Below, piece by piece: positions 1 through 64,000 of a stretch of DNA of 64,000 bases (positions within the stretch are counted from its first letter, which is position 1; every line of letters starts with the position of its first letter). Origin of the DNA: Pseudisothecium myosuroides (taxonomy: Eukaryota > Streptophyta > Bryopsida > Hypnales > Lembophyllaceae); assembly GCA_951799445.1 (NCBI GenBank), contig OX637290.1, positions 34,900,987-34,964,986 of the forward strand, read 5' to 3'. The notes under the pieces are model-generated. The model had not been told where the DNA came from, made no database searches, and was given only the letters and a program-made list of their open reading frames with translations. A program made the position numbers and the translations under genes.

Positions 1-3000
1 TTGATCCCAAGTTCGCGAGCTTTTGCAGAGCAAGGGTGCTGCATGCTGCAGTCTGTTGCGGGTGCACGTATGGCTGTTGTGGTGAATTGAGGGCTCAAGG
101 AGGGCGATTTCTCGAACTGTTGTGTTAGGATGACTGAATGTGGGAAGTAGCACTGCAATGCCCGCTTGTGCAGGATTTGTAGTGGGATTCTGACTTGTTT
201 CTCTGCTCTGGCAGTTGGTTTGGAGCCGTTTTAACTTTGAGCTCGTGGGATTGTGGTGGAAATTGCAGGACGGAGGTGAGATGCCAGCTGTTGCCGGAGA
301 AATGTTGTGTACTCTAGATGTGCTGTGAGCTGCAGCAGTCTGGATTTGGGGCCGGTAGCTGCAGCAGAGTTCGGTGCCAGCAGCCTAGATTTAGGGCCGG
401 TAAGATGTACCGAACCGATTGAGAACCCTAGTTTGTTTCGCAAAGTCGAAAGCGACTTTGCGATCACCTTTTCTTGCTTCACATTTGGTTTAGGGTGTGC
501 TGGAAATGGCCAAATCGGTTTAGGATATGTTGATTCCTGTCATATTCACCCAATACGAGCAAGAAGAAATGAGCCGTTTCACGAACTAGCGTTTACGATT
601 TTTGCTTCAGGAAATAGATTGAATGTTGTCACCTTGTTTTTCATTCCCGAAGCTATCGAACTGAAATTGAAATCTTTTTTGAGTGCGGATTTATATAAAT
701 AGTATAGCCGAGCGTGTGATTGTTAGGTTGCCAGATTCCAAGCACTCCGACATCGCACGTTATCTCAATTAGTGCGGGATTTTAGAATTACTCGGGTTCA
801 CTGTACCGAAGGAATTTCAGAGTACTAATGTCTATGTGATGACTGTGATCTGAGGTGCTGGTTTTGCTACTGCATGTAAATTTCTAACTAATAGCGTTGT
901 CACTGGCAGATGGCGTCGCATCATTGATTCACCTGTTGTAGAGGAAGCAGTGGATCAGCTTACGAAGAGTATATTACTAGTCTCTGGTATACCTCCATTA
1001 CTCCCGATCGAGAAGTACCCGAGGAACTGCGGATTCTCTTGAATGGCGTGATTGCCGAGGTTGCTAATCGTGCTAAGCAAGTGAACTTGGTCACGCTCCT
1101 ATCACAGTACGATTCTGTTAACCATCTAATTTATCATACTGCTAATTGATCGTCTTAAGTTTGTGATATTTTATTCTTATTGCCTTTTTTAGGCATACTA
1201 CTTACTTTCAGATCATTGTAGACCGTTCCTTTCGATTCTTTCTATGCTTGTCCCGCCAGTCTCTCTAAGGTGTGGGTATTTCTGGTCGTGAATAATTCCT
1301 CCAAAATTGTTGAGGAAATTTGATGACATCTGTGAGCTATACGTCAGGTTTTTGGTCTTGGCTTTTGTAGTCATTTGCGTTACCATGATGCAGAAAAGTG
1401 GTGGATCTAGTGGGAATTCATTTTGAACTCTTTCGGCAAATGAAGGCCAAGATTGGACCTGGCTTAATCGACTCAATGTCAACTGAAGAGAGGGATGAAA
1501 AGCTTAAGCGTGCCATAGATTGAACCTGGAGTTGGGAACTCGTGATTCGTTGGGGCCTTGGCAATCAGCATATCTCTAAGTTATTCATTGCTGATGAGTG
1601 CGTGGTTCCCTGTCTTCGAACCTTGAAAGAAGCTTGGGCCTGGAAGAAATTCACACTGATTCACGACTTTCCGACTCAGTACTTATTCCCGGGCAAAGCT
1701 AGAAAGAACTGCTCAAAGTGTGTAGTGTAGATGTGGTGTGAGCTGCAACAAAGGTCAGTGGCAGCAGTGGAACGGTTGACCCTTCACTCTTGATAAAACT
1801 GCTGGAAAGAGTAAATGCTCGTCATTAGCCAGAGTGTTCAGGAACTGAGGAGAGTTTGCTGCTGCTGCTATTGCAGATTTCTTGCTCTGCTGATGGACTT
1901 GGGTGGTTTTGCAGGGCGTGAAGACTAATGTGGTGCAGTGTAGTTACGACGATCATGTTATGGTTAGTTGAATTTATTCCGGATTAATTTCTTGAAGTTG
2001 CGAGGTTGCCTAGTCGAAGTGTTGGTTTAACCTAATTTCACCACTTGGGAACCTTAATTCTTTGGTATTTGAACAGTGTTTCCGGTAACCTCATGAATCT
2101 ATGTTTTAGTTGCGTAATGAAACAGATCCGTTGACGTAGGATAATATGATATCTGACATGGTATTGGTTGCAGATAATAGTAACACAAATTGGCAAGAGG
2201 GGTACCCTCTTTAACTTGCAAGGTGAATACTCCATGCTGCATAAAATGCTACTCGCAGTAGTGCTTCTCCTCGCTGAAAAACTACCGTTTCTGCAAAGGA
2301 GGGAGACTTGAGCAAGAGTCGAGCAGGAATGAACATGGCGAGATAGGTTCGCGACTCCTTGATCCCAAGCTCGCGAGCTTCTGCAAAGCAAGGGTGCTGC
2401 ATGCAGCAGTCTGTTGCGGGTGCACGTATGGCTGTTGTGGTGAATTGAGGGCTCAAGGAGAACGATTTTTTGAACTGTTGTGTTAGGATGACTGAATGTG
2501 GGAAGTAGCACTGCAATGCCCGCTTGTGCAGGATTTGTAGTGGGATTCTGACTTGTTCCTTTGCCCTGGCAGTTGGTTTGGAGTCATTTTAATTTGAGCT
2601 CGTCGGAGTGTGTTGGAAGAGGTGAGATGCCAGCTTTTGCAGGAGAAACGTTGTATTGACCTTTTGCAGGAGAGTAGAGTAGCGCTTGTTCCTTCAGAGC
2701 TTGCAGAGCGCGAGTAATTAATTTGCTGATTTATGATAATTTGGTGCGCACTTAGTGCAGTGTAGTGCAATTCAAATAGCAGGTCCTCTAACTCATCCTG
2801 GGTTTTCTTGGCTCAGGAGCAGATATGGGAGTTTCACAGACTGAGCAAGAAGAAATGAGCCGTTTCGCGAATTAGGGTTTAGGATTTTCGCTTGAGGAAA
2901 TTTTTTCAACTTGGAATTGGAAACTCGTGATATATTGCGGTCCGTGGCAATCAGCATAGCCATAAGTTATTCAATGCTGATGACTGCGTGTTCAGGGTCT

Positions 3001-3080
3001 TCGGACCTTGAAAGAAGCGTTGGGCCTGCAAGAGAAGAACACTGATTCATGTCTTTCTGGAGTAGTACTTGTTCCCAGCA
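1..3080. repeat. Two diverged direct repeats, 1-620 and 2359-2905, extended by 1527-1690 and 2908-3075
   Basis: Bases 1-245 recur at 2359-2602 with few mismatches. Bases 553-616 recur at about 2845-2905, and 1527-1690 recur at 2908-3075. The second copy runs straight from the equivalent of 616 to the equivalent of 1527, so it lacks about 0.9 kb. That missing part is what carries the two PXA-domain exons in copy one. No transposon ends were seen. Copy two has no convincing coding exon. This looks like a segmental duplication with a later deletion in copy two or insertion in copy one. Confidence 0.75.
910..1522 (+). pseudogene. PXA-domain (sorting-nexin-type) gene fragment, two exons, frameshifted
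   Basis: Exon one starts after a CAG acceptor at 909 and reads WRRIIDSPVVEEAVDQLTKS, then changes frame near 980 to WYTSITPDREVPEELRILL and on to INLV/NLVTLLS-type sequence near 1100. Exon two starts after the CAG at 1391-1393 and reads VVDLVGIHFELFRQMKAKIG, then SMSTEERDEKLK, with a stop at about 1520. The order SPVVEEA, WYTSITPD, EVANRAKQVNL, VVDLVG, EERDEKLK is that of the PXA domain (PX-associated, in plant and animal sorting nexins that act in endosomal membrane trafficking). The frame change inside exon one and the absence of PX or nexin domains nearby show that this is a broken fragment. The family call rests on remembered motif order. Confidence 0.7.
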
Positions 3081-6000
3081 AAGGTGAATGAAGAAGTTTA
3101 TGGGGGGCAATTGCTGTTTATTGCTAAGCAGCTGAGACTCTCTGATCACCAGGCAAGCTTTGTGGTCTTTCTTGTATATCCTTTGGCTCTAAAGTGTTTG
3201 AGGAAGTGATAATGCAAACTGTATAGAGGAGTGCGCAGCTTCAATGTATCTCATTTTGGGCTACCTAGAACAGTCTACATTCGTTGGGTTTTTTATTTCT
3301 TTGGCCTTAATGTTTCTGGGGAAATGTAGAGTCAAATCAAGAGTGGCAAGTGCTTGATGAGAACAGTTTTTTTTAGTTCACAATTTTGTCAACCGTGGCC
3401 TCCAATTCCTTCTCTTGTAGGTTGATGATGCGAGGAGGATGATGTTCGATAGGGAGGAGGTTATAGTCCTCCTATAGTCCTTCTCTTTGTATCAACCTGT
3501 TGTCGAGTGAAGCTCTCTCGTTTGGTCCGGCCCAATTTGCATCCAACTTGTGCCGTTGCCTTAATGTTGATTATCTTCTTCTTTCTCACCTTCCTTCTCT
3601 ATCCCAGTGTTGTTGTGATCCAGAGGTTTTAGAAAGGTTCCCCGGGAGAACTGAGTGATAGTGGGTTCACCGCAATGTTAAGGCTATTTACATCTGATAT
3701 CTGTGTAGGAAAATGGAGATTGTAGTTCCTCAGGTGAGATAGATTACATGAATAGAACTTCGCATGTAGAGAGCGTCATGTTATGGGAGTTTCTAATGCC
3801 TGCTAGTACTAACCCGTAGAATTATTGACAAGTGCGGTCGACCGGGCATGGAGCTTCCGTTTTTGATAGTTTTCTGGAATGTGTGCTGGATAGAGATATC
3901 AGCAGAGTCAGACTTACTGTTATTTATGGGAACCGTTCATTTATACCTCATACTGCTAATCAATAAGAAAATTTTTACTCTCACAAATAATGCAATAAGT
4001 TACTTGTCAAATAGGACTGAATATTTAGCTAATCGTACTTATCTGCGGGGATGGATTAGCTAATAGTGGTAGTGGTAGTGTTTGACAGGTTTGTGGACAC
4101 CTATTGCAGAGCATATTGACAATTGGCGGAGGATTGCACCTGCTGTTCTCTATCTCCGATTCATTTCCATGACCTTCAACCGCAAATATTAGGATTGCCC
4201 TCTGGAGCCAGGTTATGATCCTTCTCTTCACTCTCAAAGCGTTTTCCCCTGTATGATTCACTTATGTTTTGGTTCAAATTGGTGAAAATGAAAATTTCCA
4301 ATCCATTCTCTCATGTGTTGTTTGCTGTTGTCGAATTGGGAGTAGTGAGGGTTGCGGTATGGCGGAGGAGGGAGGGAGAATTACGATTTCTATGTGAGAT
4401 CGTGCGATTTGTGCGCCTCGATGGATGGCGGGCTTTTTTATTGATTTTTTGTGAAATTGGGGGATGTGGAGTTTGGTGAGTAGTCGTTCTTTGGATTGTG
4501 ATTGTGTTCCGTGGTTTGTGGTCTGTGTAGGGGGTGAGACGGGTAATGGGATCCGGGAGTGGGCAACTGATTGCATGCGGTTCTTTGATTGCTTGATTTC
4601 TTGATGCTAAGGAGATTCCTAAAATTTGTCTATTCTTTCGGCAATGGAGAGTTGAGGCCTATCCCAAGAAAGCCAAACGGTATTGACTGCAACTCATTCG
4701 AAAAATTCCAAAGAATTTAAATTTTAGAATTTTAGAATAGGATTGAGATAGGCCTCTTTTGTGCCGCTTGCTTTTAGATACTGATGCATGCAGAGAGGTG
4801 CAATACTGTTTGATGCAAGTCCTTTGGAAGAAAAGTTTAAGTTGGTTGTCAAAGTGGTTGAACGCGTCTTGCTGAACATCTTTGGTGCAGGTTCGAACTT
4901 GCACAAATATGAGGCTGTCGAATGGAATGAAGAATTAACCCAAAGAATGTTAGCCCTCGTTTAGCTGCGCATTTCTGTCTTGAGGTGAGAATCTTAGGCC
5001 TTGGTATTGCTCTGATGCAATGTTTTCTTCTATGTGTTGCTGGTATCATTAATTTGTGTTGCATCCAATCTGCAATCATACGTTACGATGCTTGGAGATT
5101 TACTCAATTGGGGAGGGTAAGCTTAGATATTGGGGTTGTTCATGTGAGATGTTGTGGTTTAGGTTTCTTGCTTTTCATGAGTTGCAATATCTATTGCAGC
5201 TTTCTTTCAGTGTATGGGATTAGAAGATATTGCCAGTCATACATGATACTTTGTGTTTCTGTTGAAGTCAAGTTTTGAAGCTTGTTGTGTTCATTAAACA
5301 TTGTTGATGCAACAAGTTGTCTTGATGAAATTTTGTCATTTTAAGTTGGCAAGACTATTGTGGTGCAGGACAACAATAAGTTGCGGTGAATTTGGAGACG
5401 ATTGTGAACGACTTGGTGTGAAGATTCCGCTTGCTATTCATTGTATTATTCTTAGTTCAAAAAGGCCATGACCGTGGTTAGTGGCCACCAAATTAAAGTA
5501 CTTCATTGAGTTTTGTTAGCTAGCTTTGCATTTAGTCTTAAGGTAAGAGGTTCTCAATGCACCCATTTGAGAGCTGAAATTGAATTTAGACAGGCCAAAC
5601 TTCTCGAAAGGTAGATGGAAGTGACATCTCACACATGCCTACATCATGAAATGTAAACTATTTGTATATTCTTGATATTGTTTATACAAAAAATTTCAAT
5701 ATTTGTACTAAGGATTGTGGATGACATAATATTCCAATACCTTGAGTGTTTGTTTGTTGTATGATATTGAGTACATTTTTTAATTGAATTTTGTGAATAG
5801 TGAATGAATTCCTCACAATCTTGGATGATGGTTACAAAAAAAAATTCTAAAAAAATTTGTGTTTACATAAAAAGAGGAAAAAATATGGCATTTAACAATG
5901 TATTAGCAATTTGGAAGTTATGACATGAGTCATAAAAAGTACCAAATTAAAGTTAAGAGTAAAATTGAAAATATAAAAGTTATTATTCATTTTTATTAAA

Positions 6001-6127
6001 TTGCAATTTCAATGTAATTTTAAAGATGACTTTGATTGTATTGATGGTCCTTTGTAGTCCATTCAAGTTTATGATTTTAACTTCAAAGTTATTGTAATAT
6101 TGATAAAATCTTCTTACTTTGGTGCAG
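3081..6127. other. No supported gene; includes a dispersed repeat at 5089-5760
   Basis: I found no convincing exon here. Short open frames exist on both strands but have no family motifs or paired splice sites. The stretch 5089-5760 is a diverged copy of parts of 30,810-33,175. The sequence becomes AT-rich after 5.6 kb. Confidence 0.5.
5089..5760. repeat. Dispersed repeat, short copy (relative at 30.8-33.2 kb)
   Basis: Three blocks align in order with the second locus: 5089-5230 with 30,810-30,950, 5231-5330 with 31,950-32,047, and 5325-5760 with 32,738-33,175. The last block contains an almost identical run around 5453-5500 and 32,865-32,912. The other copy carries two extra stretches. No coding capacity or transposon ends were recognised. 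Confidence 0.75.
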
Positions 6128-6192
6128 GTGAAGTGTTTGGAGGTGTAAACTTCATCATCCTATGTGTTGAATTTATACAACATTGGAATTAG
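6128..6192 (+). other. Possible 5' non-coding exon of the TET/JBP-like gene
   Basis: A pyrimidine-rich tract and GGTGCAG acceptor precede this short segment, and a strong AG|GTAAGT-type donor follows it at 6193. It has no long open frame. It lies upstream of the dioxygenase gene on the same strand, whose first coding exon begins just after a splice acceptor at 9346, so at least one upstream non-coding exon must exist. Which one is unknown. Confidence 0.25.
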
Positions 6193-6465
6193 GTAAGTTG
6201 TTCATATTTGAAATGCTTTTTTATTTGATTTCATCAATTATGTATTTGTGATTTGGTAACAACAGTGTATATTTACACTTTTTTGTGCTTCCCAAAAAGG
6301 TTGTACTATCTTAGTGATTTAGCATCACATTCAATTTCTTTGTAATTATTTGTGATTGTTTGTATTTGGTGAGTCAACCTTAGTAAATAGTTTTTTTAAT
6401 TTCTAAATCCAAAATATTGCTTGTTGTTTAGAAGACTTGACCTCAATTATGCAAATTTGGTTTAG

Positions 6466-7098
6466 GCTAGTTGTTGTATTCCAAACTATATATTTAAAAC
6501 TTTAAAAGCTTGACAATTTGAAGTAAATGTAAAAGACTTTATAATTTTAAGAGAATTGTTGGAGAATGCCTCCGCATTGGCTTTAAATAAAGGCCCTGAC
6601 TTTAATTTATTAAACCAGGGTTGGATGTTAAAGCCGTTTTCTACTGGATAAAGGTAGGGTGTTTATTTATTAAACCTCTATTGGATGCCACGTGGTTAAT
6701 TTGCGCTTTTGGGTTCATGGCTTCTTCCAATGATTATTAAAAAAGAAAGTTAATTGAATAATTTAACATTTTAATTTTGAATGCTAGTTGTTGTATTCCA
6801 AACTATATATTTAAAACTTTAAAAGCTTGACAATTTGAAGTAAATGTAAAAGACTTTATAATTTTAAAAGAATTGTTGGAGAATGCCTCCGCATTGGCTT
6901 TAAATAAAGGCCCTGACTTTAATTTATTAAACCAGGGTTGGATGTTAAAGCCGTTTTCTACTGGATAAAGGTAGGGTGTTTATTTATTAAACCTCTATTG
7001 GATGCCACGTGGTTAATTTGCGCTTTTGGGTTCATGGCTTCTTCCAATGATTATTAAAAAAGAAAGTTAATTGAATAATTTAACATTTTAATTTTAAA
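6466..7098. repeat. Recent 317-bp tandem duplication
   Basis: The unit starting at 6466 (GCTAGTTGTTGTATTCC) repeats at 6783, giving a period of 317 bp. The copies differ at only a few positions (for example TTTTAAGAGAAT versus TTTTAAAAGAAT). High identity implies recent origin or an assembly join. A TTAA-flanked MITE follows at 7166. Confidence 0.9.
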
Positions 7099-7165
7099 AT
7101 GATAGGTTAATTTTTAGGGTATGAGTTTTGAAATTTAAAGAACTAATTATCAAATTAATATTTAA

Positions 7166-8098
7166 CCCCTAAAAGACCGGCATGCATTTTTTGGTTGTAT
7201 AGAAATTTTGGCCAGGTATGTGTAACTAGAGATTTCTATATTTTAAGCTAAAATCTTAATAAAAGGTGGGCACAAGGAGTATCTTTCATATGCACTAAAT
7301 TTTAGCACATTTAAAAATAGTAGTCAAAAGTTATGGCCAAATATGTTATTTTTTTTTGTAACTGGGCAATTTGGGCACCAAAAAAAATTTAGCAAAGATT
7401 TGTTATTTTTTGTTTAATATATTTTTTTCGTAGATTATATTTATGTCTATTTGGAAAGCTTTGATTCATTTCATTTGGATTTGTTATGAGAAAGTTATGG
7501 ACATTCTTGTTTTTGGGGCAGTTAGAGCATCTTCTTGAAAAAAATAACTTGTAGAATTCATTTATGAATGCTCTTTTTGCAATTTTTCAAAAAGAAAATT
7601 TCTTATGGTTTAGTTTACTTGCTAGAAAAATCTGACCATTGGGATTAGTGTATTTTAATTCCATCAAGAATATATGAATATTTTAGATTTTCCTTGTATC
7701 TTGTACCTACTTCTACTTAATAAATTTTTTAGGAATGATAATTAAGTTTTTTTGAATATTATTTTTTTCCGTAGACTTTCAACTCAATTTTCCACTATAA
7801 AGATTTAAAGCTCAAAACTCTGTAGTGCAAAAATTTGGAGTTAAAAATGTTTAAAGTAAAAAAATCTATTCCCGGAATATGCTGAAATAATTGTTTTTTT
7901 CACTTTAAATGTAGATATCTTGCAATCTCAGCGGTTAAAAATTCTGAAATTTTTTCTACACATTCTCATACTAATTAGGTGTAAGATCTTACAGTAAAAT
8001 ATGCAAAAAAAACATTTTTCAAATTTTTTTACTCCTTGCTATAGAAATGGCAGTTTTCAATGTTTTTTGGTAGAAAAAAGGCCTCGGTCCTTAAAGGG
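7166..8098. mobile_element. piggyBac-like MITE copy A, TTAA-flanked
   Basis: Starts CCCCTAAAAGACCG after TTAA (7162-7165) and ends CGGTCCTTAAAGGG before TTAA (8099-8102), giving inverted ends of about 15 bp. The interior is AT-rich with no transposase. The same internal text (for example GAGAAAGTTATGGACATTC) recurs in copies B, C, E and M. Confidence 0.8.
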
Positions 8099-8102
8099 TT
8101 AA

Positions 8103-9346
8103 ACAAATATCTCCAAAATGTGATTGCAAGAAAGTTTGTTTAAAAACCCAATTACTTTTAAATCAACTTTGTTTTTTTCTGGTATAACTTTTAAATGAGT
8201 ATTGATAAGAATTTCAAGTTTTTATTGGAGATGTTTAGCTTTATGGTAATTGGTAACCACTACCCTATTTTCTTTAAATTAATAAAAAAATTATTTTCTA
8301 TCTAAAAATTATTTTTGTTTACATGTCACAATATTAGATTTTGGATTTTTCTATATTCAAATTTTCCAAATTTAATGATCTAAAGCTGGATTTTAGATGG
8401 TTTATTTGACTAATAGGAAAGTATATAAGATAGAACTATTCATTACCCTCGGTTTTTCAATTACATTTGTAGACCATCCCAATTTTGTGAGCCCCACTTT
8501 GGGCCGAATTCCACCCTAGTTTGAATTCAACTCCATCCAAAAAACATCTAAATCCATTTCTTTTATGACAAAATCAAAAAATCTATTGACAGAATTAGAA
8601 CTTCTATAACAGCAAGGGATAATATGTCACTCTACTAATAGTGAATCTTTAGTACTTGACTTGGTGGTTATGGGTGGTTGATGAGAAGTTTATGACTCTA
8701 GTTTGTTGGCAATTTTGTAATTTTAGAGCTGAATACTTCAAAAATTCATAGAAATTACAATTTTAATCAAAAAAAATTATAATTCCACTTGGATTTGATT
8801 CCTAAAACATGCACACACCTATGAAAAATATATGCCCCTCTTGAAATTGGCCCCAACATAATCAAATTACAAATCAAGGTGGTGATAGGCAGTTCTACCT
8901 TACCTACCAAAGAAAATCTCAAATTTTTTTTTTTTGTGTCATCCACATCAACAAAGACATCACTACTATTGCTTGTAGTTTTTAAACAATGAAGATGGTT
9001 CTAAGATCAATGTTTGATAAATGAAAACAAAAATAGTATGAAAAAATGTCAAGTAGGTTTTATTTTAATTTTATATGAATCTTTAAATTTTATTGTTTCA
9101 AAATTTATTTGGATGTAGAGAATATTAAAATCAATTAGTTTTTTTATTTTTTGTAATTTACATTACATTTTTTAATGTTTTGTGATGGAAATTGGCTTGT
9201 AAACCACGATTGAAAGTTTATCTTATTATTACATTGATTTTTAAAAGTCAAAGTTTTGGAATGTCATAGTATTATTTATATGTTAAAATTATTTTTGAAT
9301 TTTTGGTAAATCAAATTTTTTAATATTTGAATGTTGAAATTTGCAG
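8103..9346. other. AT-rich, no gene seen
   Basis: Very AT-rich sequence between MITE copy A and the first coding exon of the dioxygenase gene. Presumably part of its 5' intron or upstream region. No repeat ends or exons were recognised. Confidence 0.4.
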
Positions 9347-9363
9347 GATTTAGGATCCTAAAT

Positions 9364-12300
9364 ATGGATGACTACGTTTTTCCTACACCAAAGGCACACC
9401 CTAAGCAGAAAGTAATCCGGCACCATTGCACATGTTGCAATGAGTACATGGTTGATGTACCCGAACATTGTAGAGGGAAGACTCATGTGCGCATGGCAAG
9501 CATCCATGACATTATTCCAGTTTTGCGGCGCTCCAATGTTGGTAAGTATATTTTTAACTTAATTCTTTGAACTTATAGTGTTTTATTAATTTAGTTTAAT
9601 GATTTTTATTATTATTAAAATGACTAAACACTTGTAGCATTGATGAAGTTTTTTTGGGAGGTGCATTTAAATTGCAAAAGAAATTATTATCTTTATTTAA
9701 CCCCTAAAGGACCGTTGTCCTTTTGTGGGAGAAATGCTTTTTTGGGCATGTACCTACTGGCTGAAATTTTGTTGTGATTTTTTGAAAATTTTTACAAAAA
9801 TAGAAAAACTAATAAGCTTTGTGGGAATATAATTTTTTTGCAATTAGTGGCCGCGAAAAAAAATTATGACCAAATAAGCTGAAAACAAGGGACGGAGGGC
9901 AGCTTGGGCAGCAAAAAAACAATAGACAAAAATTTGAATATTTTTTTTTATATATTTTTTTCTCAAAGATTATATTTTTGTCTATTTAGAAAGCTTTGAT
10001 TCATTTTATTTGGATTTCTTATGAGAAAGTTATGGGCATTCTTGTTTTTCGGGCTATTAAAGCATCTTCTTAAAAAAAATAACTTGTAGAATTCATTTTT
10101 GAATGCAATTTTCTCAATCTTTCAATTTTTTTTATATGGTCTAATTTATATGCCAAAAGAATTTCACCATTGAGATTAGTGCATTTTGATTCCATTTAAA
10201 ATATATTAATATTTTAGATTTTCCTTCTATTTTGTACCTACTTCTAGTTAACCATTTTTTTAAGAATGATAATTAAGTTTTTTTGAACTTTTTTTCTAGA
10301 CTCTCAACTCAATTCTCCACTATAAAAATTTAAAGCTCAAATTGTTGTAGAGCAAAAATTTTAAGTTAAAAATGTCCAAAGTAAAAAAATTTCATCCCGC
10401 AGTGTGCTGAAAAATGTGTTTTTTCACCTTAAATGCAAATATCTTACAATCTATGCGGTCAAAAATTCTGAAATTTTTTTCATACACTCTCATACTAGTT
10501 AGGTGTAAGATCCTACGATTAGATGTGAAAAAAAATAATTTTCAATTTTTTTTATTCTTTGCTATAGATATGGTTGTTTTGACTATTTTTTGGCAAAAAA
10601 AAGTTCTTGGTCTTTTAGGGGTTAAATTTTTTATATATAGGAATATACTTTTTATGAATACAAAATATTATTTTGATTGTCTTTAACTCAATATTTTTTT
10701 CCTTGCAACAGATTGGAAGGACAAAACGAAGAAAAAAATTCGTTGTTTTACATGTAACTGTGATTTGCCGCTTAAGACAGAGCATCTGCAAAATCACATT
10801 GCCAAGCATGTTGTTACCATTGAAGATCGTGCCCTTCCTGCGACTTCGATATATGTAGGCCCTACACATGCTACACTATACGAGGTCACGAAGATTACAC
10901 GAACCGAGGAGTTTTGGAAGACTTACATTCCAGAAGATGAAGATCATCAACAGATTTATTCTCCGGCATCTATTCGTGACCCTTTTGGAGAGCTTGTTCA
11001 TCTTGTGAATGGCATTTTTACTCCAGAGGAGCTCTCATTTTTGGCAAAGGAGGCGAAATGGCTGGAGAGGACTGCGAGACTTACGAAGAGGGGAACGCTA
11101 AAAGAGGGAAGTCGAATGGTCACTTTTGGCGTCCGTTACAAATACGGAAAACTAGCTTGGTAAGTGTTTCTTTTGTTTATGAGGTGTTTTTTATATAAAT
11201 TTTTATAATTTATAAATTATTTTATTTTATCTTATTTAACCCCTAAAAAACCATTGTGCCTTTGGGGGACAAATGCGTTTTCGGATAGGTACCTATGGGC
11301 TGAAATTTTGGTTGTGATTTTTAAAAAAAAAATTTGGGGAGATAGAAAAATTGATAAGCTTTGTGGGAATATAATTTTTTTCACAATTGGTGCCCTGGAA
11401 CAAAAGTAATGACCAAATAAGCTCAAACGAGGGGACAGGGGGCAGCCAGGGCAACAAAAAAAAATGGAGAAAAATTTGAATTTTCTTTTTTAATATTTTT
11501 TTCTCATAGATTATATTTTTGTCTATCTGGAAAGTTTTGATTCATTTCATTTAAATTTTTAATGAGAAAGTTATGGACATTCTTGTTTTCCGGGCAATTT
11601 TCGGGCAGTTTTGGGCAGTTTCGGGCAATTTTCGGGCAGTTTTCGAGCAGTTTCGGGCAGTTTTCGGGCAGTTTCGGGCAGTTTTCGGGCAGTTTCGGGC
11701 TGTTTTGGGGCAGTTTTGGGGCAGTTTTGGGGCAGTTTTGGGGCAGTTTCGGGCAGTTTCGGGCAGTTTTTCGGGCAGTTTTTTACTTTTTGTTATAGAT
11801 ATGGCAGTTTTGAGTGTTTTTTGGGCAGAAATAAGGCCTTGGTCCTTTAGGGGTAAAATACATTTTTCTAATGAATTGAACTCTATGCAGGTACAAACAT
11901 TCAAATCCAGAGTGTTATATCCGATCGGAGGCTTTTGCGACAATCGTGGCAAAAGGGTTAAAAAAGAATTTTCCTTCTATCTTTGAGCATTTGGAAAATG
12001 CTCGGGCCAAGGAGAATATGCAGTCGGGTGACAGCCGTATAGGAGATTCTCCATTTTCTTGTCTTGCTATGACAAAGGACTACAAAGTGAAAGCTCATTG
12101 CGACAAAAATGATTTTTCTTATGGGTTTTTTCTTTGGCTTGGTGAGAGTGGTAAGTTTTAATTTCCCATGCTTATTTTTATTTAATTGTCTTTTAATTGA
12201 ATGCATTCATCATACTACTAAAATCACAAGGTCCTCTTTAATGTCACATTTTTACACTGTGTGATATTACAGAGTCCCAATCCCTTTATAATATCACCTT

Positions 12301-12895
12301 TTTACACTGTGTGATATTATAAAGTTTTAACGGGCGCTGCGCCTCTGTAATATCACACAGTGTAAATTTGTGATATTACAGAGGTACAGTGATATTATGA
12401 AGGTTTAAGTTTTCTTGGCTTCACACTTCATTTCACTTCCACAATTCTATGATTTTCTAAGCTTTGAGTGTTCCCAATTCTAATGTTTTGTTCTTACTAT
12501 CAAATGATTTGTGACTTTGAGATTGAAGCAATTTTGGTTTTATATAATATATAAATTTCTAAAAATGTTTGTTTGAATATTGTACAGGTACTTTGCAAAA
12601 TGGCAATGGCGTTCGATTTTATCTTCCAGAGTTGGGCTATTTTTTTGAGCCACAGGTTGGGGACGTTATGCTTATCAAAGCTGGCGAAATTCATCATTGT
12701 ACGAGGACTACAGGAGAGGTTGGCCAACTTGGTGTAGCTCTTTGTCTGCATGCCAATCTACTTGAGTGGTGGCAAAATATTATTAGCAATGTAGAAAAAT
12801 TCAAGGAAGGCGTTGAACTAGAGGAAAAGGATTTGACTAGAGTTATCCATTGGTTGGATAACAATCGCATCTACCAAGCATGTACTCGGGTATGA
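9364..12895 (+). CDS. Zinc-finger TET/JBP-like 2OG-Fe(II) dioxygenase, four coding exons, 397 aa
   Basis: Exons are 9364-9541, 10712-11159, 11891-12150 and 12588-12895. All junctions are GT-AG and the total of 1194 nt stays in frame to a TGA. The N terminus has two similar modules, C22-x2-C25-x9-H35-x5-H41 and C71-x2-C74-x9-H84-x3-H88 (H92 also near), likely zinc-binding. The C-terminal half matches the Tet-like 2OG-Fe(II) oxygenase pattern known from fungi and algae: the HxD iron motif H278-C-D280 in AHCDKNDFSYGFFLWLGE, then VRFYLPELGYFFEPQVGDVM, then the distal histidine in GEIHHCTR (H331 or H332). Relatives oxidise 5-methylcytosine or thymine in DNA. The usual 2-oxoglutarate arginine about ten residues after the distal His is Gln342 here; R335 might substitute. 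The start is the first ATG after a splice acceptor at 9346, so 5' UTR exons must lie upstream. Substrate and activity are inference. Confidence 0.8.
9701..10621. mobile_element. piggyBac-like MITE copy B, in intron 1 of the dioxygenase gene
   Basis: Begins CCCCTAAAGGACCG after TTAA (9697-9700) and ends TGGTCTTTTAGGGG before TTAA (10,622-10,625). It is 921 bp, with no coding capacity, and is closely related to copy A in the interior. It makes up most of the 1170-bp intron. Confidence 0.85.
11240..11853. mobile_element. piggyBac-like MITE copy C, in intron 2, containing a minisatellite
   Basis: Left end CCCCTAAAAAACCA follows TTAA (11,236-11,239). Right end CTTGGTCCTTTAGGGG is followed by TAAA, a decayed TTAA. 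Part of the usual interior is replaced by the GGGCAG repeat array at 11,585-11,785. It fills most of the 731-bp intron. Confidence 0.8.
11585..11785. repeat. Minisatellite of about 10 bp, TTTCGGGCAG and variants
   Basis: About 18-20 units of TTTCGGGCAG, TTTTCGGGCAG and TTTTGGGGCAG in a row. Related MITE copies have a single CGGGCAATCT-type motif at this place, so the array probably grew by slippage from that seed. Confidence 0.9.
12233..12384. mobile_element. Hairpin MITE in intron 3 of the dioxygenase gene, three nested palindromes
   Basis: Arms 12,233-12,274 and 12,343-12,384 are near-perfect inverse complements (outer ends CCTCTTTAATGTCAC and GTGATATTACAGAGG). Between them 12,283-12,323 is another palindrome, CTTTATAATATCAC paired with GTGATATTATAAAG. 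All modules share the core TTTTTACACTGTGTGATATTA. The target duplication is unclear and the family is not recognised. Confidence 0.75.
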
Positions 12896-12904
12896 TTTAG
12901 TTGC

Positions 12905-12970
12905 ATTTGCAACATCTTTGAGTATATCTTTGAGTACATCTTTGAGTACATTTTTGAGTACATCTTTGAT
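12905..12970. repeat. 12-bp tandem repeat just after the dioxygenase stop codon
   Basis: About five copies of ACATCTTTGAGT with single changes, starting some ten bases after the TGA at 12,893-12,895. It lies in the putative 3' UTR, if translation ends there. Confidence 0.85.
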
Positions 12971-13093
12971 TTGCAATATTTTGACTGGATTTTTTTAATT
13001 AACAAGTCTAAATTGACTTATTGTATCTAAATTGAGAAAAAATGTACCAATCAATAACAAGTTGACAAAAAAGTCTGAATTGACACATCTTAA

Positions 13094-13935
13094 TCCCTAA
13101 AGTTTTTTAACTATGTTTTCACCAAAAATGCTCCAAAACTGCCATTTCTAGTACAAGTTCCAAATTCTTCAAAAATATCTTTTCTAAACATATATGACCA
13201 TAGGATGTTGTAGTACTTTGGTTTGAGAATACATGAAAGAAAATTCAAAAATTTCCATCGTATAGATTAGAAAAAATTAGCGTTTGAATTGGCAAAAGTC
13301 CTTTTTTTGGCCTTGCGGAAAACCGGGCAGCTGTGTGGCTATATGCTTGAAAATTTTCAGATTATTTGGAATTGTATAACATATAGGAAAAAAATAGTTA
13401 GTACAAAAAAATAGAGAATGGTTCAAAACATTAAATTGTTAAGAAGTTAATTATGGAATTAAAAAATGTCAATTTCAATGGTTGCCATGTTGTAATACAC
13501 AATGTACATACTACAATTTTTATTTTTTTTGAAAAATATTGAAAATTGAGTGAAATAAACAACTTCAAAGTTTATTTTAGAGTAGACAATCCATAATTGC
13601 CTGCAAACTAAAAATCTTCATAACGTTTGACTCATTGATCAAAATGAAATGATTCAAAGCTTTCCACGTATACATAAAATCTAATAAACCAATTTCAATT
13701 TTTTATTTTTCAATTTTTTATTTTTTTTTCTGATCTGTCCAAACTGCCCGAATTGAGAAACAAACAACATATCAGGCCATAACTTCTGACTCGCATTTTC
13801 AAATGTCATGAAATTTAGTGTGTATGAAAAATATTCCTTGTCCCCACCTTCTATCCCAAATAAGCAAATTTCTAATCACTCGTACTTGCCCAAAATTTCT
13901 ATGTTGTCCAAAAATGCATGTTGGTCCTTTAGGGA
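13094..13935. mobile_element. piggyBac-like MITE copy D, TTAA-flanked
   Basis: Begins TCCCTAAAGTTTTTTAAC after TTAA (13,090-13,093) and ends GTTGGTCCTTTAGGGA before TTAA (13,936-13,939). The interior matches copy K at 40.5 kb rather than copies A-C, so these two form a subfamily. Confidence 0.8.
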
Positions 13936-13939
13936 TTAA

Positions 13940-16007
13940 TAAAAAAAATGCACAAATAGTTATGTCCAAATTGATAGAGAATGTTAAAATTAATAGTAAT
14001 TACTTCTCCTTGAAAAACTAGAAATAACTAAAGCTTTGTCAAACTCTTTGTAGAGTGCATTTGCATTAGGAACCTCCATACCCAAAATACATTTGTAAAT
14101 TCTAAGAGTATTTATTATTTCTATACATTAAATTCTTAAAGTAGCTAATGTCTCTTATCTAATTAAAAAAATCCATCACAAACTGCTAATATTACATGTT
14201 AGAAGTCAAAATTGCTTCAAAAATTTAGTATAAAAAAAATGCTTATATTTCAAATTAATACTTATTTTTAAGAAATTCAAGCACTAAGCCCTTAGTGAAC
14301 TTTGGAAAGTACACCTTCCTAAAGTTAAAAAAAAATATTTCCCAATAATAAGATCATGATGCTTGGATTTTCAATAAAAAATTATATTCAATTCTTCCCA
14401 AATGGTTAGGTTTCATCTTTCAAACATCTTATAGAAAATCCTTAGATTCTACAATTTGTTGCTTTCTAGAATATATTGAAGAAAAAGTTGGGATATATAT
14501 AAAAATTCTCAAAAGAAATTTATATTTATACTTAAAAAAATAGTAAGTAGAACGAGATAGGGTTTGCTTCAAAACACTATATTATTAGGAATTTAGATAT
14601 GGAACTGAAAAATTTAAACTCTAATGGATGTAATGTTGTATTAACCAATTTACATCTTTTCCATACTTTTGAATTTCTTTCTAGAATATTGGAATTTGAG
14701 TGACATGCAGTTTTTTATATAAGTAGTGTGTGTATCTATGTATATATATCTCTATATCTGTGTGTGTTTGTGTATGGGTACATGTATGTGGGTATATATG
14801 TCTGTGTTAATGTAGAACAAACTTTTTATCTAAGAAGAAAGTGAAATTTTTGAATTGCCTATGATTTAGAATCAAAGAGTAAGTGAAGTTGTTTCTTGAA
14901 GTTTTGACATTAATTATTCACATAAATGAGAAGCTAAATGATCAAAACAACACTTCAAAGGACTTTAATCATGATAAAAAATAAATATGACCATTGGAAC
15001 AATTAGAAATTATTAATCACAAAGTTCTTAATGTGTTTTAAGATTGAGTGCACTACAAGAGAAGGGGGTGTATTTAGGATAATAGATTAGTATGAGATTG
15101 CTGAAATTTGTTTCAATGTTCCTGATAGGTCACGTTGAATATAGAAAATGAATAAAGTGAAGTATTGAAATACTTATCGGTCGTCACTTCTTTAACGGTC
15201 GGCTGCTCTGCTAACTACCCAGCGCACACGCCAGTTTAACGCCACGCCATCCGCCATCCACCTGGCCAAGTGGCAAATTGCCACAGGCTGATCCCAAATT
15301 TCCTAGCGGTTGGCATTGGTTGAGGAGCTCCCCCACACACTTGAGCTTATCCCACTGCCCCACGCCATGGAAAAAAACACAGATGCGCTGAAAATAATTT
15401 TAAAAACATACTAGTGTGCCGTTGCTACAACCAAAATATAAGCAATAGAACTTTTTTAATTTGAAATTTGAAAATAAATGTGTAATGCACAAAGGAGTGC
15501 AAGGGTTTTATTGCAGGGTGAGTTTGCATACGAATAGAATAGAATATGAATAGAAAGCTTTATGTACAAAGGAATGCAAGTTTGTGGCGTTTGGACATGC
15601 AATGTAAAAATAATGTTTTTCTAAAATAGAAGATAATTTTACTTTGATTTTTTAATTTACAAAAATACATAATTTTCACACTGTAGGTCCAAACGCCACA
15701 AAAACTTGCACAAATAGAAAGCTCTATGCATGAAATAGTGCAAGGGCGTTACGACATGTGATGTGAAAGTTATGTTCATTACAAGATAAAAGATAATTTA
15801 ATTCAGTTTTTTATTTAAAAAAATTCTATAACTTTCACTCCTTAGGTCCAAACGCCAAAAATTGATGCAAATTAAAAAACTCTAGGTATGAAGAAATGCA
15901 AAAGGCTTTGCTTCATGGCATTTTTTTAACATGTCCGCACTGGTTCCATTTATTGGTGCAATCTTCATTGCTTGATGGATACCTCATTTGCATTTATATT
16001 TCATTAA
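13940..16007. other. No gene seen; AT-rich, TG/TA microsatellite and two small hairpin repeats
   Basis: No exon with family motifs. A TATATG/TGTG-rich microsatellite lies at about 14,725-14,810. A CACTA-like end (CACTACAAGAGAAGGGGG) is at about 15,051. From 15.58 to 15.88 kb there are two small inverted repeats (listed separately). Confidence 0.45.
15580..15880. repeat. Two adjacent hairpin repeats with ends related to GGCGTTTGGAC
   Basis: The first hairpin pairs GCAAGTTTGTGGCGTTTGGA near 15,580-15,590 with TCCAAACGCCACAAAAACTT at about 15,687-15,706. A second, weaker unit follows, from GCAAGGGCGTTACGACATG (about 15,740) to GGTCCAAACGCC (about 15,846-15,857). The interiors also resemble each other. 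They look like small MITEs or a duplicated foldback element. Confidence 0.65.
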
Positions 16008-16841
16008 TCCCTAAAGGCCCCAAGTCCCCTCCGGGGACACTTGGGATTTCGGGCAGGCTTGTGCGACCTAAAATTTCGACCTGTTTGTTTAAAACTTTTT
16101 TTGAAGATAGGTGCCCAAAGATTTTTAGCTTTCCAGAAATATAATTTTTTTTTCAATCGGTGCCCGGGAAAAAAAGTTATGCTGCCCAAAGTCAAAAAAG
16201 CCGTTCGTCGGGCAGAAAAAAAAAACTTAAAAAAATTGAATTTTTTTTTTTGATTTTTTTTCTCAAAGATCATGCTTTTGTCTATATTTGAAGCTTTGAT
16301 TCATTCTAATTGGACCCAAAATGAGAAAGTTATGGACAATCTTGTTTTTCGGGCAATCTAAGCGTCTTCTTCAAAAAAACAACTTATAAAATTCATTTTT
16401 GAATGCAATTTTCGAAATTTTTCAAATTTTTTTTTGAAAAGGTTAAGTTTGTTTGCAAGAACAATCCCAAAATTGGGATTATGGTTTTTTAATTCCATCT
16501 AAGAGCTATTGAAGATTTAGTGTTTTGTTCAATTTTGGACCTACTTCTACTTAACAATTTTCTTATATGTGAAAATCAAGTTTTGACATTCTGAAATCTT
16601 TTTCCCCGGCTCTCAACTCAAATGCTCAACATAAAAAATTTTAACTTTATGGTGTGTAGTGCAAAAAAAATCCACAAATGGCCGTCAAAGTCATCTGAAA
16701 TTGCAATCCAGAGTTGTGAAGTATAAGATCCTATGGTTAGATTCAAAAACAATTTTTTTTTTTTGGTTTAGGGAGTGATTGCAGCAGAAATGGCAGTTTT
16801 AAGTGTTTTCGGAGCCAGAAACTGCCTTGGGCCTTTAGGGG
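16008..16841. mobile_element. piggyBac-like MITE copy E, TTAA-flanked
   Basis: Left end TCCCTAAAGGCCCCAAG after TTAA (16,004-16,007); right end CTTGGGCCTTTAGGGG before TTAA (16,842-16,845). The termini are inverted and the interior is related to copies A-C and M. No ORF of note. Confidence 0.85.
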
Positions 16842-16845
16842 TTAA

Positions 16846-19496
16846 TAAGCAAAATTAAGCAAAGTTCACAATATGGTCAAATTGACCTCATTAGCTAGGG
16901 GTCCATTAAAAAATATACTTTAAGACTTTAAAACAAATTCAAAAATGTATTGAATGCAAAAGTCAATTTCAATTCTATCTTCATTTGCAAGTATTAGGTA
17001 TTGTCTTGCAATTTTAAAAGAAGGAATTTCCTTGATAATGGAAATTCCAATGAATTAAACAAGAAGCCTCAACATTTGACCACTTTATCAAAAAAAAATT
17101 AATAGTCACGATACAAAATTAAACTGAACATGGTGGATCTCACATGGGAAAAAAAACGATCACTTATGGATTAAAAGATTATAATGTTTGATTGTGAGGG
17201 TGTTAAAATTCTGAAAGTGATTTCATGGGTGATTTTAAGTCTTCCTATCGTCTTTTGATATGCCAACTCTAAAAAATCAATACCATAAAAATTTGAACTC
17301 TAATTCTGGCATCTAAAATCTTTTTTTGAAAATATATGATTATGATTTTTTGTGTCCACAATTGTGTGCAAGGGTGTCCATTGCAAATCTTGATGTCCTA
17401 GTATTCAATTGAGCCTAAAGTATACATTACTTTGGAAAATAAATCGTATTAGAAATTTACTTAAAAAAATTGTAGAGTAGTAGATTTTGAGAAGCCGTCA
17501 ATTGATTTGGGTTATGCATAGAACGCTCTTGAACCTCTTATTTTTTTGGTGACCAATTTCTTCAATTTAACATGTGAAAAGAGTTTTGAAGGACTTCAAA
17601 ACACTTTTACAGATTTAGGGTTTCCATTATCAAACATTATAGTCTTTAAGTCCATAAGTGGTATTGTGGTATTTCCTTGTTTGATGAGAGTTCTCAAATA
17701 ATTATGTGTCCTTTGAAATTGTATGGTTATAATTTTTTTTTTAAATTATAAAACTTATTTCAATGTTCGTTTTTTGTTGAATTTAGAACGACTTTCCTTA
17801 GTGATCAGAAAAGGCCTCCAATATTATAGAGATTAAGTAACCATTGAATTTCAAGTTCAAAAATTTGTAACTAATTCTATGAAGGTCCAAAATATATGAA
17901 ACAACTTTGTGCACATGTCAATTCCATTTTACTTCCTACAAAGATGTACTAAGAAATTGTTTCAAGGAGTCTAGCTTCCTCCAAAAGGTAATGAATTCTT
18001 AAATGGTCGCTTCAACAACTAAAGAAATTAGTCTTTAATTTGTTTCCTAACTCTTATATGAAACAACATTGAAAAGAAACAACATTTCTGTACATCATGT
18101 ACATTAGTACCTACAAGGATACCACAAAATGAATAAAAAGTAAAATTTGTCGTGCCTATCCCCACCACGCGATACAATTTCCGGGTGAGGTTTTACCCAT
18201 GTTTGATACCGTGCCACAATCTTGTTTGATACCCATGTGAAATTGATACCCTGTAAAATTAATAAAAATTAGTTCCATTTGGCAACAGACATGTAGTATC
18301 CAAATCAACATAATATGTTGCCTTTTCACCAACATTTACATAGTTGACACCAATATGTGAAAACGGTCATTACAGTGCCCAAATGAACATAAAAGTGTTC
18401 ATTTTTTGTTGATATGGACGCCATTTTCTAGTAGTGTTAGCTATAATGTTTTGGCTCAAGAGTTTGTTGACAGTTGCTTTTGGCCTATTTTTCTTGATGG
18501 TGTTGATCTAAAATGTTGGAAATCAAAATTTTACACCTTTTCGCATATGATTCTTAAAAACTAAGAAAAAAAAATTTGAAATATTAATACCTCCCAATCC
18601 CAAAACCATCATAAGTAACAAAAATGCCAAATCAATAGGCTCTACACCTTTGAATCTTTTACTACAGTGCTGTTGGAGATTGCTTTTCAATTGGCGGCTT
18701 CAGCCATCTTAAAAATCCATTGGTAGGGTGGTTTTGGCAGATTGAAAAAGGTCAATGTTCAAAGTGTGCATCCCTCATGCATGTATGCATGATGCTAAGT
18801 CCTTCATTTGAAGTGTGCTGAGCAATTTGGATTTTCCTTGGAGGAAAACATAAGAATTTTTTTGGTTTTGCAAAATTCATTTTCTGCAAATCCTACATTT
18901 ATATTTGCAATCAAAAATACCAAATAATTAGTTGTAGAGAGGTCTAAAGCGTATCCTAGACACGGCTCAAAATAGGAGTCTTTGTTCCACTTTTACCTTA
19001 GAAAACCCAGAATTTACCTTGCTAGGCCTATTTTGGATGTAAGATTATTTGGCTTGCCAATTGGCTCTTGAATATTACAATAGGGCCATGAAGTTGACTC
19101 CAATGTATGCAAAATTAGATTACAATTGAATCCACATTCAATTAGAAAAAATGTTGAATCAAACAATAATAAGTCTTTGCTTTATAAGAGCAAAAATCTC
19201 CAATGAATATCACTTATAGTAGAGTTCCTTTGTACAACTTTATGTCTTGCCACATCATTTCAATATTCCTTTTATCCTAATGCATAAAATTGGACATGTC
19301 AATGCCAGTTCCTGTTACATCTTAATTGAAAGTTAAAACAATTAAAAAATTGCAAAAAATTCTAAAAGTGTCCAATGGTCTTATAATTTTGTAGTTAGGT
19401 GTTTTCTTCTATAGAAAATACATACTTATTATAAAAACAAAATGAACACCCCGTACTAAAGAATTGTTGAAGATTTTGTATATTGGGGTTCTTTAA
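16846..19496. other. No gene seen; transposon fragments
   Basis: About 17,100-17,330 is similar to the interior of MITE copy L (42.2-42.5 kb), so it is probably an internal remnant. The sequence TTTTCTAGTAGTG at about 18,421-18,436 is a right-hand CACTA terminus without an identified partner. The rest is AT-rich and non-coding as far as I can see. Confidence 0.45.
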
Positions 19497-20477
19497 TCCC
19501 TAAATGCGAGAACTATGTTTTGGGGGAAGATAGCAATTTTGGACAGCTGACTACAAAAGGAGTTTTTGTTTCTTTTCTTTGGAAATTATATACAATGTTT
19601 GCCAAAGGAGAAGCTTTAAGGCCCAATTGTTTTCATAACTTTTGACTATGTGGTTAAAAAGTTATTGCATGATGTATGTTTTTCAATGCTTGGTAGGTAG
19701 GCTGGGCAATCCAAAAGTCTTCTTTAAAAAAAACTTTTTTAAAATGCAAAAACTTGAAATTGAGTCTTTAGATTTACATACACGTGGAAAGCTTTAAATG
19801 ACTTTAGTTTGATAAATGGCTTGAAAGTTATGACAAGTTTTAGTTTATGGCTAGATATAGTTTTCAAAGATTCAATATTACCCACAAAGTAAAGTTCTTC
19901 ATAACATTCAATGCATTTATCAAAATGAAGTGATGCAAAGCTTCCCACATGTATATAAATCTAAAGAATCAATTTCAAATTTTGGCTTTTTAGAAAAGGG
20001 ATTTTTGAAGAAGTTTGTTGGGCTACCCACCTTAAACCGCCAAGCAATGAAAACCACATATCATGCAGAAACTTTTTAACCACATTGTCAATTCACATGA
20101 AAACTATTGGGCCTCAAAGCCACTCTTTAGGCACACGTTATGTGAAATTTTCAAAGAATAAAAAAGAAAACTCCTAAAACTTTATAGTGAGCTGCCCAAA
20201 ATCACAATGTTTCTTGCCCAAAAACACACTTCTTGCATTTAAAGGTGTTAGATCTTCGACATCATCTACCTCTTCATTCACAAAATTGTCCAATTCACAA
20301 CACATACATCATCATTCACAAATGAACTGCGGTAAACTAACCTTTTAGGTTTGTTCATCCTCCGTTTAATCCCTAGGAAATACAAAGTAAAACATAGTGA
20401 ATTTTTTTTATACATCGCTTTCATGAAAATACCCTGAAATTAGCTCATGTATGCCATTTGCTAACATCCTAAAGGGG
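19497..20477. mobile_element. piggyBac-like MITE copy F, TTAA-flanked
   Basis: Begins TCCCTAAATGCGAG after TTAA (19,493-19,496) and ends ATCCTAAAGGGG before TTAA (20,478-20,481). A second TTAATCCCTAGG start at about 20,364 suggests a nested or rearranged copy near the right end. Confidence 0.7.
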
Positions 20478-20481
20478 TTAA

Positions 20482-22393
20482 GTAACTACAAAATGATCAT
20501 GAGCTTGGAGTTGAAGCAAGGGAGAATTCTTGTACTTGTTTGTTGAAGACATACAAGAGTACAAAATACACTAAAAACTTGTTATCTATAGGAAAAATAA
20601 GACTTATCCTAGAACTTAGAAGGTCTTGGTTCCAAGTTAGATTTATATTGAATACAACATTTGTATCATCTAATATATTGATCAACACCCTTAATAGCAT
20701 CAAGAAACCATACAACCATGATAGACATGTTGAAAGTTTATAAGTTGATGATCTACATCATTTTTATATCTTCAAGCTTTATGAAAGAATATTGATCCAA
20801 GGAAATTTAGTATTGCAAATCATACTTGCTAGCAATAGTCAATGATTTCAAACATCTCTTACTACAATCATGTGGCCTTTCCCTTGTAAGAATGATGGTG
20901 CACAATAAATACATTAACCACCAGTAGACTGGACATATGTAGCCAAATTTAGATGTGTGATAATATGTGTTTTTAAAGGTGATTGTAAAAAACACCTACC
21001 AATTTTGTTGCGTTTTACAATACTCATTTTTTTTCTTCTGGAGTACCTTAAAAATTGAAAAGATAATTTTAAAAAAAACTTAAAAATATGATCAATGTTT
21101 ATACCTATAAGATGAAGGTTTAGGGTAGGAAGATCATGGAAAAACTCTCTAAGTAGGAGAACTAGAAAAGTGCCAAATCTCATGAAAATATATTTTTCAT
21201 GTATTAATTAGTAAAAAATAGGAAAAATAATTAAATGATGAAAATAAAACCTGGCCATTTGTAACAACTCTATGGAGATGGTCATTCACCAAAAGAAGCA
21301 CCAAAATAATGTCTTACATGTTCTGAAATGTACTTTGAATGAAGTTCACTTTGTAGACTTTCATACCACATGAAATTGAGTATTTTTAAAAATCCTTCTG
21401 ACAATATCTAGAAATATACTTGAAGACCATCTTTTCCAAATTTTAGCTCAAAATTCTTTTTTATGGGTACTCCATAATACTACCTCCCGCCCAAAAAAAA
21501 TTTCTGCAAGTGTGATGTAAATTGGGGGCTCTTTCTAGATAGTAAAACAATTTTTTTTTTTTTTAAAAAATCAGGTAAAGTAAATAGTAGCTATGTCTGC
21601 TATGAGTACTTTGTCTATGAATTTTGAGCCATTTGGAAGTAGAATGCAAAAGTTATGGCCAAAAAACTAATGGGCGCTTGAGGTGTGACACAAAATAGTA
21701 CAATTTTTTTTTGCAATCACCTTTAACAACTCCTATGAAATTTTACAATCAAGAAAATGTGGAGCATGTTAATTAGAAATCATACATGCAGCTAAAACCT
21801 CAGAAAGAATACCAAATCTTAACCATATTAATTTAAAGTCATTAACCTTTGAGAATTCATCAAAATCACAATTTCTTTTAAACTACTTCAAGTTTTTAAT
21901 GATTAGTCAAGGGTATAGGATTCCTCTACAAAAAATGAATTGGGCGATGAAAAATATCCAAAATAGTTTTAGAATCTTGAAATTATAAGTCTTCTAACAT
22001 TAATAAAATATTGACTATTTTTATTCATTTCCATATTATAAGAATTTGACTATATAAATCTTATTTTAAAATGATTAAAACAAAAGTTCTTCTCATTAAC
22101 AATAAAATTGGCAAAAAATATTTTAAGAAAAATTGATTTCATTATTGAAAAGGTCATTTGTAATAGAATTATTTCTTAAATGCTTGTGAGTTTGGCAGTT
22201 TGTCTTACCATGCATATTTGCATGGTTTAATAGTCAAGCACAATATTTTTGCTCCAACTTGCTCTTGGCACAAAGCCTTTGCCATAGCAACTTCATTATG
22301 GCATGCTTGTTCTTCCTTGTGAGTTCAAAGGCAAATTAGATCAAATTTCTTGTTTTGGCCATATAATCCCTAAGTTTTGGAGTTTGGATTTAG
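20482..22393. other. No gene seen, AT-rich
   Basis: Small open frames on both strands lack motifs and splice context. No transposon ends were recognised. Confidence 0.4.
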
Positions 22394-23284
22394 CCCCTAA
22401 AGTACCATGGCCTTTTTTCTCCCAAAAACCACTCAAAATTGCCAATCCAATTGCAAAGGGTGAAAAAATCTAAAAATTGTTTTTTCTTTCACTTCTAACC
22501 ATAGGATTTTACACCTAACTAGTATAAGAATTTGGGGAAATTTTATTAGAATTTTTGACATCATTGATTGCAAGATATTTTCATTTAAAGTAAAGAAATC
22601 AAATTTTTTGGTACATTGAGAGACCATATTTTTTGACTTTGAACCTTTTAAACTTAAATTTTTTGCACTGCAAAGTTTTGAACTTTAAATCTTTGTGATA
22701 GGAAATTCAGTTGAGAATCTATGAAAAAAAACATATCAAAAATAGCTTAATTTTGTAGTTTAGGAAATTGTTAAATAGAAGTAGATATGAGATAGAAGGA
22801 AAATCTAAATTATTAATATCTTTAAGATGAAATTAAAATGCACTAATCCCAATGGTGACATTGTTTTACTAAGCAAATTAAACCATGTAGAACATTTGTT
22901 TCTAAAAAATTGAAAAAATTGCATTAAAAAATGAATCCTCCAAGTTATTTTTTCAGAAGATAGTTTAATTGCCCCCCAAAAATTGTCCATTACTTTCTCA
23001 TAACAAATACAAGTGGAATGAATGAAAGGTTTTTAGATAGATAAAAATATAATCTATAAGAAAAAAAAAATTTAATTTTAGATTAAAATTTTACCTTTCT
23101 CTTGTTTTAAGCTTCTTTGGCATAACTTTTGCTTCCAAGAACCAAAGGAAATTACTTTAGTTTCCTATGAAGCTCTTCATTTTTTCTATCTTCAAAAAAG
23201 TTTTAAAAAATCAAGAGAAAAATTCAGCACTGGTACTTGCCCAAAATCCCATTTGTTCCCCAAAGGAACAATGGTTCTCTAGAG
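22394..23284. mobile_element. piggyBac-like MITE copy G, decayed
   Basis: Left end CCCCTAAAGTACCATGGCC follows TTAG. The right end, near AACAATGGTTCTCTAGAG, is followed by TTTA. The interior matches copies A-C read from the opposite strand (for example ACTTTCTCATAACAAAT). Both flanking TTAA sites are mutated, so this is an older copy. Confidence 0.65.
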
Positions 23285-23908
23285 TTTAAATTACATTTTA
23301 CAACTTTTAAAGAAAAACAAGCACTTGTACAATGCTGAATAGTGCACCTTTGACTGTTAAAAAAGAGGCTTGGCTTTGGCTTGACTTTGGCTTGGCTTTT
23401 TCACCATACCTGCTCGTTGTGAATGTTATAGTATTTTGAATGAGTTTAACTTTATTTGCATAGTTCAAGGCTGCTTTTTTAGTGTTCAGAATATTGGTCT
23501 CAATTGGGAGTCTAACGTCAATGGTGATGTACTTGTAGGCCTTGCAGTGTTATCCAATAGCCCCTTTACAGTTGCAGGTTTAGGGTCTGCAGGTTGTTTG
23601 CTTTGAAATTTAGCCTCATAGTAGAGCCAGCCCACATACAAAAACGTGGTTGTCCAAATGCTCTCCTTGCTGCTACAGTTGGCATAATTTTTTCGTTTCC
23701 ATACTTGCTGTGAATTTCCCAAAACTGCCTTACAATTAACCAATTCTCACTATAAGAAAACATTGTTTTTTGTGATGTTAGAGCAAAACGTTCATGTTTT
23801 GTAAAACAAGAGCCTGTTAGAGATTCAGAGGAGGTGGAAGCCAGAATTGTTGGAAATGTTGGTCAAATCACTCGGATGTCGCTCAAAAAAATATGTGAAA
23901 CAGGTTAA

Positions 23909-24477
23909 CCCTGGAGCGCTCCGACGTCCATTTTCTGGACGATGAACAGATTCAGATCCTTGTTTCTGTCTCATTCCTGCTTGGATGAAAGTCATCCTAA
24001 TTTTTGGTGATACCTTATCAAGTTGTTGTCCTATCCATCGGTTTGATTTGTTGTTACTAGAATATATACATTTCTAAAATTACAAATGTGGAAGTATGTC
24101 AAGTGGTCAATTTGCATTGACTTTAGTTCAAAACTAGATGTGCAAAAATGAGGTCAAAGATGTAAGGGTCACAAAAATTTCAAAAAATCACCATATGAAG
24201 AGAACCTTATTTCAAATCCATTCCAACAAGTTTTACTCAAAAAATGATAATATTTTACTTGTAGTTGAATTTAGAAGGAATTCTGAAATTTTCTTTTCAA
24301 AATTTATAAAAAAAGATTGGTGATAGCATTAGTAGATCTAACCGTACGAATAGAATTTAAAAATCAAAATCTACAGTTTTCATTTGTATACCAATTCCAA
24401 AATATTCTTCCAAATTGTAGTTTATAATGGATTTTCTCAAATCGTCAATTTTGGAGATGAATCCAGACGTTTAGGAG
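23909..24477. mobile_element. TTAA-flanked element copy H, divergent subfamily
   Basis: Begins CCCTGGAGCGCTCCGACGTC after TTAA (23,905-23,908) and ends CCAGACGTTTAGGAG before TTAA (24,478-24,481). The left end also folds on itself (GGAGCGCTCC). At 569 bp it has the same TTAA/CCC logic but different termini from copies A-G. Confidence 0.6.
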
Positions 24478-24869
24478 TTAAGACGTTCATGTTCAGAAAA
24501 ACAGGCCGCAAAACATTCCTTCATTTTTTGCTTTGTCCAAAACAACAGGACTGAGCCACGTCAGCAAATGCTACTGGTTTACCACCGAGTAAGTTGGTGG
24601 AAGTTACTTTGCAAATAGGTAAAATGTGGACTACATCTGAAAAAAATAGGGAAAGGGCAGGTGATTCTCGTTATTCCCAAAAAAAACGTACGTTCGGATG
24701 AATGAGGTGTGCAATGCACATCGGATCTTACAGTACAGTTCAGAATGTATGAGCAAGCCTCTCGCAAATATCGTCAAAAGAATAATAGCATATGCTAAAC
24801 CCTTCAATACGTGGCACCGCGATATATGACAACACTGTGCCTGTGTCGTGTACAAAACTGGAGTAACAG

Positions 24870-25020
24870 TTAACCCGTAAATGCCCAAGGCTTGTTCTGA
24901 GCCTCTTGGAATTTGCTCTAAATTGAAAAAAAAGTCAACATTTTGAGCCAACTAAAGACAACCTTTACGATTAACTCTAATATGTTTTAAAGAAAAAATA
25001 TAGAGTGTTCTGAAATGAAG
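24870..25020. mobile_element. piggyBac-like MITE, left-end fragment (copy I)
   Basis: TTAACCCGTAAATGCCCAAGG matches the left end of copy L (42,114 onward), and similarity continues for about 75 bases. No right end follows directly. A right-type end, GCCTTGGACCTTTAATTAGGGG, occurs at about 27,121-27,143 and may belong to it. Confidence 0.55.
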
Positions 25021-25429
25021 ATATAGATATTTTAGGAAGATTTTTATTAATAAACATAATCAGTTTATAGGGACCATACAAGCATACAACTAAGGTTAGA
25101 CCACTATTTCCCAATCAAAGACATATATCCAACATGTAGGGTGCAACTATTTCTAACCAAGACTGGAACACATAGATTTCCAAATGAAGCTTGGAATGTT
25201 TTTTTTCCTTCCCCTTCTCAAGGTTAGAACTAACAAAGTCATGACACATATCCCAAAGTGCACGGAAAATAGCAAGCAAGAGAATAGGAAATAAAAATTA
25301 GGAAAGTACATTAGTTCTCGAATGATTTGAATAAAAAAAACCTAGATATTGCTTTTGGATTTTGAGCACTTTTGGGCTCCTAAAATTTATAGTAATTTCA
25401 ATTTTGTGAATAAAATTATGAAAAATATG

Positions 25430-26310
25430 CAATCCCCATATTTTTATTTTTTTAATAATTTTTTTTTGCATCGCCCTATACTAATCATAATTTATGTCAT
25501 AGATTTGCTTAAGTGATTGGATGTGGGTGGTTTGACCTTATCTGTACTAAGGTAGTTTGCTTTTAAAGCGGCCTTTTTAAGCTTACCGAAGTCATCATTG
25601 ACAGTAATACAATAGAACCTCTCTTAGTATATCCTCTCTTTGTGCATAGTATGGTGGGCCCTAATTCAATCACTTTTTCTAAAAAGTAGTGGTTAGAGGC
25701 CATGTTAGTTAGTGACCATTATTACACCTCTCTAAATGCATAAACCTTTTTTAGTGCATAGTCCCCACACCATGTACTAAGAGAGGTTCTATTACAGATA
25801 TTTCAAGCAACATGTCACACTTTCCTAGATAGGAGTTGCATTTATAGTTTCAATTCTGGAAATAAAATCACAAAAAATATACAATCTCCCATATTTCCTA
25901 TCTTTTTATTTAAGAAAAAATTGCATCGCTTCATACTACTCTTGATCTCTGTTATAGAATTGTATAAGTAATCGAATGTGGGTGGTTTGACCTTATCTCC
26001 ATTAAGGTAGTCTGCTCTTAAAGCGATTGTTTAAGCCTACCTAACTCATCATTGACAATAATATAATAGAACCTTTCTTACAATATCCTCTCTTAGTGCA
26101 TAATATGCACAAAGAAGGTTAGTAGGTAAGCTCAATTTCAAGCACTTTTTCTAAAAAGTAGTGTAGTTAGAGGTTACACTAGTTAGTGACCATTATTACA
26201 CTTTTTCAAATGTATAAACCTCTCTTAATATATAATCCCAACACCATGTACTAAGAGAGGTTCTACTGTAGATATTTCAAGCAACATGTCAAGCTTTCCT
26301 AGATAGGAGT
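25430..26310. repeat. Diverged tandem duplication (about 430-450 bp), each copy holding an Emigrant/pogo-like MITE
   Basis: The block from 25,430 to about 25,860 recurs from about 25,860 to 26,310, sharing GATGTGGGTGGTTTGACC / GAATGTGGGTGGTTTGACC, AAGCAACATGTCA and TTCCTAGATAGGAGT. Each copy contains inverted ends AATAGAACCTCTCTTAGTA ... TACTAAGAGAGGTTCTATT (25,612-25,795 and, more decayed, about 26,065-26,272). Those termini resemble the plant Emigrant/Lemi (pogo, Tc1-mariner) MITE ends. Confidence 0.7.
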
Positions 26311-26887
26311 CGCATTTAGAATACGATCATTTTTCGAACACACTACCTTATCTTTAGTCCAAGCACTTAGAGAGTAGTACGGTACACCTTAGTAGCGACA
26401 CTTGGAGGCAAAATAAGAGGATGTCCGATTGTATATCCAGTCCCAATGAATTCCACTTTAGGATTTCCTCCATTGATCATACCGGCTTTTCAAAATGCAT
26501 GATGGGAGCAGTGCAGTGACACCCAATCATAATGCAACACCAGGATCGAATGGACGCTTCTCGCTTACAGCCAAAAAGACTTTGAATTGTTACACGTCCT
26601 TGAATCTTCCGCCCCAATTTTCCAAGCCCCCTTTTGCCTTTTAGCAGCGGCGTACATTTTGATTCCGTCATCTACGAATTTCTTGACTTAGTCGTAGATT
26701 CCCTGTTCTTCTTCGTCCACTCACAAGGTTGTCGTAGCATCCGAGGCGCCGTACAGTTGCCTCCATTTCAAATTCAAATACGAGCATCCCCGGTTTTGTA
26801 GATACAGGAAGGTATATCTACAAATGACTTACATTCGTCTTCCAATTTCTCAGACCCAGTACATTCTGAAGATGTCTAACTCGTTTA

Positions 26888-27025
26888 GATTTCAGTATTC
26901 TCAAATACAAAGATTCTGGATATCTGTAGATATGTAGATTTCAGTATTTTCAAATACGAAGATTTTGGATACTTGTAGACATGTAGATTTCAGTATTCTC
27001 AAACATGAAGATTTTGGGTATTTGA
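26888..27025. repeat. Minisatellite, about 60-bp unit, three copies
   Basis: TAGATTTCAGTATTCTCAAA, followed by a GAAGATTTTGGATA-like stretch and a GTAGATATG-like stretch, repeats about three times with scattered changes. Non-coding. Confidence 0.8.
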
Positions 27026-27147
27026 TTCATGTCATCTAGATTGTATAGTTGAGATCCCTATAACTTAGTAACATTTGAATTTATAACACTTCAAAAGCAA
27101 TCGTGTTTTTGAAGCCAAAAACGCCTTGGACCTTTAATTAGGGGTTT

Positions 27148-30100
27148 AAGCTACTGCAACTCTCAATAGTCTGACCCTCTTGTTGTTGTCATACTGTAAC
27201 GTAGTTGCATCATTTCAATACATAAGGTCTAGCTAATAGAAAGTGGCATCCAATTCAACAAAAAATCAACACTTATTTGTTGATTTGGATATTAGATTGA
27301 CCAAACTAACATATATATGTCAATTATGCAAGGTATAGCCCCCCGTAACTAATCCAATAAAGAAATCCGATGTGATCTGGAGTAGTGGAGGCAAAGCAAA
27401 TAGTTTTAGAGATACATTGATAAAAATGATAAGGCTTGCAAAAAAATTGTTAATTATTTTTATCGCTTGAACTGAAATTATTATGAATTTTGGGAGGCAA
27501 AAAGCACTCTAGATCCATGGCCAATGTCTAGATTCTTCCAATTCCAAGCATTTAAGAACTATTTATTCATCATTATTTCCTACTTTCTTTCTCACAACTT
27601 GGAACATGTGTCATGTATTTATTGGTTCCAACTTTGAAAAGGAAAAATAAATGCATTCTAGGTTTGGTCAGAACTATAGGTTGGGAATGGGTCATAGGTC
27701 AGGAATGGGTGGCTCTACCTTAAATGTTGGCGCAGGAATGCAACATTTTTATGTTGATGTGGGGGTACTATGCACATGGAATCATTTTCACCGGGTATTA
27801 TTTTCACCTGGGTATCAACTAGGATCGTCACAGGGTATGAAATATGGCATCAAACGGTTTGTCTTTTGTATTAGCACTCAGCAGCTTGTTGTTGTGGGGG
27901 GCTTCCATGTTGTAGCACTCAGGCACTTTGGATTTGAGAATAGCATCCTTGACTGTTGCGGAATTGCGGCATCAGCGAGAGGAGCTGGAGAAAAAATTTG
28001 GTTGCGGAGAGTGGACAGTGGTGACAAATGTGAGTTTCTGTGGTTATTGTCTCTTATATGGGATTTTGGGGGTTTGTGTGAATTTATTGTTGGGTTGCGA
28101 GAGACTGGATTGGTGCAAATGGGACAGGAGTTTCTGGCGCCTCGAATAGTAGGTTCTTGCCAGAAGACGTGCATTCTTCTTTCGACATTCTGTCCTTGGT
28201 GAACAACCCTGAAGGACTCTCGAGTCTTAGCCTAGGATTTGAGCGAGCAATGACCACCTTCAACTCATCAAGTAAACTTAAAGTACCTCTTCAACTTTGT
28301 CATACTGATTCTTACTTTGTGCAGATCGTTGTTAGGGTGCTAGTTCGTGGCGAATTGATGGTCCTCAAGGTTCTGTAATAGGTGTTCCCAATTCCATGTC
28401 TCTTGTGATAGGTGAGACCCGAATCTCCAATTCCTTTACCGGGTATTATGGCAGTAGTGTCAGGTTTAAGGAGAAGGGAGCCGTGTGATGGGCTAGTATC
28501 GCTTGCGGTTCTTTGAGAGGGAGCCAGGTGCTATGTGTCCTATAATGTGATTTGCCTTGGCACCACGTCCCATTGATCCAATCAAAGCCACAGATAAAGA
28601 AAATCAATTACCTGTCGAGTTGCTTGGTGGTAGAAAATTGCACAATATTGCATTTTGTGATAACCATGCCTTTGATTGTCATAGATCACCTTGTCTGATT
28701 GTACCAAATGTGTCCAAATATCTAGAATTTCACCAAGCGTGAAATGGTCATCGGCGTCAGCAGCTTTGTACTACTAAACTTATTCAACACTTGGCGACTT
28801 TTATATTTTCTTATGTTGATTTTGCTAGTGTGAAAGTCAGGTAAGGGTTTGCAAAGATTCGCCATACACTAGAGAGCATCACTGATACGCATACAATCAA
28901 CCGAATTCCAAATGCCCAGTCCTGGAAGGCTAGCCCTTGCGTATGAATGTGTGGATTGAGTATTCCCACTTAGAAGTTCAGGTTTGCTTTCCCAGCCTTT
29001 GCTTGTAGGCAATGAAAAGCTTCACAGACAAACCTCTGTTCCACTTGGGCCTCATTGGTGCCATGTCTCAGCGAGCTTCATTGAGTTCGTAGTCACCGCT
29101 ACTCGCAATCGAGTGATCTTTGATGCTTGTAAGTGCCAGTTTTGCACAGACTCGCGTATCCATTTGTTAGGTCGCATTCTTGCAATGTACTTCTCACATT
29201 GTCCATGACTGAAGCTCCAACGTGCCGTCACCCTTTCGGAATTAGGATAAATCAGCCGAGTTCCAAAATTCAGTTCCATTAGACGCATTTCCAATGACCT
29301 TCATAAGTATCAACTCTTGATTGACAGGTTTTGACGGCAGGGCAGACGATGATGAACATAACGTGGCAAGAGGAGAACCTTGGGGTGCGTTAACCTTAAA
29401 CCCTAAACTCCCGAGTTCCAACTCCCGAGCTGCCGTAGTCTGTTTGATATCTATTTTTTTTTTCCTTGTGTATAATTTTCTCATGCACTTGCAAGGTGGA
29501 AGGTTGTAGACCATTATACGTGACCCTATTTCTCCATTTTCTTTCTGAGATCAATGACCATAGACATTGAGTTGAGTTGAGTCATGGTTACACCACTTGC
29601 TAGTAAATGTATCAATAGATGTTTTGGTGTTGGTAACGGGGCTTAGCGTGGGAGAGGGATGAGGTCCGTAACGGGTTTTAGAGTCCTCTTCGACGCGTGT
29701 GGGTTCTTTTGTAGTAAGAACTGGTAGCATCACGGAGAATCTTGCTAGAGAACATGGCTTTTGCATCAATTAGCCTTTGTGATGCGCAGAAATTATGGCA
29801 AAGATTTGTGTGAAATGCATTGTAGTTGCTGCTGACACTTTGTCCAATGCAGGGTGATTAGCATAAAGGATAGACGAAGAAGGAATAATTTCTTACTGTT
29901 GGGAATGTCTACGGTCGGCCGCTAGTTTGTCAAGTAAGTTACGTATCCTTGTTGTGAATACATGTCTGAAATAAAGGATTTTTCACTACTGGCCCTTTGC
30001 CGAGCATCGTCATTTACAAAAATTGTGCTGACACTATGAGGAACTCAGAACATTGCGCCAATGGATTTCAAGTGATGGTTATCGATAGCGACTTCACTAG

Positions 30101-30800
30101 CAGAAACTTGTGTGAGTGGTGTAAATTAGACTCGGGCATAAACTACCACAACTAGTTGAAATTGATGCAAGCCAAGCTTTGAGGGCGGAACTGTGCGATT
30201 TCGCAAGTTCTTTGCAAGGGTAAGCTACTCTACCTCCTGGCCTTATCAATTTGAGGTGAATGAGATAGTCTCACGCACTCATGCACATTTCCTTAACATT
30301 GGTGAAGCCAATCTATGTACTGGCTGGAGTGCCTTACTCTACACATGAAATGAGTTGCTGCAGATTGCACTTCACCTGCTGCAGTAGCTCCAAACAAATC
30401 CATGAATCCTTAGTACTAGTTAGCTTTCTTGGGACTTGGGGGCGAGAATTGTAATTGAACAAAAGGGACGGAAGGCATTTGCTCTTAAATAATAATCTGC
30501 TCGGGGGGGAGGGGGGTTCTTCTCAAAAATTCACCTTTCCATGGTACTATTTTTTTTGGGCATGGTTCGGCAAGGAACAATGCAATGCAATTCAGAGACA
30601 GAAAGCTGAGAGCAGAAACAGCTGAAAGGTAGCTCAAAAACTCGCAGTGATGGACTGAGGTTAGAGTGAAGTTAGAGCACGGAACTTGTTGCAGTGCAGC
30701 ATGATATCCTTTCTGTCCAGCATGTGATCCTTTCTTTGCAGCAAAGTTAAATTTGAAGCTGTTTGCATACGTTGAGAGCTGTGGGTGTTGTGGGTTCTCT
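27148..30800. other. No firmly supported gene; possible exons near 27.9-28.4 kb, CACTA-related ends near 27.24 kb
   Basis: Sequence at about 27,236 (GAAAGTGGCATCC followed by TCAACAAAAAATCAACACTT) resembles the reverse complement of the CACTA-type terminus at 18.4 kb. The GC content and lack of long AT runs from 27.6 to 30.7 kb differ from neighbouring DNA, suggesting old genic sequence. Candidate exons are listed separately; nothing else could be assigned. Confidence 0.35.
27911..28024 (+). other. Possible exon of an unrecognised gene
   Basis: A candidate acceptor GTTGTAG is followed by an open frame reading SLTVAELRHQREELEKKFG, then EWTVVTN, ending at a good donor AAT|GTGAGT. The charged helical composition and codon-like structure look like a real exon, but I do not recognise the family. 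A second open stretch at about 28,157-28,377 (DVHSSFDILSLVNNPEGLSS) lies downstream on the same strand without a clear splice link. Confidence 0.3.
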
Positions 30801-30809
30801 TTTTGCTTG

Positions 30810-33175
30810 GAGGTTTACTCAATTGGGGAGGGTAAGCTCAGATATTGGGGTTGTTCATGTGAGATGTTGTGGTTCAGGTTTCTTGCTTTTCATGAGTTGC
30901 AATATCTGTTGTAGCTTTCTTTCTGTATATGGGATTAGAAAATCTTAGAGATTGATACTTTCACATTTGAGGTTTCCCCTGACTACGTTCCAGTCCCCTG
31001 ACTACGTTCCAGTCCATGTTGTAGAAATATCGGTTTGTTTTCAGTTAAATTTCTTTCAAGAAATCAATCGATTCCAAATCTATTCTATGTTGAAGGACAG
31101 AGGAGTAGGAATGACCCTCGCTCGGACAAACAATGCGGATGATCAAACCCTAAGTGTGCCCTAGTTGAGTTAAATGATGATACATCAGGTTTGATACTTA
31201 TATATCAGCTTGAGAGTGCAGTTTGTAGCATAGATGAGGTTGCATCTTGGTCAAAGTTGGGAGTCCTTGAACTGGATCAAGGACCCCAGTAATTTGCTCT
31301 TGCATCAGAACTTGCACCATTTGGATCACCAATAGCTCCTGATTCATCTTGCACTGGATCACCTTCCGACTTTAGAGTCTGAACTGGGTAGCCTCGATTT
31401 TTATATATACATTAGGGTTCTCTTGATCTCACAAAGTTTCGTTGACACGACAAGCATTGAGTCTAGTCTAGTATTGAAGCTTGATATTTTCACATTTGAG
31501 GTACATTCCAGTCCAATTTTCTGAAACTAAAGTCATTTGAAGTTGTTGATGTTGATGTCAAGCGTTCCAGTGCTTGGTGACCTGAGAGTTCCGGATTGAG
31601 CAATGTGAACAATCGAACAGACACAAACGCAAGGGAACAAAAGGCCGTAATTTGTTTGATTGAAGCTAAGTATTAAGGCTCCTCACTTTGGTTGTGGTTG
31701 ATGCAGGGAACTAGTGAGTGTTTTTTTCTCCCAGAACCTTAAGGGCTGAGCAATTTGGAGGGGGTTCCGAAATTAGGAGGAAATCATTTTCAGTTAACGG
31801 GGAGTGGAAGAGGGATTCATATGTGGAACTTTGGTGTGGACTGAATTGAACTTCTAGTCAATAAATTGGAAGCAGCAGACTTTGGAATTATTGATGCTGC
31901 AGGCCAAGATGGAGGTATAAAATCAAACAAGCAATGGAACAGACTTGAAAATATTGCTAGTCATATATGATACTTTGTGTCTCTGCTGAAGTCAAGTTTT
32001 GAAGCTTGTTGTGTTCATTGGACGTTGTTGATGCGACAAGTTGTTTTGTGTAGTTGCGGTGAACTTGGAGAATGATTGTGGTCGACTTGGATGCAAAATT
32101 TCAGCTTGCTATTCACTGAGGTAGTACGACTGCGATGACTATTTAAGACTTTTGTAGGAGGTACACCATGACCTACACTCAATCTTTGCATTCACTTGAT
32201 CAAATTAAAGTTCAATATGCACAGCAATTTGTAGGTTGGTGATGGCGATGAACAAAGAGGCTTGATATGTTTTGATGAATTCTTGTTATTTTAAGTTGGC
32301 AGGACTGTCATGGTGTGGGAGAACAGTAAGCTTTCCAATCAAATTTTCAGGTAAAAATGCTTTGAATGGGCTTAATTCTAAACCAATTTCAAGCATTTAG
32401 GTTTGAGCATTATTTGTTGCACATGTGAAAATGATCTTTTTATGACCGTCCTTGAATAATAGTCCTATTGCATTTTTCAAAGCTTTGTTCTAAACTTAAG
32501 TGGGTTTAGGGTGTGTAGTTGCAATGAACTTGGAGAATGATTGTGGTCGACTTGGATGCAAAATTTCAGCTTGCTATTCACTGAGGTAGTGCAACTGCGA
32601 TGACTATTTAAGACTTTGTAGGAGGTACACTATGATCTACATTCAATCTTTGCATTCACTTGATCAAATTGAATTTAAATATGCACGACAATTTGTAGGT
32701 TGGCAATGGCGATGAACAAAGAGGCTTAATATGTTTTGATGAATTCTTGTTGTTTTAGGTTGGCAGGACTGTTGTGGTGTTGGAGAATAGTAAGTTGCGG
32801 TGAACTTGAAGACGATCGTGGTCGACTTGGATGCAAAATTTCAGCTTGCTATTCACTGTATTATTCTTAGTTCAAAAAGGCCATGACCGTGGTTAGTGGC
32901 CACCAAATTAAAGTACTTCATTGAGTTTTGTTAACCAACTTTGCATTTAGTGTTAAGGTAGGAGGTTCTTAATGCACCCATTTAAGAGCTGAAATTGAAT
33001 TTGGATAGGCAAAACTTCTCGAAAGATAGATGGAAGTGGCATTTCACACATGCCTACATCATGAAATGTAAACTATTTGTATATTCTTGATATTGTTTAT
33101 ACAAAAAATTTCAATATTTGTACTAAGGATTGTGGATGACATAATATTCCAATACTATGAGTGTTTGTTTGTTGT
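30810..33175. repeat. Dispersed repeat, long copy, with an internal tandem duplication
   Basis: This is the longer relative of 5089-5760. It contains two extra stretches (about 30,950-31,950 and 32,047-32,737). Within it, about 32,045-32,320 and 32,510-32,780 are diverged duplicates with a period near 465 bp (for example GATGCAAAATTTCAGCTTGC in both). No gene recognised. Confidence 0.7.
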
Positions 33176-36100
33176 ATGATTTCTACAAATGTATGAAATT
33201 GCTACTGAGAAGAATTGATTTTATTAGACTTGTTCTATTGATGTTATTGTTTGAAAATGAAAGAGGGTTTTATTGCACAAAAAATGTGTTATAAAAAGCT
33301 ATGCAAGCAAATATGGGAGATACCAGGAAGAAGGGGTGGAAAAATTCAAATTAGACATGTTTCATACAATGATGTCCACTTTGAGTGCCTCCAAGTAGAT
33401 TGCAAAGAAGAGGGGCTTCAACAACTTCTTAAAGGACCAAGTGCACAATTTGCTTTATAATGCAAAAAATATACTAGAAAAAATTGGAAAAGCGTATTGA
33501 CCGAGAGATGGAACCTTTAGTCAAGTAATTGAACAGCTGAATTCTTTGTTGCATAAATGGGTTAATATTTGAGGAACCAATAGGGATCTATAGGATGGTG
33601 GCAATCATAAGAGGGCTAAGCAGAGAGAAGAATTCAAATGTCTCACTTAATTGCCCTTCTTGATACCGCAAATGTCATTGCTCTTGACAAGGATGTAAAG
33701 AGGGGTGGATATGCAAGTGTTTGAAGGGTTCACATTTTTTACAACTCTCAAAATATTAGATTGTTGGGAATTTGCGGCAAATTTGTCTCTTCATTATACA
33801 ACAAAGTCCAACCTTGAAAATTAGAACATCAAAACAAGACAATGGTAGTAAAGATTGCTCATGCAAGTGAAGGATGACACTTTGGAACGTTGGTGGTGGA
33901 TGGATTCTAAAAATGCAGTTGCACAAAGAAGGTGTAGAGTTTGAGATTATTCTGCAAATGCAAAGAATTTTGGAAGAATATGCAGTTGCAAAAATAGCTC
34001 AATGGATTAATGGAGAGTGCATGGTACATACGTTGCAATCCAATTGAGAGTGAAAGCTCAGTAAAGTACTCCATACAAGATTTTTGAAAAGGTATTTCAT
34101 CTGTATATGAACAGATGTTGTGATAAAGAATGTCATCAAAGCAGAGGATCATTATATATAATAACTGAATTCATCACAATGAGGGATTGATTACCTCAAG
34201 GGTACCAACTTGTGTAGCTCATATTGCATTAATAATGTATCCTTTTTATAATTTTTGGATTTATACAATGAAGTAAGGAAAAGGAAGGATACTCTAACCA
34301 CTAAAGATGAAGAAGAGTTGAAACCACTTTCCACATTTTTACTTGGCCAATCCTTGATCCAAACTCCAAATGAGTTGATTTTTGTCTTGTTAGAAAGATA
34401 GCTTGTTTCTTTACATGTTCTCAAAATTTCAAGGTCTAATTTTAAGAAATGAGTGACCAATATAAGTTTTAGTCAAAAGTAATCTCAGCCGTCGCCAAAA
34501 CTACCCTCCTCCTATACTACCCACTTCTAACACTAATAACTTTGATTCTACAAGATTCAAATCCTTTGAATCTTGTCTTATGAAAAGCTAACTTACTAAC
34601 CTGAGTGTCCTAAAAATCTCAAAGCATTTGGATCTATTCTGTAGAACAAACTTGCAAAAATCTGAATACAAATTCAAAGGAAAATAAGGGTTGATAAACC
34701 CTCTTCATTTCACAAAGATACCTATTTGAATACAAAAGATCAACCTCCTATTTTGCATTGGTGTTAATTAACACCTCTCAATCCAAAATCCACCATAGCT
34801 AATACTTCTAAGCAACACATACCACACGTAGGAGCAAAAGAAGAAGAAGGATAAGATGAGAGAGAGAGAAACAACAGAGGAAAGGCTAAAAACAAGGAAA
34901 GGGTCCCTCATGACCCTTCTTCACCCCACAACCTCCCTTATCCACTAAGCCCTTCATCTACATGCTAGTATTAGTCTTCAACTTCACACCGCCCTCACTC
35001 TTCCTATTCTTCACATCCTTTTAAGTCTTCAATCTCCTACAAATCTTCAATCTCCAACTTGTCTTAAGATTTGCTTTAATCTCCATTACATTTTTTCTTC
35101 ATTTTTTAATTTTTTTTGGACTCTCCTAATGCTATTTGCTATTTGATTTGTATTTCCCTTTTCCAATTAATTTCATTAAATCCTTTTTAACTATTCTTTT
35201 AATCTAATTAGTTAGACTTCATTGTTATGGGTATTCTTAAATTTTAGATCTTTCCTTTTAATTTCTAAATTTCCTCTAATTACTACTTTAAAACATTAAG
35301 TACACCTTATTTCATACCAAAACACATTGAAAGGCTCACACATAACACATGGTTGGCCAATATCGCATGAGCATTTTCAAACAATGAATAAGTGTGGTAG
35401 TTCATTCTTGACATTTGTGACGCAATATGTAGATAGTAAGCCAATAGCACAATAGTGCAACAAGTAGTTAGAATAGTGGAGGAAATTTTGAAATGTAAGC
35501 CTTTAGATTTTTTTTTATATATATATATATTTATATACATGTACAAATTTGAGATGTTTATGATTATGTCTTAAAGTGCTTTTAAGAATGTGTTGATAAA
35601 TTGTTAGCCATTAATTGCACAAAGTCTATTATATGAATTTCAGAACACATGTGAATGCCAAATACATGCCATTGGCTTGAGGGTTCTCCTCATACATGCC
35701 ATGGCTGGGGTTTTCCTCAGCTTGAAGAAATCTGGGACATGGAGGGCTTGGGCAAGCCATTAATTTCCCAAGCTCTATTGCCCAGAAATGGGCGGCGATG
35801 CTCTCAGAAAAGTAGGTACAGTGTTTGGGGAAAGTAAGTGGTTGGAGACTCGAATTCATTTATGATTCAACAATGACTTGACTGTGAAGTTTCAATGCTA
35901 GGGGACTCCCACATTCTAGGGAAGCAAAAGGGACCCCTCTATTTCTTACCGGGCCACTTGTGGCTGGTTGTATCTTATTTTTATTGGCAATGAAATTTAG
36001 TCTAATTTTATTTTTTATTTCTTTTGAAACAAATGAAACAGAATTTCATTGCTAAGGAAAGATACAAGATAGTTTAATTTGTTTCAAAAAAATGAAGGGG

Positions 36101-36646
36101 ACCCCCCTAGTTGTCTGGCATTGCTTAACAATGTTATGTACTGTGCTGACCACTAGATCCCCATCTTGTCCTATCGTGCACAAATCAGTGCACATAGCAA
36201 CTAGCTGACTTTGTATATTTATGGTTTGTTATGTGAGAATAAAGCTTTGTCTACCTACAATGCCCTATAATGTCAGGGAATACCTATCAAAATTGGGAAG
36301 CACTAAAAGAGACAGAGCAGTACAGCCGACTCGTGTGCTTGAAGCTTTGGGGCTTTTGTAGTTCCATCCATGTGCACCGTGGAGTATTTTTTTTGTTGAA
36401 ACAAATGAAATGGAATTTCATTGCTAAATAAAGATACAATACCAACAGCCATAAGTGTCCCACACTCTTCATTTTGTCCACAATGAATCTGCGGGACGAA
36501 CCTCCTCAATGCCCTCATAGAAGATGTTTAGAATTGGTCCAGCCACCATTCATAAGACATGAGACTACATTGATTCTTGTATTTGTCTAGACTAGGTACA
36601 CCATATAAGTGAACACACCGGGCACATCCAAGCACTCTTCCCTTGC
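33176..36646. other. No supported gene; possible LINE-like 3' tails near 36.0 and 36.4 kb
   Basis: A short open frame at 33,257-33,457 on the plus strand (GRRGGKIQIRHVSYNDVHFE) has no recognised family. On the minus strand GCAATGAAATTCCATTTCAT followed by TTGTTTCAAC and an A-run (about 36,380-36,430) and a related inverse-oriented pair near 35,985-36,075 resemble 3' tails of plant LINEs, but no reverse transcriptase was seen. An AT microsatellite lies at about 35,510-35,540. Confidence 0.35.
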
Positions 36647-36676
36647 TTGTCCCCATTTCAAGCATTAGCACTTGTA

Positions 36677-37609
36677 GTCATGAATACCACGGTTGGAGAG
36701 GGTGCGTTCAGTAAGGCCTTACTGTTGGGTGAGAAGTACAAAGATGAGGTGATATCTTTAGCCAACAACTTCGGACCCTTCAAGCTACTTTTGGAGTCTA
36801 AAGAAGAGATGGAGAATCTAGAAACAAAGCATGGAACTAGTGATCGAATTGGTGGTGAGCTTATTCCGCACTCTGAAGATGGATTTGAATTTATAGCGGG
36901 TGCTAGCTCGCTTGACTGCACAACTCCTTGCATGAGTGTGTTCAACAGTGTCTTGTTTTTAGATGAGAAGGATGAGGCCAAGCTTGTATCTTTAGATGAT
37001 GTTTTTGAATCTTTTGAATTGGATATGTTATTGGAGTCCCAAGGGGTGATGGACAATAGCAGTGAGCACAAAACTGGACATCTGGTTCAAGATAAGCTTG
37101 CTGTACACACTGAAGATGAGAAGGGTGTAGGGATTGCAACCATATGCCAAGGGTTTCGACCTTTTGAACCAATTCTGCTATCAGAGTTGGAAGGGGACAA
37201 AGATCACCACAGATTTGGGCAGTTAGTTCAGGATGAATTAACTCCACGCACTAAAGATTGGAAGGGCAAAGGGATTGCAACCGAGCCCTATTGCGTGGGC
37301 AAGGTGAAGAGCAACAAGGAAATACGAATTGGCAACAACCATCCAACACTGAAGCCCAAGCAAGAGCGTCATCAACCATACACATTAGCCTTGCGCTCAA
37401 AGGTGACTCCATCAAATTACAAAATGTCCTACTGTGAGCTTCTTCGCCTAGGTCCTAAGTGTAACTCAAGGTACAAAAGGCAAGCTCAGCACATTTCAGG
37501 AGCATTCAAAAGTACATCATCCTTGTCAACCCCAAGCATTTCCAGTAATGTTCAGGGTTCAAATAGACCACCAACTGGATCGCAGGTGTTGAAGCCTTAC
37601 AATAGGTGA
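36677..37609 (+). CDS. Unrecognised ORF of about 310-320 aa with internal repeats
   Basis: This is the longest uninterrupted plus-strand frame in the window, starting at an ATG at 36,677 or 36,647 and ending at a TGA (37,607-37,609). It contains imperfect internal repeats: GHLVQDKLAVHTEDEKGVGI and GQLVQDELTPRTKDWKGKGI, with a weaker GGELIPHSEDGFEF. The C-terminal third is basic and Ser/Pro-rich. No signal peptide, membrane segment or catalytic motif is visible. Acidic repeats plus a basic tail fit a plant-specific or transposon-derived protein, but I do not recognise it. No splice partners are evident. Real translation is unproven. Confidence 0.4.
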   Translation, partial: VMNTTVGEGAFSKALLLGEKYKDEVISLANNFGPFKLLLESKEEMENLETKHGTSDRIGGELIPHSEDGFEFIAGASSLDCTTPCMSVFNSVLFLDEKDEAKLVSLDDVFESFELDMLLESQGVMDNSSEHKTGHLVQDKLAVHTEDEKGVGIATICQGFRPFEPILLSELEGDKDHHRFGQLVQDELTPRTKDWKGKGIATEPYCVGKVKSNKEIRIGNNHPTLKPKQERHQPYTLALRSKVTPSNYKMSYCELLRLGPKCNSRYKRQAQHISGAFKSTSSLSTPSISSNVQGSNRPPTGSQVLKPYNR

Positions 37610-37740
37610 TTAGTCTAGAAATGCTAGGTGAGGGTGTCCAAAAGGTGCCGAGATAGTGATTTGGGGTAACTTCATGTCATATAGGCACTCTACATTTGGA
37701 AGCTTTCAGTTAGATCATGGAGTCAATTTTCAAAAGGCTG

Positions 37741-37763
37741 GGGTTTAGGGTTTAGGGTTTAGG
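37741..37763 (+). repeat. Interstitial plant telomere-type repeat (TTTAGGG)
   Basis: About three tandem copies of TTTAGGG lie 130 bases downstream of the 320-aa ORF. This is the Arabidopsis-type plant telomere unit. A short run like this is usually a telo-box or a break-repair scar. Confidence 0.85.
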
Positions 37764-39508
37764 ACATCTTCATTCACACATCCACTGATGTGCACGATCT
37801 TGTACAGTAGGCACTATCAAACTTGTTTTTTTCCCTTAAGTTTAAGGAAAAATCAACTCCTATACATGGGTATAAACATTTGCAAGCATGATCATTTCAT
37901 TCTTTTTGTCTGACAATATTATCTTGGACCTAGAAAAGCAATGTGCAGTCTCTAATATGGTTGTTGAAGGGTCTCGTGTGTGAAGGCCTGAAGGATGAGC
38001 CTTAACCAAGCTTCAAAATCAAGTGACATCTACTTTCAATAGCAATTTTAAAGATGCATTGTTAGATGTTTGTTGAATAACAAAAATGGAGTTGATGTTC
38101 AAAGCAACGTTATAAATGCCAATTTCAAGACTGCATCTTGACGGTTTAATTAGTCAAACTTTTTTTCCACTCATTTTTCATTACTATTTCACATATTTCT
38201 TTTCAAATTCAATTAGAAATCACAAATGTAAAGAACTTTCATGTATTCAAAAATATTCAAACTATGTTCAAACTTTCATGTATTCAAAAATTATAGAATC
38301 ATCCATAGCTTTAGTTTGGCAATTTGCTCTATTGGCTTAATTTGTTTGGCAGTCTTTTGATCAATAAGTGTCAAAACGATGTGATATAGGACATTCATGT
38401 TCATGAGGACACGCTAAAAAACATGCCAGCATTGTCTAAGACGTTCAAAAGAACTTGACCATGCCACATCAGCAAATGCTATAGTTTCTGCACTAGGTAA
38501 CTTGAACGAATTCACTGTGAAGAAAGGTTAAACGTGGAGTCCAGCTACTGACCAGAGGAAAAGGGCAGCTGCTTTCAAAACCAAAACTAAGTATGGACGA
38601 TGAATATGCGAAAGTGAATGAATTTATTCGTTGCTGTATCAATGAAGTTTAAAACGTCCATCCTGGAATTTTTGTATTGAATTAAAACAAGACCACACCT
38701 ACTACTATTGTGTATATAATTATTGCATGCCAATGCTGAAGCTGCGGTGAATGAATGTATGGCATCATCTTTAGTTTAGACCGCCGTGTGTCCTGTGCCA
38801 TGTGCTATTTGCTCATTTACAGTAACAGGTATAAAAACTCTTTAATTTTGTAATTTCTTAAAACTTTTAAATTCAATATCTTTTATGCACAAAAGAGTGC
38901 AATGCATTTGTTGTGGTAAGGTAGGAGGCTCAAATTTTGGAGGGTCATTTAGAACCGTTGTATAGACTTGTCTCGAATGGACATGAGGTGGTCTTTAAAT
39001 GGACCTTCTATAGTCATTGAATGGATCAATAAAAAAAATTATTATTAATTACAAGAGCCAATCGTTGTCTTGCTTTTCCCATTTCTCTCTAGAATTTGCA
39101 AGCGAATGGTTTATGGAAGACATAGGGTCATAAATAGGGACCTATGACACATCTTGTTTGAAAATTCATAGGTAATTCAAAAAATGCTTCAAAAAAACAA
39201 AACAATTTGTATTGCAATTAGAATCTAATTTTTTTGTTTGGAAAATGAGCAAAAAATAATCCCAAACAAGAAGCCACATGAAAAAGGAGGACCAGCCCTT
39301 AGATGCTTGCTTTTAGAGCCTCCTACCTTATGAGAAGTTGCATCCTTAATACAAAAGCAAAGCTTGATACGTACATGAAAGATTGCAGTGATTTTATTTT
39401 GTTGTGTATAGAATGTGAATGTCAAGGTTTTCCCAAAGTTAAAGGACATTTAATTTAATCTTTGAATTCACAAAAAAATTCAGCATTAAAATATTTCCAA
39501 CATTTTTA
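37764..39508. other. No gene seen; one dispersed repeat shared with 24.5 kb
   Basis: About 38,390-38,640 is a diverged relative of 24,480-24,690 (shared CAGCAAATGCTA, AAAGGGCAG and spacing). No coding exon was recognised. Confidence 0.45.
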
Positions 39509-40442
39509 GTCCTAAAGTTTGAAGGTCTTTTTTCCATGAAAAGCCACTCAAACCTGCCATTTCTATTGCAAAGAGTAAAAAACTTTTAAGGTTCTTTTTT
39601 TGTTATACTTAACCATAAGATTTTGCACTAGACTAGTCTATAAATGTGCAAAAGACAATTCAAAATTTTTGTCCTCATAGATTGCAAGATATTTGCATTT
39701 AAAGATAAGTTACAAATTTTTTGTCACCTTACTTGATTTGTTTTTTTGCCTTACAATTATCTTAACTTTGAACTTTGGCACTAATGATTTTAATTTTCTA
39801 ATTCTTAATGCTAAAGAATTGAGTTGAAAATTGAGTGGTAAAAATTCAAAAGAAGAATGTTTAATTTTCACTGATTAAAAACTTGTTGAAGAAATGCAAG
39901 TTCAAGATTGAAGCAAAAAATGAATTATTAAAAGCTCTCATATGGAATTAAAACACGCAATTATTCCAACGTTGAGATTGTTGATATAAGCAAACTAAAA
40001 CCTTAACTAAAGCTTTATCTAACTTCTTTATTTTCAAATTGTAAAAATTGCATTCAAGAATGAATTATATTATTTATTATTTCAAGAATTTGCACAAGTA
40101 TTCCCCAAACAAAGATTGTCCATAATTTTTTCATTGCTAGTCCAAATGAAATGAATCAAAGCTTCAAAGGTAGACAAAAATGTAATCCTTGAACAAAAAA
40201 TTAAAAAATAAAATGAAACAATGATTTGTGTTTTTCTTGAATTGTCCCTAGAATTCTTTTTTGGATTTTGAGTTGCCATAATTTCTGCTCTTGGGAACTG
40301 GTTGAAATAAATATTAAATTTCAAAAAGCTAATTTGATTTTTGATTAGTAGAAGAAGTTTCCAAAAATCATGTCAAAATTTGAGATTATACAAGCCTACC
40401 CAAATTTCTAAGAGTCCCCCGTAGGGACTTTGGATTTAGGAG
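39509..40442. mobile_element. piggyBac-like MITE copy J, decayed
   Basis: Left end TCCTAAAGTTTGAAGGTC, right end AGGGACTTTGGATTTAGGAG. The TTAA flanks are lost. The interior matches the A-C-type elements on the opposite strand. Confidence 0.6.
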
Positions 40443-40538
40443 TAAAAAAAAAGGACAATACTAATCCAAGGTTCTAAATTGTATATCATAGGATCTCAAA
40501 ATTTTATTATTGTAATCATGTTGTCATAATTTTTTGAA

Positions 40539-41450
40539 CCCCTAAATTTCCATAACTCTTTTTTCACTAAAAACATTCAAAAATTGCCATTTTTAGTATA
40601 AATACCAAATTTTTGGAAAAAAACATTTTTTGACACAAATAACCATAGGATCTTGTAGTATGCTGACTAAAGAACACATGGTATAAATTTCGAAGATTTC
40701 CACCATGTGGATTGCAAGATACAGGTATTCAAATTCACTTAAACCATTTTTTTGGCCCTCCAAAAAATAGGGCAAATGGACTTCCTAAGCTCACTTTTCT
40801 ATGAAAAAATGTCCAAAACAATGGTGCTTTTTTGGATTTATTTTTTTTAATACAAATTGGCTACATCATTTGGAATTGTACAACATACGGTATAGGAATA
40901 AAATAGTAAGTAGAAAGAAGTTGAGAATGATTCAAAATACTAAATGTATAAGAATTGAGTTATAGGATTAAAAATGCTAATTCCAATAGTTACAATGTTG
41001 TAATAGACAATCTACATGCTATGATTTGTTTTTTTTCAAAAAATATTAAAACTTGAGTAAGATAAAGGACTTCAAAGTTTATTTTAGAGTAGAAAATCCA
41101 TAAGTGCTTGCAAACAAAAAACCTTCATAACTTTCATCTCATTGATCAAAATGAAATGATTCATCTTTCCATGTACTTATAATTCCAAAAAGTCAATTTC
41201 AGACTCTTGTTTTTGAAAAAAGTGTTCTTTTTTATCTGGCCGGATTGTCCATTTACAAAAAGTAATAATATATATGAGGCCACAACTTTTGATTCATATT
41301 TCCAAATGTCATGAAATTTAGTGTATATGAAAGGTATTCCTTGTCCCTGCCTTCCATTAAAATTTTAGTCTAGAATATGCAAATCCTCATTCACAAAAGT
41401 GAGCCCAAACTTTCTATATAACCAAAAAAAACATGTTGGTCTTTTAGGGG
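40539..41450. mobile_element. piggyBac-like MITE copy K, subfamily of copy D
   Basis: Left end CCCCTAAATTTCCATAAC, right end TGTTGGTCTTTTAGGGG. The flanks are TTGA and TTGT, mutated from TTAA. The interior follows copy D closely (for example GATCTTGTAGTATG and GTGTATATGAAAGGTATTCC). Confidence 0.75.
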
Positions 41451-42117
41451 TTGTATACCATAGAAATCTACACCTGAATGATTGGAAAATACTTGCATTT
41501 AGTTGAAATTTCTTGTGATATTGACATACCACCTTCAAGTTATGAACAAAAAATTAATAGTTCCAAGCCAAAAAATTGTTGCAATAAACACTTGTCCTTT
41601 AATTTTACTTTTGTCCCCTTGGCCTTGCATAAGTAGTTATTTACTCATAACTTTTGTATTGTATGTATGTTTTCTATGAAATTTGAAATGAAGGTATCAA
41701 CGCTGGTTTTAGACATTGAATAATTTTATAAATCTTTTATAAATAATTTCCTATTTTAAAACTACCTCAGAATGGATGTCTACCGTGGCCATTTTGCAAG
41801 TTTTCTATATTTTTTCTAACCCTAAAATCTCTTCTTGGGGTTGTGTGACTTTAGTAGAACTCTTCATATCCCAATTTTCACCATAAAATTTGCATTTTAT
41901 AAAAACAATAATGTGTCTAGCTTGCATATGTGCTCAAAGTGCCCAGCTTGCTATTTTTGCGCACGTGCAGAGAATACAATGTTTTTTCCCAAAAAAACTC
42001 TGTAACAAAAACAAGCATCTTTAAGTTAGCAAACTTTAAAAAAAATTATATTTTTAAAAAGTTGACTCTTTTGTAGTTTGCACTAATTGTCAATTCTCAA
42101 GCAATCAGCGACATTAA

Positions 42118-42754
42118 CCCCTAAATGCCCAAGGCCTATTTTGAGCCTCTTAGAATTTACTCTAAATTGAACAAAAAGCCAACATTTTGATAAGTTGAAT
42201 CAATTTTAAAAAAAAATTGTAATTGTACAAATTCAAACTAGACATGTTAGAGATCACATAGGAAAATAAAATACAACAATATCATTTAAGGATTGAAAGA
42301 TTATAATGTTTGATCATCAAGGTATTAAAACTATGAAAATCTTTGAGCTCTCTTTTTGCATCGCAAATCTAAAAATTTCAAGACCAAAAAATATGAGGTT
42401 GAAGGGCCTAACAAATATAACCCCGATCAATTTATGACTTCTAAAAATCTATTCTACAATTTTTTTAAATGAATTTCTAGTGTGATTTTTCTCCAAGATC
42501 TAGTGTATTTGAAGCTCATTTCCAAGAGCCCTCAACACTACAAACAGTCAAGATTGCAATGGGTACCTTTGTAGAAAACTTTGAATAGAAAAATCATTAT
42601 CATTCATTTTTAAAATCGGATTTTTGATGCTAAAACTAGACTTCAAAAAGAATTGATCAAAAATATAAACTACTAAAAGTAGCAGTTTGATAAGGTTTTA
42701 TTCAACTTCAAAGTTTCTTCGACACCACATTTAGGTGCCTTGGGCATTTAGGGG
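42118..42754. mobile_element. piggyBac-like MITE copy L
   Basis: Left end CCCCTAAATGCCCAAGGCC follows TTAA (42,114-42,117). Right end GCCTTGGGCATTTAGGGG is followed by CTAA. The terminal inverted repeat of about 17 bp is among the clearest in the window. Its interior differs from the A-C type and matches fragments at 17.1 and 24.9 kb. Confidence 0.85.
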
Positions 42755-43112
42755 CTAAGTCCAATTCTCACAAAATCTCTACGGGATTTCAGGTGGGCAT
42801 TTCAGAATTAGGGTTTTCCATATCCGTCGACTCCGCTTGTCGGGTTTAAGGATTACAATTTCCTTGTAGACTTTGGAAGTGCTCTAGAGCGTGTCAAGAA
42901 TTATAGCAAGCTCAGGATTTCCTCTCTCAAACGGTGTGCTGGAGAATCGGACAGGTTGATTAGAATTTCTGAACTTGCTGGGAAAGAGTTGACTCTGTTG
43001 CACCCTGCTTTTGAATTTGGTGTCAAAATTTTTCTATCTGCTGCGGATTGTGGAGAGTTGGCGTGGAGACGAGGTTTGAGAGTTTGTCGACGGCCTATTT
43101 GATTGAATCGCC

Positions 43113-43217
43113 ATGGCTCTATTTGTGCCGACTGGAGTGAATGCGCAAACAGATGCTGAGAAGGCTGACTTGGATGCTATCGACGCCATTAAGGAATGCG
43201 CTACCGTTGAATTCAAG
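43113..43217 (+). pseudogene. First coding exon of a TTC4/CNS1-like TPR co-chaperone, rest not found
   Basis: The ATG at 43,113 opens a 35-codon exon, MALFVPTGVNAQTDAEKADL then DAIDAIKECATVEFK, ending exactly at AAG|GTATGA. The pattern DLDAI-AIKE-A-EFK leading into a TPR is that of the N terminus of plant TTC4 (an Hsp90/Hsp70 co-chaperone related to yeast CNS1). About 300 bases of less AT-rich DNA upstream could be promoter and 5' UTR. I searched the plus strand to about 45 kb for the expected KEKGN-type TPR exon and did not see it. The region is instead occupied by minus-strand WD40 exons, so this is probably an orphan exon. The family call is from memory. Confidence 0.5.
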
Positions 43218-44882
43218 GTATGAAGCTTTGAATTGTATTTCTTGTCAACTCTAGGGTTTCATTTTTGCACACAAATTTCAATTTGCTCTTCAATTCCGCC
43301 TTTAGTCGTCCTCAGTATGCAGGACAAATTGGCATGCTGGAAGCTTCTCAAAACTACACATTTTGAGAGAGTGAGTTGGAACTACGACATCAGGGGGTGT
43401 TATCTCGGCTTGAACATTTTAGGGCATTTGGTATGTGCTTATGAATCTCGGAACTGTGCATGTGACTGGGAGTCTGGAATTGGGGTTCGGAATTGTGAGG
43501 CTTAGGATTGAAATACTAACAATCAGTGCACAGCAGTTCAGGAACTAGCTCCTGCTAGCCTCACATGGAATTTTAAAGCCTCCCCACGATGTTGCTAGAT
43601 TGCAAAAACGATTGCTCTTGCAATTGTATCGACACTTTCACGAGAATAGAGACTCGTGTGACATATTTGCGCCTGTTCAAATTTCATTTTGCATTGCTTA
43701 GAAATTCACTCCTAGAGCTACTCCTAGAGACTTAAACCTGCATCATCTCAGAGAATCACGCTTGGCGGGTTTCAAGATTTAGGGTTACATTTTTTGGGGG
43801 GCATTGGGGCATCAGGGGATGCGAGATGATAGAGTTCGAATTTTTAATGTCAGAATCGATCTTCTGTTACATTTTTGTCGACTTCGGAAGCAAATTGCGA
43901 ATACTCTTCTGCCAAGAAAAACGGTTGCTTTCCCTCGAATTTTTAGGTCATCTTGTTCTTTAGCCAAGTCTTTCTGTCACTTTTGCAAAAAGAAAATCTT
44001 TCAGGCGTTGGCATCAAGTGCCAAGTGGTGTATCACTTTACTAACTCACATCGCTTGGGATTTTAGATTTTGCGAGAAGTAATGAAGGACAAGAATTGGA
44101 CTCCGTTGATGGTCGGAGACCAAACAAATTTTTGATCGATCGACTGATAGAGGATGCGATGAAGCTGTCACACAATGGCGATTAAGTAAGACCTCTAGTC
44201 TGCTGGATTACTAAATACTCCAATTGTGTCCAATTTCTTGGATATTATGTTGGTTAAAGATTGGGATTGCTGATGAATGTTGTGATTTAGAATTCAGTTT
44301 GGGAAAGCAGTTTTAGCACTACCTTGTGTAATGAGGGAACAGTGCACTTATACTATATGTATGAGCCTTAACATGTCATGGGCATCGATTTGTGAGATGT
44401 ATTTGACAAGTTCCAGTACTTATGGTTCTTGACAATTACCCAAAATCGTCCACAGCTCACTTAGTGAAAATTCTCCTGCAAATAATTTGTCAAAGGTCGT
44501 TACTAATTTTAGAAACCTTGGTGGTGTATTTGCAGATTTGTATCACAAAGATAAAGAAACTTGGTACGCATGCCATCTTTTCCTGAATCTGGTCCTTACA
44601 TTTGACTTTGTTGAATGCCTCATTAGACTGTGTCTCCTTTTAAATGTGAAAACTTGCAAAGCTAGAGCAGGAGACCTTCACGGCCATGGAAGTAGTAAAA
44701 TGTAGAAGACGGCATTGATACAAGTAGTTTACCACGGCAGGGGATGACAGCAAGGCCAACTGCAAATCATCCAGCGCCATCGCTATTAAAATTTACTGGC
44801 AAAAATTGGTCCACACCTCAAGGAAAGGAAAGTTGATCATGAGGAAGGTCAGAAAGTTTAACATAGAAATGTACGCATTTAC

Positions 44883-47800
44883 CATCCACTATTAAGATGA
44901 AATCCTAGGTGGTGTCCACAAGAAGGATTCAAAGAAATAGAGTGTACGGAGCTATTTTCAATATTAGCTTGGGCCTGCAGCAAAAAGCAAATGGATGTCG
45001 TTGATTAATCTGCCTCTTAATTCTAAGACATGAGGCAACACGTACAATGAGATAGTTTAATAAAAGCAAACACTGCTGGAAATCAACCCGGCATAAGTGC
45101 TGTGACTAAAGTACACCCAAAGGCTGAATAGTTACGATAAAGAAATCTCACCTTTAAGCCAGGAATGCCTAAAAGAAGTTTGGCTACTTGGGTTGATCTT
45201 AGCGGAGGATGATAACCCTATACTTCAAAAAACACTAGCTCAATCAAATTTCATAAGGGACGACATGGTGTTGCGCGTAATATAAAACCTAAGGCTCGCA
45301 TAGCCTGTCAGGACTACATGTCAGAAAGTCCTCATAAAATCAGAGTTCCAATTAGAACTTATTCTATTTCAGAAGTTGTTTCTATATAATCATCTGATGA
45401 GCCAAACCCAGACTTCGCAAATAAGTTAGTCTGCATCTTGATTCATAGGTTGCTTTCATATCTTGAGTCATAGATTCATAGGTTGAAATTACTTCTACTA
45501 TAAGTACAGCACTCGTTTGCAGGTGAGGACTTGAAGCATCAGATACAGTACCTCTCCTGCTGTGACAAAAGCAGCAGAATTTCTTCCTCCTCGGAGATCC
45601 CAAAGAGTGATAAGGCCCCCTTCACTTCCCGCGAGAACAAGCTGCACTCCAAAAACGACAAAAACATTAAAACAAACTTTTTCAGAGTGATCTGCTTTCG
45701 AGAGCATATACCCAAAATTGGCCCATGTCAAGAGTAAACCATATCGTTACAGAAAGTAATCATGTCAAATTCACCAGAGTAAACGTCTATTAATTCAGAT
45801 AAATCTATATTCAGCCTGTAGCCATCAAGACTTGCTACTTCCAACTGTTAGGAAAGTCATCGAGGTATTCCTGATTAATTTTCCTGAAGTATTAGTTACA
45901 AGAGAATCAATGAAAGAGAAGATCCATCACAAGTAAAAATTATTGGCAAAGATCTACACATTATTCTATGGTGAGGTAGAAGTATTTAGTTACATGTTCG
46001 TCTCTTGAGAGCTGAAGAGTATTGAGATCACCTCCACCAGTGGATGCAAGAAGGGACATAGTAGGAAATTTCCCAATCCTTCTATCCCAAACATGCACTC
46101 TGTCATCATTCCCACAAGCAATCATCCTGAAGAACGACAGCATTCAGTGAGATATAGGTTTGAGTCTAGTACGACTTCAAGATAAATTCGACAAGGGTTC
46201 AGTTGCATTGCCAACGGAAGAAATTTCATGATGTTAACAAAACTAGCAGCTAAATATATTCACAACAATTTCGAAGTCCATATCTGAGAAACATACCTTG
46301 CTTTGTCATTTGCACAATAAGAGAGATCGAAAAGACTAGCAGCATGTCCTCTTTGAGTCTTTGGTGGGAATTGCAGGGTCTGAGGATTCAATACAGTTCA
46401 AATTATGCGAATAACAAAAACAGGTCAACCATTCAGAGAGAAGGAGTTCGCGAGTAATATAACTCCTTTTTATTACTTAAGCAAGCATCCCGTTATGTCA
46501 TGCAACCAGAACTTCATATATGACGCCTTCCATATGCAGGAACCCTCACATGTGAGAGCTTATGAGAGAAAAATCCTGAACGTCATCCCTGGCAAAGTGC
46601 GTGCTAAATTCAATATTGAGTAAATGAAGAACAGGGAAAATATACACTCCACAGCTACAACATGAGAATTATATTGTTTCCTTCGCAAAAATACTTCCAT
46701 CGGCAACGATATGCGAGACTTACTTGCCGTGGAACTTGGGAGAAGCTTGCAATATCATAAAAATAAACTTTGCTGCTTCCTGAAGCCACACATGCCACCT
46801 GGATTCATATTTTATGAAACTCTGAGAAATTTTTCCAAAATCACGACACTCTTGCATGCAGGCTACCTTATTGAAATATCACTTTGCATTGCTAGCTGCT
46901 GGACATACTGGACATACAAGGATTACAGAAAAAAATCTTGTCTCTGAAGAATTTCGTTAAAATTATTACGAATATTTACTCGACCCTTGTAATGATATAC
47001 CTTGACTATAAAGCCTCCTTCAAAAAAGACAGATATTCAAATACCTCTTCTTGATTGGTAGGATTCCATCACACAGCCTCGAGCCTGTGTTGCGTATTAA
47101 AATGAACAGTGGGTGTCACTCTTTCTGCCTCACAACCTGTGCACTTAAGATTAGCAACTTCGGAGAAAAAAAATGCCAAGAAAATGCCAAAATATACTTT
47201 ATACTGTAGATAAGATATAAGGTGAAATTTTGAATATGCCGAACAGACTTCAAGGACAACTACAAAAAATACCTCCAGAAGTGCAGTACAAGTTTTCTAA
47301 ATCGTGTATGGAAAGGCATCCACTGCTGGTAACAAAAGCTACATATATACCCTGCAGCATAATAACAGATGCATTCAAATGCTGACAGACACCAAAGAGC
47401 CGTGACGGTGTTAATGTTGCAAATCCAATATGTTTTCACAATATTCATAGAGAATTGTGCGTGCAGCAAAACTAATCCTGATACGTTTTACTAACACTAC
47501 AGAGGGCATCGATGCAGGATCCTGTTGGAAACCAAAAAAATTGTACAAGGAGAGATAAGCTACAAAGATGCACGATGAAATACCAAATGACAGGAAGAAC
47601 AAGTCAACATAGATGAATGCAAAAATGTGCATATCTTCCTGAACTGACAAGTCACGCAAAGATGCCCGGGCTGCTTACTTGGGAATCAAACTCAACGCAT
47701 GTCACGGTTGGCCTGCCAGTTACAACCATTATCAGGACACTTAGGAGAAGGAGGTAACAAACGCTATTCGAAACACTGCAATCAAGATCAAACGATTTCC

Positions 47801-47995
47801 ATTTTGTGGATGACCAGGCAGCTTACTGTCGTCTTCCTCAGAATTTCTACAACATAAGCAAGTAGACAACCATTTTGGCGATCATGCACAAGTTGATAAT
47901 TCAAAGGAGATTGGGTGCACTAAAGGATGTACATCAACTTACATCAAAGTGGATTGGAGATGATGGGTCAGATTTGATTGAGGGAAGCTTTCAAT
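44883..47995 (-). pseudogene. WD40-repeat protein gene, nine joined exons, one in-frame TGA
   Basis: Minus-strand exons, in order: 47995-47943, 47712-47679, 47351-47273, 47136-47045, 46798-46724, 46379-46297, 46126-45994, 45641-45552, 45217-45152 and 44974-44883. All have GT-AG boundaries and matching phases. Readable blades include TVTCVEFDSQGIYVAFVTSS, EVACVASGSSKVYFYDIASF, MIACGNDDRVHVWDRRIGKF and LVLAGSEGGLITLWDLRGGR, followed by NPSCGHHLGFHLNSGW. WD40 proteins are beta-propeller scaffolds; this resembles a plant transducin-like protein whose name I cannot give. The only lesion is TGA at 47,069-47,071, between EAV and WNPTNQEE, where an Arg codon would fit (CGA to TGA). The 3' exons after the split Trp near 44,883 were not found; 5' exons may lie at 48.5-49.3 kb. 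It could be a recent pseudogene, or a live gene with a sequence error. Confidence 0.75.
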
Positions 47996-48502
47996 CTATA
48001 ATCACAAAAAAAAAATACGGTTAGTTCGTTGTACATTGCAAAAAACAGAATGCAAATAGAGCACTCCTCCACACCTTACAGACTCACCCGACGAGAGCAC
48101 AATGTTAACCAGGATAACTCATTCTCATCAACCTAGCACAAGTGTCCACAAATCAGTCTGGAGAAATCTAGTGAACTCAGGAAGCACTAAGGCATGATGC
48201 ATTCTACTGAAGCCATCACCCTCTTTTCTAAGATACAAATTGTCTCATCCCTATCTACCCAGCAAATGCACCTGCCTCATCATACGACAGCAGCAGGTCA
48301 TTCAGGAGGGAATGTTTGTAAGCAGCTGATAATTTCCCATCCAATTGATAAGCACCTGCCTGCCATTTTCGCCCGCAAACATTCCCAAGAATCTTAGCAA
48401 CCAGATCAGACGTCGTCACAATTTGCAAAACATACATTCAACAACGTTCTCAGACTGCTCAACATAGCCAAGCTCCGGAGCATACCCACAAACACTAGTA
48501 AA

Positions 48503-49336
48503 CTACATGTAGTCAATTCTTGGGAACAGTTGTTCTCGTAGAGGTCCTTCCGCTAATTGATCGAGAGAAACAAAACTTCGAGCTACGGGTCTGACATTCA
48601 AGTTGCGAACTCCACTACCCCCAACGATAATTAACGAACTTCGCAAGGATCTACAATTGCTTAGCAAAGACAGCCAAAGAGCACGAGATCGTGGAGAACT
48701 AGGTTTCTGATACGAATCGTTACCTCGAGGGTAATCTTTCCTTGACGGATGGAAATGAAGGACCAATCCCACGGATCACAAACTTATCCATGCTTAGAAT
48801 GCTCCACTCCGCCTCTACATTACCACCCACAAGAATAAACCCAAATCAATAGTCATCCACTGTCATCATACGAGCATGAGGTATGCCAAACCGGAAGAAA
48901 AAAAACAGTTCAAACTCAAGCAAGCTGCGTTTACCTTGCAAAAGATCCTCCAAGCATTGAGTGCCGCAAGCGTTCTGTACTGTGCTGTGAGATGGGATTA
49001 ATACTCCATCTGGTCAACACGCCAGTAGTGTTGCTGTAGCTCAATCTCCCGCGAAATACAAATCGGAACCCCCGAAAGCTAAGACGGATTACTCCCAAAT
49101 TGGAAGAAAAAAAAGAGCGAGCCCTAATTTAAGCTTAAACACGGAGCTCCTTCTCGACATTCCCGTGTTGCACTCCTCCCTGCAATTGAAGCTGCAGTTG
49201 CGAAAACGCTATTGACGGATCTCGCACGCATCCAATCCGGAGTAATTTGTCGTTGAAGGATATACGAAGGCTTCATCAGTTGACCTCCGTCAATGAGAGG
49301 AACGCCAGATCTTTCGTGAATTGGATTCATATGCAA
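48503..49336 (-). other. Possible 5' exons or leader of the WD40 gene
   Basis: Two open stretches on the minus strand, 49,336-49,124 (ERSGVPLIDGGQLMKPSYIL) and about 48,710-48,503 (SLIIVGGSGVRNLNVRPVAR), have gene-like base composition and lie upstream of the first firm WD40 exon at 47,995. I could not join them by splice phase. They may be N-terminal coding exons, 5' UTR, or unrelated. Confidence 0.3.
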
Positions 49337-49473
49337 GTGCAGTACATGGCGGGAATTGAAGCACTGTGGATGAAAGTGGATGAAGTACGACCGATTGAAT
49401 GTTGATGGACAGGCGTTGAGGATGCAGGGAACACAAGTATGGCATTTTTTTGGGCTTTGTGCTCAATACATTA

Positions 49474-50511
49474 CTGTAGAACCTCTCTTAGTGCATAGTG
49501 CCGGAACTAAGTTATGCACTAAGAGAAGTTTATGCATTTGGAGAGGTTACATTTGTTTAAGTCTGTTAGAAAATTATATTTTTTTGCGAGTTGGAGCAAT
49601 ATTGTAGGACAACTCAGTTGAAATTGGATCCACCTACGAGAAAGATTGACAACAAAAATAACAAGGAGCACATGAAGAAATTAACTGCCCATCCAGGCAA
49701 GCAAGGTGGAGATGAAGACACCTGGGATGAGAAGGTACTAGAGAATACTACAGTAGCTCTATAATACTGTAGGCATGGGACTAGGTCAAAGTCAGCTCCC
49801 TAAACTTAACCCCTAAAGTCCCATTAGCCCTACGAGGGCCAAAATGCAAGTTTGGGTAGGCTCGCACAGTTTCAATATTCATCATAATTTTCTAAAACTT
49901 CTTGTAAAGCTAGGAAAACACATAAGCTTCTTGGGGATATAATTTTTATTTCAATGAGTGCTTGGAAGTAAAAGTTATTGCACAAAAAGCCAAATATGGA
50001 GGTCGGCGGGCAGCCCAAAAAAAATCACAAAAAGTCAAAATAATTTTTTTTAAATTTTTTTCCTAAAATATTATATGTTTGTCTACATGTAAGACTTTGA
50101 TTCATTCTATTTGGACTAGTGATGAGAAAGCTATGGACAATCTTGTTTTTCCGGCAATCTTGAAAAAAAACTTTTTGCCCAACTTTGAATGCTAATATCT
50201 TCCAATCTGTACGGTCAAATTTGATGAAATTTTTACCACATGATCTCAGACAAGTGAAGTATAAGATCCTATGGTTAAATTCTTAAAAAAATGTTTTTTT
50301 TGCTTTTATGGATGAATGCAGCAGAAATGGCAGTTTTGAGTGTTTTTTGACAAAAAAAATGACCTTGGGACTTTAGGGGTTAAGGCTTAGATTTATTGTA
50401 CCTTTATGAAAATGTATTTCAAATTAGCCCCCACCCACAAACCTCTCTTATTGCATATTATGCACTAAGAGAGTATGCATTAAGAGAGTATGCAGTAAGA
50501 GAAGTTCTACT
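49474..50511. mobile_element. Emigrant/pogo-like MITE with a nested piggyBac-like MITE
   Basis: Left end GTAGAACCTCTCTTAGTGCA (49,478 onward) pairs with right end GCAGTAAGAGAAGTTCTAC (50,490-50,508). The same ends occur twice near 25.6-26.3 kb. The element is split by TTAA-flanked copy M, so it was here first. Extra GCACTAAGAGAG and GCATTAAGAGAG motifs before the right end look like terminal slippage. Confidence 0.65.
49810..50379. mobile_element. piggyBac-like MITE copy M, TTAA-flanked, 570 bp
   Basis: Left end CCCCTAAAGTCCCATTAG after TTAA (49,806-49,809), right end TGGGACTTTAGGGG before TTAA (50,380-50,383). Both target copies are intact. It is a shortened relative of copies A-E nested inside the Emigrant-like element. 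Confidence 0.9.
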
Positions 50512-52900
50512 ATACCAACCTTTCTAAAGCAAATTCTAACACAAAATAGACAAAATAGTAGAATTAGGTTGCCTTAACAATTAAGTTGCCTTACCCTGAG
50601 AAAGTAACTTTATAAGCCATCAAAGTTAACAAATACTTCTACAAATATTTTTATTTGTAGACATGGAGGTTAATGAGTCCCAATTACAACAATACCTAAT
50701 TCAAAAGTAGTTCATTCTTATACAATAACACAAAATAATTATATAGTGTCAAATGTCAAGAAATTAATATGGAACAATCTAATTTTACTATTTTCTATAA
50801 GTTAACCTTTGAAGGATAATGAAGACCAAAAGTGTCCAATGGATGACTTCAATGTTCATTGTAGATTGAAAACAAAGAAGGCAGCCTATTGGTTTGATAC
50901 ACTACAAGAGGATTTTTGTCCTAATTGACTAAAAATTGACAAAATTTTGTCAACTGTGCCGTCAATTAGGACACCTTGATTTGGACACTTAGTTGACAAA
51001 ATTTTGTCAATTGTCAATGTCCTTTGACAAAGTTCTGTCAATTTTCAATGTCATTTCTGACCAAAAAAAACCCTGTCAACTTTTGATCTGGACACCTTCT
51101 GCGTGCAGAAGGGCTGCACTGTTGGTAATGGTACCTGTGCAAAGTGCATAAAGAAAGTGCATAAAGAAAGCATAAACCAGCACATGCAACAAGATTCTTA
51201 TGAAACGAGTATAGGTTATATAATTCTTTCACGCCTATATCACCCGCCACATTGTCCAGATTGCAAGAAGTGCCTTTCTTGAACAAAAAACTCTTGTCTA
51301 CAAGAAGCAACCATTCACCAGCCCGAGATAGACTAATCTCTCTTGTAGTTGCCAGTTAAGCAGACTAGTATAGAGTATGCTATTCACTATGTAGATTACA
51401 AATGCATCTACGTATCCATGTGGAGAAAGCAAGGAGATCCTATTGAAGTCCTAAACCTACCACTGTGCTTAGAGAAAGAGGGTAGAATCATCCTGTATGT
51501 TTTCTTCATGATCCACTAGTAGTCACAGAACCTGAATAGAACAGAGGTTATTGCTCTAGTCGATGTTATTGTTCTGAATTTCTTCTCTTTCTTCTTCAAT
51601 GTAAACTTCTAGAATTCCTTGCTCTTTGCATACGCAGGTAGTAATAATCCGCATGACTTGCAAGTTAAGTGAAAATTGACCACACGTACTCAAAACTCCA
51701 CCGAAAAGCAAGCATCGCACTCTACAGCTTCAATCTCAGTATTTACCTGCATGAGCACCAACATTTACCAACATAGAGTCAAAATAATTGCATATTCATC
51801 AAATGTTCGGATACAATGAAATTGTTGCATCACTTCACAGTTTGTCACAGAATGATTAAAAACATCACTTGAAAATGAGCTAATGAAAAGCCTCAGCACT
51901 TAGGAACTAAAACCACGGTTGAGAAAACCTACAATAATTTTCCAGATACATTTTCATAGCGCCAAATTAAAATTGGAAGGAAGAACAAAACTGAAGGAAG
52001 GATAAATCTGTACGCAAATCAAAACTTTACAAGTAGTATGACAGTAGCTTACAACAGTAGCTTGAGGAATTCTTTGGAGACAAAGAATGACCTCTTTGAT
52101 AGACCCTAGAGTACCTTCAGTCTCAATCAGCAATCTTGTCAGTCCATATCTGCCCATTATAACACACCAAATCAAAAATCATTGACAGAAATCAAGTCTA
52201 AACATGATCAAAATAAACAGACGATTTGAAATTCTAACAAAATGAAATGAAATACTTCATGTTCATATTCTCCCGTTGGAGAAGAGCCTATAGCCATAAA
52301 GAAGAGATAACAACGAAAATAGACCTACCCCACAGCACTTTTTTGGGCACAAGCTGCTGTTTAGATGGAGTGGAAAAAAGTCATGCTTCACTGTGGACTT
52401 GCCACAGTCTTCAGAACTTGCCGACAAGGAGCAGCAGTACATAAGATACTTGGGAACGTAATAATGTCATCCCTTCTTTGTCACTTGCTCATTATCAAAC
52501 TAGAACCTATCCAATCATGTATGTTAATAAGCAATAACATAAGACAAGAATAAAAGACATTACTACTAATCTATATTGGTTAGACAGAAAATTGAAGGAT
52601 GTAAATATCAAAACTATGGTCCATTGTGGGCGCTAGATTACCCACCCTTGGTAATAGAGCGAATACCGGCCAGGTTCTATGCCTTTATTCACTTTTTTAA
52701 TATATGGGGGTGTTGTGAGCGCAGTCCACTGTGCTTTCCAAGCAATGGATCTTTTTTGCTAACGTTTCCTAAGGGTTGTGGATGGCAGCGAATAATTAGT
52801 AATGCATGTAGTAACTCACAAGTTAACTGCGATGTTCAGAGTGATGGTGAAATCTTGACTCCCTAACTATCTATCCTATGTCGAGGGTAGATTGGGTAGT
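50512..52900. other. No firm gene; CACTA-like left end and one candidate exon
   Basis: CACTACAAGAGGATTTTTGT at about 50,902 looks like a CACTA-type left terminus with subterminal TTGACAAAATTTTGTCAA-type repeats. No right end was found. One candidate minus-strand exon at 52,149-52,053 is listed separately. Nothing else is supported. Confidence 0.4.
52053..52149 (-). other. Candidate exon of an unrecognised gene
   Basis: Bounded by acceptor GGGCAG and donor GTT|GTAAGC on the minus strand, open as YGLTRLLIETEGTLGSIKEV then ILCLQRIPQATV. The amphipathic helical pattern and strong splice sites look genuine. I do not recognise the family, and no flanking exons could be joined. Confidence 0.35.
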
Positions 52901-52959
52901 TGTTATCATTTCTAACGTCCCTAACTACGTAAAAAAAAAGGGGAACCCCTATGTTCCTT

Positions 52960-54290
52960 CCATGAACCCTTAAGACTATCTTGAGTTTCTAAAACTCCAC
53001 CTAGAAGTTCTACTTCTAAAAGTTACCCCTAAAGTTCCAACTTCTTAAGGTAACTCTAGATTTTACTTTTTCAGCTGGGTTCTAGGTATTAACTCCCGAC
53101 TTCTATTCTAGGTTTTGACTTTTGACTCTAGGTTTTTACTTCTAAATCAACTTCAACTCCTAACTTCCAAGTTTTAACCTTCTAGGGTAATTCTAAGTTT
53201 CACTTTTAATTCTATGTTCTTATTTCTAAACTACTCTAAGATTTACCCTCTAAAGTTAACTCTAACTTTTCACTTTTTACTGTAGATTTTTACTCCTAAT
53301 TTAACTCTAGGTTTTTGACTTTTAACTCTAAATTTTTACTTCTAAAATTAATTCCCAATCTTAACCTCCAGGTTTAACCTCGGGGGGGTCACTTAGAGTG
53401 TCTATTAGAAAACACGTGCAAACAAAACTTTGGACCCCCTATATTATATCCTAAAATTTAAATAAAATAGAATAAAAAAAATATGACTAGATTTTCCTAC
53501 TTCAAAAAGTTTATGTTTTGAATTATTGATATTTTTATTTGTTAATGATAATTAGTTACAAATTTTTGAAGTAATTAGATACACTGTACAACTGCAAAAT
53601 AACTTTCACACCCCTATATTATATCCTAAAAAATTTTCTAAAAAATGAACAAAAAATTCCTAAAAATAGCTCTCTATTGAAAGTTCATTTTGAGTTGAGT
53701 ATTGATGCAATGGTCATCTAAATGTGATCTCTATAAATATTTGAGTTGAAAAACATGCCGTTTTAGGTCATTTTCAACCTCTTGTACAAATCATTTCAAC
53801 TATTATTTTAGTTTGAAATTTTGGCAATAGAAACCTATAGTCATTATTAAGCAACCCTCAAAATTTTAAGTTGAAATTATAGTTCATTAGAAACCACTTG
53901 TTCGCACGTGGTTTGTAGTAAAATACTAGGTGCCCCCCCCGAGGGTTTAACTCTACGTTTTCACTTTGACTCTAGATTTTTCTACTTCCAACTAACTCTA
54001 AAATTTAACTGCTACCTCTAAGTTCTAACTTCTACTTTTAGCTTTTGACTCTAACCTTTTACTCCCCAATTGACTCTAAAATTTAACCTTTAAATTTAAT
54101 CTAAACTTTTGACTTTTGACTATTGACTTCTACTTCCAAATTTAATCCTATCGTTTTAATCCTCGATTAACTTTAAATGTTACCCTCCTAAATTTAATTC
54201 CAACTTTTAACTCTAGGGTTTTGACTTCTATTTCCTACTCTACTTTTTACTTCCCAAAGTTAACTCCAAATTTCGACTTTTGGAGATTAG
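52960..54290. repeat. Degenerate pyrimidine-rich satellite based on TTTTGACTCTAGGTTTTTAC
   Basis: From about 52,960 to 53,370 and again from 53,944 to about 54,290 the plus strand is built of loosely repeated words such as ACTCTAGGTTTTTACTTCTAA and TTTTAACTTCTAACTCC, roughly 20-30 bp apart. It has no long open frame. The hAT-like MITE at 53,379-53,943 splits the array. Confidence 0.65.
53379..53943. mobile_element. hAT-like MITE, 565 bp, 8-bp target duplication GGTTTAAC
   Basis: Ends CTCGGGGGGGTCAC ... GTGCCCCCCCCGAG, flanked by identical GGTTTAAC at 53,371-53,378 and 53,944-53,951. Subterminal CACGTG-containing words also face each other (AAACACGTGC and GCACGTGGTTT). An 8-bp duplication is typical of hAT elements. 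No transposase is present. Confidence 0.8.
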
Positions 54291-55520
54291 CTCCAATTGC
54301 CAAACGGATTGCGCCGTTGGATCCAGATTGCCGTGTTTAGTCCTCCATCCCCTTGCCCCCCGTACCGAGGCCAAAAACCCATCGTAGGCTAATTTAGTTT
54401 AAAAACCAAATTGTGGTAAAATCTTAGATCTTGGGGGTCTCCTATTTTGAAAAATGTGAATAGCCTAGGGTCTCCGGTAGGTGCGAGAGAGTCGGTAAGG
54501 ACTTTTGGTTGACTTCGTTTCGCCATCGTATGGGCCCGGAATGCCGGTCAACGTGGCGGGGACCCCGCCACATGGTTAATTCCCGAGGAATCTCGCCGGT
54601 TCGGGTACTTGCCGCTATCGGAATGTCGCGAAACTTCACGGAGCGCATTATTAACATAAAACAAGCTAGTCTAATTTTTAGTGAGATTTTATTGTAACCT
54701 AGGTAATTTCCATGAAATTCCCGTTGGAGGTTAGGAGGGTTGACCACCCGGAAAAGGTTCTTCTGCAAGTCGGAAGATGCCGGGATTTTTCAAGTGACCT
54801 CTCAGGGAGTCGCATGAAAGACGTGCGGGTGTGTTTCCGTACCTGGCACGATTGGTCAATGAAGATTAAAACTGGTCATCTCCTTGAATTAGCGACGGTG
54901 CGGGAATCTTCTGCAGGTGGAGGAATCTTGGCGAACCGATTTCGCCGTTGGACTCCTGGCATAGGATTCACCCTAGAACACCATCCTTGGGCTGTAGATT
55001 CCTCCACGGGCCCGGTCTTGCGTGAGTGGCTCCTGCATGCTAACAATCGGGATTTGGGGAATTCGTCGATCTAATGGGGAATTCTAAATCTAACTCTAGG
55101 ACCCGATCTAGTGGCCTCGCTGTGGATCCCTCGAACCGACCTAGCCATGAATCGCCACATTCATGGTGGGATTTAGCCCTTTTGGGGCTGTGTGACTCGA
55201 ATCCTCTAAATCTAACTTTTTTGTTATTTCTATACTATTTTTAGGCAAGGTTTGGGGGATTCTAAGTAAAAAACACAAATCTAGACCAAATACTATAATG
55301 GATATGACACAACCCTATTTCGGTTCTACACTCTTTTTATGAGTTTTTGTATACTTTTATCAACTTAAAATTGCAAATTTCCAAAAAAATATTTCTACGA
55401 GTCCCAAGTGACAAATTGGGAGCTCACATCCATATATACTTGCAATCGACTATCAATGAACACTCATGATACCAAAATATTTGAATTGCACAAGTAAGAG
55501 CAGCAAATTGGACACTGAAT
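54291..55520. other. GC-richer stretch, no recognised gene
   Basis: This region is less AT-rich than its neighbours and has overlapping open frames on both strands (for example 54,712-55,074 plus), but no motif I recognise. A short perfect hairpin GTGGCGGGGACCCCGCCAC lies near 54,552. It may be part of an old retroelement. Confidence 0.35.
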
Positions 55521-55526
55521 AGTCAC

Positions 55527-55580
55527 CACTGATTAGAGAGCGTGGGCCTGATAAACGCATAGTAATGACCACCATGCACT
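55527..55580 (-). pseudogene. UBP12/13-like (USP7 family) ubiquitin protease, catalytic His-box exon
   Basis: Minus-strand exon after acceptor GTGACAG, reading VHGGHYYAFIRPTLSNQW and ending inside the Trp codon at a GTGACT donor. HGGHYYAF is the His box of the USP catalytic domain, and the whole string is nearly that of plant UBP12/13. Preceding exons of the same gene are at 62.7-63.0 kb on the same strand, in the correct order, about 7 kb upstream in transcription direction. The next expected exon (YKFDDERV) was not seen. It is a relic separated from its neighbours by inserted DNA. Confidence 0.75.
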
Positions 55581-55749
55581 CTGTCACAGCACAGAGTAAG
55601 TAAATTCCCTGTTATACTCTCCAAAACCACTCTAAAGCATAACAAAATGACTCTAAAGATCGAACCCATGAGATTCTGTGAAGTGTCTAGCTCTATTTCC
55701 AACCTAAGCTCAGTCAGTACCCAAATTCCACTTTTCCGGTCCTGTAAAA

Positions 55750-56832
55750 CTACCACAACCTAGGATCCTCTAACTTCCGATCCTGGCATTCCTTTGGACC
55801 GATCCGTTCCGGTCCGCTCACACGTACTCTCACTCCACTCTGGTTTAGTTTTGCCTCTGTTTTACCATCAGAGGGTTTGCCGCTTGCTTTTGAAAGTGGA
55901 AGGCCCGCCACTCCTTCCGTGACTTATAGTGGCTGAAGACCCACTTCTCTATTCTGCTACTTCCTACACTAGCTCGGATCCGGTTTGATCTCTCACAGCC
56001 ACCCGCATAGCGATCCGGTTTGCAGGTCACACAAAGAACCTCCGTACGATCCTCTCATACTACAACAACCTTGATGCCAAGTTCCCTCTGTGGGAAGTTA
56101 GGTGGTTACAAGTGAACCCGTCCGTTCCAACATCAACTAAAGTTCTTCCGTTTACCAACTAGGGCAGCGAGACCTCACAGGAGATCGGACACTCAACCGG
56201 ATTTCCTATCCAAGAGTTCTAGCGCGACTAAGGACTCCTTCCCTATCCGCCTAGCCTAACAATGGCTTTCTCGCCCGAAATCGTGAACTGTAGAGGTGCT
56301 GAGGAACTGAAATCCACTCCCAACACTAAGAATACCTACTCACATGCACATAAAAGCAAAACAACAACACCAACGGGAGAAATCTCTCTAGAATCTGCAT
56401 GCATCTTCCTAACTCCTCACCAAACAGCCCTGCCACGCGCGGGAGAGACGTACAACAAGAAACTAATAGAAAATGCAAGAAAACTCAGAAGAAAAGACTC
56501 CCAGTCTCCTTCGCAGAGACTGACTTATATACATTTTAAAATTCAAAGTCAACAAAAAGGGGACCTAGAAAGTCCGCGCGGAACTTTTGGTCCCTGCCGA
56601 GCCGGTCAAACCGGAGAACATCCGATCCTAACCAAACAGACCGGATCAAATCCGGTCCGGTCCATCCTAACAAATATTTACAAAACTAAAATCCTAACTA
56701 TCCTATCACAACCGGATCTACTCCTTGATCCGTTCCTTTGTCCATAACTTGGTCCACACCTTGGTCCACGCTCTGATCTAGACCTTGATCTACACCCTGA
56801 TCCGAGGTCAGATTCATACTTTGATCCTGTCC
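55750..56832. other. GATCCGG-rich flank of the mobile-element-like gene
   Basis: Rich in GATCCGGT and GTTCCG words, like the 5' flank at 61.0-61.25 kb. The minus strand has a TATA-like ATGTATATAAG at about 56,530-56,540, so a second promoter or LTR-like region is possible. A plus-strand open frame (56,262-56,747) is probably chance. No matching LTR pair was found. Confidence 0.4.
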
Positions 56833-57547
56833 CTAGTTCAGTGTGGGACTCCTGGGCGTTTCCGTTCCCAGTTGTTCAAAGACGTCCGTCAGATTCCGGT
56901 TTCGCTCCCCGGTTTCACGTTCTGGGAGATCCGGCACTACTACAAAATTCAGTGTCCTATTCAACAAAAAAATCAAAAAATATATGTTATTTTCGACAGT
57001 GGATTAGGACATTTTGATTCGGACAATAATCAACACTTCTATGTTGATTTTATATCTTGATTCGGTCACAGTGAAAAAATTATTATTATTATTCAATAAT
57101 TTGCCACGTAAGCTGCCACATAGGCTGAACTTGCCACACAGGCAAGACTGCCACGTCACTAGAACAGCCAAATGGATTAGATTGCCATGTCAACAATCAA
57201 CAAATTGATATTAAATAATTAATTAAAGTTTTCAAATTATATTCATAAATTTAAAATTTAACTTTAAAGAATCCTACATTATATTCAAAATAACTAAATA
57301 AATATATACTACTATACAACTTTGAATGCCAAAATCCACCACTACATTCCATATAATTTAACATATATTCCAATTTAACTTTGAATGTAGCTTACCTTGG
57401 TGTTTGAAGAGAGGGAAAGACAAGGCCTTTATACAAGTGGGGTGGTAGGAGGTAGGACAACCCATATGGGATTTGTAAAGAGTGAGGAACAGTAGGAGCT
57501 CAACCGTTTATACTTAAGTCAAAAGTAGGAATTGTGGTTTAAGTAGA

Positions 57548-57893
57548 ATTTCAGACCTCATTTAGGCATTGTAGAATTACTTTTTTCAAAAAACTTTGAA
57601 CTAAGTTATTGTAGAAAATGAATCTAAATTTCATCTCCAAAAATCCGTTTGAGATTTCAAGCCTCCAATTAAAAATTATGGACAAATTTGAGAGAGGGGG
57701 TAGAAAGGACATTTTTTTGACAATTTCAAACACCCACTTTGAAATTTGTCCATAACTTTTGATTGGAGGCTTGAAACATCAAACGGTTTTTTGGAATTGA
57801 AATTTGGCTTGATTTCACAACTTTTTTTAGTTCAAAAAGATTTGAAAAAAGATATTCTACTATGACAAAATGAGGTTTGAAATTCTACTTTGC
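57548..57893. repeat. Inverted repeat inside the CACTA element
   Basis: About 57,548-57,690 is largely complementary to 57,735-57,893 (for example TTTGTCCATAACTTTTGATT faces AATTAAAAATTATGGACAAA). It would fold into an imperfect hairpin with arms of about 140 bp. Confidence 0.75.
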
Positions 57894-58104
57894 ACACAAT
57901 TCTTACATTTTGACAATGACCGGTCAAGCTCTCATCTTCAAATTATCCCATATTCTTTGATAATTCATGATGAACAATGGATTTCATTGTAAAAACAACC
58001 TCTCTACTATCATTTTTACTAAATGTCAATGAAAAACGGTGACTCCTAGTAGTAGTTGGAGCCACCATATAAATTGCTCTCATAAATTGAGAAACTAGAA
58101 TTGT

Positions 58105-58745
58105 GAAGTGAAAATTGGGCATATTGTTGTACAAAAGGGATTCTACAATTTCACTTACAGTGGACTATACTTAGACCTATTATTATTTGAATGAAATTTT
58201 TATGTGAAAATAATTTTTTTGTGAAAAGTCAAAATGTCTCATTTTTTTTTATAGGAAGAATATACATCTTGACTAGAATTACATATAATAAGTTCCATGA
58301 ATTTTAAATTTTTATTGATTGAATTTTATGGATTGAAATCTTATTGATTAAAACTTGACCTCAAAATTTTCATTTTTTCATTTTTCATTCCATAGATTGA
58401 AAAAAATAAAATAAAAATTTAAAATAACATCAAATAACTATATATATCAAAAACATATTTGCAATTTATGGAGTGAAAAATTAAAAAGTCAAATTTTAAT
58501 CAATAAGATATCAATCAATAAAAATCCAATATTCATGAATCTTGTAGTATGTGATTCTAGTCAAGATGCACATTCTTCCTATAAAAAGAAATGAGACATT
58601 TTGACTTTTCACAAAAAAATTATTTTTCCATAAAAATTTCATTCAAATAATAATAAGTCTAAATATAATCCATTCTAAGTGAAATTGTACATAAAGGTAA
58701 AATCCCTTTTATACAACATGTCAAAATTTCTCTTAATATTTCCAA
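58105..58745. repeat. Second, longer inverted repeat inside the CACTA element
   Basis: About 58,105-58,390 is largely complementary to 58,470-58,745. The outer words TTGTACAAAAGGGATT and AATCCCTTTTATACAA-like sequences face each other, as do GTGAAAAGTCAAAATGTCTC and GAGACATTTTGACTTTTCAC. It could be a nested MITE or a foldback giving hairpin RNA. Confidence 0.75.
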
Positions 58746-61000
58746 TTTTTTAGTTTATTAAAACAATTTATATACCATAAGTCCATCACCTTGCCATATA
58801 GAATATCTTGATTTTAGATGGTCATTGGACTTTATTTTGGACTTTCTCGCTAATATTGGACATTTTTATTTTTTACAAAATTTTGATCATTTAATTTTTT
58901 GCTAAATTTGACATTTTGTCTTATTCATTTTATTTATTTTTTGGCATACTTTTAAATAATTATTTTTGGCCGGCCCTATCTTACTATTACAATATGTGGG
59001 AAAATGAAAATGATGTTGAGAGGATTGCCGAATCAACTGAGCAAATTTCCTTTTTGTTCAAATCAACCAAATCATGTTGATTGATGTTTGGAGGACTGCC
59101 AAATCAACAGAGCCCAATTTTTTTTTGTTGTAATCAATGTAAGTGCATTGATTTTCAGTTGATTAGGGCCCCCTTTTCTAGTAGTGCGGTGACGAATCTA
59201 AGTTGATGGCGTTCGCAAGTTTCCTCCCACTCTTCTTTGACTGGGGAGTCCGATCCTTCCCTTCCGTCTGAATGTCCACGTTCGGAAAAGACCCTGGCAT
59301 CGAAAGATCGGAAAGATGGAATGACCTTGACAACGTCGCTCCGTTCAGCTTTCGATTGCTCACCTCCATCCGATTTGCTGCTTCTCGTGCTTCCACCATC
59401 ACCAATTCTACCTTCTCGGAGTAGTTCGTCAAGATCTGGACCAACCTGGTTCCGGATATCTTCTTGTCCTTGAGTACTCCCTCGTCAAACAGCTTTGCCT
59501 TGGTGGCGGCCTCTCCGGTTTTCCCAAAAGTGGCCTTCACATCCTCAGCTATTTTCCGGGTAGCCTCCGCCATCTCACGAGTGGTGGTCATGTCCTCCTT
59601 GAGGAATAAAAGTTCTGTCTTCAACGCATCGACTTCCTCCTGAAGTCGTCGTATCTCCGCTTCTTGCTTCCGGATCTCATCCGGGCTGGAGATGTATTCT
59701 GCAACCACTGCCGCGAGGTTGCTATTCGCTAGTGCGTCCACCAGCTCACTGATCTGGGTCAGAACCAACTTCTTGACCGCCCAATCTGCTCGTACATCGC
59801 TGAGGATGTCGATCAGTTGTTTGAATGGATCCTTCGGATCCGATCCGGAAGGACCCGATCCTTCATATTCCGGTCTCTTCCTAGGATCGGATGTCTCAGC
59901 CGGAAGGATTGGGGTTCTTCTCCGATGCGGAGGTGTCATCTTCTGCCAATTGTTCTTCAGCCGGTGTTGCTCCTCCTCTTCTTCTTCTTCATCGGAACCG
60001 GATCCTTCTTCCTGCTCTTCCTCCGATTCCGATTTCCCATACTTCAGGAGTACCTCCTGAGTAGTCCATTCCTTCTCCTCCGTGTCCATGAGGAGCTGAT
60101 TGTGCTTGTAAAGATGGAAGATGTAGGGGCTCAGTGGTGTCGGCCTACTTCCTCTGATCTTTGAAACCAGACGGCTGACCAGATCGGAAAAGATCCGGGC
60201 CTAATCCACTTTCCGTTCCCCACTCAGGGCTCCGAAAATCAGGTTCCCGATGGCTATCATTATCCTCGTTGGCTTCTCCGGGTGGATGATCGGAGCCAGG
60301 AACTGCAAAAGGTTGTGATGCCGGTCGTCCAAACAATCCGCGACCGCATGCCCATCCTTCGAGTCCACGTCGCTCCGGAACTTCCTCCAAGTGTATCCTT
60401 CCTTCGAGGTGGCCATCCCGCGACCTCCTGACCGGAAGTCGTATACGGACCTCCACATCTCTTCCGTCCAACTGCCCGAAATTCCGCGGATGGTCTTATC
60501 GAACTGATTCGAGAGTTTTCCCAACAGCTCTCGAATCATCCGTTCCTCTCTAAACCCCCAGGGTTTATCTATCAGTCCCCCGCAACCCATCATGGCGAGA
60601 TCCTCCATGAGGTTGTCCTTTTCCTTCTCTCCTGAAGGAATGATCGGACACACCTTCCGGAGTTTAACTTCTACTGCGGAGGAACTGGACGGTCCTGCTC
60701 TACTCTTGCGAAGCTGAGGCATAGACACGCGCTTGTGCTAAACCGGAATCTCACTGAGGCTACCTTTCTCTCTCCTAGCCGCACGTCCCGTTTCCTCACT
60801 TCTCTCTTTCGTTCTCAACCGGAATACCTCTAAACCTGTAACACACACTAAAGTGTTGCGCACCTCTAACACACTACTGCGTTCACCATCACACTCACAA
60901 AACAAGAAAGCAAAGCGTTGGGGAGAAGAGCTAAATACACGCAGAGAGAACGCTTTCTAGCAAACGAAGTTTGAAAAAGAGTGGCAACTGGACTGGTCAA

Positions 61001-61010
61001 CCTATTTATA
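61001..61010 (-). promoter_or_regulatory. TATA box upstream of the mobile-element-like gene
   Basis: The minus strand reads CTATAAATAGG, a consensus plant TATA box, about 280 bases upstream of the ATG at 60,722. The leader between them is pyrimidine/CT-rich in places, as plant 5' UTRs often are. Confidence 0.5.
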
Positions 61011-61249
61011 GTCTGATCTGTCATCATGACCAAATCCGTTCCAGACCTAATCCGATCCAACTCAGATCCGCTCCAACTTTAATCTGAGCAAAATTCCGAT
61101 CGAATCCGGATTGTCCACTAGTTCCGTTCCGTAGTTAAATTCCGGTTTCCTGTTACTTCTTTACTCAAATTCGGATCCCTGGCTACGATTTCCGTTCCAA
61201 ATTTTAAGTAACTTAGAAAAACCAAAAATTTACACTGCGACACACTCCG

Positions 61250-62665
61250 CCACTATGGACAAGTACACTGCCAAAAACGAAGTATGTACCAATGAACGGG
61301 GAGTGCCGTCAATTAGTTACAACCTAGCCGGTTGATCTTGAGAATTTCCGAATGAGATAGAAATGTTTAGGAAGGGGTTCCGGAAGATAAATGAAGGTTT
61401 TTGGAAATGAGCCGACTTGAAAAAAAAGTGATGGCATTTTGGCAAGCTACCCTAGGAGTATCCACAGCAAATTACCGATTGAAAGGCATTTTTCACGGCA
61501 GGCAGCCGACCGGGCATATACTTTTTAGGAATTTTTTTAATACTATGTATTGTATTCTAGTGTACCACTTCATTGCACTCTATGCCTTGGATTCTTGGAA
61601 GTTAGAACAGCTCACAACTGGAAGCCTGGAAGACTGAAACTCTGAAAGTATATTCATAATTCATGTATTGTGTCATTGTGTGTACTGTCACTACTCACTA
61701 CTATGAGTTACTAAGTTACCTATTACCGTTGCCCAATGCACTTAATCAAAATCCCAAATACCGAAATACCCAGTTACCGACTTTGCTTTGCTGGCTGACT
61801 GGCTCGACAGCTGAAGGTCTCAGAGACTCAGACAGTCAAACTCTCAGTAGAATTTGATTAAACCAGACTAACCAGTAAGTAAGTGGGCCAAAGGAAGCAA
61901 TAGATTACATTATCAGTGATGCTGTCCCACTTTGGAAGAATGATAGTAACTATCGTTTTTTGTATGCTAATCCGTCTTCTTACTTGAATTCTCCTAATCG
62001 ACCGAGTGCAAGTGATCCATCTTATTCGTTTGGGGCAGCTGATACTAACAGCAGTGGTACGCAGATTTTGTGACTTCCAATATTAACCAGCCTTCGAAAA
62101 ATACTTGGACCCTTTTTGGATCCTTGTATTTTCCGAAGGCTACATCCTTGGCCCTAAGTGGTAGGGGCTTTGTCAGGTTCGACTCCTGCCAAGGATACAT
62201 TTTAGACAAAAAAAAATGGGGAATGAATGACAAGGAAACTAAAGCCAAAACAATGGGGAGGGAATAAAAATCCCCCACCAAAACAAAAAACCGGACCCAT
62301 TTTAGACATTTAGGAAAGTAGATAATTGAAATAAAAAATGTCGGCTAATTGCCTAAGTACATTAAGAAATGGGGGATATGAACCGATAAAATTTGCACTC
62401 TTTAGGCCTACTTCCGGGTAAAAATTGAAAAAACTGAGCCACCTCCTAGAAGCTAGGAAATTGTCCCTTTTTTGTATAGAACTTCGCGGACTATGGTATG
62501 TACTACAAACTTAGTACAAACCTTGCATGCAAGTTGCATTCAAAGTATGCAAGTACAAGAAGAAGACTTCATGAAACAAAAGAAATTTAGATAATTAGGG
62601 AATAACTGGAGAATAAAGTTCATACATCACATATATTACATAGAGGTGACAATCCAGGTCCCAAA
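61250..62665. other. No gene seen; tRNA-like remnant and small hairpin near 62.1 kb
   Basis: AGCCTTCGAAAAATAC at about 62,089 pairs with GTATTTTCCGAAGGCT ending at about 62,142. Just after it (62,146-62,198) TCCTTGG ... CCAAGGA ends enclose a D-arm-like and a T-arm-like GGTTCGACTCCTGCC motif but no anticodon arm. This is at best a decayed tRNA or SINE head. The rest is non-coding. Confidence 0.4.
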
Positions 62666-62666
62666 C

Positions 62667-62998
62667 CTATGCAAAGTGTGGAGATTTCACACACTCTTAT
62701 CCGCATCTGGAGAGAGGTACTTTCTATTCTCCCTGTTGAGGTCAGATAGTTGCAGAGGAACTCCTAGTGATCATTGATCTGCACAACAGGAATATATTTG
62801 GAGCACACAAGAATAACTAAAACCTGCCCATACCTAGGTGGTTCAATATATTGAAATATAGATTGATCAGAAGAACGTTTTGACAGTCCATCATTAGAAA
62901 ATTGCCTTGTATTACCATACCTTCACGATTGTGTCTTGCATAAAGTCATATTCAAATCGTTTCAATTGCTGAAGTTGAAGAACAGGTGGAAAATCTAT
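62667..62998 (-). pseudogene. UBP12/13-like ubiquitin protease, two catalytic-domain exons with several lesions
   Basis: Exon one (about 62,998-62,921, minus) reads IDFPPVLQLQQLKRFEYDFM then QDTIVK|GTATGG, with one extra Gln codon relative to the family. Exon two (62,778-62,667) begins IND after a GTGCAG acceptor. It then meets TAG at 62,766-62,764 where Tyr is expected, loses one base near 62,759, continues as RENRKYLSPDADKSV, meets TGA at 62,689-62,687 where Arg is expected, and ends at a donor in the TLHS motif. USP7-family enzymes remove ubiquitin; plant UBP12/13 act in clock and chromatin control. Three disabling lesions make this a clear pseudogene. The His-box exon follows at 55,580-55,527 on the same strand. 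Confidence 0.85.
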
Positions 62999-63144
62999 TC
63001 AAATTGTTGCAATTTTAGCTACCATTGCCTGAAATAGACCATGGCGTATCAGATTGGAGTACAGGTAAGGATCAATATTGAAAAGTTTGACATACTCATA
63101 TGTTCCACATAGATACAAGCTTATTCAAATGGATAAACAAGAAC

Positions 63145-63647
63145 CTGTTGCAAGCGTAGATCACCGTAACGGCTCTTCTTAAACTCTTTTATGTCTGCAT
63201 TTGAGGATTTTTCACCCAATTCTTGACCTCAAATTGGAATGACGCCACAGATCCATCAAGAGAGCAGCAGAACAGCATGTACCCATCTGGGCTCCTGTTG
63301 GAAAAATAAACAATGTCGTCATGATCAAAAAATTTTGTTAGTATGCTGTGCATTAGAATCAAAGACTTATATATATTCAAAGAATCTTGCACTCAAGAAG
63401 TGTGGCTAGCTACAATGACATGGAGGACGCACTAGGAAAAGTCAACGACACTCTGCTGAAAGAAATGCTTCCCAATAAAAACTGGACGGAAGCTCCCCGT
63501 TGTCCACACAGATATGCAATAGTCTTGGCTCCCGATAGCTACGACATTATACGGCACAGCGTCTGTATTTTTTGAAGAAGAGCCATTACCTACCGCTCCT
63601 AAGACCACTCCATTTCCAGCTCCTTCATCCGGAGAAGCTTTTTTTAT
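63145..63647 (-). pseudogene. HIRA histone chaperone fragment, two exons, nonsense codon and 1-bp deletion
   Basis: Exon one (63,647-63,433, minus) ends [20 protein letters not shown], then [18 protein letters not shown]. Exon two (63,294-63,145) reads SPDGYMLFCCSLDGSVASFQ, then FEVK, and after one missing base GEKSSNADIKEFKKSRYGDL. This is the last part of the HIRA WD40 propeller (VWTT, HFF-QSVVD-SWSPDGY-LF-CSLDG, KKSRYGD). HIRA deposits histone H3.3 independently of replication. The Trp codon that spans the intron is TA|G instead of TG|G (change at 63,433), and one base is missing between 63,222 and 63,221. The N-terminal repeats and the C-terminal HIRA domain are not nearby. UBP12/13 exons follow directly on the same strand. 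Confidence 0.88.
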
Positions 63648-64000
63648 CTGATTTCACGATTCTTGAATGTCAACCAAATTGTAACATTCTTCTAATCAAA
63701 CTCTCAATCATCTCAAGACATAGTTAGGGTGAAGAAAAACTAAATGCGCGATAATAACTTGGAAGGCAGAGGATTAACAATTAGTTTCATCTCAATTCTT
63801 GCCTCATCTTATCTTAAGCTTTACTTATCTCCACAGCATGCCCATTTATCTTTTTACTTTATCTAATTATAGGTCTAAAGTAAAATTAGACAACTGTAAT
63901 CTAATCTCAGACACTCGCAATCAAATTCAAAACAACAATCCCCAATGCTGTCCGGAGCTTACTAGTTAGGAATTATCTTTGAAAGTGCTCTCCTAATATA
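63648..64000. other. No gene seen
   Basis: AT-rich sequence upstream (in transcription sense) of the HIRA fragment. I looked for preceding HIRA WD40 exons and found none in these last 350 bases. Confidence 0.4.

What the first reader, a model, noticed from the sequence alone, without database searches (positions are those of the whole stretch)
9364..12895. Plant gene encoding a TET/JBP-like dioxygenase with two N-terminal zinc-finger-like modules
Four exons join without a frame break into 397 aa that pair C-x2-C-x9-H-type fingers with the HxD ... LPELG ... GDVM ... EIHH layout of Tet-like 2OG-Fe(II) oxygenases. This class is known from animals (TET), kinetoplastids (JBP), fungi and green algae. 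Flowering plants use DNA glycosylases, not TET enzymes, for demethylation. A finger-TET fusion in a plant genome could mark an oxidised-base pathway or a transposon-carried DNA modifier.
Basis: partly seen in the sequence, partly recalled or inferred. Interest (0 to 1): 0.9.

Follow-up and report, generated by a model that had tools for sequence, protein, structure and literature searches.

The report
Plant TET/CMD1-like DNA oxygenase gene
The window holds an open four-exon gene, in what is very likely a plant nuclear genome, whose protein matches the TET/JBP family of iron enzymes and would likely modify methylated cytosine in DNA, possibly with vitamin C as one green-alga relative does; papers of 2019 and 2024 describe such enzymes as unidentified in plants.

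Summary
Four exons (9364-9541, 10712-11159, 11891-12150, 12588-12895) join at GT-AG borders into an open 397-aa frame with two CxxCx9H modules and a Tet/JBP core. The core scores 37.5 bits against Pfam Tet_JBP, cut-off 34.9; the full protein 34.8. The best solved relative is Chlamydomonas CMD1. Exon-wise searches found three metagenomic ORFs, probably of two contigs, 61-81% identical, whose ends read into the same intron borders: a conserved gene family. One lacks the iron-binding Asp. Introns 1 and 2 carry repeats also found at five other places between 7 and 50 kb, and a HIRA-like fragment lies at 63 kb, so the gene is resident. Iron and cytosine-reading residues are kept. The Arg that holds 2-oxoglutarate in TET is Gln (Arg in 39 of 40 viral proteins, one gap), and the Trp that blocks 2-oxoglutarate in CMD1 is present here and in both relatives that cover it. 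I infer CMD1-like, vitamin-C-dependent 5mC modification, with moderate confidence; several other CMD1 vitamin-C contacts are not kept. Species, expression, copy number and activity are untested.

The parts
9364..9541 (+). Exon 1: start codon, finger-like module 1 (C22, C25, H35, H41 at 9427-9486)
   Evidence: GT donor at 9542; open frame. Acceptor-like TTTGCAG ends at 9346, so the true 5' end is uncertain
10712..11159 (+). Exon 2: finger-like module 2 (C71, C74, H84, H88/H92 at 10744-10809), start of the oxygenase region with R201-Y202 (11134-11139)
   Evidence: CAG acceptor, GTAAGT donor, frame kept; its end is aligned by hhalign to phage Tet_JBP proteins
11891..12150 (+). Exon 3: HxD iron motif H278/D280 (12096-12104), base-reading D283 (12111-12113), CMD1-type W291 (12135-12137)
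   Evidence: Pfam Tet_JBP residues 222-334; 81% and 74% identical metagenomic ORFs P0004, P0005 that run on as the window's own donor would read
12588..12895 (+). Exon 4: LPELG, VGDVM, distal iron His H332 (12695-12697), Q342 (12725-12727) at the 2-oxoglutarate Arg position, C348, H350, stop codon 12893-12895
   Evidence: 61% identical metagenomic ORF P0003, which begins as the window's own acceptor would read; hmmsearch alignment to CMD1
9542..10711 (+). Intron 1 with a TTAA-ended repeat at 9697-10625
   Evidence: GT-AG; repeat ends TTAACCCCTAAAGG...TTTTAGGGGTTAA
11160..11890 (+). Intron 2 with a repeat of the same family at 11236-11857
12151..12587 (+). Intron 3
   Evidence: GT-AG; same position inferred in P0004 and P0005 (donor) and P0003 (acceptor) from their protein ends

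Best explanation
This is a four-exon gene of a nuclear genome, very likely a plant's, whose predicted protein belongs to the Tet/JBP family of iron oxygenases, carries two zinc-finger-like modules, likely modifies 5-methylcytosine in DNA, and would by its pocket residues use vitamin C, as the algal enzyme CMD1 does, rather than 2-oxoglutarate. Shown here: the frame, the family match, the iron-ligand motif, the resident repeats in its introns, and relatives whose ends agree with the same intron borders. Inferred: the fingers place the enzyme on DNA; H278, D280 and H332 hold Fe(II); D283 reads the cytosine amino group as CMD1 D350 does; W291 and the missing Arg (Q342) exclude 2-oxoglutarate and leave room for ascorbate, so the product would be a glyceryl-type 5mC adduct or an oxidised 5mC.
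For: Tet_JBP match; changing H278 or D280 to Ala in silico costs 6.8 and 4.7 bits, so these are conserved columns of the family. CMD1 is the best PDB match, E 0.0077 with the protein and 0.0017 with a profile of four rows; the only other PDB row in each search is unrelated (phage head protein 0.091; CHMP1a 0.31). Mapping through those alignments onto the residues listed in PMC7854593 (section 9 and part 1 of section 11 read): H345=H278, D347=D280, D350=D283, H397=H332, T337=T270, W358=W291, T399=T334, V342=V275, F371=F306; R410=Q342, F416=C348 (F in P0003), R418=H350 (His as in TET2 H1904/NgTET1 H297). W is kept in both relatives that cover it (P0004, P0005) and Q342 in the one that covers it (P0003). 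W291 to Ile raises the family score by 2.3 bits, to Ala by 0.2, so Trp is not the family norm. The column of Q342 is Arg in 39 of 40 viral proteins aligned, the other being a gap. CpG observed/expected is 0.545 across the window, which fits methylated CpG. Ungapped 61-81% identity and matching exon ends point to selection on the protein.
Against: CMD1 vitamin-C contacts S335 and S414 are Ala here, and H249 is Lys (K206) if R201-Y202 is R244-F245, an unproven register; H249A abolishes CMD1 activity. T334 is not CMD1-specific, since T is also the viral residue (39 of 40). The W column is a gap in all 40 viral proteins, so no column-wise comparison was possible; no Trp occurs in the 20 residues printed from the HxD motif in any of the 40. 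The Pfam profile scores better when H332 is changed to Ala (+1.8) or Gly (+2.3) and rewards an Arg at 341 (+1.5) slightly more than at 342 (+1.0), which favours a register with H331 as ligand; neither 341 nor 342 is Arg here. Q342R alone changes nothing, and D283N, T270A, T334A and H350A change the score by 0.7 bit or less, so the profile does not speak for those residues. P0003 (IWHC) and the spacing from GD favour H332. P0005 has HRN instead of HxD, a change that kills CMD1 (D347N). C348 replaces the stacking Phe/Tyr in this copy. No structure model, expression or activity data. Pairs of repeat copies show no clear excess of C-to-T at CG (8 of 37) or CHG (20 of 67) over CHH (180 of 733), so methylation of them is not shown.
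Confidence: 0.45

Rival explanations
1. A conventional TET-type enzyme: it oxidises 5mC to 5hmC, 5fC or 5caC with 2-oxoglutarate, using another basic residue in place of the usual Arg.
For: Family match; H350 matches the 5mC-reading His of TET2 and NgTET1 (PMC7854593); 5hmC and 5fC were measured in Norway spruce DNA without a known enzyme (PMC6917789, passages). Other 2-oxoglutarate oxygenases hold the co-substrate from other strands (recalled).
Against: Gln at the anchoring Arg position, also in P0003, and Trp at the CMD1 blocking position.
Confidence: 0.3
2. A mobile-element passenger, as in fungi where transposons carry TET/JBP genes to escape silencing; this is a resident or decaying copy.
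For: Fungal precedent in many transposon lineages (PMC12730594, abstract and passages); repeat-rich surroundings; inverted copies of the TTAA-ended repeat family on both sides of the gene, for example 7162-7480 with 13638-13939 at 69% identity; P0005 has a broken iron motif.
Against: Those inverted copies belong to repeats that each have both ends of their own (7162-8102 and 13090-13939), so they need not be the ends of one element. No transposase among 112 scanned ORFs of 67 aa or more. Two further repeats sit inside the introns. One copy in 64 kb. Genome copy number untested because the genome search was unreachable. On re-checking I raised this from 0.15 to 0.18.
Confidence: 0.18
3. The oxygenase acts on another substrate: thymine to 5hmU as in JBP, methylated RNA, or protein.
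For: 5hmU has been measured in spruce DNA (PMC6917789, passages); substrate cannot be read with certainty from sequence.
Against: D283 aligns with the cytosine-reading Asp of CMD1, an Asp also in NgTET1, and CMD1 does not act on thymine (PMC7854593).
Confidence: 0.12
4. Contamination or a misjoined contig, for example from a fungus or alga.
For: Species unnamed; Tet/JBP genes are known from fungi and green algae.
Against: Sequence similar to the repeats in introns 1 and 2 occurs at five other places of the same window (about 7.4-8.1, 16.0-16.7, 22.4-23.3, 39.5-40.2 and 49.9-50.2 kb), and a HIRA-like fragment lies at 63 kb.
Confidence: 0.04

Closest known systems
CMD1 (5-methylcytosine-modifying enzyme 1) of Chlamydomonas reinhardtii, PDB 7cy4-7cy8
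   Same: Best solved relative by sequence; same iron triad, base-reading Asp, Trp358, Thr337, Thr399, LPxLG strand
   Different: Only 80-90 residues align, weakly (E 0.0017-0.0077); Ser335 and Ser414 are Ala, Arg410 is Gln, Arg418 is His, Phe416 is Cys (Phe in P0003); His249 probably not kept
Phage Tet_JBP proteins (Stenotrophomonas phage DLP_6, Caulobacter phage Cr30, and IMG/VR relatives)
   Same: Same family by Pfam (two phage proteins) and by hhalign to the window core: 128 columns, 31% identity, probability 96.9; the window side effectively used 2 of its 4 rows; R-Y-x-Y and HxDxxD shared
   Different: Of 40 aligned, 39 have Arg at the Q342 position, Tyr at 348 and Arg at 350, one a gap; no Trp in the 20 residues printed from HxD
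TET2 and NgTET1
   Same: HxD...H and a His at the H350 position, by comparison with residues listed in PMC7854593
   Different: There both 2-oxoglutarate Arg residues are present; here the second is Gln. Neither came up in the PDB sequence searches at E up to 10
Fungal transposon-borne TET/JBP (PU, AG, PE types; PMC12730594)
   Same: Family name only; sequences not compared here
   Different: No transposase seen here

Membership tests
Tet/JBP dioxygenase family (Pfam PF12851) | Score above the curated profile cut-off | tested here: met
   Core 37.5 vs 34.9 bits; the full 397 aa miss it by 0.1 bit, 34.8
Tet/JBP dioxygenase family (Pfam PF12851) | HxD...H iron ligands | tested here: met
   H278, D280 and H332 (or H331); P0005 lacks the Asp
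Tet/JBP dioxygenase family (Pfam PF12851) | Arg that anchors the 2-oxoglutarate C5-carboxyl (common, though unused in CMD1) | tested here: not met
   Q342, with G341 and L343 beside it; Q also in P0003
Tet/JBP dioxygenase family (Pfam PF12851) | Double-stranded beta-helix fold | not tested
CMD1-type vitamin-C enzymes | Trp at the 2-oxoglutarate-blocking position (W358) | tested here: met
   W291, kept in P0004 and P0005
CMD1-type vitamin-C enzymes | Other vitamin-C contacts (H249, S335, T337, T399, S414) | tested here: inconclusive
   T337 and T399 kept; S335 and S414 are Ala; H249 outside the aligned stretch, Lys by an unproven register
CMD1-type vitamin-C enzymes | Ascorbate-dependent 5gmC formation | not testable with these tools
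   Needs an assay
Animal TET | CXXC domain (recalled as a mark of TET1/TET3) | tested here: not met
   No such Pfam match in the protein at E up to 1
Transposon-borne TET (fungal type) | Transposase and terminal repeats around the gene | tested here: inconclusive
   No transposase in the 112 of 150 listed ORFs given to Pfam; short or broken ones would be missed. Inverted copies of the local repeat family flank the gene but each lies in a repeat with its own two ends

The most novel reading that the evidence does not exclude
Plants outside the green algae carry a finger-guided CMD1-type enzyme that writes a vitamin-C-derived glyceryl mark (5gmC) on methylated DNA: a DNA modification pathway of land plants fed by one of their most abundant antioxidants.
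Probability: 0.28. Interest if true: 0.96.

Novelty: new variant of a known kind. Interest (0 to 1): 0.83.

Why it matters
[quoted passage not shown] PMC11233409, 2024, passages), although oxidised 5mC forms are reported in spruce and Silene DNA, and 5hmU in spruce. A conserved plant Tet/JBP gene would give that unexplained chemistry a candidate enzyme that can be expressed, assayed and knocked out. If the vitamin-C reading holds, 5gmC, known from Chlamydomonas, would extend to a second green lineage. Searches for prior reports; their listings showed no plant Tet/JBP gene by title or abstract start, and most listed papers were not opened. The main family survey (Iyer 2014) and the CMD1 commentary (Aravind 2019) are not held, so an earlier mention of such a gene in early plants cannot be excluded.

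Tried and rejected
Full-length protein search: 1,099 candidates, none at E up to 10, probably because exon-sized metagenomic ORFs fall outside its length filter; exon-wise searches then found 1 of 2 candidates and 2 of 2. Viral contigs with the window protein: 4 pattern matches, no relative. tblastn on phages: 75 records at E up to 10, 20 shown; Stenotrophomonas phage DLP_6 (E 1e-6) and two records of phage Cr30 (E 0.4) are the Tet_JBP ones; the other 17 shown match residues 103-193 at E 2-3, mostly annotated as capsid or head protein, and are taken as chance; the same stretch gives the head-protein matches in PDB (0.091) and PHROGs (0.011). Phage profile against PDB: no TET, one row at E 2.9. 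Upstream half of the oxygenase against PDB: nothing. A UBP-like fragment at 55.5 kb suggested by eye got no support and is dropped. Neutral-decay simulation: if the intron-1 repeat inserted as long ago as it split from its nearest copy (126 of 728 bases differ), the chance of a frame without stop or indel and without selection is 0.0015; at half that age 0.02, at a quarter 0.14. The insertion age is unknown, so this is only suggestive. Rust-fungus origin was considered because of fungal TET transposons; set aside for the long introns and the HIRA wording, both judged from recall.

Counts dropped: of 303 ORFs of 55 aa or more, 297 passed a complexity filter, 150 (67 aa or more) were listed and 112 given to Pfam; ORFs over the gene itself were among those left out. 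Pfam found five families at E up to 0.01, one member each, none a transposase. Of 44 viral/phage loci (42 plus L001, L002), 4 gave no usable ORF; L041 and L002 come from records of the same length and give the same motif strings, so the 40 are not all independent.
Full report
What is there. Four exons on the + strand, 9364-9541, 10712-11159, 11891-12150 and 12588-12895, join at GT-AG borders without a frame break into 397 residues. Exon GC is 0.43 against 0.26-0.36 in the introns, and first codon positions are richest in GC (0.515), as in real coding sequence. None of 20,000 Markov random sequences of the same make-up stayed open. The start is uncertain: an acceptor-like TTTGCAG ends at 9346.

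Family. The only Pfam family near its cut-off is Tet_JBP, at residues 222-334: 34.8 bits for the whole protein, just under the curated 34.9, and 37.5 for the core alone; Rep_trans, WelO5 and the Tet-like 2OG family PF20515 appear far below theirs. PHROGs gives one strong match, a family of unknown function at E 5.9e-11, and two weak ones at 0.011 and 0.042. The best of the PDB sequences is CMD1, the 5mC-modifying enzyme of Chlamydomonas, E 0.0077, improving to 0.0017 with a profile that includes the metagenomic relatives. Two phage proteins annotated as SNF2 repair proteins are Tet_JBP by Pfam and align with the window core over 128 columns at 31% identity, probability 96.9.

Relatives. The full-length search found nothing. 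Searching exon by exon, as unspliced eukaryotic DNA would appear among metagenomic ORFs, found P0003 for exon 4 (61% over 98 aa, E 3e-32) and P0004 and P0005 for exon 3 (81% and 74%). P0003 and P0004 both come from a contig of 2,228 bases, presumably the same one; P0005 from one of 7,193. The DNA of these contigs was not seen. P0004 and P0005 run on as ...SGKF, which is how the window's exon 3 reads when followed by its donor GTAAGTTT; P0003 begins ...FEYYTG|TFQ, as the window's acceptor region reads (FEYCTG|TLQ). So intron 3 very likely sits at the same place in other genomes, and the aligned exons have no gaps. This is a conserved gene family, not a chance frame. P0005 has HRN in place of HxD, so at least one copy is probably inactive.

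Is it resident? BLAST of the window against itself shows a family of 0.6-1 kb repeats with ends TTAA(C/T)CCCTAAA and its inverse. One lies in intron 1 (9697-10625), one in intron 2 (11236-11857); sequence similar to these two occurs at five other places from 7.4 to 50.2 kb, and further repeats with such ends lie at 13090-13939, 19493-20481 and 42114-42758. Some copies lie in inverted orientation on the two sides of the gene, such as 7162-7480 and 13638-13939 at 69% identity; each belongs to a repeat with its own two ends, so I do not read them as the ends of one element that carries the gene, but I cannot exclude it. A fragment at 63.2-63.6 kb matches Protein HIR1 at E 9e-11 (two neighbouring exon pieces joined by me). 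The gene therefore belongs to this eukaryotic genome.

Pocket. I mapped CMD1 residues from PMC7854593 (section 9 and part 1 of section 11 read) through the PDB alignments. Iron: H345, D347, H397 = H278, D280, H332. Cytosine: D350 = D283, F416 = C348 (F in P0003), R418 = H350, a His as in TET2 and NgTET1. Co-substrate: the second 2-oxoglutarate Arg of TET2 (1896) and NgTET1 (289), R410 in CMD1, is Q342, also Q in P0003; W358, whose side chain takes the place of that Arg in CMD1 and blocks 2-oxoglutarate, is W291, kept in P0004 and P0005. The register is supported by the spacing +6 aromatic and +8 His/Arg from that Arg in TET2, NgTET1 and CMD1. Of 40 viral Tet_JBP proteins aligned, 39 have Arg at the Q342 column and one a gap; none shows a Trp in the 20 residues printed from HxD, though the alignment leaves a gap at the W column itself. 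Profile tests partly agree: Trp to Ile gains 2.3 bits; an aromatic residue at 348 carries the match to the end of the profile; an Arg then adds 1.0 bit at 342 and 1.5 at 341, while Q342R alone adds nothing. Against: the vitamin-C contacts S335 and S414 are Ala here, H249 is probably not kept, and Thr334 is not specific. The profile also scores better with H332 changed, which would make H331 the ligand and 341 (Gly) the Arg position; P0003 has Trp at 331 and His at 332, so I keep H332. In either register the Arg is missing.

How it would work. The two modules share the spacing C-x2-C-N-x7-E-H and look like a duplicated zinc finger that would place the enzyme on DNA; they match no Pfam family. 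The core would flip out 5mC, read its amino group with D283 and attack its methyl group through Fe(II). Whether ascorbate or 2-oxoglutarate is spent is the open point; pocket residues favour ascorbate. CpG is depleted to 0.545 of expectation in the window, which fits a genome with methylated CpG; repeat copies show no clear extra C-to-T at CG or CHG, so this is weak.

Known and new. [quoted passage not shown] Fungal transposons often carry TET genes (PMC12730594, abstract and passages), but no transposase was seen here. I call it a new variant of a known kind.

Limits. The genome search did not complete, so copy number in the genome is unknown. No structure was predicted. Species, expression and activity are untested.

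Noticed in passing
7162-8102, 9697-10625, 11236-11857, 13090-13939, 16004-16845, 19493-20481, 42114-42758, 49806-50383 and inverted copies near 22.4-23.3 and 39.5-40.4 kb: A family of 0.6-1 kb repeats with inverted ends TTAA(C/T)CCCTAAA; the TTAA at both ends recalls piggyBac-type target sites (recalled, not tested). The pattern TTAAYCCCTAAAG occurs 24 times at up to 2 mismatches, 5.7 expected.
   Followed up: partly
6466-7098: Tandem duplication of 317 bp at 99% identity, so recent.
   Followed up: no
11585-11782: Array of an 11-bp GTTTTCGGGCA unit, about 18 copies, inside the repeat in intron 2.
   Followed up: no
928-1146 (+): ORF with a PXA domain (38.6 bits, cut-off 27), likely a fragment of a gene for a PX-associated protein.
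   Followed up: partly
63192-63653 (-): Exon pieces of a HIRA-like histone chaperone.
   Followed up: partly
59178-60737 (-): Two adjacent ORFs (340 aa, acidic and coiled-coil-like by eye; 178 aa) without a Pfam match at its cut-off; possibly retroelement gag-like.
   Followed up: no
36596-37609 (+): 337-aa open frame without any Pfam match.
   Followed up: no
58144-58689: Inverted repeat with 179-nt arms, 89% complementary, 188 nt apart.
   Followed up: no
L001:1377-2723 and L002:1494-2822: Phage proteins deposited as 'SNF2 DNA repair protein' are Tet_JBP oxygenases by Pfam and show no SNF2 match at E up to 0.1: a likely misannotation.
   Followed up: yes
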